Assembly: GCA_947184155.2 (NCBI GenBank)
Contig: CAMXCT020000518.1
Location: 97,416 to 161,415, forward strand
Source of the DNA: Cladocopium goreaui
Lineage: Eukaryota > Sar > Dinophyceae > Suessiales > Symbiodiniaceae
Reading direction: 5' to 3'
Length of the DNA stretch: 64,000 nt
Of this stretch, positions 1 through 64,000 are shown one piece after another; the first letter of the stretch is position 1, and every line of letters begins with the position of its first letter. The position numbers and the translations under genes are program-made. The notes under the pieces are model-generated. The model made no database searches. It had not been told where the DNA came from and saw nothing but the letters and a program-made list of their open reading frames with translations.

Positions 1-13680: not shown

Positions 13681-14359
13681 GAGTTGCGAAGTGTAACAGG
13701 TCGGGAACGCTTGAGTTCAGGCTTGAAAAGACTTTCGGGCGCGAAGCCCTGTGTTTTTTTGCGGGTAAAGTGGCTTCCGTGGTCGCCAAAGGAGGGTCTC
13801 TGTTTCCGCGGTTGCGGGCCCCGACCGGCGAAAGTTGTCGGCAAAAAGCGCACGCGACTGTAGCGAGAGCTCGGTTTCACATAAACATGTCAAAAAACTG
13901 TCAGCGCGGGGGCGCTTTTGGAAGATGAGGTCTGCCACCATTAAGGTGGCAAGTCTTTCAGTAGGTTTTGGGGTCTCGTTGCGTGTTGGAGGTCTTGGGA
14001 CTGAGGTTGGACTTCAACGTGAAAACAATATCATTAGAAGTGAATGTTAATGATAAAGTTTCATTGTAAAAAGCACGGTTTTGAAATTAAAATGAATGCT
14101 TTTGAATTGTAATTCATCACCGTGAAAACTATTAATAAAACTATTCTGAAGTTTATAAGTCCAACGTTCCAATATGTTGACAGCTCCTCTCTGTCATTGA
14201 AATCTATATTTAATCCGTCATGATGCATCATCATCTTCACCGTCAGTCTGATAAAAATAAAAATAAAAATGGTGTAAATCTGTCTGTCCATCTGGTTTCA
14301 CCATTGACATCAACTTACTACATTGATTTCGGACTATGCGTAGTATTTGTTCAATGGGT

Positions 14360-14602
14360 TTAATGGAATGGTTCTTGTTCCTGATGATATATCCATATGT
14401 CTTTTCTCTTTTGGTTCTTCTTGTTTTTTGTGATTAAATTGTTCTCTGACATTTGGACTATATCCAACTTGTATTTCTTTTGGATCTGCTTGAGGGTGTT
14501 GCTGCGTTTTAGTTTCAACTCTTGTGGTGTTCCCAACAAAAACGATGAGATGTTTAAAATAACATCTTCAGGCAAATCGTTCAACGTTTGCCCCTCTACC
14601 AT
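14360..14602 (-). CDS. Short ORF with an F-box-like N-terminus, uncertain
   Basis: An 80-residue minus-strand ORF. Residues 8-25 read LNDLPEDVILNISSFLLG, which resembles the start of an F-box (the LPxD/E..I..FL pattern). The rest is Lys/Asn-rich with no recognisable fold, and the AT-rich setting makes chance similarity possible. No neighbour supports it. Confidence 0.2.
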   Translation of the reverse strand: MVEGQTLNDLPEDVILNISSFLLGTPQELKLKRSNTLKQIQKKYKLDIVQMSENNLITKNKKNQKRKDIWIYHQEQEPFH

Positions 14603-15424
14603 TTTATACTTGTTATATAAGGTGGTATTTCTTTAAGTAGTTTTTTGGGTGACGGTCGCCTGTTGGAATTTGTGGGATTGGGGTTGGAGTTCAACGTTTC
14701 AACAGTGGGTTTGTTTGCTCATACATCTCTTGGTTTGATGGTGTTTTGACAGATTGGATTTACTGCTGATGGTCTGTCCGCAGTCTGGGCATTGGAAGAG
14801 TTTTGATAGTTTCCTTTAGCATTTCGAAAAATAGTCTGGGTCCAATGGTTTCTTGTCATAGCTTCCGTCGGGTTTCCAACGAGTGTGTGTTGCTTGGGTT
14901 GGCGAGTTGTGGGGGTTGTTGGATTGGTGGAGTGCTTCAACCATTTTGTCGAAGATGTCTTCGTCCATTGCTTGCTTCATTCCACCGATTACCACATAGC
15001 AGGGCATATGCAATTCTTGACTATACAAGGTCGTATTTCTCTAAGTGTCTGTGGGTTGTCAGTTTAGTTTTTGGGTTTGCCTCAGAAACTTGGGCTTTGA
15101 AGTAGAGTTTACGCTGGCACATGATTGCCTAAATGACAAGTCGACACACATGTTTGCAGACAGGGTTGCTCAAAATGCAAGTGCCACAAGCTGTGACATG
15201 ATTTTGGGGAAGCAGTTTCTATTTCTTTTTTGGGTTTCTGCAGAAAATTCTCTGCACTGAGCAAACCATTGATGAGCGTTTTCATTCCATTCAGCACTGA
15301 TGCCTTCAGCAACCTGCCATATAGCAGCGTGCCATGACTCGAAGTGCGAAGAAACCACGCCTTTGGTTCGTAATTCTGACTTTGCTGACCTTTGTGGGCT
15401 GGGCTCCCACGGATTTTGTGAAGC

Positions 15425-16641
15425 ATGCCACCTCACATCGGTGACGGCCTTTGGGTGCACGTGGATGAGCACAGGTCTATGTGTCCAGACCCAGACTTCC
15501 GGAGAGGTGCCATGAGAGTACTTGCAGAGCTTCCTGGTGTCCAGGTCTTGGCAACCCATTCCACCCCTGCCCAAGCAGAAGTCTTCAGAAACTTGCCGAC
15601 GACAGATCGCATGTTTGCTTCCAGATGTGGGGGCAATCATGAAGGAGCGCCTATCCATGGGCAACATCGACATGGACAATGAGGCAATTCTGTTTCGTGT
15701 GGCAACATTGCGTGTGACACTTGGACTCGCCTTGCAGAAGCTCCTCCTTTCCGGCTTGCACTTTCCATCTAGTGAGCTAGACCGGTTGTTGGACAAGCTG
15801 AACAGCACTATGGTGAATGCCGGTGACGATGTCAAGGCAAGGCTTGAGAAGTGCATCGCGCATTGCAACCGAATGTGGATGGATGACAGAGCACGGCAGA
15901 GGAAGAGCCTAATAGACCTGCTTTGCGGAATTCAAGAGGATGATGACAGGGTGCAAGAGAAACGTTTTTCACAGGTGGTAGCACTGGACGATATTCTCAC
16001 GGCACCGCTGGAGGTTCTACTTCGTGACAAAGACGATGACTTACTTAGTCTTGCCAACATGCTACATTGTTCCTGTCAAGGGGTCTTCAAACAAGCGTTG
16101 AAAACGAACCCCAGAGCAGCTGTAACAGCTGGGAGGATTTTGGAATCCGCTTATCCTTGGGTGGTGGCTTGCAGGTCGTGCAAGTTCAGCGGGCTTGAAT
16201 TTGAGGGGCTGTTGGTTCGATTCCAGTGCCAAGACATCCAGCCCGGCTACATCTTTCAGAAGAACAGCAAGATGCTCGACTCTGCCAAAGTCGCAGAGAT
16301 GCAGAACGCCACTCTCTATTACGCCGAGGGGAACCGTCCACGTGCCGATATTTTTTTCAAGGATGACTGGTGCTTTGTACCTGGTTGACGTGGGTGGCTC
16401 TGGCAACATGTCGAAGGCGTGGAACAATGTGCAGAAAATGAGTGATGTTTTCGTCAAGGAAGGTTTGCGTGAGGACTTGCAAGTGAGTAGATTAAAAGGT
16501 GTCGTCCTGCTACCAAACATTGTGAGTATCAGCCTGGAAAATGAAGGAATCATCTCAGAAGCCATCACCGTCACAGGGGCAAGAGCCAGAAAGCTGCTTG
16601 GTGGTCTCGTCCAACTGCTTGCTTGGCTGCCAGCCATTTGA
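15425..16641 (+). pseudogene. Broken Crinkler/RHS-like NTPase-nuclease gene (tentative)
   Basis: Three overlapping plus-strand frames look like one protein. The first (from about 15425) contains VHVDEHR followed about 30 residues later by VLATHSTPA, like a Walker B segment and sensor of a P-loop NTPase. The second (15522-16388) continues with a helical region. Its first ATG in frame is at 15639. The third (to 16641) contains ALYLVDVGGSGN shortly after an ADIFF motif, reminiscent of the PD-(D/E)XK-type nuclease end of Crinkler and retrotransposon-hot-spot proteins. The frame changes fall near a G5 run (about 15630) and a T7 run (about 16350). No Walker A motif is visible upstream. It may be a pseudogene, a multi-exon gene, or an assembly error. 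The family assignment rests on motif pattern only. Confidence 0.4.
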
Positions 16642-16649
16642 AGCCCGAA

Positions 16650-19600
16650 GCTGGCGAACCTAACCAGAGTTGAGGCAAGGAAACAGCGCCAGTGAAAAGG
16701 AAGCAGTGCAATCCGCTACAACCAAACATTTCGCGATAAAACATGATAAAGCATTTGTGGTGTTTTTGTTGTGTCATTGCTGTCTTTGGCAGTGAGTGAG
16801 GATGACGAATGGAAAAGAAAACAGATGGGATGGGAAAAGAAGACGAAGAGATTAGAGAGTTTGCAAGGTGTCATCCTATGCCATCACCCGACGATGAAGT
16901 CATTGACACAATGATAATATATTGATTTGTAAGATTTGGCTCAATGAAAAACATGCATGAAAACCTCACTGATAAAAATGTAATCGTTGATTGTCAAATT
17001 AGTGGTAAGGAACTGATTTGTGATGGACAATTCAACGCTTTGATTATTAACCTAACTCTTTTATCAATAGCGATGGATGAACTGAATGATATAAAGAAAC
17101 CGTGTTTGACACAAATAAGAATGATTGAGCATTGGTGGAATAGGAAAATGGAAAACATAAAATGATTAATTCGCAATATTTCAATAAAAAAATATTAGTT
17201 ATGAAATAATCACCCACCCAACACACAATAAAACAGAACAGTAACAATAATCATCCCCATAATCCAAACACAAACATTATCACAACAACTTCAACGAAAC
17301 AATTACCCCCAAACCCAAAAAATAACAGTCGAACATTTCAAAATCCAACATCAAGAAAAACAAAACAACCACCCTGCATTTTTCTAGGGTCAGTGGATAT
17401 TTGTTCTAAGATTTCTAAGTGGATGATTGGTATAACCATAGTTATGGGGTTTATATCCCAATTTATGGAGGTTATCACCATTGTTCATCCCGACCCCCGA
17501 ATGTTGAACACCCCCTGAACTGAATCATTCAAATGGCCCCAAAGATGTCTAAATCCCCTACTACACCATTCATTTCCCAAATGATGTGTTCACCATGTGC
17601 GATCATTATATATATTATATATGTATTTATTTGTGTATTTCAGACAATCGTATCTTCTGAGGAAAAATGCAAACACAAACTAAGGACCAAACTGCAAAAA
17701 AACACAAAGAAAGTGAACAACGGCAAACATATGTTTTGTTCACTTTCTTGCTTGTTTCGCCTTTTTTTTCAATATTCGATTTTTGAAACACTTCTATTTT
17801 GAACCCTATGTTGGGCAGTAGTTCTTTCTGACAGTTTAATGCAGTTTCACATTGTGTTCACAAAACATGTTTCAAACAAAAACATAGTTATCATAGTTCA
17901 AAACTGGAATGGTGAACACACACGAACTGGGTGTGTCTCAAATTCAGAACCAAATTATCATATCGAAGCAAATAGGTCCAACAGGATCATGGTTGTTTCA
18001 AACCAGAAAACCAAGTCTGGTTACAAAACGCTTAGGGAACAAAAAGGCACTGTCAGAGGTCAAGTTGCAACATATTTTTCATTGCAAGCCGACAGCGAAC
18101 CCACCGTCTTGCGCGTATATATATATATATATGTATATAACACACATATATATATAGTATTATATAATTAAGTTATAACTATGGTTACAAAGACCGTCGC
18201 TAGCATCACACTGCACAAAATGAGCCATGGAAACCCCAAAGGCTCAAGGATTCCTTCAGTTTGCTGCCCAGGATGCACTCCATTGCCGATGTGGCGAACT
18301 ATGGCTATCGGTTGATGGAATTGAACCGATCTGGGAGGAGCAGTGGCAAGACAGCCTATAGTTGGTTGATGATTGGCACGGGATTATGTATACTAACCTT
18401 TGTATTGTTTTTAATATCAAATAAGGAGATTATGGGGATTATACTAACCTTTATATACTAGTTTGTTCTATGTATATATTAGTTGATTGGGGATTCCCAC
18501 AATCCATTAATGGTTGGATTTGACTCAGCATTTCTTGTCGCAGGAAGCGTGATGTGGCACATCCGTATGGCTATGCCCCGTTGTCCCAAGCCTACACTTA
18601 GACAGTCTTTATCGGCCGCAGAGATCCATGAGATTGAGTAGGGATGGGGACGGGTATCACAGCTGATTGATTGGATGGTCAAGGTCGTGAGTATTTGTCA
18701 GTGGTTTTTTATCTATACCTAGATGTTATTGAATTACCTAGAAAAAATGGTAAGATACCAATTAATATACCAATTATTTTAAGGGACTTTCACCAATTTT
18801 TATCGGTGCTCTGCCTGGATTTCCCATGTAACCGGTGCTATGTCTGACTGATACAGCAGCAGTTGGGATTCCTGTGGGTATGAAACACTGGATTACTATG
18901 AACAAGAATGGGATTATAAGGGGATAAACATGGATAAACCACCGACTGGTGGATTTCGCAACCATGAAAATCAGCTACCTTGAACCATTTAGGCGCTACA
19001 TTACAGCAGACCGATCCTTTGTGTCCGGTTTGCCCAGAGTCAGAGAGTGCCGCGTTGATTTTCGGATCAGTGACATATTATGTGCTTAGCATTGTCAAGG
19101 TTTGTTTAGGGTTTATTTAGATTGTTCAATCGGCATTTTGAATTTGAATGACTTTGGATAATTTTGGGACATGGACATGGACAGAAGTATTCGCGGATGA
19201 ATACTTTGCTCAGGTTTCTTTTCTTTGTTGGCGGGGCCAGAGCCTAAAGCCTCGTCGCAGAGTTGTTTCATCCCATTTTGATCATCACTGGTCCCAGAAT
19301 AAGTCGCATCGCATGTCCAAAGAATACTTGGAAACTAAGTTTCACCATGTTTCATCCCTTTGCAGTTTTTTTTCCACAATATGTCCACCCTTTTTGACAA
19401 TTTGTTTTTCACCATGTTTATTCAATGTGTCACCATTTTGATCCATTTTGCACCAATTTCTCACCATCTTTCCTAGGATTTCACCATTTCTCATCATTTT
19501 CCCATGATTTTTCCTAGGATTTTGCTTTGGTTTCATTCCACTTTTCCAGCATTTCAGTCACGTTGAACGTATGTTGAGGTTCTGCCACTGGGCTTGGGAA

Positions 19601-20159
19601 TCCAGGAGATGGCGACGGTTTCCAGCGGAGCCACGCTCGGGGCTCCAGCTATTTTTTTTCTATCAATGAAGGTCTCTTATTGGGGAAATATGGGGAAATC
19701 ATCTATAAATCATCTATAAATGTTTTTTTTCTTGAATGGCAACATCATCGAAGTAAATGGAGGTTTCTATATGGGAACATCATCGAGCCTTATTTCGGCA
19801 CCATTTCGGTGTTCGGGTTTTCCACGGAGATGACCCAGCTCAACAGCGATGGCAGTGCAAAAGCATTTGGAGGTAAATGACAGCCGCAACAGGACTCAAC
19901 AGGAAAATTGGATAAAATTGGATAAGTGTTTCCTTTTTATCTACCTGTATTTGGGGTGTTGGGAGCAGCCCCGAATTGGGGTTACAATATGTTACAATTA
20001 CAACCCTGATCCATTGCTGATCGGTAGGGACTGGAATTCCCGAGGCCGAGCGACCTTCTGGTACTGTGCCGAGCTTGGCTGATGATGGTGATGGTGATGA
20101 TGGCGGTTTATCACACAAAATCATTCTAAATTTGCACATCATATTTACATATGTGTGTA
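16650..20159. other. AT-rich spacer, no supported gene
   Basis: ORFs here are short and AT-driven. The 73-residue ORF at 16944-17165 has no recognisable motif. There is a TA tract at about 18115-18165, and repeated ttcaccattttg-like words at about 19340-19510. Confidence 0.5.
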
Positions 20160-21785
20160 TAATCGAAGGAAGTTTAGAAGTCAAACTTCCGACTAATATG
20201 GACAGATGAAAAGCAGAGCAGGGAAGAGGCAGAGAGAAGAGAAAGATTAGAAGAAAGAAGAGTAGAAGAGAAAGAGTTAGAAGAGAGAAAGATTAGAAGA
20301 AAAAAGAGTAGAAGAGAAAGAGTCAGAAGAAAGAAGATGCAGATGCGCGAAAAGGTAGGAAAGTCGCGAAACACTGTGTTTTTCCAATGATTTGTGGCTC
20401 CGGAGGGTCGAAAAGTAGGCTCGCTAAAGCGGCGGGTGTGGAGCCAGCTGGCCAGACGAGAGATGAAAAATTGCACGCTGTTGTGGCGCGAAGCACATTT
20501 CGAAGTGAAAATGCACAAAACACCATTCTCGGACCACTTTTGGCAGTTGAGATGTCGAAACACGCCGTTGTGGCGCGAAGCACATTTCCAAGCCAAAATG
20601 TACAAAACACTAGGGGTGCGGACCACTTCTGGAAGTTGAGATGTCGAAAAAGTGCACGCCGTTGTGGCGCGAAGCACATTTGGAAGTCAAAATGTACAAA
20701 GCACACCAGCTTCGGACCACTTCTGGAAGTTCAGATCTCGAAAAAGTGCACGCCGTTGTGGCGCGAAGCACATTTGGAAGTCAAAATGTTAAAAATTCTA
20801 GGGGTTCGGACCACTTTTGGAAGTTCAGATCTCGAAAAAGTGCACGCCTTTGTGGCGCGAAGCACATTTTGAAGTCAAAATGTTAAAAACACAAGGGGTT
20901 CGGACCACTTTTGGAGGTTCAGATGTCGTTTCGCTTCACTACGCTACACTACATTGCACTACACTCCACTACACTACACTACAGGACATTACACTACACT
21001 ACACTACCTTCCACTACACTTCACTACACTCCACTACGCTACACTCCACTACACTACAACTACACAACTACACTAAATTACACTACACTACACTACATTA
21101 CACTACACTACACTCCACTACACTACATTACACTACACTACCTTCCACTACACTTCACTACACTCCACTACACTAAATTACACTACACTACACTACATTA
21201 CACTACACTCCACTACACTCCACCACACTAAATTACACTACACTTTACTACATTACACTACGCTACTACACTCCACTACACTACACTACACTACCCTACC
21301 TTCCACTACACTTCAGTAGATTACACTACACTACACTACACTCCACTACACTACAACTACAACTACAACCTACAACTACAGCTACAACTACACAACTACA
21401 CTCCACTACACTCCACTACGCTAAATTACACTACACTAAATTACGCTAGACTACACTACATTACACTACACTACACTACATTTCACTACACTCCACTACA
21501 CCGCACTACATTACACTACACTACATTACACTCAATGACACTGCACCACAGATAGACAGGTAGACAGCTAGACAGATGAAGGGGAGAGAGAGAGAGAGAG
21601 AGATAGGTAGGTAGGTAGGTAGGTAGATAGTCAGAGAAACAAAGAGAAATAGTGAGAGAGATCAATCACCTTTCGCTCCATCAGTGGCTTCGCTCTGCCA
21701 TCCCTGATTCACAACAACCAACCTCTCCTATAGGTTTCCTATTTTTGAAACTTCCGCCACCGCCTTGTGCGGTACTACTGGTATA
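20160..21785 (-). repeat. Composite satellite-bearing repeat, copy 2 (inverted)
   Basis: This is the reverse complement of the block at 1445-3440 with the same order of parts. It has the palindromic end (about 20166-20195), a purine-rich tail, 94-bp units (about 20460-20935), a TACAC array (about 20940-21540), a short GGTA/GAGA tract, and the unique end finishing 'cttgtgcggtactactggta'. It differs mainly in array lengths. The pair forms a roughly 20-kb inverted structure. Confidence 0.8.
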
Positions 21786-21789
21786 ATTT

Positions 21790-24700
21790 ATATACTAGTA
21801 TGTGTATTTATCCACTAAAAATGTGATGATCATCCCATATATTCCACCTTCCTTGATGACTCGCAGGCCGGCGGCGGTGTTTTCCGTCTCGGCCATCCTG
21901 GAAGGCCCCGGGGGTTGGGTTTTTCTGCTGGGGGTCGTCGGTTTCCACCGGTTGCAATGGTGACGATGATCTACCAATGATGATTTAGGTAATGAGAATG
22001 ATTGGAAACTATTGGGAAATGCGTGGTGATTTTCAATGATGATTTTCATATATTTTCATGGTGATGAACAAAAAACCATGGATTTTTCCGGAGTATCCCT
22101 GAGTCACGTGTGAAATGTGAGAGATGGCTTGATTCTTGGTCTCACGCAAGGACTCTTAGGTTGCTGGTCACGTTTCCAAGAGATGGCGCAGGAAACAACT
22201 GAAACAACGTTTCCATTTTCCCATATTTTCCCTACGCATTAGGTGCTGCTGTGCGCGCTGCGTGCCCGTGGGAATCAATCCATGAGGCGTTAAATGGAGG
22301 TTTCCTAAAATGGTGCCCTAAATCAATACTGGTTTCCAGTTAAATGGAGGTTTCCAAACATATCCAAACCAATCACTGGGGATCACCGGATCACCCATTT
22401 TTAAGAAACACCAATATACTCATAATATCTCATAACAAGGATTCCCAGTATGGGATGGATGTACCCCACATGCCATGTTTTGACCACGGCACACGTTTAT
22501 ACCATTCCCAAATGGTAGGTTTATGGCATTTCATGGCATTGCGTTACCAAAATTCTCCATGGTTCTCCCAAAAAATCACACAGACCCGCGTGAGTTTTGG
22601 GTCCGAATGAAGAGAAGGTACCGCGAGATCCTTGGCCAAGCTGAACGAGAGAAGATTGGCCCCCCGCCTGCGTCACTTGGACTTTGAAAGGTTCTGCACT
22701 TGAGCTTTGGTGGTTGGAATGATCAACATTGATCAACCCCATTTATCTTTGCATTTGTGAGGTTAGCAATATATTGCACCATTTCTTTGCAGTTTTCTTG
22801 AGTTGGATGACTTTACATTCTACGACACCAAGCAGATTTTCCATGCACGTTGTGCATTGCTATCTTTCTTCCAATGTCAAGATTTCGGGGAGATGAACAC
22901 CCAACAAAAACACCATAAAACTGGTGGTTTCAAGCAAAAAAAATGAAGGGTTTGACCAAAAGTTGACGGTTTCACTTGTTATGGTTGCTGATTCTAGTGA
23001 TTCTAGTTGGTGGTTTCACTTTTTATATCCAACTCTATTTGGGACGATGATTTCCGATGACTTTTTGATTCAAATGTCTTGGCAATTTGGCAGGTCCTTC
23101 TTGGATCAACTTTGTCAAGCACCTTGGATGTTGGATTGAGTCACTGAGTTACGGCAACAAGCACATATTTTATATTACACACATATATTATATGTATTCA
23201 AAAATACGTAAATGCATACATACATGCATGCATGCATATATACGTGTATATATATATATATAGGTATGATTTATAGTGAATATATGTACCAATGTGTATG
23301 CAACTGCATACATATATGTTTTTGGAAAATGAGATCATGTCATTCTCCGAACCCCCACGGGTAGTTGGTTTGTTGTCTTAGACTTTGCCACTTACCACTG
23401 GTTCAGCGCGGTGGTGCTACGCGCACGCGTGTCAAGATGCCTCGTGCACAAACTAAGAATTCAAAGTGATACATCCACTTTTGCAAAGCTCGTACTTGTG
23501 ATGTTCCCGTATTGGAAAAGGCAATAATTTGGGCGTTTCTTTCCATCTCAAGCTTACTAACTGTCAATTTCAGATTCAGACTCCAACAAACTTTCAGAGA
23601 TGTTCGTATCATAAAGCAGTGGATCATGAAATATGTTCGGATCATTCAGACTCCTAAACTTCATTACGCTTCCAAACGATTAACCTAATGAATAGCATTT
23701 CTACACCTAAAATATTTCTGGACACAAACAGACTCACTGACTGGATCATCAAACAGGGGCAGACAGTGTCCACATTTCGCCAGGTTTTCAAATACCTTGG
23801 CCAAGGGCGAGATGTTGGAGACCCAGTCGCTGGATGACTCGACGCGTGTCATCAAAGGTGGCTGGAAAATCCCCAAATGGATAGTTAAATTGGAAAATCA
23901 TGGAAAATCAGCTATAACTGGTGAATTTCGATTGCCACATTTGATGAACAGATGGTAAAGTTTTGATGATGAGTGATGATTCGTTCACTAACTGCCTAGT
24001 GAATTGTACCCCTGGAGCTGTGCTGAAAAGTGCCCAGAGGAATTTGGGGGGGGAACTTATCTTTTTTCTCATGCCATAATGGCCATGGCTGGCGGCAACT
24101 GTGTTATTGTGTTGTTGATGTTGGTTGTTGTCCCCTCAGATTTGGCAGTCCACTGTGCAGTACACCTTCAATATCCTTCAATGATCTACAAGCTGTGTGA
24201 AATCGGAACCAAAAACTGCCTGTAATTTTGTTTATAGTTTCTTCTAAATCCAAGAAACTCCGAATTACCCCGCTATGACTACTCGATATGTATTATATAA
24301 TGTAAATATATAATAATGTATGTATATATATATAATAATTCATGTACGCACAACTATAATATATTATTTATACATATATCATTCATATTCCAGGACATGC
24401 CAGTGATGTTGGGATCTCTCACCCTCCGATTTTCCGGTATCTGTCTGGGATGATGAAGCCATCACCATCCCCAAGCCTGGCATTACGAACGTAGCTTTGA
24501 TTTGCTGAATGTTATTTAATGTGATTTCCTGTATTCCCATTCGTAAGGAAAAAAATTGGGGAAATGAAGACTACTGTAATACAATGAAGATCCTGTAGTC
24601 ATCCGTTAACCAGCCATAAATCATACATTAATCCATTAATCATCCATTAACCAGCCATTTTGATGTGAAACACGTGGGGAAACCTGGGGACTCCCAGGGC

Positions 24701-25300
24701 TCTTTTGCAGTGTTGGGCTGTGAAAGGTGATGTCGACTGCCACCTTCACAGAGGCTGTTCTATCATGGAGAGAAATACATATCTACGTTGGCATTTCGCA
24801 TATTTTTTATTTTTTTCCGTTTGTGTGAGTGTCTCGCTAGCGTCCTTAAAGTAGCCAGTTTGGTTCCAGCACCACTGCATAGTCAAAGCCATCGCTTTCC
24901 TTGGTCTTGCCCTCAGTCAGATTTGAGGCTAAAGAGCATCCAAATGATGCTTCCGTATCACATTTGAGTTTTTACACATCATAGCTTAATTTGATAGCAA
25001 TTTAAGGTCATTTGCTCTTCCACCAGTCCAGGGGTCCAACGGTCCAGTAGTTCACCCATCGCTCTGTGCCCAGGCCCTGTCCAGCCGTTGCCTTCTGCGG
25101 TGCCAAGCCACATCTCCCCTTTGCAGGCCAGCCTTGACCGGGATCAGGATGACTGGGAGCAACGATGTGCCAACTTGGACTTTAATAATTGTAAATTGGC
25201 TGAAAATTCCTGAAATAGCCCATGATCAATGCCACTCAATTGCTATTTACACCATCATTGCTGCCCCCTGTTTGCCCAAAGAAGCTCTCGGCTTGGTGAC
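21790..25300. other. Spacer, no supported gene
   Basis: No ORF shows family features. It contains short TA/TG tracts near 23160-23300 and 24290-24380, and a tandem 'ccattaaccagcc' patch at about 24605-24660. Confidence 0.5.
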
Positions 25301-25314
25301 GTCACATGGTTCCT

Positions 25315-25329
25315 GCGGTCCTTGCGGTC
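25315..25329. repeat. GCGGTC(C) tandem pair upstream of an ATG
   Basis: GCGGTCC at 25315-25321 is followed by GCGGTC at 25324-25329, a 9-nt period, about 20 bp before the ATG at 25348. The same paired motif occurs at 25515, 26025, 26639, 27150, 38890 and 40315. Confidence 0.6.
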
Positions 25330-25347
25330 ATTGCGCGTGGAGTCAGG

Positions 25348-25689
25348 ATGGCGGATCAGGAAGGAGTTGCTCAGCCGGCGGCACAGCCAGAGCTGCCAAT
25401 CGGCGAGCCGGAAGCCTTGCAGCCTGCAGCCCCGCTGGAGGAAGAGCAGGCCCAGCATGTGGAGGACTTCTTGGCCCAGGAGCTTGAGGAGGCTGATGTG
25501 CAGTCCTTGGCCCAGCGGTCCCAGCGGTCCCACTACCAAGATCCCCTCGTGGAGGCCGCGTTTGACCACAACCAGCGGGCGCAGCGCGAGATCGTGGAGA
25601 GCGTCAGCACTCTTCTGAGCCAGCAGCCCGCCATGAGCGCAGAACTCCTGATGCTGCGCAGAACTCTATGTTGCTGGCTTCAGCTGTAA
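25348..25689 (+). CDS. Acidic Gln/Ala-rich protein fragment of unknown function
   Basis: The ORF starts at the ATG at 25348 (MADQEGVAQP) and runs to 25689. It is rich in Gln, Ala and Glu and contains the direct repeat AQRSQRSH, encoded by the paired GCGGTCC motif. It overlaps the start of the methyltransferase frame downstream and may be its N-terminal extension in another frame or exon. I recognise no domain. Confidence 0.35.
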   Translation: MADQEGVAQPAAQPELPIGEPEALQPAAPLEEEQAQHVEDFLAQELEEADVQSLAQRSQRSHYQDPLVEAAFDHNQRAQREIVESVSTLLSQQPAMSAELLMLRRTLCCWLQL

Positions 25690-26866
25690 GCCCTTTTCAA
25701 TGCTTCACGTGAACACGAGGCTTCTTGAAGAGGACCAAGCAAAGATCTTCTACTCTGTAGTCACCAGGGTACGCAAGTCTCAGCCCGCTTCATTTGTTTT
25801 GGAAAACGTTCCAGGAATACAGCGCTGCATGGATGAAGTGATGCAGACGTTGAGGGATTTGGGTTACATGGTGGTAGTTCACCTGCTCAATCCCACGGAT
25901 TTAGGTGAGCCCGTCAGCAGGCCGCGCTACTATTTTGTAGGAGTTCGACAGGATGTGGCCATTGTTGGTGAAGAAGTGGCTCAAGGCATGTACAACCATA
26001 TTTGGCAAAGGTTGAAGAGCTCCAGCGGTCCTGCGGTCCCACTTGGCAAGAGGCTCTTGCCTGCAGAGCACAAGCTTGTCTTGGAAAACCAGTCCCTTCG
26101 CCAGCAAAGGTGGGAAGATGCCAAAGCTGCAAACTTTGGTGGCGACAGTAGGTCGCAGAAATGGAAGCAGCGCCATGCAGCCTGGCAGTTGGAGCATGCT
26201 GAGAGCCAGATCCAGCCAGACCCAAGCATGCCAAGCCCTGATGAACTTTTTCTTCACCTACCACGTGAGCGTGATGTGTGGAAGAACTTGCTGACGGACA
26301 AGAGCATGCCTAGACTGGCAGTTGCTGACTTGTCCCAAAGTTTGGGCCGTGTGCCTTTGCGATCTGATTGCACACCTACCATCACCCCTGGGTCCCACGT
26401 GGTTGTGTCTGAAGCTCGGAGAATGTTAGCTCCTATGGAAAAGCTCTTGCTACATTGCCTGCCAGTGCACACCATGTCCTTTGAAGGCATAACCGATGCT
26501 GAGTTGGAGGACATGGGTGGGAACATGATGCATCTCCAGACTGTGGGAGTAGCAATGTTGGTTGCCATCGCCCTTGTGGATTGGGCCCAGCCTGGGTCTA
26601 GATGCGGGAGATTGCCACAAGAAGGCAACATGGTTCTTGCGGTCCATGCGGTCCCTTCGGCCCCCATGCCAGCAGCAAGAAAGAAATCGCTGACTGCGGC
26701 AGAGAAGAAATTAGAAAGGCAGCTCCGTGAGCGATTCGGATTGAAGGTTGGCATCAAAAGAAGAGTGAAGGTTGACGCCTCAAGGCTAAAATCCCAGAAG
26801 AAGGTGAAGCTTCCCTGCTTACCTTTGCACAAAGCGTGCCTGCGTGGAACACGCTGGGCAGGCTGA
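25652..26866 (+). CDS. C5 cytosine DNA methyltransferase, N-terminally truncated
   Basis: The frame is open from 25652, after a TGA at 25649, and its first ATG is at 25700. Before that ATG it reads ELYVAGFSCKPFS, which matches the catalytic motif IV pattern (GFxCxPFS, active cysteine) of C5 cytosine methyltransferases. Motif VI is FVLENVPGI (the ENV signature), and motif VIII is GEPVSRPRYYFVGVR. The C-terminal part is Lys/Arg-rich. No SAM-binding motif I is visible upstream in any frame, so either an exon lies further away or the gene is truncated. A splice acceptor could lie at about 25660 (gcgcag). The protein would transfer a methyl group from SAM to cytosine in DNA if the missing part exists. 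It could be a retrotransposon-captured or retrocopied methyltransferase. Confidence 0.75.
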   Translation, partial: CCAELYVAGFSCKPFSMLHVNTRLLEEDQAKIFYSVVTRVRKSQPASFVLENVPGIQRCMDEVMQTLRDLGYMVVVHLLNPTDLGEPVSRPRYYFVGVRQDVAIVGEEVAQGMYNHIWQRLKSSSGPAVPLGKRLLPAEHKLVLENQSLRQQRWEDAKAANFGGDSRSQKWKQRHAAWQLEHAESQIQPDPSMPSPDELFLHLPRERDVWKNLLTDKSMPRLAVADLSQSLGRVPLRSDCTPTITPGSHVVVSEARRMLAPMEKLLLHCLPVHTMSFEGITDAELEDMGGNMMHLQTVGVAMLVAIALVDWAQPGSRCGRLPQEGNMVLAVHAVPSAPMPAARKKSLTAAEKKLERQLRERFGLKVGIKRRVKVDASRLKSQKKVKLPCLPLHKACLRGTRWAG

Positions 26867-26987
26867 GTGTTGAATTCGTTTTCATCTAATTCAGAGGCAC
26901 TGTGAAGGTTCTTTCTGTCAGCGCCTGCTAAAAATTGAGGTGCTTCGAGGTGTTCTTTGAATTCTCTTTCACATTTGCCATGACCTG

Positions 26988-27492
26988 TTGTTGTTAGCTG
27001 AGGTTGCTAGCTTGCTCCACTGCTACGCCAAGGGCTTGTGCATTGCCTGTCGGGCAGATGTTGAAGTCGCTACCCGTCAAGCTTGGAAGCTGGATCGGTT
27101 CTTGTGGTTTCGATCTGCTCTGCGGAGTAGATCTTTTCAACTTCAGATTGGTCCTGCGGTCAATCGGCTCCTTGACTCCTCTTAAGCAAAGTTACGTTGT
27201 TTCATTGGGCTGCCGAGTGTTTATTATTAAGCCAAGCCTCGGCAGTTATTCTTTGATGCTAGTTCCACCTGAAAGGTCATATGCCACTTGCAGTGCACTC
27301 AAAGCATGTGCCAAATCGGAGGGCTCCAGGTGGACTGTAGTTGCAGGGGAGAGCAACTCCAAGAGGGGCAAGACTAGCTCAGTGAAGACATTGAGCTCAG
27401 TCGGTGATGTTCTATCTTTTATGCGGTGCATCAGAACATTGAAACAGACACGTGGAATCTCAGGTCGTTTCAACACATCGCAGCTCAAATGA
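26988..27492 (+). other. Open frames with no recognisable product
   Basis: A 162-codon frame at 27004-27492 lies downstream of the methyltransferase. It has no motif I recognise and contains one GGTCC/GCGGTC pair at 27150-27161. It may be 3' UTR or a decayed continuation. Confidence 0.2.
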
Positions 27493-27589
27493 TTCCAGCC
27501 TGTAGCAAAAAGATGGAAAAAGATCTCTTCATCCGGCTTGGCTGTTTTCTCGATTTTGCGTCAAAAACAGCCCAGAATCACCCCAAGCC

Positions 27590-27780
27590 AATACACCTCC
27601 AGTTTTCAAAGACCAAGGGCGTAATGAAAGGGGATTTTCCCCTCCAAATACCAAAACTCAGGAATCGTACAATTGGGAAGCTTTCTCTCCTCTCAATCCA
27701 CCTCCGGTTTTCGAAAACCAAGGGCGTATTGACCTTGGCATTGCCCTTCTCAATACGCCCTCGGTTTTTAAAAACCAGTG
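27590..27780. repeat. Two diverged repeats with an internal hairpin
   Basis: The phrase 'cacctccRgttttc..a.accaagggcgta' occurs at about 27594 and 27698. In the second unit GGGCGTATTGA (27722-27732) is inverted as TCAATACGCCC (27750-27760). This lies just outside the transposon boundary. Confidence 0.6.
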
Positions 27781-27910
27781 CCACGCCGCTTATAGCTTCA
27801 GAATTTTTGAGGATTTTGCATCTTCGCATGGCTTAGTGGATCTACGCATGATTTAAGTGCATCTTCGCATCAATGTCATATTTGTATAAATATGTATAAT
27901 TATGTATATA

Positions 27911-28031
27911 CCCATGCATTGAGTTTGGCAGGCTTGGGTGTGCATGTATCATCTTTAAGTGTTTCAATGAATGCTACCATTTTGGCTCAAGTAAACTTGA
28001 ACCAAAATAGCATTCATTGCTGTTTTCTTTC
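27911..28031 (+). repeat. Terminal repeat A1 with spliced-leader-like hairpin
   Basis: The repeat is identical to 37531-37651. Positions 27965-28019 form a long imperfect hairpin. CAATGAATGCT (27965-27975) pairs with AGCATTCATTG (28009-28019), ATTTTGG (27979-27985) with CCAAAAT (28002-28008), and TCAAGT with ACTTGA around a 2-nt loop. The left arm contains CCATTTTGGCTCAAG (27977-27991), which equals the last 15 nt of the dinoflagellate spliced leader. Confidence 0.9.
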
Positions 28032-28033
28032 TT

Positions 28034-28063
28034 GGTCTTGGTAAGGGGTGACCTTTCCAGACC
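28034..28063 (+). repeat. GGNGA hairpin 1 (loop GGTGA)
   Basis: The loop is GGTGA at 28047-28051. Inner arms AAGG/CCTT, then one T-T mismatch, GG/CC, one bulged T, and GGTCT/AGACC. It sits directly after terminal repeat A1. Confidence 0.7.
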
Positions 28064-28085
28064 TTGATTGGGTGGTTCAAATTAT

Positions 28086-28106
28086 ATACAAGGGGCGACC
28101 TTGTAT
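28086..28106 (+). repeat. GGNGA hairpin 2 (loop GGCGA)
   Basis: ATACAAGG (28086-28093) and CCTTGTAT (28099-28106) pair over 8 bp without mismatch, around GGCGA at 28094-28098. Confidence 0.85.
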
Positions 28107-28940
28107 GCAGCGCAAACTCCCAGGAATCGATATCCCGGCAGCCACTGAGGCGAAGATCCTTCATGCTGCTGCTTTCCTGGAGTTCAAGAGCCACGTGGAA
28201 AGGCTGGCGCGGGAGGGCTCTGATGCTGCAGCATACACATGCTGGATGCATGGCGTTGAAGTGTTGCATTCCCCCTACGTCATCACGACTGGGACAGATT
28301 CAGAGCTTTTCCCCCCCCTGCCGAAGATACCCTGTTGCCTTGATGACTGCCAGCGTTGCGCAGCTCATGTGGGGGGGTTCAAGTTCCCGTGGCTCGGCTT
28401 GTGGAACAGCCGTGGCGTTGTGCTGCCCGATGATGTGGCGCCGCGGATGCTTGGGCGTACTACTACCAGCACCAGGACCCCATGGACCTGCTGCTGGTCG
28501 CTGCCTATACGAAGCACAAAGTGGCCGCTGACATCGTGCCCCAGGATCTCTACGGGTTGCAGCTCAGGTGCTCAGCGGGCGACGCTGGGCAACTGGGCTT
28601 GGGGGAGCTGTTCGATCAATGGAGGAGCTGGCTCAGATGCACAGGCCCTCACGAGCTCCTACCGGTCTTCCTCGAGCCGCGGCATTTCCCCAGAGCACCT
28701 AGGGGGCGACCCTGGGTGTCCTGGGGGCGAGAAGGCGCCAGGGCACCTCGAGCGCTATGTGGATGGCTGGAATGCCAGGATGCAGGCATGCTCCAGCTGG
28801 GCACCGCCTGCACAGAGTGCGGAGATCCCACCAGGCGCGTGTGCTGGGCATGCTGCGTCGGGATGTGTAGTGACTGCTTCACCTGGCGTGAGCCATGCAG
28901 CACTTGTGGAGGACGTAAGAAGATGTTTGCTGCAGGTTGA
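28105..28940 (+). CDS. Cysteine-rich protein of the YR element, needs one -1 frame change
   Basis: The first ATG in the opening frame is at 28105. The frame open from 28048 begins with GTG inside hairpin 1, so it is unlikely to be the start. The first frame carries plausible protein to about 28455 (CCLDDCQRC cluster). Between 28460 and 28940 the plausible frame is the -1 frame, which ends with CTECGDP..., then CWACC, CSDC and CSTCGG, a dense zinc-binding cysteine cluster. The alternative in the original frame is Ser/Thr/Arg low complexity. It may be a zinc-finger accessory or DNA/RNA-binding protein of the element. I cannot name the family. Confidence 0.5.
28571..28589 (+). repeat. GGNGA hairpin 3 (loop GGCGA)
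   Basis: CTCAGCG (28571-28577) pairs with CGCTGGG (28583-28589), including one T-G wobble, around GGCGA at 28578-28582. Confidence 0.7.
28696..28718 (+). repeat. GGNGA hairpin 4 (loop GGCGA)
   Basis: CACCTAGGG (28696-28704) pairs with CCCTGGGTG (28710-28718) over 9 bp with one T-G wobble, around GGCGA at 28705-28709. Confidence 0.85.
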
Positions 28941-29025
28941 TTTTATGACAGAGGAGGCACCTCTGAAGTCACCGCAGCATCTTTTTGCTCTCCGCACCTT
29001 AGCAATCTTGTTAGGGTGCAGCGCC

Positions 29026-31936
29026 ATGGCATCAGGCGGCAAAGGCTACTACGCAGCTCAAGCGGCAGCTTCGTCCTCGTCAGGGGGTGACCCTGAACCG
29101 GGATGGAGAGCAGCCGACTCCTTGATGATGATAGCTGCACAGCGTGCGCGTCAATGGAGGGAGAACGAAGGCCTCCTGGACGACAACGACTTCGCCTATG
29201 CCTACACCGACTACGATCAAGTCGTTGGACTAGCTGGCCATCACGTAGCAGATGACTGGCTGCAGACAAGAGCAAGGGTGGAAGAGCACCTCCTTGCTGC
29301 TGGGGCCAAAGTCGTGGAGGACAACCCTAAGGGTTCCGTCACTCTGCGCCCTGTGCGCAAGACAATCTACAAGAAAAAGCCCAAGGCCGTCAACGTCACC
29401 AAGAACCTGGATGAGGCCGTCCAGAAGCGGGTGAACGGCTTGGTGTCGATGTTCGTCGGAATGGGCGCATACAAACCAGCTGGCATCTTGACAGACACCC
29501 TCAAGGCCGAATGGAAACAAACGTGCAAGAGGATCGCCGAGAAGAAGGTGAAGGACGCAGAGAAGGCGACCATTGACCGAGTGGTCAACACCTGGTTGGA
29601 GCTGAGGGCTTTCTTGGAGAGTCGGGGGCGACCCGCTCCTCCTGGAATGGTCGACCTGGATCAGTTCCTCAACCACACCCAGGCGCCAGCACGAGCACTC
29701 CAAGCCTTGAAATGGATGAACAAGAATGCCGACCAAGACATGGAGCTGGGAAACTTGCAAGTGCCTACAACACCCAGGGCGACTGGGCAGCGTGGGCAAG
29801 CACCGGTGGTGGAGCCGCCATTAGTGCAGGCCTTGGAGGACCGCATCACGGAGTTGCACGCGGTCGGCGATGAGAGGTGGTCAGTTCTTCTGGCTCCTTG
29901 GATCATGTCGTTTGGCTGTTTGAGGTATGCGCACATCGCGCGGTCAGAACCTCGGCGCCTCACCGCTGCATTCCTCCATTGCAGGTGCCCTAAGGGAAAA
30001 CAAAAGCATGCCCGCGAAGGTTTCGACTTTGCGGTGCCGGCCACATTCGCCAACGGCTTCTTTTGGGCCAAGGAAGTGCTGGAGGCATACAGGACGCTGG
30101 CACCAGCAAGGCAGAGACTTGCAGGCCTTTGTTTTTCAGACGAAGGGCGCCCATGGACGATCCTAGAAGTGCAAGAGACGATGCAACAGGAAATGTCCGT
30201 GATCTGACCACCTACAGCTGGAGGAGGCTTGCACCCACGGTGGCCCAGTTGTTAGGATGCAGGCCTGAAGAAATGGCAGCCCTGGGCGACTGGCAAAACA
30301 AGAGTGAGCAACCAGAGGTGGGGGCGATGGCATTTCACTATTCTTCGGCAAAATACGCCGCGTCAGTCAAGGTGAAATCCCTGATCTGGGGCGCTACGGC
30401 CAAGCTCGCTAGCAACCTGCTGTGGGAGGTGATCCCGCAGGCAGAGCTAGATGCAGCCCGAGCTCATGGCCTTACTGAAGCTGACAGGTTGCTGCGACAA
30501 GACCGCCAACCTATTTGGGCCTCTGCACATAGCTTCCAGGACGTGAAGAAGAGGCTCAAGTTGTCACAGCAGTTTGTTGAAGCGGCACAGCAAGCCCGGC
30601 AAGAGGCCGTAGCCGCACCGGCACCTCAGATGCCTGATCAACTCAATGGCAAGGTGCTGACGGCCACTTTGAAGAATGGTAAGGCCATTTGCCCGGAGTT
30701 CCAGACGGACGAGTGCCCGAATCCGGCAGACTCCTGCCCCTTCGGAGTGCACTTGTGTGCCATTCTACAAAAGTCAGGACGGGCATGTGGTGGCAAGCAC
30801 GGTGCAGGCGTCTGCAACATCAAGCGGGCGGTGTTGGCCGCAACAGCAGTGCCAGCGGCACCCAAGCCATCGGCCACCTTGGTGCCGGCAGCCGTGGGGG
30901 AGAAGGCCACTTTTGGCCGGAAGAGGACCGCGGCGAGCGGTGCCACTGACGACGAGATGGCCGAGGTGATGCGCGCAGCTGTCAAGAAAGCCCGAGGTCA
31001 GGCTGCACCCAAGACTCCGCCCAAGGCGCCAGCCATTGCAGCCCCCAAGACACCTCCGAAGGCTGCAGCCACTACACCTAAGCCACCGGTCACAGCTGCT
31101 AAGGCCAGGGCTACAACCACAACGCCGAAGCGCTTGGCCGCTCCTGGGAAGCCACAGATCAAGGCCATGCCAAAGAAAGGCCATGGCAAGGCAGCAGGAG
31201 ACACCTTGGACCTCCACTTGGAGCGTTTGGGTGTGGGCTCAGGGACAGCCCAGGCCCCGACTTGCATCTGGACATCCCGGAAGGGTGGTGGCATCTACCT
31301 GGCAGGACTTCCAATGAGGCAGACGGTGGACAAGTTCCCCAAGACAGCGTTGCAGATCTGCTGCTTCCCGAATGGTCCTGAGAGCCGGGGGGGGTGACCC
31401 TCCCGGGAGCTCAGTTGATGACCTTCGCGGCGGCATACAGCCAGGAACGCAACGAACAGTGGACGGACGTGTGGCCGGCCGTCAAGAACACTGTTTGGCA
31501 CGGCGACAACGTCGTGGTGCACTGCATCAAGGGGCGACACCGGGGTGCTTTCTTAGGCATCCTTTGCCGTGCATTGCTGGCCGGTGAGTCCATTGAGGAT
31601 GCCAACCACTACGTGGAGAGCCGCAGGGATACAGAGCTGAACAAGGTCATTCGCGACCAAGGCATGCGGAAGTGGCTGCACAAGACCTTCCAGGACACCG
31701 CGGTGGGAACACAGCACCCCGAGCCGCAGGGATATGCAGCTACGGAGAGGTCCAGCACCCATGTCACGGTCGAGGACGGCATCACCTTGTGCCAGCACAA
31801 GCAGGCCGATGGGAAGGCGAAGCGCCTGGTGAACCCATACATGTCCACGGACGTCTTTGAAGCTCTGGCATGGGAGCGCCCCTGGTGTGACCAGTGCCTC
31901 CGTCGAGCGCCAGCGTCATGGTGGCCGCCTGCCTAA
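29026..31936 (+). CDS. Tyrosine recombinase - CCCH zinc finger - dual-specificity-phosphatase-like polyprotein
   Basis: Three frames are joined by two -1 changes: 29026-30207 (ATG at 29026, MASGGKGYY), 30063-31397, and 31394-31936. Residues around 29919-29942 read LRYAHIAR (recombinase box I arginine). After the first change come YSWRR (30213-30227, box II with Tyr in place of the usual His), ALGDWQ, and HYSSAKYAA with candidate nucleophile tyrosines at 30339 and 30354. Next is a zinc-finger module (ICPEFQTDEC...CPFGVHLC...CGGKH..GVC, about 30690-30825), then an Ala/Lys/Pro-rich linker. The end is phosphatase-like: GGIYLAGLP, then HCIKGRHR (31520-31543), an exact HCx5R signature. The recombinase should integrate circular element DNA. 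The phosphatase role is unknown. The second change lies at G8 followed by TGA. Confidence 0.7.
29080..29096 (+). repeat. GGNGA hairpin 5 (loop GGTGA)
   Basis: TCAGGG and CCCTGA pair over 6 bp around GGTGA at 29086-29090. Confidence 0.7.
29619..29638 (+). repeat. GGNGA hairpin 6 (loop GGCGA)
   Basis: CGGG/CCCG flank GGCGA at 29627-29631, then GAG/CTC after one bulged T. Confidence 0.6.
29773..29787 (+). repeat. GGNGA hairpin 7 (loop GGCGA)
   Basis: CCCAG and CTGGG pair over 5 bp around GGCGA at 29778-29782. Confidence 0.6.
30927..30941 (+). repeat. GGNGA hairpin 8 (loop GGCGA)
   Basis: ACCGC and GCGGT pair over 5 bp around GGCGA at 30932-30936. The closing pair is C-G rather than the usual G-C. 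Confidence 0.5.
31387..31404 (+). repeat. GGNGA hairpin 9 at a frame junction (loop GGTGA)
   Basis: A G8 run (31387-31394) leads into GGTGA (31393-31397) and CCCTCCC. The arms pair over about 6 bp, including one G-T wobble. The TGA of the loop is the stop codon of the upstream frame, and G GGG GGG is a slippery heptamer pattern. Confidence 0.55.
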
Positions 31937-32194
31937 GATGCCCAAGCCGAATTTTTGGCCTTTGCGCTGATCAGCAGCACTGGCCCGTTCCGGCCATGGA
32001 GAGCCGAATTCATCAGCTCGGGGCTTGGATAAGAGCTTCAATCCAGCCTGCATGACCGCCCCCAGCAGTAACATCATGCGCGAGAGGAAAATAGTAGAGC
32101 CAGGTGACTTTCAGTGGGTGCCCACTGAGCAAGTGCCGTGCCCTCATGTCCTTTCGTTGTGTTTTTCAAGTTTTTCCTTTCATGACAACGCACA

Positions 32195-32226
32195 AGACCA
32201 TCTGGGAGGGGGACCTCAGATAGTCT
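32195..32226 (+). repeat. GGNGA hairpin 10, long-armed variant (loop GGGA)
   Basis: AGG/CCT flank GGGA at 32210-32213. Then ATCTG/CAGAT (with two bulged G) and AGAC/GTCT follow, with one C-A mismatch. The loop looks like GGNGA with one base lost. Confidence 0.55.
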
Positions 32227-32373
32227 AGTGTACCATAGCTCTGTGGCGGCATGAAGGTGATGTCATGTGAGGTCGCAACATAGCTGTGCGTTGTACACAT
32301 GTCCAGATTTCACATCAGTGTATGTCAGGGTCCATTTATTTCATGCCACGCCAGGCGGTTCCAGCACAACGCA

Positions 32374-32386
32374 CGGGGGAGACCCG
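32374..32386 (+). repeat. GGNGA hairpin 11 (loop GGAGA)
   Basis: CGGG and CCCG pair around GGAGA at 32378-32382. Confidence 0.45.
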
Positions 32387-32405
32387 AGGCGCAGTTTTCA
32401 GTCAA

Positions 32406-32420
32406 AGGGAGGGGATCCCT
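32406..32420 (+). repeat. GGNGA hairpin 12 (loop GGGGA)
   Basis: AGGGA and TCCCT pair over 5 bp around GGGGA at 32411-32415. Confidence 0.45.
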
Positions 32421-32456
32421 GGGCCTTAGCTAGAGGGGTGTCCTCGAGAATAGGCC

Positions 32457-33656
32457 ATGGAGACTGATAAAGTCCCACTGGAAAAGGGTTCCCCAGAGGA
32501 AATCCTAAGGAAGTTGGGTGACAACTTCTCGTTGGATGATGGGGTAATTACAGCCCTGCTCCGGTTGGGCGTCGAAAGTTTGCAAGAGTTTCGTTTCCTC
32601 TGGGCATCGGAGCAAGCCATTGAGCCCTGGGTTGCTAAGCTGGGCCTGGGGGATAAGGCACTGCTGATGACGGCTCGAGTCCGCAGAGCATGGGCCGCAG
32701 TGGGACTCTACTATCGTCAGGTGGAGCAGGATCGATCCAAGATTGCACTGTCGGACTTGGACACCATGCTTGGGGAGACCGAGCTGCGCGACACCAAGCA
32801 GCAGTTTTGGAGACGCTATAAGATGCGCTTCCCCCCAGAGATCCACCCAGCAGACACCACCATCTCCAGAGTCGCCAGAGAGATGCAGAAGCGCATGCTT
32901 TGCGTGTACAACATATGGAGAGTGAAAACCCTTCAATTCCAGCTCACTACATCGCAGAAGAAGCGCAAACTCAGCGAAGGACTGTTCTTGGAAGATGGCG
33001 ACGATGAGGAGGTGGTTACCCATGATGTCGACAACTACCTGGACAGGTTGTTCACCCTGATGTTGGCTTATGCCATGGCAGGGTGCTCTGGGGTGACCGG
33101 AGCACCAGATGCCGCGCAAGAGCTCAACTTAGGAGCCGATACAGTCAAGTTTGTCAACGTCCCCATGGACATCGTCTACAAGTACTACTTCAGAGCCAAG
33201 CGCAGTGTTGCAAGTTTGCCTGCATCACAGCGCATGCAATGGCTCCAGGCCAAAGACGTGGAGGAACGCAGTGAGTGGGTGTCCAAATTTCGTGAGTCTA
33301 CGATGAGCTTGGGACAGGTGATCAGCGAGATCTACACGTCCAGGGACGCACATTGGTCTGCACCAGGGCCTGCTACCCCGGACAGGAAGAGTGCAGCCCC
33401 CACCGCAGCCTCTACTGCAAGTCCATCTAAGGTGCCGCCAAGCACATCACCCTTGAAGTTGGGCAAGCCGATCAATGGCAAACCCGTGGCGACGGCAATG
33501 AAGGATGGTACCAAACTTTGCCCGCAATTTCAACGAGGCGGCTGCAAGGCCAAACCATGTCCTCAGGGAGCCCATCGATGCGGAGCAGTTGTCAGGAAAG
33601 ATCGGGTATGTGGAGCGTTCAACCACGGTGCAGCCAATTGCACTGGTAAGCGTTGA
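32457..33656 (+). CDS. gag: Gag-like protein with C-terminal CCCH-type zinc finger
   Basis: A 399-residue ORF starting at an ATG in good context (gccATGG). The N-terminal 300 residues are mainly helical and charged, as expected for a capsid-type protein, without recognisable motifs. A Pro/Ser/Ala-rich linker (about 300-335) leads to KLCPQFQRGGC...CPQGAHRC...CGAFNHGAANC. This zinc-finger module is clearly homologous to the one in the recombinase polyprotein: both are preceded by NGK..AT.K.G. The ORF ends in TGA at 33654, and the same frame stays open through to the methyltransferase-like ORF, so stop-codon readthrough is possible. The gag role is inferred from position and domain plan. Confidence 0.6.
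   Translation: METDKVPLEKGSPEEILRKLGDNFSLDDGVITALLRLGVESLQEFRFLWASEQAIEPWVAKLGLGDKALLMTARVRRAWAAVGLYYRQVEQDRSKIALSDLDTMLGETELRDTKQQFWRRYKMRFPPEIHPADTTISRVAREMQKRMLCVYNIWRVKTLQFQLTTSQKKRKLSEGLFLEDGDDEEVVTHDVDNYLDRLFTLMLAYAMAGCSGVTGAPDAAQELNLGADTVKFVNVPMDIVYKYYFRAKRSVASLPASQRMQWLQAKDVEERSEWVSKFRESTMSLGQVISEIYTSRDAHWSAPGPATPDRKSAAPTAASTASPSKVPPSTSPLKLGKPINGKPVATAMKDGTKLCPQFQRGGCKAKPCPQGAHRCGAVVRKDRVCGAFNHGAANCTGKR
33082..33106 (+). repeat. GGNGA hairpin 13 (loop GGTGA), 10-bp stem
   Basis: GGTGCTCTGG (33082-33091) pairs with CCGGAGCACC (33097-33106) over all 10 positions with one T-G wobble, around GGTGA at 33092-33096. It lies inside the gag-like ORF and encodes part of GCSGVTGAP. Confidence 0.9.
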
Positions 33657-33661
33657 CACGC

Positions 33662-33692
33662 CCCAGAAGAGGAGGCGGCTGCCTCTTTTGGG
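33662..33692 (+). repeat. 11-bp hairpin between gag-like and methyltransferase ORFs
   Basis: CCCAGAAGAGG (33662-33672) pairs with CCTCTTTTGGG (33682-33692), including one G-T wobble. The loop is 9 nt and contains GGCGG rather than the family loop. It follows the gag stop by 6 nt. Confidence 0.65.
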
Positions 33693-33706
33693 TCAGATGA
33701 GCTAGA

Positions 33707-33733
33707 GCCGCAAGAGGGGCGACCTCTTATGGC
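33707..33733 (+). repeat. GGNGA hairpin 14 (loop GGCGA)
   Basis: AAGAGG/CCTCTT pair around GGCGA at 33718-33722. After one C-A mismatch, GCCG/TGGC extend the stem, including a G-T wobble. It overlaps the ATG at 33729. Confidence 0.85.
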
Positions 33734-34439
33734 AGATCTCATGGCAGGTCCCAACGCACCCCTCACCAAAGCATTCATCAGTTGCGGGTGGCAATGCATT
33801 ACAGTGGATTGGTTGTTGGATGACAGCCATGACCTGTCAGATGAGCGCCGGCAACAATCCCTGAGCAAACAGCTTGAAGAGGTGATCTTCATAGCGGCAG
33901 CTATCGACTGTTCGACAAAGAGCAGGGCCAGGGAGATCCCCAGGAAGTTTGAAGACGGGCGGCCAGCCCCTGGTCCTCTTCGATCCGAGGTCTACCCTGA
34001 TGGCCTGCCTCATCTCAACAGCCGGGATGCCCAAAGAGTCGACCTTGACAACAAAGCCTGCAACTATGTCTTGGGAGAAATTCAGAAGTTGCGGGATAGG
34101 GGGGGAGGCAGTGTGCGTGAAAACCCTGCCCGTTCCTTGCACTGGTGGACGTCCACAGAGGTGACTATGTGGGAATCGGGACAATGGTTCGACACAGCCT
34201 ACGCGGCATGTACTTTGGGTGGGGCGCGTTGCAAGCATCAAGTGCTACGACACAATGTGGAGGAGATCCAACGCTGGCCCCCAGCCAATTGCCACCATGT
34301 GCACGACCCACAGGAATGGACCCCCTACACCTCCGACGGCCAGCGGTTTACCCATCCAAAGAAGAGGCAGAGTACACAGCAGTCCTTGCCTTTGCCATTG
34401 CAGTGTCGGCTAGTTGGTGGGCAGTCCGCACAGGTCTAG
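33729..34439 (+). CDS. Methyltransferase-like domain of the YR element
   Basis: The ORF opens with MADLMAGPNAPLTKAFISCGWQ. FIAAAIDCSTKSRAREIP (about 33890-33945) has the shape of a methyltransferase catalytic motif, with a Cys in the place of a C5 PC motif. PLRSEVYPDGLPHL follows, then GSVRENPARSLHWW (about 34107-34147), whose ENP resembles motif VI. DIRS elements often carry a methyltransferase domain next to RT-RNase H, so the position fits. Whether it methylates DNA is unknown. Coding similarity leaves this frame at about 34345 and resumes in the -1 frame (YPSKEEAEYTAV), so the protein is probably fused to RT by a -1 change. Confidence 0.55.
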   Translation: MADLMAGPNAPLTKAFISCGWQCITVDWLLDDSHDLSDERRQQSLSKQLEEVIFIAAAIDCSTKSRAREIPRKFEDGRPAPGPLRSEVYPDGLPHLNSRDAQRVDLDNKACNYVLGEIQKLRDRGGGSVRENPARSLHWWTSTEVTMWESGQWFDTAYAACTLGGARCKHQVLRHNVEEIQRWPPANCHHVHDPQEWTPYTSDGQRFTHPKKRQSTQQSLPLPLQCRLVGGQSAQV

Positions 34440-37297
34440 CCGTCCTGGATGTCCCACGCATGCCCACGTTCCTGTCAGTCGGACGCCGTGAACATTGGCT
34501 GGATATGGACCCGCGTGCAATGCGGGAGTGGGCAATGGCACCACTGGCGGTGACGCTGGGCCTCACAGAATCCTTGCGGGCTGAACGATCGGGGTTACCG
34601 GTCCGAAGGCTCGTCAAGGAGGTGATGATCGAGAACAACAAGCTACCACGCAAGACCATCTACGTCGGCCGAGGCAGCTTTCATCATCGCCTATCGACGA
34701 CCAAGTGGAAATCGCCATGGACACCGGGCCACAACTGCGAAGCCGGTGAATGGCCGGCTAGGTACATTGTCCATATTCGAACATCACCTTTGTGGGACGC
34801 CTTGCATGAGCTTAGCAATATGGAGCTGGCGTGCGACTGCCCCATGGAGCACCTGTGCGAAGCGGACATGCTCATTGGCCTCTTTTTCGATGCCACCGCC
34901 CCTGGGGGTGACCCAATGCAGCGGGGCACCGATGGCCGATGGAGTAGGACTGTGGCATTGTTGCAAGGGATCCAGGCTATCCCCAGGGGGGTAGCCCTAC
35001 CCATGATGAGCCAAGAAGCACTGGTATTGGCATTCCAAAAGCTTTTCCCCGAGCACTGGTTTAAAAACTACAAGTTTGCAATGATTGAAGACCTCATCAA
35101 CAGCCCGCCCTTCTGCTCATATGCCACCTGGCTTGCAGAGCGAGGAGAAGCTTGGGACGGGCCCCTAGTCCCGCATCTGGCTGCCGGGTCAGTGAGGCAG
35201 CTTGCACGGATTGGGGACGGGTGCCAAGTGGGTGCGATGACACACCGTGCCGCTTTGCCCCCACTGCTGCCGTTCAACTTGGATCCTGAGGACCATTTCA
35301 ACCAAGCAGTCCAACGAGCCCAGCACCCGTTGCCCTACGAAGACCTCCCAGTCGTCGACTTAGACCTGGAGTTCGTAGCAGATGCCTATGTGGCACATGG
35401 CCAGCAGTTGCGCCCGTGGCGACAGCAGGCAGTCGGGGCCATGCGAGAGCTGAAGAGACGCTGGGAGGGGGTGACCCTCCACTTGCGATCCTTCCAGGAG
35501 CCGGCCGTCCAGCAGGTAACACGGCACCGCGATGTGGGGCTCATCGCATTGCTGATGCTGCTGACATCATGGGCAGACACCAGCTTTCCCTATGGTCTGA
35601 TCCGTGGGCTGCCTGCAGTGGGCTACGCACCACCTTATGGGATATTCCCCCAACAGCCAGCTGAGGTGATCAGCATGGCAGATGTGTTGGAGGGATGGCA
35701 GGAACACAATCAGCACATCTTGGGCCAGCTGAGAGCAGGCAAGGATGATGAGTTCCTCCCGCAGCAGTCATTGGAGGACGCAGCGAATGGTTTCTGCACA
35801 GAGCCCTTGCGACGGACAGATTTCCTGCGGGCCATTGGCGACAAGGCCCATCGATTGATCCCGCGTTGCGTGATCACACAGAGCTCAGGCAAGCAGCGTG
35901 TGATCGACAATGGGGACACCGGAGGACAATCAGCCTTGTCGTCTGATGCTAACAAGCTCACATTGTGCAGTCCATTGCGTCCTGCCCAGCACATTCGCCT
36001 TGCAATGCATCGTTGGACAGAGGATGAGATGGCCGATTTCTTCGAGAACGATGCCTGGGAAACAGGACAAGAAGATCTGCCTTCAGCATACAGGTATTGC
36101 CCTATGGCATTGCAGGAAAGTCTGGGCTGCGTGGTGGTGTGGTACCATCACGAATGGCAAACCCCTGCATACCAAGTCTACGCTGGGCTACTCTTCGGAC
36201 TGCCGCTGGCGGTTACATCATTCAACCGTTTTTCCAGACTATTGGAGGCACTAGCCAGGCGTTTTTGCCGAGTTTTGACATCCCTGTACTTTGATGATGC
36301 GACCATCACAGACTTGCAATCCTCAAAAGGGTCAGGCCAATGGGCCATGAATCAAGTGTGTTCTCTTATCGGCTCCCCCTTCGCAGAGGACAAGAAACAA
36401 CCAATGCAGAGCACCGGTACCTTTTTGGGATTGACTCATGATCTCAGCTCCATCAACCAAACAGGGCACGTACAGTTCTGGGCTCGAGAACGGCTCCATG
36501 ACAAAGTACGTGACATGTTGGCAACAGCCAGGGTGACTGGCCATTTCAGCCGAGGGGCAGCATCGAAGCTGTACGGCTTGGCCAATTTCCTGGAACAGGG
36601 CATCTACGGTCGAGTGGGATATGGCGGCCTCATGGCCATCAAAGCCAGGCAAGACGAGACAACCTCGACCATCACTCCCGAGATTGAAGCATGCTTCGAG
36701 GTGATCGAAGCGGTTATGCGCTTTCAGCCAAAGCGGGAATTTCCCGTTCTGCACCTGGATCATCTGCGATTTTTGGCAGCCTCCGACGCAGCTGTCGAAG
36801 CAGACAATCCTGGTTCAGGAGGTTTTCACCTGATCTTTTTCCAGCCTGACGGATCACAAATTCGTCACAGTTTTGTCGCGACCAACTGTGCAGAGCTCCG
36901 AACACTTTGGCAACCTGCAGAGACGCATATCGCCCAACTGGAACTATCTATGGTGCTCTACGCCCTTGTCGAAAGGCCTGATCTGTTTCGAAACCGACAC
37001 GGCCTATGGTTTTTGGACAACGTAGCAGCCGTCATGACGCTAGTGAGAGGACGTTCTAGCAATGCCGACTTAGCGAAGCTAGGTCATTTGATCCATCTAG
37101 CTCTGTTTGCACTGCGAGCCCAAGGATATTGGGAGTACGTCCAGAGCAAGAGCAACTGGGCTGACGATATCAGCCGACTTGGCGTCAATGATCCATGGTG
37201 GCGATGCCATGGTTTTGAATTTTATTCGTCGTACCTCCCTACAATCTTGTTCCAGCTACCCTTTGCAGCTGTCATTCTCACCTTCGAATACCTTTAG
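34145..37297 (+). CDS. Reverse transcriptase - RNase H of the YR element
   Basis: The open frame starts at a GTG at 34145, but plausible protein begins near 34345, where the upstream frame is left, so the true product is likely a fusion. RT features are CVITQSSGKQRVIDNG, the motif B-like GLLFGLPLAVTSFNRFSRLL, and the catalytic LYFDDATITD (F-D-D, aspartates at 36293-36298). The thumb-like region follows (FLGLTHDL). RNase H is recognisable from four acidic positions: AASDAAVEAD (about 36780), QLELSMVLYALVE (about 36940), FLDNVAAV (about 37014) and ADDISR (about 37160). This order without integrase is typical of DIRS-type elements, which use a tyrosine recombinase instead. The frame is uninterrupted for more than 950 codons and ends 22 bp before repeat B1. 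Confidence 0.85.
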   Translation: MDVHRGDYVGIGTMVRHSLRGMYFGWGALQASSATTQCGGDPTLAPSQLPPCARPTGMDPLHLRRPAVYPSKEEAEYTAVLAFAIAVSASWWAVRTGLAVLDVPRMPTFLSVGRREHWLDMDPRAMREWAMAPLAVTLGLTESLRAERSGLPVRRLVKEVMIENNKLPRKTIYVGRGSFHHRLSTTKWKSPWTPGHNCEAGEWPARYIVHIRTSPLWDALHELSNMELACDCPMEHLCEADMLIGLFFDATAPGGDPMQRGTDGRWSRTVALLQGIQAIPRGVALPMMSQEALVLAFQKLFPEHWFKNYKFAMIEDLINSPPFCSYATWLAERGEAWDGPLVPHLAAGSVRQLARIGDGCQVGAMTHRAALPPLLPFNLDPEDHFNQAVQRAQHPLPYEDLPVVDLDLEFVADAYVAHGQQLRPWRQQAVGAMRELKRRWEGVTLHLRSFQEPAVQQVTRHRDVGLIALLMLLTSWADTSFPYGLIRGLPAVGYAPPYGIFPQQPAEVISMADVLEGWQEHNQHILGQLRAGKDDEFLPQQSLEDAANGFCTEPLRRTDFLRAIGDKAHRLIPRCVITQSSGKQRVIDNGDTGGQSALSSDANKLTLCSPLRPAQHIRLAMHRWTEDEMADFFENDAWETGQEDLPSAYRYCPMALQESLGCVVVWYHHEWQTPAYQVYAGLLFGLPLAVTSFNRFSRLLEALARRFCRVLTSLYFDDATITDLQSSKGSGQWAMNQVCSLIGSPFAEDKKQPMQSTGTFLGLTHDLSSINQTGHVQFWARERLHDKVRDMLATARVTGHFSRGAASKLYGLANFLEQGIYGRVGYGGLMAIKARQDETTSTITPEIEACFEVIEAVMRFQPKREFPVLHLDHLRFLAASDAAVEADNPGSGGFHLIFFQPDGSQIRHSFVATNCAELRTLWQPAETHIAQLELSMVLYALVERPDLFRNRHGLWFLDNVAAVMTLVRGRSSNADLAKLGHLIHLALFALRAQGYWEYVQSKSNWADDISRLGVNDPWWRCHGFEFYSSYLPTILFQLPFAAVILTFEYL
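34903..34915 (+). repeat. GGNGA hairpin 15 (loop GGTGA)
   Basis: TGGG and CCCA pair over 4 bp around GGTGA at 34907-34911. Confidence 0.45.
35464..35480 (+). repeat. GGNGA hairpin 16 (loop GGTGA)
   Basis: GGAGGG and CCCTCC pair over 6 bp around GGTGA at 35470-35474, inside the RT ORF. Confidence 0.7.
36527..36541 (+). repeat. GGNGA hairpin 17 (loop GGTGA)
   Basis: GCCAG and CTGGC pair over 5 bp around GGTGA at 36532-36536, inside the RT ORF. Confidence 0.6.
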
Positions 37298-37318
37298 TGC
37301 TTTGGGAATTGAGTGCAT

Positions 37319-37530
37319 TGGGTGATTCCTGCAGAGCAGGTTCCAGCCTGGGTTGCCAGGCAGCTGACCAGTGGCGAAACTGGTCTGGGGCTATGTACGT
37401 GTCACATCGTGACAACCAAAGCAAACCTGAGGATTGCAGGTGAAATTGACTGAGCATAGGCATAGCTGTGGAAAAAGAAAGCTGCGGGAGCGCGAGACAG
37501 TATCTGTTTCATATGACACTTTGAGATGTA
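37319..37530 (+). repeat. Split direct repeat B1
   Basis: It matches 37799-38011 over its whole length with one substitution and one 1-bp indel. It contains four consecutive hairpins. They are CCTGC/GCAGG (37328-37340), GCCTGG/CCAGGC (37346-37361), GACCAGT/ACTGGTC with loop GGCGAA (37366-37385), and TGTCAC/GTGACA (37400-37414). The third has the family loop GGCGA plus one A. Confidence 0.9.
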
Positions 37531-37651
37531 CCCATGCATTGAGTTTGGCAGGCTTGGGTGTGCATGTATCATCTTTAAGTGTTTCAATGAATGCTACCAT
37601 TTTGGCTCAAGTAAACTTGAACCAAAATAGCATTCATTGCTGTTTTCTTTC
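37531..37651 (+). repeat. Internal repeat A2
   Basis: It is identical to A1 (27911-28031), including the spliced-leader-like hairpin (37585-37639). It abuts B1 directly, which is the expected sequence of the circle junction. Confidence 0.9.
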
Positions 37652-37750
37652 CCCACCCTCCCAACCCTAAGAGCCGACCTCCCGTGGAGATGTCCGCCTA
37701 GGTTAGGGGAGCCTGCACGGCAGGCGAGTACATAGCCTCTATCGGGGATC

Positions 37751-37773
37751 CTCTCTTGGGGCGACCAAGAGAG
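37751..37773 (+). repeat. GGNGA hairpin 18 (loop GGCGA), 9-bp stem
   Basis: CTCTCTTGG (37751-37759) pairs with CCAAGAGAG (37765-37773) without mismatch, around GGCGA at 37760-37764. It lies in the non-coding 147 bp between A2 and B2. Confidence 0.9.
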
Positions 37774-37781
37774 ACTTTCCC

Positions 37782-37798
37782 TCCCTTAGGTTAAGGGA
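37782..37798 (+). repeat. Palindrome at the inner edge of B2
   Basis: TCCCTTA (37782-37788) and TAAGGGA (37792-37798) are separated by GGT and abut the start of repeat B2. Confidence 0.75.
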
Positions 37799-38011
37799 TG
37801 GGTGATTCCTGCAGAGCAGGTTCCAGCCTGGGTTGCCAGGCAGCTGACCAGTGGCGAAACTGGTCTGGGGCTATGTGCGTGTCACATCGTGACAACCCAA
37901 AGCAAACCTGAGGATTGCAGGTGAAATTGACTGAGCATAGGCATAGCTGTGGAAAAAGAAAGCTGCGGGAGCGCGAGACAGTATCTGTTTCATATGACAC
38001 TTTGAGATGTA
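37799..38011 (+). repeat. Split direct repeat B2 (right end of the element)
   Basis: It repeats B1 (37319-37530), including the four hairpins. It ends in ...gatgta and runs into a TA/TATG microsatellite, while B1 runs directly into A2. Confidence 0.9.
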
Positions 38012-38110
38012 TATATATATTATGTATGTATGTATATGTATATGTGTATATGTATACGTATATACGTATATGTATATGTATATATATAATATATATATAT
38101 ATATGTAAAA
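38012..38110. repeat. TA/TATG microsatellite at the insertion site
   Basis: TA-rich repeat flanking the right end of the YR element. The left flank at about 27880-27910 is of the same kind (tatgtata). Confidence 0.85.
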
Positions 38111-38889
38111 CTGCGCATACTATGTATAATATCTCTGTCGCACGTGTGAAGCATGCATCTTTATGTATCTCTATGTATGAGTATGTGCATATGTGCATGC
38201 ATATTCATAGAATGCATGTAAAACTACAAAAAACTTACAAGTATGTAAACGTGTGTGTTGACCTCCAACACCTGTGAGGCCATGCCTCCAACACCAGTGG
38301 AAGCCAAAAAAGCAGTGAGGCTGTGGATGGCCACTGTTCAGTGTGGCTTGCCAAAAGAGGAGTGGAACCGTACAAGCCGCCTTGCCTTCAATGTGTCACG
38401 GCATGAAATTTGTTGATTTGGCTTGAAGAGTTGATGTGATCAAGACAGACCTTCTCTGAGCGCATGGTTTTGTACAGCTTTGAATTCCCTTTTACCTGAC
38501 AATGACGAGAATAGTGGTTCTCTCTCCTATTCCCTTGCTCCACATGTTATCTTCCAATTCTGCCAAGAGAGAATTTCTATGCCTTAATGTAGTCCCAGAC
38601 ATTTAGCATTTCCTTCATGCCAGGGTGGAATCAATGCTCATTGCAAGACAGGTATAGGGCTAGAAGATGCGGATCATGTGGCTAACAGCTTCTTTTAGCA
38701 ATTTGATCGCAAAAAAATCGCCAAAAAGGAGCTGTCCAAGTTGAGGCTATTTTGCAGCCAAAGGAAGCTTCAACGCACAGTTTTGTTAAATCCTGCGTGA
38801 AAGCTTGCTTTACATGTATTTTAGCCTCATCCCTTATTTGCATTTGCCGTTGCAGCAATTTCTACAGCCGTTGCCATTGTTAGGTCCTG

Positions 38890-38904
38890 GCGGTCCAGCG
38901 GTCC
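38890..38904. repeat. GCGGTCC tandem pair upstream of the kinase ATG
   Basis: GCGGTCC at 38890-38896 and 38898-38904, preceded by GGTCC at 38883-38887. The kinase ATG is at 38914. A similar pair follows the kinase stop at 40315-40329. Confidence 0.6.
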
Positions 38905-38913
38905 TGAGTAGCC

Positions 38914-40248
38914 ATGGCAAAAGCTGTGCCCGCAGTTCGGCTTCGTGGCAAGCAGCCATGCCCTCAAAGAGTGAAGAAGAATGGCCAAAAGTCAAAGGGC
39001 AAGCAGACCAAGCCAAAACGAGACACGATTCGATGTCAAGCGTTGAAAGATGGCTTGTTGCCACCTGCTAGAAGGCCTTTTGCGCTCTTTGTCAAGGACA
39101 ACGTGCGTGGGCAGAAAGGAGGTGGGAGAAGCGAATGGCGGCTTGAGATGAAGCGCTTGGGGGCCATGTGGCACAAGTTACCCATTGACCAGAAGAAGCG
39201 CTACTTTGACCAATCCAATGCCAAGTTTGCCAAGCAGCATTTTGTGATGAAGCAGATGGGCATGCCACTGCGAAAGTCAAGCTCGCGAACAACTCACACG
39301 CTGGCAAAGGACGTGCTTCCAGAACCTGAAGATCCTGTCATGATCGGAGGCTACAAGGTGGTGAATGCGGATCCTGGCCTTCCTGATTGCCATCCCCTAG
39401 GTGAAGGCGCTTATGGCAGCGTTTTCCTTTGCTTAGACAAGCTTCAACGAAGATGTGCTGTGAAGGTCTTCAAGAAGAAGAGCGCACTCGAGGATCTCAA
39501 CCATGAGCTCGTCCTTTTGCAAGCAGTGCAAGAACAAAGCGACCAGAAACTCCGAGGATTTTACCCCTGCATTTTGGAAGCACAGCCCTGTTTCAAGCCT
39601 TTTCCATTTTTGGCTCTTGAATATTGTGGCTCCAGCTTGTTTTCTTTGCTTGGGGAAAAAGGAGCTTTTAGCGTAGATGACAGTCGCGCCATCGCTTTGC
39701 AGCTGAAAGCTGCAGTGCGTGGCTTGCACTCATTGCAGATTTTGCATTTGGATTTAAAAACAAGCAATGTGCTTTGGTGCGTTGTCCGGCGTGAGCTCAA
39801 GTTGGCAGACTTTGGGATGTCTGAATATATCCCAGGGTATGGTCCTTCAATTCGTTTTCCCATGTATGTAACAGCAAGTTACCGAGCCCCAGAATTGTGG
39901 CACGCTGCTCAAAGGGACCTTTCCAAGTGGTTGGGGCCTGCAGTCGATTTATGGTCGTTTGGTTGTGTTCTCTATGAGGTTGCAGTTGGAAAGATCCTTA
40001 TGCGCCCACTGCGCAACAACCTTTGTGGTTGTGAGAACACCATCAAGGAGTGGTGCCAGCAGTGGCAATCCTTGCAGAAATCATTGCAGGGATCAATAAG
40101 ACCAAGTCTTTCAAATGCACAGGTCAGCCGAAATTTTGACTATCGGCTGGTGAATCGTTTGCACTTGCTGGAACCAAGCTTCAGGCCAGCAATCAAGGCT
40201 ATGCTCAACCCGGATCCTGCTCAGCGAGATTGGGCAGGCATTGATTGA
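38914..40248 (+). CDS. HMG-box plus protein kinase fusion protein
   Basis: A 444-residue single-exon ORF. The N-terminus (1-50) is Lys/Arg-rich, like a nuclear localisation region. Residues about 52-110 (RRPFALFVKDN...W..LPIDQKKRYFDQSNAKFAKQH) resemble an HMG box, a DNA-bending domain. Residues about 158-440 are a Ser/Thr-type kinase. They show the glycine loop GEGAYGSV (163-170), the ATP lysine in CAVKVF (K184), the catalytic loop HLDLKTSN (278-285, D280, Leu in place of the usual Arg), DFG (299-301), APE (325-327) and DLWSFG (345-350). All core residues are present, so it is probably active. The non-RD catalytic loop suggests it does not need activation-loop phosphorylation in the usual way. 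The fusion suggests a chromatin-associated kinase (inference). Confidence 0.85.
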   Translation: MAKAVPAVRLRGKQPCPQRVKKNGQKSKGKQTKPKRDTIRCQALKDGLLPPARRPFALFVKDNVRGQKGGGRSEWRLEMKRLGAMWHKLPIDQKKRYFDQSNAKFAKQHFVMKQMGMPLRKSSSRTTHTLAKDVLPEPEDPVMIGGYKVVNADPGLPDCHPLGEGAYGSVFLCLDKLQRRCAVKVFKKKSALEDLNHELVLLQAVQEQSDQKLRGFYPCILEAQPCFKPFPFLALEYCGSSLFSLLGEKGAFSVDDSRAIALQLKAAVRGLHSLQILHLDLKTSNVLWCVVRRELKLADFGMSEYIPGYGPSIRFPMYVTASYRAPELWHAAQRDLSKWLGPAVDLWSFGCVLYEVAVGKILMRPLRNNLCGCENTIKEWCQQWQSLQKSLQGSIRPSLSNAQVSRNFDYRLVNRLHLLEPSFRPAIKAMLNPDPAQRDWAGID

Positions 40249-40629
40249 GCTAAATCTGTAGGGTTTCTAGGGGCATAGAGACCTGCTGTGCGGATGATGG
40301 GGTAACTCATCCTGGCGGTTCAGCGGTCCAGATTGCGAAACAGCGACTTCCATCAGCTTTCTGGAGAAACAAATGTGCTCAGGGAGTGCAAGTCATGAGC
40401 GCATCGATCTGGTATCCATGTCATTGTGTAGGAAGTTGAAACCAGCACCATTTTGCACTTCATATTTGCCACTTCCTGGCGGCTGAGGTCTTGGTGCAAA
40501 CGGATGGCGCATGTGCAAGACAGAAAAAATGGCAGCGGCTTGAAATATACCCAAATCCCTTAATATTTTTCGGCACCGTTGAATTGCCATCCCAGATATT
40601 TTAAGGTGCAAAGATATACAGATACATAC

Positions 40630-41000
40630 GCATTGATATATTATATAATGTATACATTGTATAGTTTATATAGATTATATATATATATCATATATATATA
40701 TATCATATATATGATATATATATATCATATATATATATCATATATATCATATATCACATATATATACCATATACATATCATATATATATATATATCACAT
40801 ATATATATACCATATATATCATATATATATCACACACATATATATATATATAAATTATATCACACATATATATATATATTATATCATATATATATACCAC
40901 ATATATATATCACACATATATATATACTGTATGTATATATTATATATATATACATACATAGTATAGTCTATATATATATATATGTATATATAGTGGGAAA
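40630..41000. repeat. TA/TATC microsatellite
   Basis: About 370 bp of alternating tatatata and catata units. The Tyr/Ile-rich ORFs across it are artefacts. Confidence 0.95.
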
Positions 41001-41849
41001 ACAACTTTATACGTGTATAGTTTTTATTTTTACACACTATGTGCACTATGTATACTATAGTAGAATGTGATTTATTATAATACACTATACTATGATATAA
41101 TATGACAAATATAGTACAATTCATTTTGATATTATACGATATGATATGATATAATATAGTATAATATAGTACAATACAATATATTTCAATATAATATAAT
41201 AGAACAGAAATATAATACAATATATATAGTTTTATATATACACATGATTCATAATGATTCATAATCTAGGTGTACATTGTGCATCTCCTTTGGACATTGA
41301 AGACCGTGTGCCTCCAATTGATGCCAAACGATAACATGTGCTTGGCATGAGACGGAGAATGCATTGGTTTCATCAGTTCCATGCACACAAAAAAATCCAC
41401 GAATCCTTCCTTGGAAAACAAACGATTCACACATTCAATGCTGAAACAGGCCAAGGTCTATCCCTGCCATGGCCCTTTGGGCAGGCCAGCAGCGGAGTCC
41501 TCTCCTCTGTGGTTGGTCTCATAGGTCGGATGGGAAGTTGGCCAAATTGTCCTCTGGCAACGGAAATTCCGGCGAGGAAAGAGGAGCGATACGGAAGACC
41601 ACCACCAACAAGAAGAAGAAGAAGAAGAACAGCAGAAAGAAAAAGAAGAAACATAAGAAAATCAGGCTCAACAAAACCAAGACTGTAAAAATAATAAAAA
41701 TCAAATAGAAAAAAAAACAACAGCAATCAGATTTGCTTCCTTGACCTGTCCACAGGCTTGGGCGTTTCATACCAGATGCAGACTGGCCTGCCTGTGCCTT
41801 GGCCACATACCGTTGCCGAAACGCGTTAAATGGCTGGCTTGTTGCCCCA

Positions 41850-41966
41850 TAGCCTCTGGTAAACTCACATACTGTAACTAATTCTATGAAAATAACACGT
41901 AGTTTATGAGGTAAGTCATCTATAAATGGTCCATGTTCCATCGCTATGTTAGATTGCTGGAGGGTA
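41850..41966. repeat. MITE-like element family 2, copy 4
   Basis: The ends are tagcctctggtaaactcac and attgctggagggta, and the interior has 'catcgctatgtt'. It is somewhat diverged. Confidence 0.7.
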
Positions 41967-42634
41967 CAGTACAGTATCAACAGCATAGTTCAGTCTTTAC
42001 TAGTTTTTCCTTAGAGCCCGCTGGATGATTGAAACAAAACAAAGAAGATCCAGCTGAATGAAATGGAAACATACTTTCTTTGCATTTTTGTGCACACAAT
42101 TACGGGACACTAGTTGCATTTTATTGGTATGACAAAAAACCTGTATGCTGTGTGCTTCGATATTCCAGAAATAGTGTGCCAGTTTGTTGCATGTTTGGTT
42201 TGCTGGTTTGCTATAATATGAAGTCCCACTCTGCCCGCACACTTTGGGCTCAATGCTTCCAATGCTCTCGAGATAATTACCTAAGAATTAAAATACTCAT
42301 AGACACAAACTCACATAAGATGCGAATATGTTGTGTCTGCAGAAATTAATATAAATTTATGTAATATGTGTAGAACACGTTTATATAATTATCATAAATT
42401 GGTTGGACTAGATAATTATAGATTTACCATAATTGTCAATATTATCATATTGGTTATCCTTGTAATCTTGTGTATATAATATGGTTTTATAATATCATGG
42501 AGGGCTGGACGGCTTCAGGATGTGGTTGCCTCGATCGTCATGGCATCCATTGTGCCTTGGATGATCTGTCTTCGCAGGTCCTATGGAGGATGTTTTTTTC
42601 AAGCCATGGTGACGACTGGGGATCCCCCATGACT

Positions 42635-42740
42635 TACCCTCTGGTAAACATACAAAAAACTATGGAAAATCACAATTTTTAATGGGAAAACTCACAAAAA
42701 ATGGCAATTTTCAATAGCTATGTTAAATTACCGGAGGGTA
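42635..42740. repeat. MITE-like element family 2, copy 5
   Basis: The ends are taccctctggtaaacata and aaattaccggagggta. Confidence 0.8.
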
Positions 42741-42889
42741 AGAAACCCGCACATCAATGGCCATTCCAGGAACCCATTCATTGGAGGTACCGATTCCATA
42801 TACTTTTGGCCTATTTTTTAGGGCTATTTTTGAGGGGATATACCACCAAAATATGGCCTTTTTTTTGGAATTCCCATTGACCACATGTA

Positions 42890-42996
42890 TACCCTCTGGT
42901 AATTTAACATAGCTATTGAAACTGGCTCATTAACAGTTGATTTACCTATTCCAAATGATGATTTTCCATAGCAAACTGTTAGTTTACCCCAGGGTA
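42890..42996. repeat. MITE-like element family 2, copy 6
   Basis: The ends are taccctctggtaatttaac and gtttaccccagggta. It lies only 150 bp from copy 5. Confidence 0.8.
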
Positions 42997-43090
42997 AGTA
43001 TCTTGTATGTCAAGAAGATATGTTCAAGGAGTTTGCGCACCATATGCCAGAATCCCACACCGGAGAGAAACTGAAAAGGATCACAGAAAA

Positions 43091-43801
43091 TTAGCAGGTT
43101 GAAACAGGTGCAAGGCGCATTAGATCGTGCTGTCCAAGAGGTCCATAGGCCAAGTCTGCCTGATGCCCCAAGATTTCTGATCTGAGGTAAGTTGTGTCAG
43201 TGTTTTCTTGCTGGGGAAGAGTTTGCAGCTCAGTTGGAGTTTTTTTTTTTGAGAGATGGCAGACTTCCAAACCGCGCGGTGTTTTAAACACGTTGGGGCT
43301 TGGCCAGAGGTGGGAATGCCCTTCTTGGCCAAACCTTGCCGACTTGGCGTGTGAAGGACGGGCAAGTTGAGTTTTGTTCACGACTACTCTGGAAGATTTT
43401 GGTGCTGGATGGTGGGCGTCAGGTAATATGATGAGCAGCTCCTCGGTGATTTTCCAAGTTAGGGATTCCAGATGCTTTTCGATCTGAGTTTTGGGACAAC
43501 AACGTATACACAACGTGATAGATTTGACCAAGAAAGCTGCGTGAGCAGAAACAAGGTTGGTTGCCACAGCAGCCTGCATTGGTTGATTGAATTCAATCCC
43601 GTTACCAGTGTAGTGGTTCTGATCCTCGATGCTTGGCTGTATCAGATCTGGTGAAATCAGCCACGCTGCCCCTAGTCCTTGATCGAAACCTTGGAAGCTC
43701 ATGCTGCAGCGGGGGGCCCATTGCGGTTTTATCAGATTGGTCTTGAAATTAGTACCCTCCAACAATGAAACATGGCTGGGACACATCCTATAAATGGGCA
43801 T
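43091..43801 (-). CDS. Unrecognised 236-codon ORF
   Basis: The ORF is longer than its neighbours in this AT-rich spacer. I recognise no motif, signal peptide or membrane segment. Composition is rich in Pro, His, Ser and Leu, without a clear domain. It could be chance. Confidence 0.2.
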   Translation of the reverse strand: MPIYRMCPSHVSLLEGTNFKTNLIKPQWAPRCSMSFQGFDQGLGAAWLISPDLIQPSIEDQNHYTGNGIEFNQPMQAAVATNLVSAHAAFLVKSITLCIRCCPKTQIEKHLESLTWKITEELLIILPDAHHPAPKSSRVVVNKTQLARPSHAKSARFGQEGHSHLWPSPNVFKTPRGLEVCHLSKKKTPTELQTLPQQENTDTTYLRSEILGHQADLAYGPLGQHDLMRLAPVSTC

Positions 43802-44516
43802 TTTATCCTATAAACGGTCAAATTTTGGAAATTGATCTGCAAATGGGGATATACACGGATATACTGTGATATACCATGGGGTTCCTTAAATCCATGGCTT
43901 TCAATGTTCAATCCGGAAATGGACGTTTTTGGGGTACCACTATTTTAGGAATCCCCCACAAATGGCAATGTTCATGGGGAAAGCGACGATAAACCCGAAA
44001 AAAAAAGCAGCGAATACGATAATAGGATAATAGGATCTAGATTCTTGAGACAACCCGACAACCCCCAAATTTTTTGAAGTTGCCAGCCGTGATTCAGGGA
44101 AGCGTTGGCCACTTTTTGGAGATGGTCTATCCTTCAATCCACTGGTAAATTGGTGAATCATCATTTGTGTGCCATGAAAAACTGATTAAACGATACTATT
44201 CATCGGTATTCCATATTTTCAGACAAACCCTGCCGTTCTGAGTAAATGCAGCATATGTTGCATCTCTCAAGAATCCAGAAGATAAGAAGAAGTTCTTGCA
44301 CCCATCAGATCCCTTTCAGATCCCTTTCTCTTCATGCCGTAGCATTTGGCCAGCGAGACAACGCGTAAGCTCCAAGAACTTGACGGCCCCATTGCCATGG
44401 CGACTTCGATGAAGAGAATCCCAACGGACCAACTCATTGAGGCGAACGGCAGGGTAAAGACATGGGGATTTCATGGGGATATCACGTGGGATATCCACCA
44501 ACGAAAAAAGATGTAC

Positions 44517-44636
44517 CTGGTTGGTGGTTTGGAACATGAATTTTATGACTTTCCATATTTCCATATATTGGGAATGTCATCATCCCAACTGACGAACTCC
44601 ATCATTTTTCAGAGGGGTGGCTCAACCACCAACCAG
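44517..44636. repeat. MITE-like element family 1, copy 5
   Basis: The ends are ctggttggtggtttggaac and caaccaccaaccag. The 3-bp word TAC occurs on both sides and could be a target duplication. Confidence 0.8.
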
Positions 44637-45759
44637 TACTTATCTTCTTTTCAAGTTACATGCCATGCCATGATAATCTTGAAAAGGGGAAGGACATCCC
44701 TATGGATTGATCACCACACCCAGGTGTAGGGATTGATTTTTTTCGCCATGTTTGGTAGTCAGCCGTTGCAGTTCAAACTGGGGAAATTCCAGTTTTCGCT
44801 CAGAAATTTCCATACCCAAAATGCTTTGAACATTGGGATTCTGATATTATAATACTTGTATATATATTATGATATAATATGATTATGATATTATGTTGAT
44901 TTTGAGTATGTATATAATTTATATAATTGTAAGTGTCAGGTTGACAGTTTTCCCCCAACCCCACACATCATGTGTTTTTCAGAGGCCTTAGTGCCAAAGC
45001 TGTGCACTGCCACGGCATGCCATTGATTTCAGGAGCAAAAGAAAGGTGCCCCAATCATTCTTTGCGTCTCCTTCTGCGCCCCCGCGTGCCTTGCTTGCGA
45101 TTTGGATGTGTCCATGGGTTTGGTCCCAAAATTGGTCGGATCATTCCCAATGCGAACAGCTGCTTTAAATTACAAAGGTTTAAATACAAAGGAACATGAG
45201 GTGTCACAGTAAACGGGACGGAATGTGGTTTCCCATAATCGGGACCCTTGGAGAGACTCGATGTCAAGGTTTGGATTTTTGCCCGCGCGCATGATGACAT
45301 TGGCAACACAATCAGAATAAAATCAGGAAGCCTGAATCATTCACCCTGCTGCTCTTTCACCTAATTTACTCTGAGAGTGGAGTAAAGTGATTATGGTGGA
45401 ATACGTGGGTATGGTTTAAACTTTTATAAACAAATTGAATAAAAGCCATTTCTGCACCCGTTGGTACTCCGTTTTGCCATAGCTGTGGATGGCCTGATTT
45501 GCCAACCAACAAATGAGGTGCTGTTGCTTTTGGATTCCCTTGCTCTTCTTTTTGGGCGCAGCAAATGTGCTGCAGACCTGTGAGAACTACGAAAGGCAGT
45601 GCCACATGAGGGTGTCAGTTTTGACGTTTGGAGGGCACTTCATCTGAATATACGTACATGTACTGTATATATATATATATGCATATATGATATATATATA
45701 ATTATATATACAATTATTTGTATGTATATATTTTTATAAATACATATATATATATATAT

Positions 45760-46076
45760 TGCAGACTCAGCTGCACTGGCAACGGACTCCCTTTCCCAGG
45801 CTTCTAATGTTGAGGGGACCCCTGGTCCTACAATGTCAATGTGCCCTCCTGAGCACCCACCGAATCTTTTATGGCTGCCGCGCCGCACGAAATCTCGGAA
45901 CCCAATGGGCCTACCTAAGCCCCCAGCTTGGTGGCCCGCCTGAGCCTCTGCCTTCTGAAAGATGCGGTCAAACGATGTGATTCCCACAGGGGACATTCAG
46001 AACCCTTCCAAGAGACAGTTACTCCAGAATGAATAATCCATGCACATCCATGCTACCACATGTCAGAGAAAACACA
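45760..46076 (-). repeat. 3' LTR of the copia element
   Basis: It is identical to 54162-54478 except at 46074. It is preceded on the plus strand by a TA microsatellite (about 45665-45759), which is the target. Confidence 0.95.
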
Positions 46077-46308
46077 CTCCTCAAAAATCTATGTATTTCA
46101 AGAAGTTTTGCAGAAGGCGTAAAACGTAAGGCATGTGGATCTGTCCTTCGAGCAGCTTGATGTTATAAAAAAACTGATTGTACATACTTCCAGCAGCTTG
46201 TCGTGTTGTTCAAGTGATTGAGTCACCTTCTCCTTTGAATTCTTTCCCTGTCTCTATTGCAAGATTCAAACTTTTCCCTGAAGACTTCGCCTCAGGTTCA
46301 AGTCTTTC

Positions 46309-49300
46309 TTACAAGCCAAGGTTCTGAGCAAAAACATGCATGGCAGTTTCAGGCGCACTGTTCTGATTGTACCATTGTTGTCGAACTCTTTTGTCTGCAC
46401 GTTGCTTCAAAATCTCATCCGCATCATGGAGAATACATTTACCATACTTGAGGAACGTTCTCAACACCGTTGTGTCCATATCTTTTGTAAGTGAGTCCGC
46501 CATCTGTGCTGCGCTATGGACCCATTTAATGGCTACTCCTTCACGAAGACGATCCTTAATCACCAGGGCCTCAAGTAAAGTTCTGTATTCGGAACACTGT
46601 GGAATAGATGTTTGCTGAAGCAAATCATACAGGCTTTTGCAGTCCACAACAGCGTATGCGGTTGGTAGAGCTTTGAGAGTGGCTTCAGTCTCCTTCCAGG
46701 CTATTGCTGGGTTTAGCATCCATGCCCAATGCATTCTGGTCCAACTTAAAAGATCGAGTGCTCCGGACAAGGCATATGTCTCCGAGGCCAACGTACTAGA
46801 GACAACCCTGTTGATCTTTTTTGAGAACCAAACCAGTGGGCTTACTTTGGAGGACTTCTCTTGATCCACATCTTCAGTCGTGGCCAGAATGAGACAACCT
46901 TTTTGGGAGTTTGCTTTTTCACGTGTTGCAAATGCTGCATCTGAATATGACAAGAATCTCACCTTCTCAGGGTCTAAGGTTTGAACTCTTATACTTGTTT
47001 CAGAAAATCTTTTTGCATCATGGAGGAGGCGGTTCCCGGAAAGTAAATCATTCACTGTGGCGCATGTGATGCGAGCTTGCAACAAACTTAACCTACATGC
47101 TAAGTCAGGTCTGGTGTTCGTGGCGGCATACTGCAAGCTTCCTATTAACCCACGCAATTCCTGCAGTTCCTGTGTGGACACTGGGGATTCAGGGGTTTTT
47201 CTGCGGTCTTTGGGGACATTGATCGGGGGAATGTCCTGTACATACTCTTGTTGGCTGATGGTGATATCTCCTGATATTGCTTGGTTGACCTGGATGCCTG
47301 TGAAAGTGAACGAGCTTTGTCTCTGGCTTCCGAAAGGAAAACGCTTTTCTAGGAGAGATATGGTCTGATTAAAGGTAGTATCTCCCCCGCCGATGCCATC
47401 ATCTACATGTATTCCAAGTACCCCATGAATTTTGCTCTCATTAGTTCGAGGATTTTTCTTGGGTAGAATGAAAAGGCATGGGTCGAAAGGTGACATGACG
47501 AAACCAAGGGACAATAGGGCACTTTTCAATTCGCAATACCACAAAAGTGGGGCATTCACCAGTCCGTAAGCGCCCTTCAGCAATTCACATACTTCATTAT
47601 CTTGTAAGTTCATTTTGAGTCTAAGTTCCGATGGAGGTTCTACTCCCAAGATCCTAGAGTCTTGCCTGCTTCCGCGGAGAAATGCTGTTCGGATGTCAAA
47701 AGACCTGGCAGTCCACTTGTGGGATGCGATGCATTGCAATGCCAGCATCCGGCTGTCTCGCCCTAATGTCGGTGAATCTCTCGGCAAAGAGTCAATTTGC
47801 GGGTCTTCATATCCGAGGATAACCAGTCGGGCTTTTGCTTTTCGGGTTTGACCCGTTTCCTTTTGTTCAACTTCATCTAATGGTTTCCAAGAAAGAACCC
47901 AACGAGACCTGAGTAGCTGTCCTTCAGGGACCTTGTTTCTAAGTATCCTTCTCACTGTTTCGGTTGACAACCAGGATTCGAGTTCTTTTTCTTTGGCTTT
48001 GGAGAAAAGTTTTTGGTCTTCCGCATTGAGCTCACGAATTTTGACTTCTACCTTTTGACGTTTGGCGGCTGATGCAAGGAAGTTTTCTTGATAATCATAG
48101 GTCCTACCAAGGCACTTATGAAAATCGTCAATGGTCATTAGAATTTCTGCTTCCAAGCACTGAAGTTCCCCTGCAGGTTCACTTGAAATGAGATGATATG
48201 TGGGTTGTATTCCATCAACTTGAATGGGAAATTTTGTCTTTCCGGTCCAAGGTTCAGGCTGAGACAAATGGGCTGACACGTCTTTCTGCCATTCTTCAAC
48301 CTTTTGGAACTGCCCGCCCGTGATATAGCTCCCTTCCGTATGCCTCTGGTTTTGGATTGCATCCAGTGGTACTGGGCACTTCCATGCGTCTGACGGGAAA
48401 AACATGCGGAGTCGGGGAGTCACATGATGTCTAACCAACCAACCTTCTTGGATTTCCCAAAAATCATGTTGTGACGTCACTGCAACTAGATCTTGATCGC
48501 TATCATCAGGTATCGGTGTGATCACGGCAGGATCCATTGGAACTTCATTTGTTTCCGTTGATGATAATTGGTCATTATTCGGGCATATGGGTTCGGCATC
48601 AGGCTGTCCTACTGATGATGGTGGATGTGATGGGTTTACCTCGGGAGGATTATTTGGGTTATGTGTTAAATGAGGTGGATTGGGATTTGCACTGGATGAG
48701 GCCTCGACAATTACGTCTGGGTCTACTGAGGTGGTCTCATGGCGTGGTATGGAAAATTGAGGTGGTGAACTTTGTTGTGACAGCTCTCGAAATTGAAACA
48801 CTCCAGTACCGCTGCGTTCAGGCAATTGGAAAGACTGCAACTCAGCCTTGGAGATTCCGGACGCTTCATCTGCTGAAAGTTTTCGAATGTGTTCTGGGGC
48901 ACATCGGAACAATCTTGTCAAATGGCTGATCCACACCAAGTTGCGACCTTCGATCATGAGTATTTTGGCCGGCCCATGCCAGGCACCATCTTCTACTCCT
49001 TTGCCTGACTTCCAGTACATTACCATGTCACCTACTTGGAAATTCACACGGTCTGGTCGCGACCGGGCATGAATGGCCTTTCGGACGGCCGCACTGTGAT
49101 CGGCTTTGATGAACGCAATCCGGGCTGTCTCCCGTTTTGCCAGCATGCTCTGAAAGCGGCTGCCCTCAGTGGACTGTTCTTCGAGTCCGGCAAAGCTTGC
49201 ACTGTCGAGAAACACATTGGAATTACTACCTGGCAGTGGTTTCATTTTTCCTAAAACCCACATTTCCGGTGAAAAACCCTCATGTCGAGAAAGTGCATTC

Positions 49301-52300
49301 TTGGCGTTACACAGCTGAATAAGGCACTGTTCAAACTCTTCATGATTGGATATGGGATGGTCTTCGTTGTATTTTGATATCATATGTTTCAAAATGGCCC
49401 CATGTCTTTCCGCCCTTCCTAGCTGCCAATGGGCATCAGTTGGGATTACATAACTGGTGGTGGCCATTTCTTGGAGAAATCGAGAGAATTTTTCACTGTT
49501 GGCTTCTGTCGCGCTGTCGAACATCAGGGATTTTGGAGGACCCGCCCACCTAATCCATGCAGTGTTGAATGCATCAATCAAGCTTTCTGTGGTCTGTTGG
49601 TGGTAAGGAATTGCCACATGGAAATTTGTTGCTGAATCTATGAAGTGGTAAAACCCAAACTTATGGCCCTGCCTATCCTCCCATTCAGCGGCATCAAAAG
49701 ACACATGGTCATTGAAGTCTCGAGGTGGTTTCAACTGAGCTGGCCTTGCAATCTTCGGCTGCTGCTGTTCAAAGCACACGGGACACACAAAGTCTTGGCA
49801 ACTGCGAACTTGGTGTTCTGGCCATCCATAGCGTTTCAGCGCCAGTTGCAATGTTCGAACATCCGGATGTCCCAAGTTCTGGTGAATCTTCTTAATTTGA
49901 TTCTGGATTGGAAGACTTAGGGCTGAAAACATCGGTCCAGATTCTTTGGGAACTATCTTGGTTGTAATTGCTTCTTGGGAGGTCATGGGCAAAACCTCTG
50001 ATGGCACGGATGGAATTGTTTCCGGTGTCAACTCTGATGGTTCTTCCTCTGCTCGACTGCGTTTTGTGAGCATCGTTTCTGGACTTTCGCTGATACGCTT
50101 ATTGGAGGCGAACACAGTGATCATGATACGTGCTGGAACTCCGGCACGTGTCTGCTGCCTCTTGGACAATTGTTCCCATGATTCCCAAGCTTCATCCTGA
50201 AACGGTTGCAAGTCATCCCTTTTCCTACCGAAACATCTGCGAAATGGAGCAAGACCTTTGGATCCTATTGGACATGTTCTGAGTCGATTAGTACCCCTGC
50301 AGACATCAAGGACTACTATCTGTTTGTCAGGATACATCTTGGCAACTCCGTCAAAAAGGGGACCTTGGTCGATCACGGTTTTTCCTACTCTGGGAGCGCA
50401 CTGTTCGGCTAGGTGAATCAGCTGTCGGATGTCCAGTGTGGATTCACTTGCATTGGCTTGGGCATCAGAGGTCTGATCAGGTGTCATTTCAGGCAACGGG
50501 GCAAACAGCTGTTCGGGATGAAACTTCCCATTGAGACGTCGGCGCTTTGGCTCTGATGCTTCTTCCAGGTCATCAGTTGATTCCGTCAGAGCAACATGCT
50601 CACGGAAGGGACATTCCGATACCTGACTGCTGCACTGCAGAGCTCTGCATATGCGTCTTCCAAACAAGGAGGTGTACTTTTCCGAAAATTTTGATACTGC
50701 CATTCTGCTGAAACCTTTCGGTTTACATGAACCAGCTATTACGTCATGGGCATGCTGTCCTAAACACTGATACTGTTGTAACATTCTCCACAAAATTGAT
50801 GATGTCGTCCAAACCTGAGTTTTCTTGCGGAGAAGTTCAGCTGAGGTCGGGTGTCTTAACTGTCCGGCCATGCACATATCACATTGGACACGCAAAGCAT
50901 GTGTGACTACAAACCGCAATTCCGATTGATCAATCATTTCTGATCCAGCCGGCTGTTCTAAGTGAGCATGAAATTTCCCTGGCCTCCAGTGCTGCAATCG
51001 GAAAAGTGCATCGCAGAGCCAGAGGTGAACACTCTCACTTTGACGATCGGATGAGATTTGGGTCTGCAGTTTGAGGGACTTGTTCATATTGAGTCTATTC
51101 CAAAGGCTCCAGGGTCCACATCTCGGGGCAAGCCAAATATGTTGAGGTCGATAAGTCCAGAGTACATCATAAAGCCGACATCGTCCCCCAAAAGTGCTGA
51201 GATCCCCTTGTTGTAACCCAAATCTGATCGTAGACAGCCCCAACAGTCTCCCTTGATGAGTGATTTCACTGTCAGCGGAACAATACACCTCCAGGATATC
51301 CACCTTGGAATTCTTCCAATGTTGTTGAATCTGATGTGATTGCAAATTGGGAAATTTCTTGGAGAAATATGTCCACATTTCTTGATACACCCAGTTGTCT
51401 TTGATGTCAGAAAAAGTTTCCCTTTCAGAAAAATACGCTTCATCAATCACATTGTGGGGTTGATCCTGTATCATCTGTTGCCCAATATGATCACACATCA
51501 ACGTTCTTAGATCATCTCCGCTGGTGGCTTCACTCAGGAGCGAAGGTTCTGGCTGTTTTGCATGGCCAATTGCGTCAGGTTCTGCAATTGGACTGCGATC
51601 TGATTGAGACTGATCTCCATGTTGGAGATTCGATCCCTCTGCTGCACCAACTCGTTCTGCATGGCCTGGTTCTCCTCCTGCACCACACTCCAGGGTTTGC
51701 TGGGTTCTGATTCGGACCAGCTCCCATGACTCTCCAGATCGATCGGCTTTCGGGCTGCTGCCTTCGACTTGGTCATGAACGTCGTTGGCACTTGTTCTTT
51801 GGTCTCCTTGGACGTTGGACTGTCCTGGAGAAGCTCCTGACGCTCCACATAGAGTTCCACAAAGTACAGGAACGGTTGGTGTGTGGACTTCTTGCTGCCC
51901 GTGTACTTTCGGACAAACCACTGCACATATTTGGGGTCTTCCTTGATCACATCGATAAACTTCTGGTTGACCTTCGTCTCCCCAAACGCGATCCTCATCT
52001 CTGAGAGCTGTTCGAACGACATGTTCTGAAACTCCTCGTGACGTTTTTGATGAGTCACAGCTTGAAGTCGATCGGCGAGAGATGGGCTGGACATCTTGGT
52101 GCGGTGTCTCGGGAGATTCACTTGCGGGTGCTACGGGTTGTGCGTCACTGCTTGACTGATCAAAATGCTGAGATTGGTCTTGATTCGACTTGGTGGCTTT
52201 TTCATCTGAGATATCTGCTGTGCTATGCATGATATTGTGTTCCATCGACCCCTTTTCCATGGTTGGCATGACATGCTTTTGATTCCCCAAACGGATCAGT

Positions 52301-54069
52301 TCACAAAAATCCAGCAAATACAGTTTCTTTTCAGATAGAGACAATGGCAAACTCACATCCAAATTGGAAAACTTCACACGGTCTGTGGCTGTATTGATCT
52401 GTGCCCCCAGCGTCCTGAAAACATTGTTGGAAATGAGAAACGGAGTTTTGGAGGCAACCACACAGATTTTAACATGCCATTTGGCCAGGGGCACCAGGAG
52501 TGCACGACTGCATGTGACTGTACTGCTGTTACCAAATCTGAAAACTGTACGGCATGGAACGTTTCGGACCTGAGATCTGATCTCTTGAGGCAAATGGTGA
52601 AGCAATTCTGACACCTGTTGTTCTCCAATCACAGTTTGACTGGCCCCAAGGTCTACAATCCCAAATGGACCGTGGCTCACGAACATTGCACATTCGGATG
52701 ATCCCATTTGGATCTGACTCTCATGTGGCTCAGAGGCTGTCCTGGGCTGAGGGCTTAGGCGATCCTTCACTGCTTGAACAAACTTGGTCAGAGTCTGTTG
52801 GGTCATGTTCCATGGCTTTCGGTTATTCTTAGGAGTATGTGTTTCATGAAAGCTTCCTAGACACATGGCTTCAGGGAGTCCTACTGGCTGAGTCAGGCGA
52901 GGAACGGTCATGTGATTTTCAATCACCACCATGTCATTGACTTCGTCATCATCCAGGCTCATGGTCATTCCAGTGAACGCTGTGCTGTCTTTGGGATTCT
53001 GAACTGAATTGGAACCGGATGCTCTGTTCAACGGGCATTCAGCTTTCCAGTGTCCTTTCTGTCCGCATCGGCGACATTCCGATTTGAGAATCCTTTGAGA
53101 CAACGGTTCACGGAACCTGTGGCTGCTCTTGAACTTTCCCTTGCCCTTCCCCTTGGAGTAATTGTGGAATCCCTTGGAGGAATTCCAAAAACCCCGGTTC
53201 TTGTTCTTGTCTGTCAGGCGCTTGCGTGCGTCCATGTATGCATTATAGCATAGGGCAAGGTCTTGGTCACCTTGAAGGGCATCAACCAGACTGTCTTCAA
53301 ATTGAAGGCAAACCATCGCGTCCGGATCACTTTCATCATATGGAATTTCGGGTTCATCCCAAGTCTCACCCATGAAAGCTACGTCATCATCATTGTTTCC
53401 CCATTCTTCTTCCAGTGCTACATTCACATCGTACGTTTTGCTACGCATGGATGTCTTGCTTCCAGATTGCACTTCATGGAAAAACTTGGATCCCAAAAGC
53501 TTGAGTGATGAAACAATCTCATCATAGGCTAGACTTCCTTGAGAATCCACGATCAACCTTTTCTTGTCTTCTGCATTCAGTCCAGAGTTTCTAAGGAGAA
53601 TGTAGGCTCTCATCTCTTTGAACCCGACCCCCATCTGCAAAAGCTCCTCGAATTGGAAATCATGACGAGCTAAATAGCTCTCGTGCGTCTCGTCGGGACG
53701 CTGGATGGTCGAGAAGATCGCTCGTTCGAATCTCTCGAACTTGTCCTCCAGCGTACTGCGGCCCCAAATGCCGCCCAAGGTCGTAACCAAAAGTTTCACA
53801 CCTGAAGTTGAATTCACCTTGAGCTTCGAAGGGTCCAGACGCATCACACGCTTGAACGAGCTTCCTTCGCACAACATCGCGGCTCGTGGAGCCAAGTGCG
53901 AAAGATGCTCTTGTGGCCAAAGTCCTGAGATGAACTCTAGCTTTTTGGAATATTCATTCACATCTGTCTCTCCAGGTTTAAAGGCTGGTATCATCGACCA
54001 GGGAAGATGGGTCAAAGATCCCCCAGTTCCTCCAGTGGTGGTGCTTGCCGTTCCTTCAGATTGATCCAT
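46309..54069 (-). CDS. gag-pol: Ty1/copia gag-pol polyprotein with an extra methyltransferase-like domain
   Basis: A single 2586-residue ORF, unusually long for copia, whose polyproteins are commonly about 1300-1500 residues. Domains in order (approximate residues): gag; CCHC zinc knuckle CRRCGQKGHWKAEC (about 330); aspartic protease GIVDLGASQTVIG (about 473); a long Ser/Gln/Glu-rich linker; a methyltransferase-like region (about 915-1130) with ILEVYCSADSEITHQ, LAPRCGPWS and HLEQPAGS; integrase zinc-binding NLGHPD...CPVC (about 1398-1430); integrase core with D in SFDAAEW, D in MFDSATEAN and E in GRAERHG; reverse transcriptase RSRWVLSWK (about 2057) to HVDDGIGGG (about 2226); RNase H YSDAAF (about 2373), SETYALSG and VVDCKSL. 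Integrase before RT fixes the copia order. All catalytic residues I can identify are present and no frame break occurs, so it is potentially active. Confidence 0.95.
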   Translation of the reverse strand: MDQSEGTASTTTGGTGGSLTHLPWSMIPAFKPGETDVNEYSKKLEFISGLWPQEHLSHLAPRAAMLCEGSSFKRVMRLDPSKLKVNSTSGVKLLVTTLGGIWGRSTLEDKFERFERAIFSTIQRPDETHESYLARHDFQFEELLQMGVGFKEMRAYILLRNSGLNAEDKKRLIVDSQGSLAYDEIVSSLKLLGSKFFHEVQSGSKTSMRSKTYDVNVALEEEWGNNDDDVAFMGETWDEPEIPYDESDPDAMVCLQFEDSLVDALQGDQDLALCYNAYMDARKRLTDKNKNRGFWNSSKGFHNYSKGKGKGKFKSSHRFREPLSQRILKSECRRCGQKGHWKAECPLNRASGSNSVQNPKDSTAFTGMTMSLDDDEVNDMVVIENHMTVPRLTQPVGLPEAMCLGSFHETHTPKNNRKPWNMTQQTLTKFVQAVKDRLSPQPRTASEPHESQIQMGSSECAMFVSHGPFGIVDLGASQTVIGEQQVSELLHHLPQEIRSQVRNVPCRTVFRFGNSSTVTCSRALLVPLAKWHVKICVVASKTPFLISNNVFRTLGAQINTATDRVKFSNLDVSLPLSLSEKKLYLLDFCELIRLGNQKHVMPTMEKGSMEHNIMHSTADISDEKATKSNQDQSQHFDQSSSDAQPVAPASESPETPHQDVQPISRRSTSSCDSSKTSRGVSEHVVRTALRDEDRVWGDEGQPEVYRCDQGRPQICAVVCPKVHGQQEVHTPTVPVLCGTLCGASGASPGQSNVQGDQRTSANDVHDQVEGSSPKADRSGESWELVRIRTQQTLECGAGGEPGHAERVGAAEGSNLQHGDQSQSDRSPIAEPDAIGHAKQPEPSLLSEATSGDDLRTLMCDHIGQQMIQDQPHNVIDEAYFSERETFSDIKDNWVYQEMWTYFSKKFPNLQSHQIQQHWKNSKVDILEVYCSADSEITHQGRLLGLSTIRFGLQQGDLSTFGGRCRLYDVLWTYRPQHIWLAPRCGPWSLWNRLNMNKSLKLQTQISSDRQSESVHLWLCDALFRLQHWRPGKFHAHLEQPAGSEMIDQSELRFVVTHALRVQCDMCMAGQLRHPTSAELLRKKTQVWTTSSILWRMLQQYQCLGQHAHDVIAGSCKPKGFSRMAVSKFSEKYTSLFGRRICRALQCSSQVSECPFREHVALTESTDDLEEASEPKRRRLNGKFHPEQLFAPLPEMTPDQTSDAQANASESTLDIRQLIHLAEQCAPRVGKTVIDQGPLFDGVAKMYPDKQIVVLDVCRGTNRLRTCPIGSKGLAPFRRCFGRKRDDLQPFQDEAWESWEQLSKRQQTRAGVPARIMITVFASNKRISESPETMLTKRSRAEEEPSELTPETIPSVPSEVLPMTSQEAITTKIVPKESGPMFSALSLPIQNQIKKIHQNLGHPDVRTLQLALKRYGWPEHQVRSCQDFVCPVCFEQQQPKIARPAQLKPPRDFNDHVSFDAAEWEDRQGHKFGFYHFIDSATNFHVAIPYHQQTTESLIDAFNTAWIRWAGPPKSLMFDSATEANSEKFSRFLQEMATTSYVIPTDAHWQLGRAERHGAILKHMISKYNEDHPISNHEEFEQCLIQLCNAKNALSRHEGFSPEMWVLGKMKPLPGSNSNVFLDSASFAGLEEQSTEGSRFQSMLAKRETARIAFIKADHSAAVRKAIHARSRPDRVNFQVGDMVMYWKSGKGVEDGAWHGPAKILMIEGRNLVWISHLTRLFRCAPEHIRKLSADEASGISKAELQSFQLPERSGTGVFQFRELSQQSSPPQFSIPRHETTSVDPDVIVEASSSANPNPPHLTHNPNNPPEVNPSHPPSSVGQPDAEPICPNNDQLSSTETNEVPMDPAVITPIPDDSDQDLVAVTSQHDFWEIQEGWLVRHHVTPRLRMFFPSDAWKCPVPLDAIQNQRHTEGSYITGGQFQKVEEWQKDVSAHLSQPEPWTGKTKFPIQVDGIQPTYHLISSEPAGELQCLEAEILMTIDDFHKCLGRTYDYQENFLASAAKRQKVEVKIRELNAEDQKLFSKAKEKELESWLSTETVRRILRNKVPEGQLLRSRWVLSWKPLDEVEQKETGQTRKAKARLVILGYEDPQIDSLPRDSPTLGRDSRMLALQCIASHKWTARSFDIRTAFLRGSRQDSRILGVEPPSELRLKMNLQDNEVCELLKGAYGLVNAPLLWYCELKSALLSLGFVMSPFDPCLFILPKKNPRTNESKIHGVLGIHVDDGIGGGDTTFNQTISLLEKRFPFGSQRQSSFTFTGIQVNQAISGDITISQQEYVQDIPPINVPKDRRKTPESPVSTQELQELRGLIGSLQYAATNTRPDLACRLSLLQARITCATVNDLLSGNRLLHDAKRFSETSIRVQTLDPEKVRFLSYSDAAFATREKANSQKGCLILATTEDVDQEKSSKVSPLVWFSKKINRVVSSTLASETYALSGALDLLSWTRMHWAWMLNPAIAWKETEATLKALPTAYAVVDCKSLYDLLQQTSIPQCSEYRTLLEALVIKDRLREGVAIKWVHSAAQMADSLTKDMDTTVLRTFLKYGKCILHDADEILKQRADKRVRQQWYNQNSAPETAMHVFAQNLGL
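50640..51330 (-). other. Methyltransferase-like insert in the copia polyprotein
   Basis: Coding segment between the protease and integrase parts. VDILEVYCSADSEITHQGRLLG resembles a SAM-binding motif I. HIWLAPRCGPWSLWNRLN resembles motif IV with its cysteine shifted relative to PC. HLEQPAGSEM is in the place of ENV in motif VI. C5 methyltransferases captured by retrotransposons are known in dinoflagellates. This domain is divergent and its activity is unproven. Confidence 0.55.
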
Positions 54070-54089
54070 CCTGGATCAGCAGCTTCCAG

Positions 54090-54398
54090 CTAATCAAACT
54101 TTGGAGACAATGCAAAAATGAACAGTTTCACGGAGCTGGCTGCGGAGAGCTCCGCTACCAATGCAGACTCAGCTGCACTGGCAACGGACTCCCTTTCCCA
54201 GGCTTCTAATGTTGAGGGGACCCCTGGTCCTACAATGTCAATGTGCCCTCCTGAGCACCCACCGAATCTTTTATGGCTGCCGCGCCGCACGAAATCTCGG
54301 AACCCAATGGGCCTACCTAAGCCCCCAGCTTGGTGGCCCGCCTGAGCCTCTGCCTTCTGAAAGATGCGGTCAAACGATGTGATTCCCACAGGGGACAT
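54090..54398 (-). CDS. Upstream ORF spanning the 5' LTR and leader of the copia element
   Basis: A 102-codon ORF on the element strand starts inside the 5' LTR (MSPVGITSFDR) and stops about 20 nt before the gag-pol ATG, in a different frame. Its first part is also present in the 3' LTR. It is rich in Gly, Ala and Ser, with no known domain. If the transcript starts upstream of it, it could reduce gag-pol translation. Otherwise it is incidental. Confidence 0.3.
   Translation of the reverse strand: MSPVGITSFDRIFQKAEAQAGHQAGGLGRPIGFRDFVRRGSHKRFGGCSGGHIDIVGPGVPSTLEAWERESVASAAESALVAELSAASSVKLFIFALSPKFD
54142..54161 (-). promoter_or_regulatory. Primer-binding site of the copia element
   Basis: Directly inside the 5' LTR the element strand reads TTGGTAGCGGAGCTC, close to the initiator-Met tRNA-type primer site TGGTATCAGAGC. 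Confidence 0.65.
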
Positions 54399-54478
54399 TC
54401 AGAACCCTTCCAAGAGACAGTTACTCCAGAATGAATAATCCATGCACATCCATGCTACCACATGTCAGAGAAAACGCA
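54162..54478 (-). repeat. 5' LTR of the copia element
   Basis: It pairs with 45760-46076 and differs at one base. It runs into TA repeat (54479-54498) at its outer edge. Confidence 0.95.
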
Positions 54479-54496
54479 ATATATATATATATATAT

Positions 54497-56345
54497 ATGT
54501 ATGGTCAGCGGCACCCCCGTGACGACCAGCTCACTCACCTGTACAAGCGCTGTTGCAGTGAGAACGACCTCTCTTTGATACCTCCTCCTTTTGGACTCAA
54601 GGACACTGTCCCTATGGAGGGCCAGGTGCAGTTTGTGGTTATCACTCATGATGATGGTTCTTGCACGATCTTCAATCATTTCTTGTTTCCACAGAAGATT
54701 AACGCAGCCATCTTCAAGAACTTGGTCTATGGCACTCCACAAAAAGCATCCTTCATGTCCCACGATCCCAAACTGGTCCGCACGATCATACAGTATTGCC
54801 CGGAAAGGATGGGTGGGCGCCTCTTCAAATGCTATGAGCTGAGCAGTCAGGGTATGCCATTCAAGGTGATGGCAGCGCCATTTGAGGAGAAAGATGATGA
54901 AGCTATCGACGAAGGTTTCGACTACATACACTTCAAGTTCTTACCACGGTCAGGAGTTGAGATGCAGCAGCTCAGGTGGACGACCAAAAGGGACCCAAGG
55001 GTTGGTCGAGAAGGCTCTTCGCAATCTTTCGACTGATGGAGTCTTAGCTAAGAAGGAATTCTCTTGGCCCCTGCCTTTGACTTCTAGGTACTACCAACCC
55101 TGGCTATCCCTGGCACCTGCAAGTGTTGAGAACCATCTGGGACTTCGACATGTCAGCTTTGTTTGCTTGGGGAACCAGGGGTTGGCAAAAGTCCTTTGGG
55201 CCGCAGTGTTCTCATGGCAGGCACAGGTAAGGCATAACTCTATTCGCTTCGACCCCGAAGGGACACCATGTATTCGCTGCGCTCCTGAACTGGGCTTTCT
55301 CCAGGGTGAACCAGGCCCAGTGACCACCGATGATTCAACTTTGCCCCAACTCCCGATGAGGTTTCTGAAGGCTTTCCTTGACGTGGGACTTTATGAATCT
55401 ATGTGGTGGGCCCGGTGGCTCCCTGAGTGGGTTTCCAATGAACCCCGTGCCTTGGCAGACAATTCCTATGGGTCAAGTGTCGATGAAGAGCCTGCATTCA
55501 TGGACCACGTGCCGTTCACAACCTTCTATGACATCGTCAAGGGTAGCTTCATTGAATCTGTCACTTCTGCCCACATGGATGCCATCTTCAAACGCCCTTG
55601 CTTCCTTGTCAACGCCAAGTCACATGTCTACTATTGCATGTCTGGCATCAACACCAACCACGTGTACGGACTTGGGCGAGGAGGTGAAGAGTACTTGACT
55701 GAGGAAGGCAAGAAGGCAAGAAGATCTACGGACAGTTCAAGGCGGGCAACCAGGAACTGCCGCCTCACTTTGAAGATGAGGTGCGTGCAGAACAGGCATG
55801 GGTGCATGAGATCATGGAAGCTCGGATGAGAAGTCGTTCTGCTACAAGTGCCTTGGCTACAGTGCTTCTACTTTTCATAACATGACTTCCTTCAAAGCCA
55901 AAACCCTTCCACATCATCTGTCCACTTGCATGTTCATTGCTTTGACATAATGACTTTTTCTCTTGTCCTTACCTTGTCCAGGTGATGATGGTCACCGCAA
56001 GCGCATCCACGAGGCTCTCTTTGGCGCACCATCTGAACTGACTCCCCCAACCGCAACCCAGAATATTCTCAAGGTGAAGGAGGAGAAAGCGGTGGAAAAA
56101 GCATGAAAAAGCCAAGTTCCATGAGAAGGTCAAAGCTTTCAGCCAAAAGCTCCATTCCAATCGTGAAGTCATTGACCTGGATGCCTCTGAAACGGAAGAG
56201 CTTGCTGAGGCTGTCGATGTCCTGCAAGCTGCAGAGGATGCGGATTTCTGTGAAACAGCCAATGCAGAGGAAGGGGTCGCAGGGGACATCTTTGATCATG
56301 ACATCTCCGCGGATGAAGCTGCTGCCGAACACATGTTTAGGTAGT
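54497..56345 (+). pseudogene. Decayed gene of unknown family next to the copia insertion
   Basis: Protein-like sequence runs from MYGQRHPRDD (54497) through several frames: GQVQFVVITHDDGSC..., then LVEKALRNLS...RYYQPWLSL (frame change at about 54980), then a change at an 8-bp tandem duplication, ggcaagaa at 55707-55714 and 55715-55722. Removing one copy of the duplication would restore a continuous charged frame. After an apparent gap (about 55880-55975, with an AG acceptor-like site at 55981), coding continues with RKRIHEALFGAPSEL, then an A5 run (about 56098) and another frame change, ending at about 56345. I recognise no domain. The breaks suggest a pseudogene, though introns could explain part of it. 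Confidence 0.45.
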
Positions 56346-56689
56346 GACAGGACGCAAAGGTGTCGAGCTATGAACTGCTCAGCTGATGCTTTGGCCAGCA
56401 GCATGTTGCTCATGGTATGAGAAAAGGTCTCTCTTCAGTGTCTGCTCTGCTGTCACAGTTCTTGTTCTTGTATAGAGTTCCTCGAAGAGCACAGAATGAC
56501 CAAATATGAGTTCGCTGTCACACAGACAATCAGGTTGCTTGCTTCGATGTGTGTCTTCATACATGGCTGATCACTTGAACTTGTTTGCCATGACGCTGTG
56601 TGTCTGATTATGTCTGATTCATGTTCTCTGAGAAGTGTCGGATCAAGTTGCTAGAAATCATCTCTCCTTGTTGCTGCATTTGCGCCCTC

Positions 56690-57705
56690 GTCATGCCCAA
56701 GAAGCTAATGAAGTCTCAGAAGAAGAGGGCAGCTCCATGGCCGGCTCCAAAGAGGGGGAAGGCTAGGAGCAACATGAAGAGTGTCAACTACAAGCGCTGC
56801 CCCAATGTCAAAAAGGTTCCCTATGCGCGTCACACCACTCTTGTTCCAAAAGTCGACAGAAGGTATCAACAGCTGGGCCATTCCGTCCAGGAGCTAGCGG
56901 GCATGAAGAAGGGTAGCAGCCTGCTTCGCTTCTTCGCAAAGATGGCATCCTGCCTCGATGGGAAGGTCGGCCATGTCCTCGATGTGCACATGGCACTCTC
57001 AGTGCCATGTATAAGTGCAAGCTGGGGAAGATCTGGGTACATAGATGCTCTGCCAGGTCCTGTGATGCCAAGCTCCAATCCCACTCCTTCCATCCCATCT
57101 TCAACCATGGCACTTCATTGACGCCTCTTGCGCTTCAAGCCGCGATCCTCCACTGTGCCTTGGTCAATGTGCCTGTCACGCTTCCGTGCCTACCTTGCTC
57201 AACGTGTCGAGAACTCCAGTGGACCGCATTTACACCAACTTAGAAGTGGCGCGAACTCGGCACATGAAAAAGCTGGAGGCCAAGACCGGACATCCAGGCA
57301 GACGAAGACAAGCTCAAGATTCCAGGCGTTCTTCATGATCATGTCGTGCACAAAAAAAAGCGGGTCATGGTCAATGGCAAGTCCACAAGGGTCAGACCTC
57401 ACTACACCAAGGTGTACACTCACAAGCTCCCGTGTGGGAAGAAGGTGGCTGTGAAGAGCGACACCCAGGTGATCGACCGCTTCTGGGGCATTCTGAGGCA
57501 AGGACTTAAATATGTGAGCCGCAAGCCCGGTAGTTGTCTGCTTGAGTGCAAGGTCGCTCCATTCAATGGGTGTATTCCCATAAGGGCTCCAATATGTGAA
57601 GGGCGCAATGCTGCGATCTCTGCAGGATTTTTGATTTTGTCAGCTTCAGTGCAATGGGCGAGAAAAAGGGAGCTCCTGTCTGGCTTTGCATTTATGTCGT
57701 GCTGA
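56690..57705 (+). pseudogene. IS1595/ISXO2-like transposase-domain relic
   Basis: Several frames together show a zinc-ribbon-like start (RPCPRCAHGTLSAMYKC at about 56970-57020, then HRCSARSC), followed by a GT segment (FNHGTSLTPLALQAAIL). They end in DTQVIDRFWGILRQGLK (about 57460-57515), reminiscent of the C-terminal ExxW region of ISXO2-like transposases. The first frame begins with a Lys/Arg-rich stretch (MPKKLMKSQKKRAAPWPAPK). Frame changes at about 56940 and 57128-57345 break it. The similarity is based on pattern only. Confidence 0.4.
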
Positions 57706-58770
57706 GCACTAGGATATGAAGAAATACATGGTTCAATTCAGACCTAACAGTGGTGTCCCCAAATCAAAGTCAGCTGCCCCACAATCGACTGCAACAGTTT
57801 ATATGTAGTTCTGTATATATATATATATAAATATTAACATGTGCATATACATCCTACAGGTTTCCAGTACTCAGCGCTACTTTTAGGGAAACTCCACCCT
57901 CTCTCCATCTTTACCAAACCACCCGGGGCACCTCCAAGAAAGAAGTAGCGTCCTGAATGTGCGAACATACAAGGTGTGCCCCCACCAAGTTATGTTCGTT
58001 GGATTTCGTTGGTTTATGTTGGTTTATAAATGCCATGAACTACAGTTATGCGTACCATAAAGCATAGGTAAACTAGCCGTGCACCAACTTAGCTGTCTAG
58101 GAGGCTCCACCTTGTATGGAAGTTCGCATCTCATTCCTGGTTTGAAAATAATAGAAAAATATAGAAATACATCACAAAACAAACTCCCTGCCGCCATGAT
58201 ATTTGCCCAGCTTGTAGATGGACAGACGGACAGACCAGCTCCAATGTTCCCAGCTCCAAATTTCATCCAGAGGTGGCGGTGTACAAATATGAATTTGTAT
58301 CTATCGTAGCAATATGATGTAATATGTACCGTAATATGTACTTTAATATGGATATAGGAGGCATAGCATATATGGGGGACCATATGTACACATCCTTCTC
58401 CACTTCAAGATGCGCCCTGAAAATTTGCAACACTTGACAGCCGCGTGGCTGTAAAATATCCTGCCATCAGCGTGTTGCGCCAGTTTCACTGCGTGGTTGA
58501 GAACGTACGGTTTGGTGCCAATGTGTTGCGGCATCGTCTTCCAAGTGCTCGTCACACTGACGGCATGTTGTTGGGAAACCTAGGGAGTGCTAGGCCGCTG
58601 GCGGATTTCAATGGGGTGATTGGTGTAAAATGCCATGGGGATGGGCCCCTTTTAAAGGACAATCATGGAGAGAATGATGAGAAAGATCGGATGGAATGGG
58701 TTTCATCAATCATTCATGATAATGACAGCATTGTCAATCATGAATCAGATGTGTCAATCACTCATCATAA

Positions 58771-58893
58771 CTGGTTGGTGCTTTGGAATTTTGGAACAGG
58801 GTTTTTATTTTTCTTTCCAAAAAAATTGGGAATGTCATGATCCCATTTGACGAACTCCATCATTTTTCAGAGGGGTGGCGAAAAACCACCAAC
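58771..58893. repeat. MITE-like element family 1, copy 6
   Basis: It begins ctggttggtgctttgga and ends aaaaaccaccaac, with a longer poly-T/A interior than the other copies. Confidence 0.7.
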
Positions 58894-61800
58894 GTGAAAA
58901 GGGCATCCCCTCGAGCCAGGGATTTGGCCATGGCTTGGCCATGTTGCAAACAGGTTGCAAAGTATTGAGCAGAGGGTATACCATCATATCATCATATGTC
59001 CTAGTATAATCCATTATATACAATTATAATAAATATATATTATATTATATTATATTTTATTTTATTTTATTATATTATATATACTCATATCATATTGCAT
59101 AATTTACCTACATAGACAATGGTATATACCCTTTAATGGTTGGGCTTCCACCAGGGGATCATACCAATCATAGGCCATAGATTTTTTCTTGGGAAACGAC
59201 ACGTCACAAGATGCTTTCAGGTGGGAACCATATGCTCTTCAAGTTGGCCTTGCGCTTACAGATCCTCACTGGATGTGTGCAGCTTGGCGGATTTTGAATG
59301 ATAAAATAATATAAATCATGATGGCTGGTCAACAGAATCCCCTGGTTGATGGTGAGGTGCTGTTAATCTGTTGATGTTAGTTGTTGGGATTTGGATTGCA
59401 CTATTTTGGTTTCGGATTTTTTCGAACTCAATGTACGTGGGAGCGGCCTATGCACCTGTATAAATTGAACCCTGGTCAAAGGTGATACATCAAGTGCTGC
59501 GCAACCCTCACTTGAGGATCTTTGCCCCTTGCTGTGGGGTTGGTGTACCAGAACGGAATGCTAACCAGCATGGTTCGACTTGTTTATCCACTGCTGCCTG
59601 GAAAGTACATCCATGTCATAGATTCTCAGCCATACATCAAATGTATTCAAATGTCGTAAAACTTACTGGTGCTATAAACCTAGCGACGTAGGGAATGGAT
59701 GGGAAATGGGGGAAAGACCCAATCCATCACTATTTTCACAATCATCGCATTCCCCCATTCCCTACAGGACCAACACTGCGAAGGGGAACTGAGGTTTACC
59801 TTGGATTTCTATGGATTCGTCAAAACGTTTGCAATAAAATGTGGTTCATGTTTACAGATATTAACCAACAAAAACAGTAGTAATACGTCGTTTTACCGAG
59901 AATCTTTAAAAAAGGCCGTGACTTGTTTCAAAGATCACTGCAACGAGCTGAGCACAGCGCTGCATCCAAGGTCGGTGGGTATGATGATTTGGGGTTGGAT
60001 TGAGTGGTCCAAAACGGAAGAAGTGCCCTGCGTCGGCAACGATGACATCAATCCTCGCACGCTGGCTTTGGCTCTTTGGCTGAAAAAGATCCACAAGAAT
60101 TGAAGTGCAAGACACCTTGACTATGATTGGCTGAGGTTTCTTCAAATGCAAAACCCTATGATCGTCCAAATTGGCGGTTTTTGATGGGGAAACCAATGGT
60201 TTTAGGGTGCCTGATTTCAAGAACCCCCCACAAACACATGAGCTCGACGAATTGGGTACATTGTGTCCATTGCCGTTCAACTTGCGCTGGCTGTTGATTT
60301 GATGATGGGCTTCTCCAGAAGTTGGGACCGTGTTGTTTTTGTGACGTCACCCGCTCCCATGGTTCGAGGTGTTCTTGATTCTGGGTTCCATTGGCGCTCC
60401 CAGTGTGCTTGCTGGAGCTCTGTACCGCGGACTCTGTGGAGATGTGTGCCTTGGTAGCTACGGCTCATATGAACGTAGCACCAATCAAACTATAATGGCA
60501 TCACAAAAAATGCATACATTGTCATACATGGTATAATAGATATTATACGTATTATATATTAATATATGTAGTATGAGAGAGAGAGTCTGAGAGAGTAACT
60601 TTGCGTTACATATCTGAGATGTCTGATGATTTGTGTTTCATGTTTTTTTTTTCAGATTCCCTTTGTGTCCATGTGCCTTTTCCTTTTTCCAGAGCCACCC
60701 AGGAACATGCGAAAGGTCAAGGAGCCAGAAGGTCCATGAAGGTCCCCTTCAGTGGGTGATGGGATATCAATGCTGAGTTCAACCTGAAAAACGATGGACG
60801 ACAAACTGGGGAAGAATTCGGACCTCCAGATTCTTCACTGTACTTTACTGAGGATCTGTGAAAACACAGATGATTGAAATCATTGAAGTCCCCATGAAGA
60901 AAAACAAATTCCCCGAAGGCCTTCTGCAGGGAAAGAACATGACAGCCTATGAAAAGGTATGAAAGAATTAGCCAACATTCCTGCAGATGATACCGCATCG
61001 AAGAGACTAGAGATTAGACATACTGTGGACGGTTGTGAAAGCCTGCGCCAGTTGGTAGATGGTCTATCCCATCATAATCCCATTCTTGTCTCGGTGTCCC
61101 ATTGGAATCCCAATAGTTACCTCTGCAGGATGGCCGGCTTGTTCATCCCTAGTACGCTACAGCCAAACCGAGGCGTTTGAGAGGTCACTGAGCGGTACAA
61201 TTCAGCTGGACCATCAAATTGCCACCTTTTAAAAAGATGGGTCTGGCAGCAGCGAACTGGTAACCCGATGGCCAATCTAGGTCAATGATTTACCAAATAA
61301 CCATCGTGTTTTGGGGTCTGGTAGTAGATGGTTAGAATATTCAGACAATTTATGTTGGTTTAGTCCATGTTCAAGTGGTATCCTTGGAAAGTCTCTACTT
61401 TGTGGTCAATCTAAGCACACATAATCCAAGATTTACGAGTTGCACACCCCTCACCTTGCAGACTGCCAGATATCATTGATGGTATCGGATGGTCCTCTCG
61501 GCTTTTTGGTTGGCGACTGCGCCTGAAGGCAATGTTTGTTGCCACCCGTTTTTTTGCACGTCTTGATGTTGTCCTGCGCCACCTTCCCGCTTTGAAAAAA
61601 GGCATTCGGAAGATTGCGATGCCTGCGGGTGTTTTCAATCATGGAATGCCAGTGGAATGTTGTGTTTCTTTGCATTGTCTTGTTGGCAGAGTCTAGGACT
61701 TCCCATATAGAATAGCTATTCCCAGTTGAACGGTTGATCTCAAGATAAATCACTGGTTGGGATGCAAGCTCCAATTGCCCCAGTCTTGCGAAGTGGTGGA

Positions 61801-63666
61801 TCTATGTATGTCACTAATCAATCATTCAAGGTGGTGGCACATTCAATGGGGAAACACCATTCAAAACAACATGTTTAACCTGCAAAAAATGGAGGCACTT
61901 TAGCCATCAAAGTGAATCTGGATGAGATCTGGGGCAGGCCATTCAATTGCGGGGGACCAACTGGTGCAGGGCACGTTGATCCCAAATAACGCTTGCAGCT
62001 CAATTGGCAATGTCAAGCAGAACTGCTAGGAAAGAGGCAAGAAGTTGGAAAAGACAGCGCCAATGTGGTGGGGCAAACAATTGAAAACCCACATAAAATC
62101 ACAAAATCACCAAAGTGATCTGTTTAGCAGGGAAATTCTACAAGGGTCCCTTGCATGTTTCGAAATTTGTGAACCTGCCAAGCCGCACATCAAGTTGGAC
62201 CCCCCAGGTATATAAGCACTCCATTGTTAAGCTATATATTTCTAGCAAAATCTTACCCATATTCCAAGGCTGTTCATATTCCATGCCCAAATAGCTCCGG
62301 AAATTTGGAAAATAATGAACGACCTTTGATGATGAGAATAAGGTTGTGTGACCCTTGTCAGGCGCTCCCTTGTCACGTGCTGTCATGTCCAGTCGCACAT
62401 GTTTAACCCCGCTGAGAACCTTCTCAAGCAATGATTTCTTGAATAAACATAATCGTAAAGTCTTGTTTCTCTCATCAATTATCAGCTTCTCTAGGATCTT
62501 TTAAAACCATTGGATAAGCTGTTCAGCTTATTTTTTGACGCGTTTGGCTGGCGGCTCAGCTTCCGCATCTGTAAACGGGGCCAAATCTGGATTACGCTGT
62601 TCTTCCTCGAACCCAAATGGTACCATATTTCCACTTAATACAGTTACATTGAGTAGGATGCCACCCCTGGAGTACGATGCCCCCCTCGTATGCGTTGCCG
62701 TTCCTGCATGTGGGCTTCTCAGGCATATGTTAATATCATTTTTGATCAACTCGAGGCTGCAAATTCCATTCCACATACCCACAAGGCATCACACTCTATC
62801 GCGCACGACTAAGACAACAATCGAGAATTTCCATAGCCTCCACGGGTCAAAAGTATCAAAATTTCATGGAATGCGATTGTATGCGCGACTGTTCAAAACG
62901 CTGGAAAAACAACAATTTCCCCCATATTCCATATTATCAGATTCCAGAGCATTTTACCTCCGAAGAGGAAAAAAAAATAAAAAAAGCTCTTCAGGTCAAT
63001 TTTTCGAAAAAAAATGTTTTTGGCTGTCTGCGCAAGTTTTTCTGGTGTACGATCCCTTTTGTGGAGTACGATGATCTGTGAGTAGGTGTGTGGAGTGCGA
63101 TGGGGTCCTCTGGGGTGCGATGACACCCCTCGAGTGCGATGCGACATGAGTATGCGCGGCCGGAAATCCCCTGAGAGAAGGATTCTGGGCCACAATTCCC
63201 CAAATTCAACAGAGCGGGCGGATGCTGGTTGTTGTAATTTAACAGGATTTCAGCCCACTCAACAAACAAGTCAAACAATATGTTGAAACCCTCTCCTTCT
63301 TCAGTCTCCAAAATGGGAAACTCACTTATCAGGACACGCTTTAGCTCATCCAGGCTCCATAGCATTTCAGGAACAACACAAGGCATCGACATGGTGCCAA
63401 ACAATTTCCAAATTGAGCTGAAAGGTCTTCCCATCTCAACCAGTCAATTCACAGGTGTGAAACATGTCATACACAGGGAAACAGGTTGGGAAAACAGTGG
63501 GTCCAAAGAGACAGGTCTGGAGTACGATGGATTCATAGTATATGTACATTTTCTGAATTTGGGTAACTTGGAGCTAGAATATTGCAAACAAAATTCTTTA
63601 TTCTCAACTTCATTGGGGTTTGTCTAATAATTGAGTATTCCGAAAAATCCAACAAAGAATCATCAT

Positions 63667-63773
63667 CTGGTTGGTGGCTTGGAACATGTTGTTATTTTTC
63701 CATATATTGGGAATTTCATCATCCCAACTGACTTTCACATTTTTCAGAGGGGTGGCGAAAAACCACCAACCAG
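63667..63773. repeat. MITE-like element family 1, copy 7
   Basis: The ends are ctggttggtggcttggaac and aaaaccaccaaccag. Confidence 0.8.
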
Positions 63774-64000
63774 GAGGTTGTTTCCCCATCTTCAGACCCA
63801 TTGAAATTGCAATCGAATGCTGTGACATGCTGTGGCCAAGAAGGGCTCAGACCCCACGACCCGGATTTCTTTTCAGAGGAGGGTTGTAAAGTTTGTTACG
63901 AAGCATATTTATTACTGTTGTACTCTCAGTCATCAGGATCGAATGCAATATATTTACTTGCAAGGTTGCTGATGCATAGGCTGTTTCGATGTTCTTGAAT

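Follow-up and report, generated by a model that had tools for sequence, protein, structure and literature searches.

A retrotransposon lying in the 64,000-nt stretch of dinoflagellate DNA analysed here (the window) had drawn attention, in a preliminary description made from the sequence alone, by numerous small hairpins with a constant GGNGA loop and arms that differ from site to site. The locus raises the question of whether such a family exceeds chance, which nucleic acid strand adopts the fold, and what the hairpins could be good for.

The repeat comparison revealed the order A-coding-B-A-B, that is, the split direct repeats of the DIRS/Ngaro-like elements (Table 1). For the reverse transcriptase domain PF00078, the window copy reached 17.8 bits and the homolog P0005 21.6 bits, both below the cut-off of 29.6; the homolog P0046 carries a precomputed PF00078 annotation, and both Asp residues of the FDD box were nearly invariant across 27 alignment rows. 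No recombinase match to Pfam was obtained for the element proteins scanned, and the recombinase-like motif TTYSWRR...LGDW...HYS was recognized by eye in the recombinase ORF. For the 398-aa ORF, the only one modelled, the fold comparison bearing on an encoded capsid gave no strong match. Relative to the intact homologous proteins, frame breaks were seen by eye at approximately 28440, 28720, 30195, 31387-31394, and 34345; either the copy is decayed, as it looks, or these are assembly indels, e.g., in a run of eight G.

Table 1. Repeats, coding regions, and GGNGA hairpins of the element (window positions; hairpins are listed by loop sequence)
Feature	Position	Strand	Remarks
A1 repeat	27906..28031	+	126 nt, 5' end of element; 99% to 37526-37651
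Tyrosine-recombinase-like ORF region	28045..31936	+	frame-broken; CCCH motif and phosphatase-like HCxxGxxR motif; all by eye
ORF encoding a CCCH motif (C-terminal) and a predicted SAM-like domain (N-terminal)	32454..33656	+	candidate hairpin reader
Pol region	33657..37297	+	frame-broken; DUF4326 and weakly matched reverse transcriptase
B1 repeat	37319..37547	+	two pieces, 98% and 94% to 37799-38028
A2 repeat	37526..37651	+	matches A1 repeat 27906-28031
B2 repeat	37799..38028	+	3' end of element
GGTGA	28043..28055	+	4 Watson-Crick pairs at loop, then T.T mismatch, more pairs; pairing 0.36 in context
GGCGA	28085..28107	+	9 pairs (8 Watson-Crick, 1 G.U)
GGCGA	28569..28591	+	9 pairs
GGCGA	28695..28719	+	10 pairs, two wobble
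GGTGA	29080..29096	+	6 pairs
GGCGA	29623..29635	+	4 pairs
GGCGA	29773..29787	+	5 pairs
GGTGA	30420..30440	+	8 pairs
GGCGA	30927..30941	+	5 pairs; pairing 0.00 in context
GGTGA	31387..31403	+	6 pairs; pairing 0.00 in context
GGAGA	32374..32386	+	4 pairs
GGGGA	32406..32420	+	5 pairs
GGTGA	32509..32529	+	8 pairs
GGAGA	32768..32784	+	6 pairs; pairing 0.01 in context
GGTGA	33082..33106	+	10 pairs, one wobble
GGCGA	33712..33728	+	6 pairs
GGTGA	33875..33891	+	6 pairs
GGTGA	34903..34915	+	4 pairs
GGTGA	35464..35480	+	6 pairs
GGTGA	35660..35674	+	5 pairs
GGTGA	36527..36541	+	5 pairs; pairing 0.00 in context
GGTGA	36692..36712	+	8 pairs; pairing 0.50 in context
GGCGA	37751..37773	+	9 pairs, all Watson-Crick; between A2 and B2

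A mechanical scan of positions 28034-37773 detected 19 GGNGA sites with at least five contiguous pairs, G.U allowed, in keeping with the at least 18 originally reported, and the stems quoted as examples (28086, 28696, 33082, and 37751) proved correct on rescan. When only Watson-Crick pairs were accepted, 14 sites with at least five of them were retained. Of the 23 perfect-stem pentaloop hairpins (at least 5 bp) in this stretch, 14 have the GGNGA loop, and the other nine represent nine different loop classes, none occurring more than once. Dinucleotide shuffles of the element gave on average 0.06 GGNGA hairpins (maximum of 2 in 300 shuffles) versus the 14 observed, whereas swapping the arms among the 80 GGNGA sites inside the margins gave a mean of 0.19 (maximum of 3 in 5000) versus 13. 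Among all loop words of 3-8 nt, with one N allowed, GGNGA ranked first, forming hairpins at 14 of its 85 occurrences versus 0.22 expected (p = 5.5e-21, uncorrected for the large number of words tested). Synonymous-codon shuffling of six hand-set coding segments yielded a mean of 0.42 and a maximum of 5 in 2000 versus 10 observed. The hairpins do occur in all coding frames, the loops of the 16 sites in these six segments starting at codon phases 0, 1, and 2 in three, three, and ten cases, respectively. All these nulls agree, hence the family is no by-product of the proteins, codon usage, or base composition, and the claimed excess over chance was borne out for this element, in which GGNGA stands far above the other pentaloops and the shuffled sequence.

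In the remaining 54 kb of the window, no GGNGA site with at least five Watson-Crick pairs was present on the + strand; under the looser rule, two weak, wobble-containing + sites were found outside the element (48001 and 48764), and the - strand of the whole window gave no GGNGA hairpin. The copia-like ORF in the same window (46309-54075, minus strand, 2588 aa, with RVT_2, an integrase core, and zinc knuckles) served as a negative control, and the loop-word scan disclosed no loop family in this element; the other window stretches scanned for loop words contained AT-rich, repeat-like, or weak families only. A covariance model built from the 23 retained sites gave these sites 17.0-25.1 bits, and no other place in the window exceeded 12.6 bits.

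Because these 23 sites were chosen by their loop, four of its positions are necessarily invariant; all four bases occur at the third position, with A at 32378 and 32774 and G at 32411. All 14 perfect sites carry GGNGA on the + strand, which is the coding, sense strand, and the word itself occurs 85 times on the + versus 34 times on the - strand of 27906-38028. The single internal mispairs within the stems comprised six G.U, no A.C, and three others, all of them small counts. Since G.U on the + strand corresponds to C.A on the - strand, the pattern of mispairs suggests that the hairpins likely fold as sense RNA. This one DNA copy thus demonstrates a GGNGA hairpin family that obeys a loop rule, has a fixed strand polarity, and is specific to the element.

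In a slightly different list of 23 sites, the closing pair was G-C in 16, A-T in five, C-G in one, and mismatched in one, and the second pair was G-C in 18; all kinds of pairs occurred further out. Minimum free energy folds of 35 nt formed the exact loop at 22 of the 85 GGNGA sites, and GGNGA accounted for 21 of the 101 hairpins at -5 kcal/mol or better, the next class for four. Placed in a 305-nt context, 18 of the 23 sites reached a loop-proximal pairing probability of at least 0.5 versus 1 of 59 other GGNGA sites; the five sites below this value were 28047, 30932, 31393, 32774, and 36532. Covariation among the paralogous sites amounted to 0.835 versus 0.217 in shuffles (0/500) and dropped to 0.16-0.32 when one arm was slid by 1-3 columns, but as the sites were chosen for pairing, this figure characterizes the family rather than testing it independently.

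Thirteen of the 23 sites lie in aligned proteins, the sites 28047, 28094, 28578, 28705, 31393, 32378, 32411, 33718, 33881, and 37760 being outside the protein comparisons. In close homologs, the hairpin-coded residues were ungapped (29/29 in P0004-P0007, 24/24 in P0106 and P0109-P0111, and 28/28 in P0227, P0231, P0234, and P0246); gaps at some hairpin sites occurred in P0238, P0243, P0247, and P0248. Residues that are ungapped in the close homologs indicate that the hairpins at these 13 sites are not inserted mobile units, which leaves the "tiny mobile hairpin" listed earlier among the candidate roles unsupported. The same residues ruled out that these 13 hairpins are stretches skipped in translation.

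Some of the encoded peptides were well retained: seven of the eight homologs examined have SGGDP at 29086 (AGGDP in the eighth), and the four closest Pol homologs all share CFEVIEA at 36700. Sites 34907, 35665, and 36532 were lost in P0006 and P0007, the last one also in P0005, and single sites were often lost at approximately 70-77% protein identity. In 12 of the 16 comparisons with homologs, hairpin-coded residues were identical more often than other residues, with p < 0.05 only for P0238 (p = 0.032). Among the residue changes explicable by a single nucleotide, 6 of 23 kept loop and pair versus 79 of 481 expected, which is not convincing, and 20 further changes require at least two nucleotides. 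The variable loop position was itself the exact target of two changes, one at 29778 (A to V; P0238) and one at 30428 (V to A; P0227, P0231, P0234, and P0243), an observation that is no more than suggestive. With so few changes keeping loop and pair, single sites seem not to be strongly protected over long times; their conservation appears modest, and they probably turn over between subfamilies. That the family is maintained in other copies during such turnover is our assumption. Detection by back-translation, applied to P0001 only, was without power: with arms of 6, 7, and 8 bp, GGNGA came 115th, 143rd, and 100th, respectively, among the 256 loop classes. Protein relatives are numerous, the homolog cluster P0004 alone comprising 439 member sequences. 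The scans of viral contigs, with P0001 among the queries, and of genome contigs gave no DNA-level relatives, and a DNA pattern derived from the A repeat matched none.

The earlier suggestion of selection on structure is supported by the fixed loop positions, the unrelated but complementary stems, the wobble polarity of the sense RNA, and the excess that survives synonymous-codon shuffling. Among the candidate roles, a putative one in protein binding or packaging fits best. We favour, with moderate confidence, the interpretation that a protein recognizes the hairpins as redundant sites dispersed along the sense RNA of a dinoflagellate retrotransposon of the split-repeat type. The reader protein would see G-G-N-G-A, exposed as a pentaloop at the tip of a short stem that is mostly closed by G-C or A-U; it would need only some stem, the sequence of which would be unconstrained. 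Recognition of the loop with the stem left free would let the hairpins fit over codons in any phase, and redundancy combined with free stems would allow individual hairpins to appear or vanish while many remain. We infer that a protein reads the GGNGA hairpins and that its purpose would be marking, packaging, or gathering the element RNA for reverse transcription.

The recognition loop of Smaug and Vts1 is CNGGN, to which GGNGA does not conform (all 23 sites, picked by that loop, are GGNGA), and many SAM domains bind proteins. Nevertheless, the Vts1 and Smaug SAM domains bind pentaloop hairpins, according to the accessible part of PMC1899508, and the element encodes a predicted SAM-like domain beside a CCCH motif, which makes its SAM-like and CCCH protein (Table 1) a natural candidate; the reader may thus be the element's own product. 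Tentatively, we propose a self-recognition code of the retrotransposon, in which many copies of its own SAM-CCCH protein would coat or gather the RNA bearing about 20 GGNGA hairpins. If true, the element would possess a cis-preference system comparable to Gag but without a capsid of known fold. To our knowledge, RNA selection in the split-repeat retrotransposons has not been described.

As the chief alternative, the same sequence evidence would suit a host RNA-binding protein that reads the hairpins in the control of stability, export, localisation, or translation, without any element protein, and nothing in the data names the reader. The absence of the family from the rest of the window, including the copia-like element, speaks against a host reader, although a host protein need not act there; we regard this explanation as rather unlikely. 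Short, stable stems are also what a structural role would call for, the capped hairpins compacting the RNA, blocking nucleases, or pacing reverse transcription with no reader of the loop. A sheared G.A pair across the pentaloop, with the third base turned out, would yield a GNRA-like cap. Such a role predicts enriched GNRA or UNCG tetraloops; instead, GGNGA tops the scan of 3-8 nt loops, and the element holds five tetraloop hairpins of at least 6 bp in total, with five different loops, none of them GNRA, which makes the structural role improbable.

Perfect Watson-Crick stems look alike on both DNA strands, as would suit an origin of palindromes around a GGNGA core in a process acting on DNA, be it hairpin transfer, template switching, or recombinase sites. 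The single orientation and the preponderance of G.U over A.C within the stems argue against it, and the hairpin-coded peptides are in line with the homologs rather than inserted; such a process is very improbable. The same orientation and G.U pairs, together with the constancy of the loop, disfavour the palindrome-making mutational mechanism raised in the preliminary description. Selection bias, i.e., a striking loop picked from the many possible loop words, has a negligible chance of being right for this copy, as the largest class among the 256 XYNZW loops in any of the 300 shuffles numbered 3 versus the 14 observed.

Returning to the favoured protein-recognition sites, several known systems offer partial parallels. 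In P22 and lambda boxB, a phage peptide recognizes a pentaloop that adopts a GNRA-like fold with one base extruded, but those are few sites with another loop sequence, in contrast to the family of about 20 members found here. Mitochondrial mobile hairpins such as byps are small hairpins inserted in coding sequence, unlike the GGNGA hairpins, which align in line with the homologous proteins at 13 sites. The dispersed stem-loop packaging signals of the ssRNA viruses and the hepatitis B virus (HBV), as far as the available parts of PMC6281560 and PMC8677749 go, comprise several stem-loops on one RNA with a short common loop motif (-RGAG- in HBV) and an otherwise variable sequence. The element likewise bears multiple stem-loops with one common loop motif on one RNA; it differs in being a split-repeat retrotransposon, in its exact pentaloop with four of five positions fixed, and in that no coat protein is named.

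Dispersed hairpins with a common loop are thus already known, the novelty being the split-repeat retrotransposon as the host and the unusually strict pentaloop. The literature search found no GGNGA-type pentaloop hairpin family, which is weak evidence, the subscription journals being largely outside its coverage, and the available part of a paper on Ty3 RNA (PMC11381356) contains no parallel. If the protein-recognition interpretation is true, dispersed packaging signals extend from viruses to a cellular retroelement. Hairpins with a fixed loop and free stems over coding sequence give a direct handle on RNA choice: mutants of the loop and of the stem can tell recognition and structure apart, and the element itself encodes the candidate reader. 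Moreover, comparison of loop classes can reveal such signals in one copy alone.

Dinoflagellate retrotransposons with cytosine methyltransferase genes have been described (PMC5890265, accessible part). The element resembles the SymbioDIRS-Dnmt3 elements of that report in the A-coding-B-A-B order and probably in the reverse transcriptase, weakly matched here, and the separate ORF with a tyrosine-recombinase-like motif; unlike them, it has no methyltransferase domain in the six of its ORFs that were scanned, and the word "hairpin" does not appear in the main text of PMC5890265. A fragment of a C-5 cytosine methyltransferase lies upstream of the element (25652-26866).

Behind the CCCH motif, the recombinase ORF contains the phosphatase-like HCxxGxxR motif (31382-31936), which is kept in P0226, P0234, P0246, and P0248; the Pfam DSPc match to this region is weak. 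In both A repeats (27977-27991 and 37597-37611), a stretch of 15 nt reproduces exactly the 3'-terminal sequence of the dinoflagellate spliced leader, as given in the accessible part of PMC6616646. These 15 nt lie in one arm of an imperfect palindrome with 23 pairs in the A1-copy fold. The stretch represents a spliced leader that was captured, or else a recombinase site of similar sequence. The ORF immediately downstream of the element (38908-40248) encodes a protein kinase domain.
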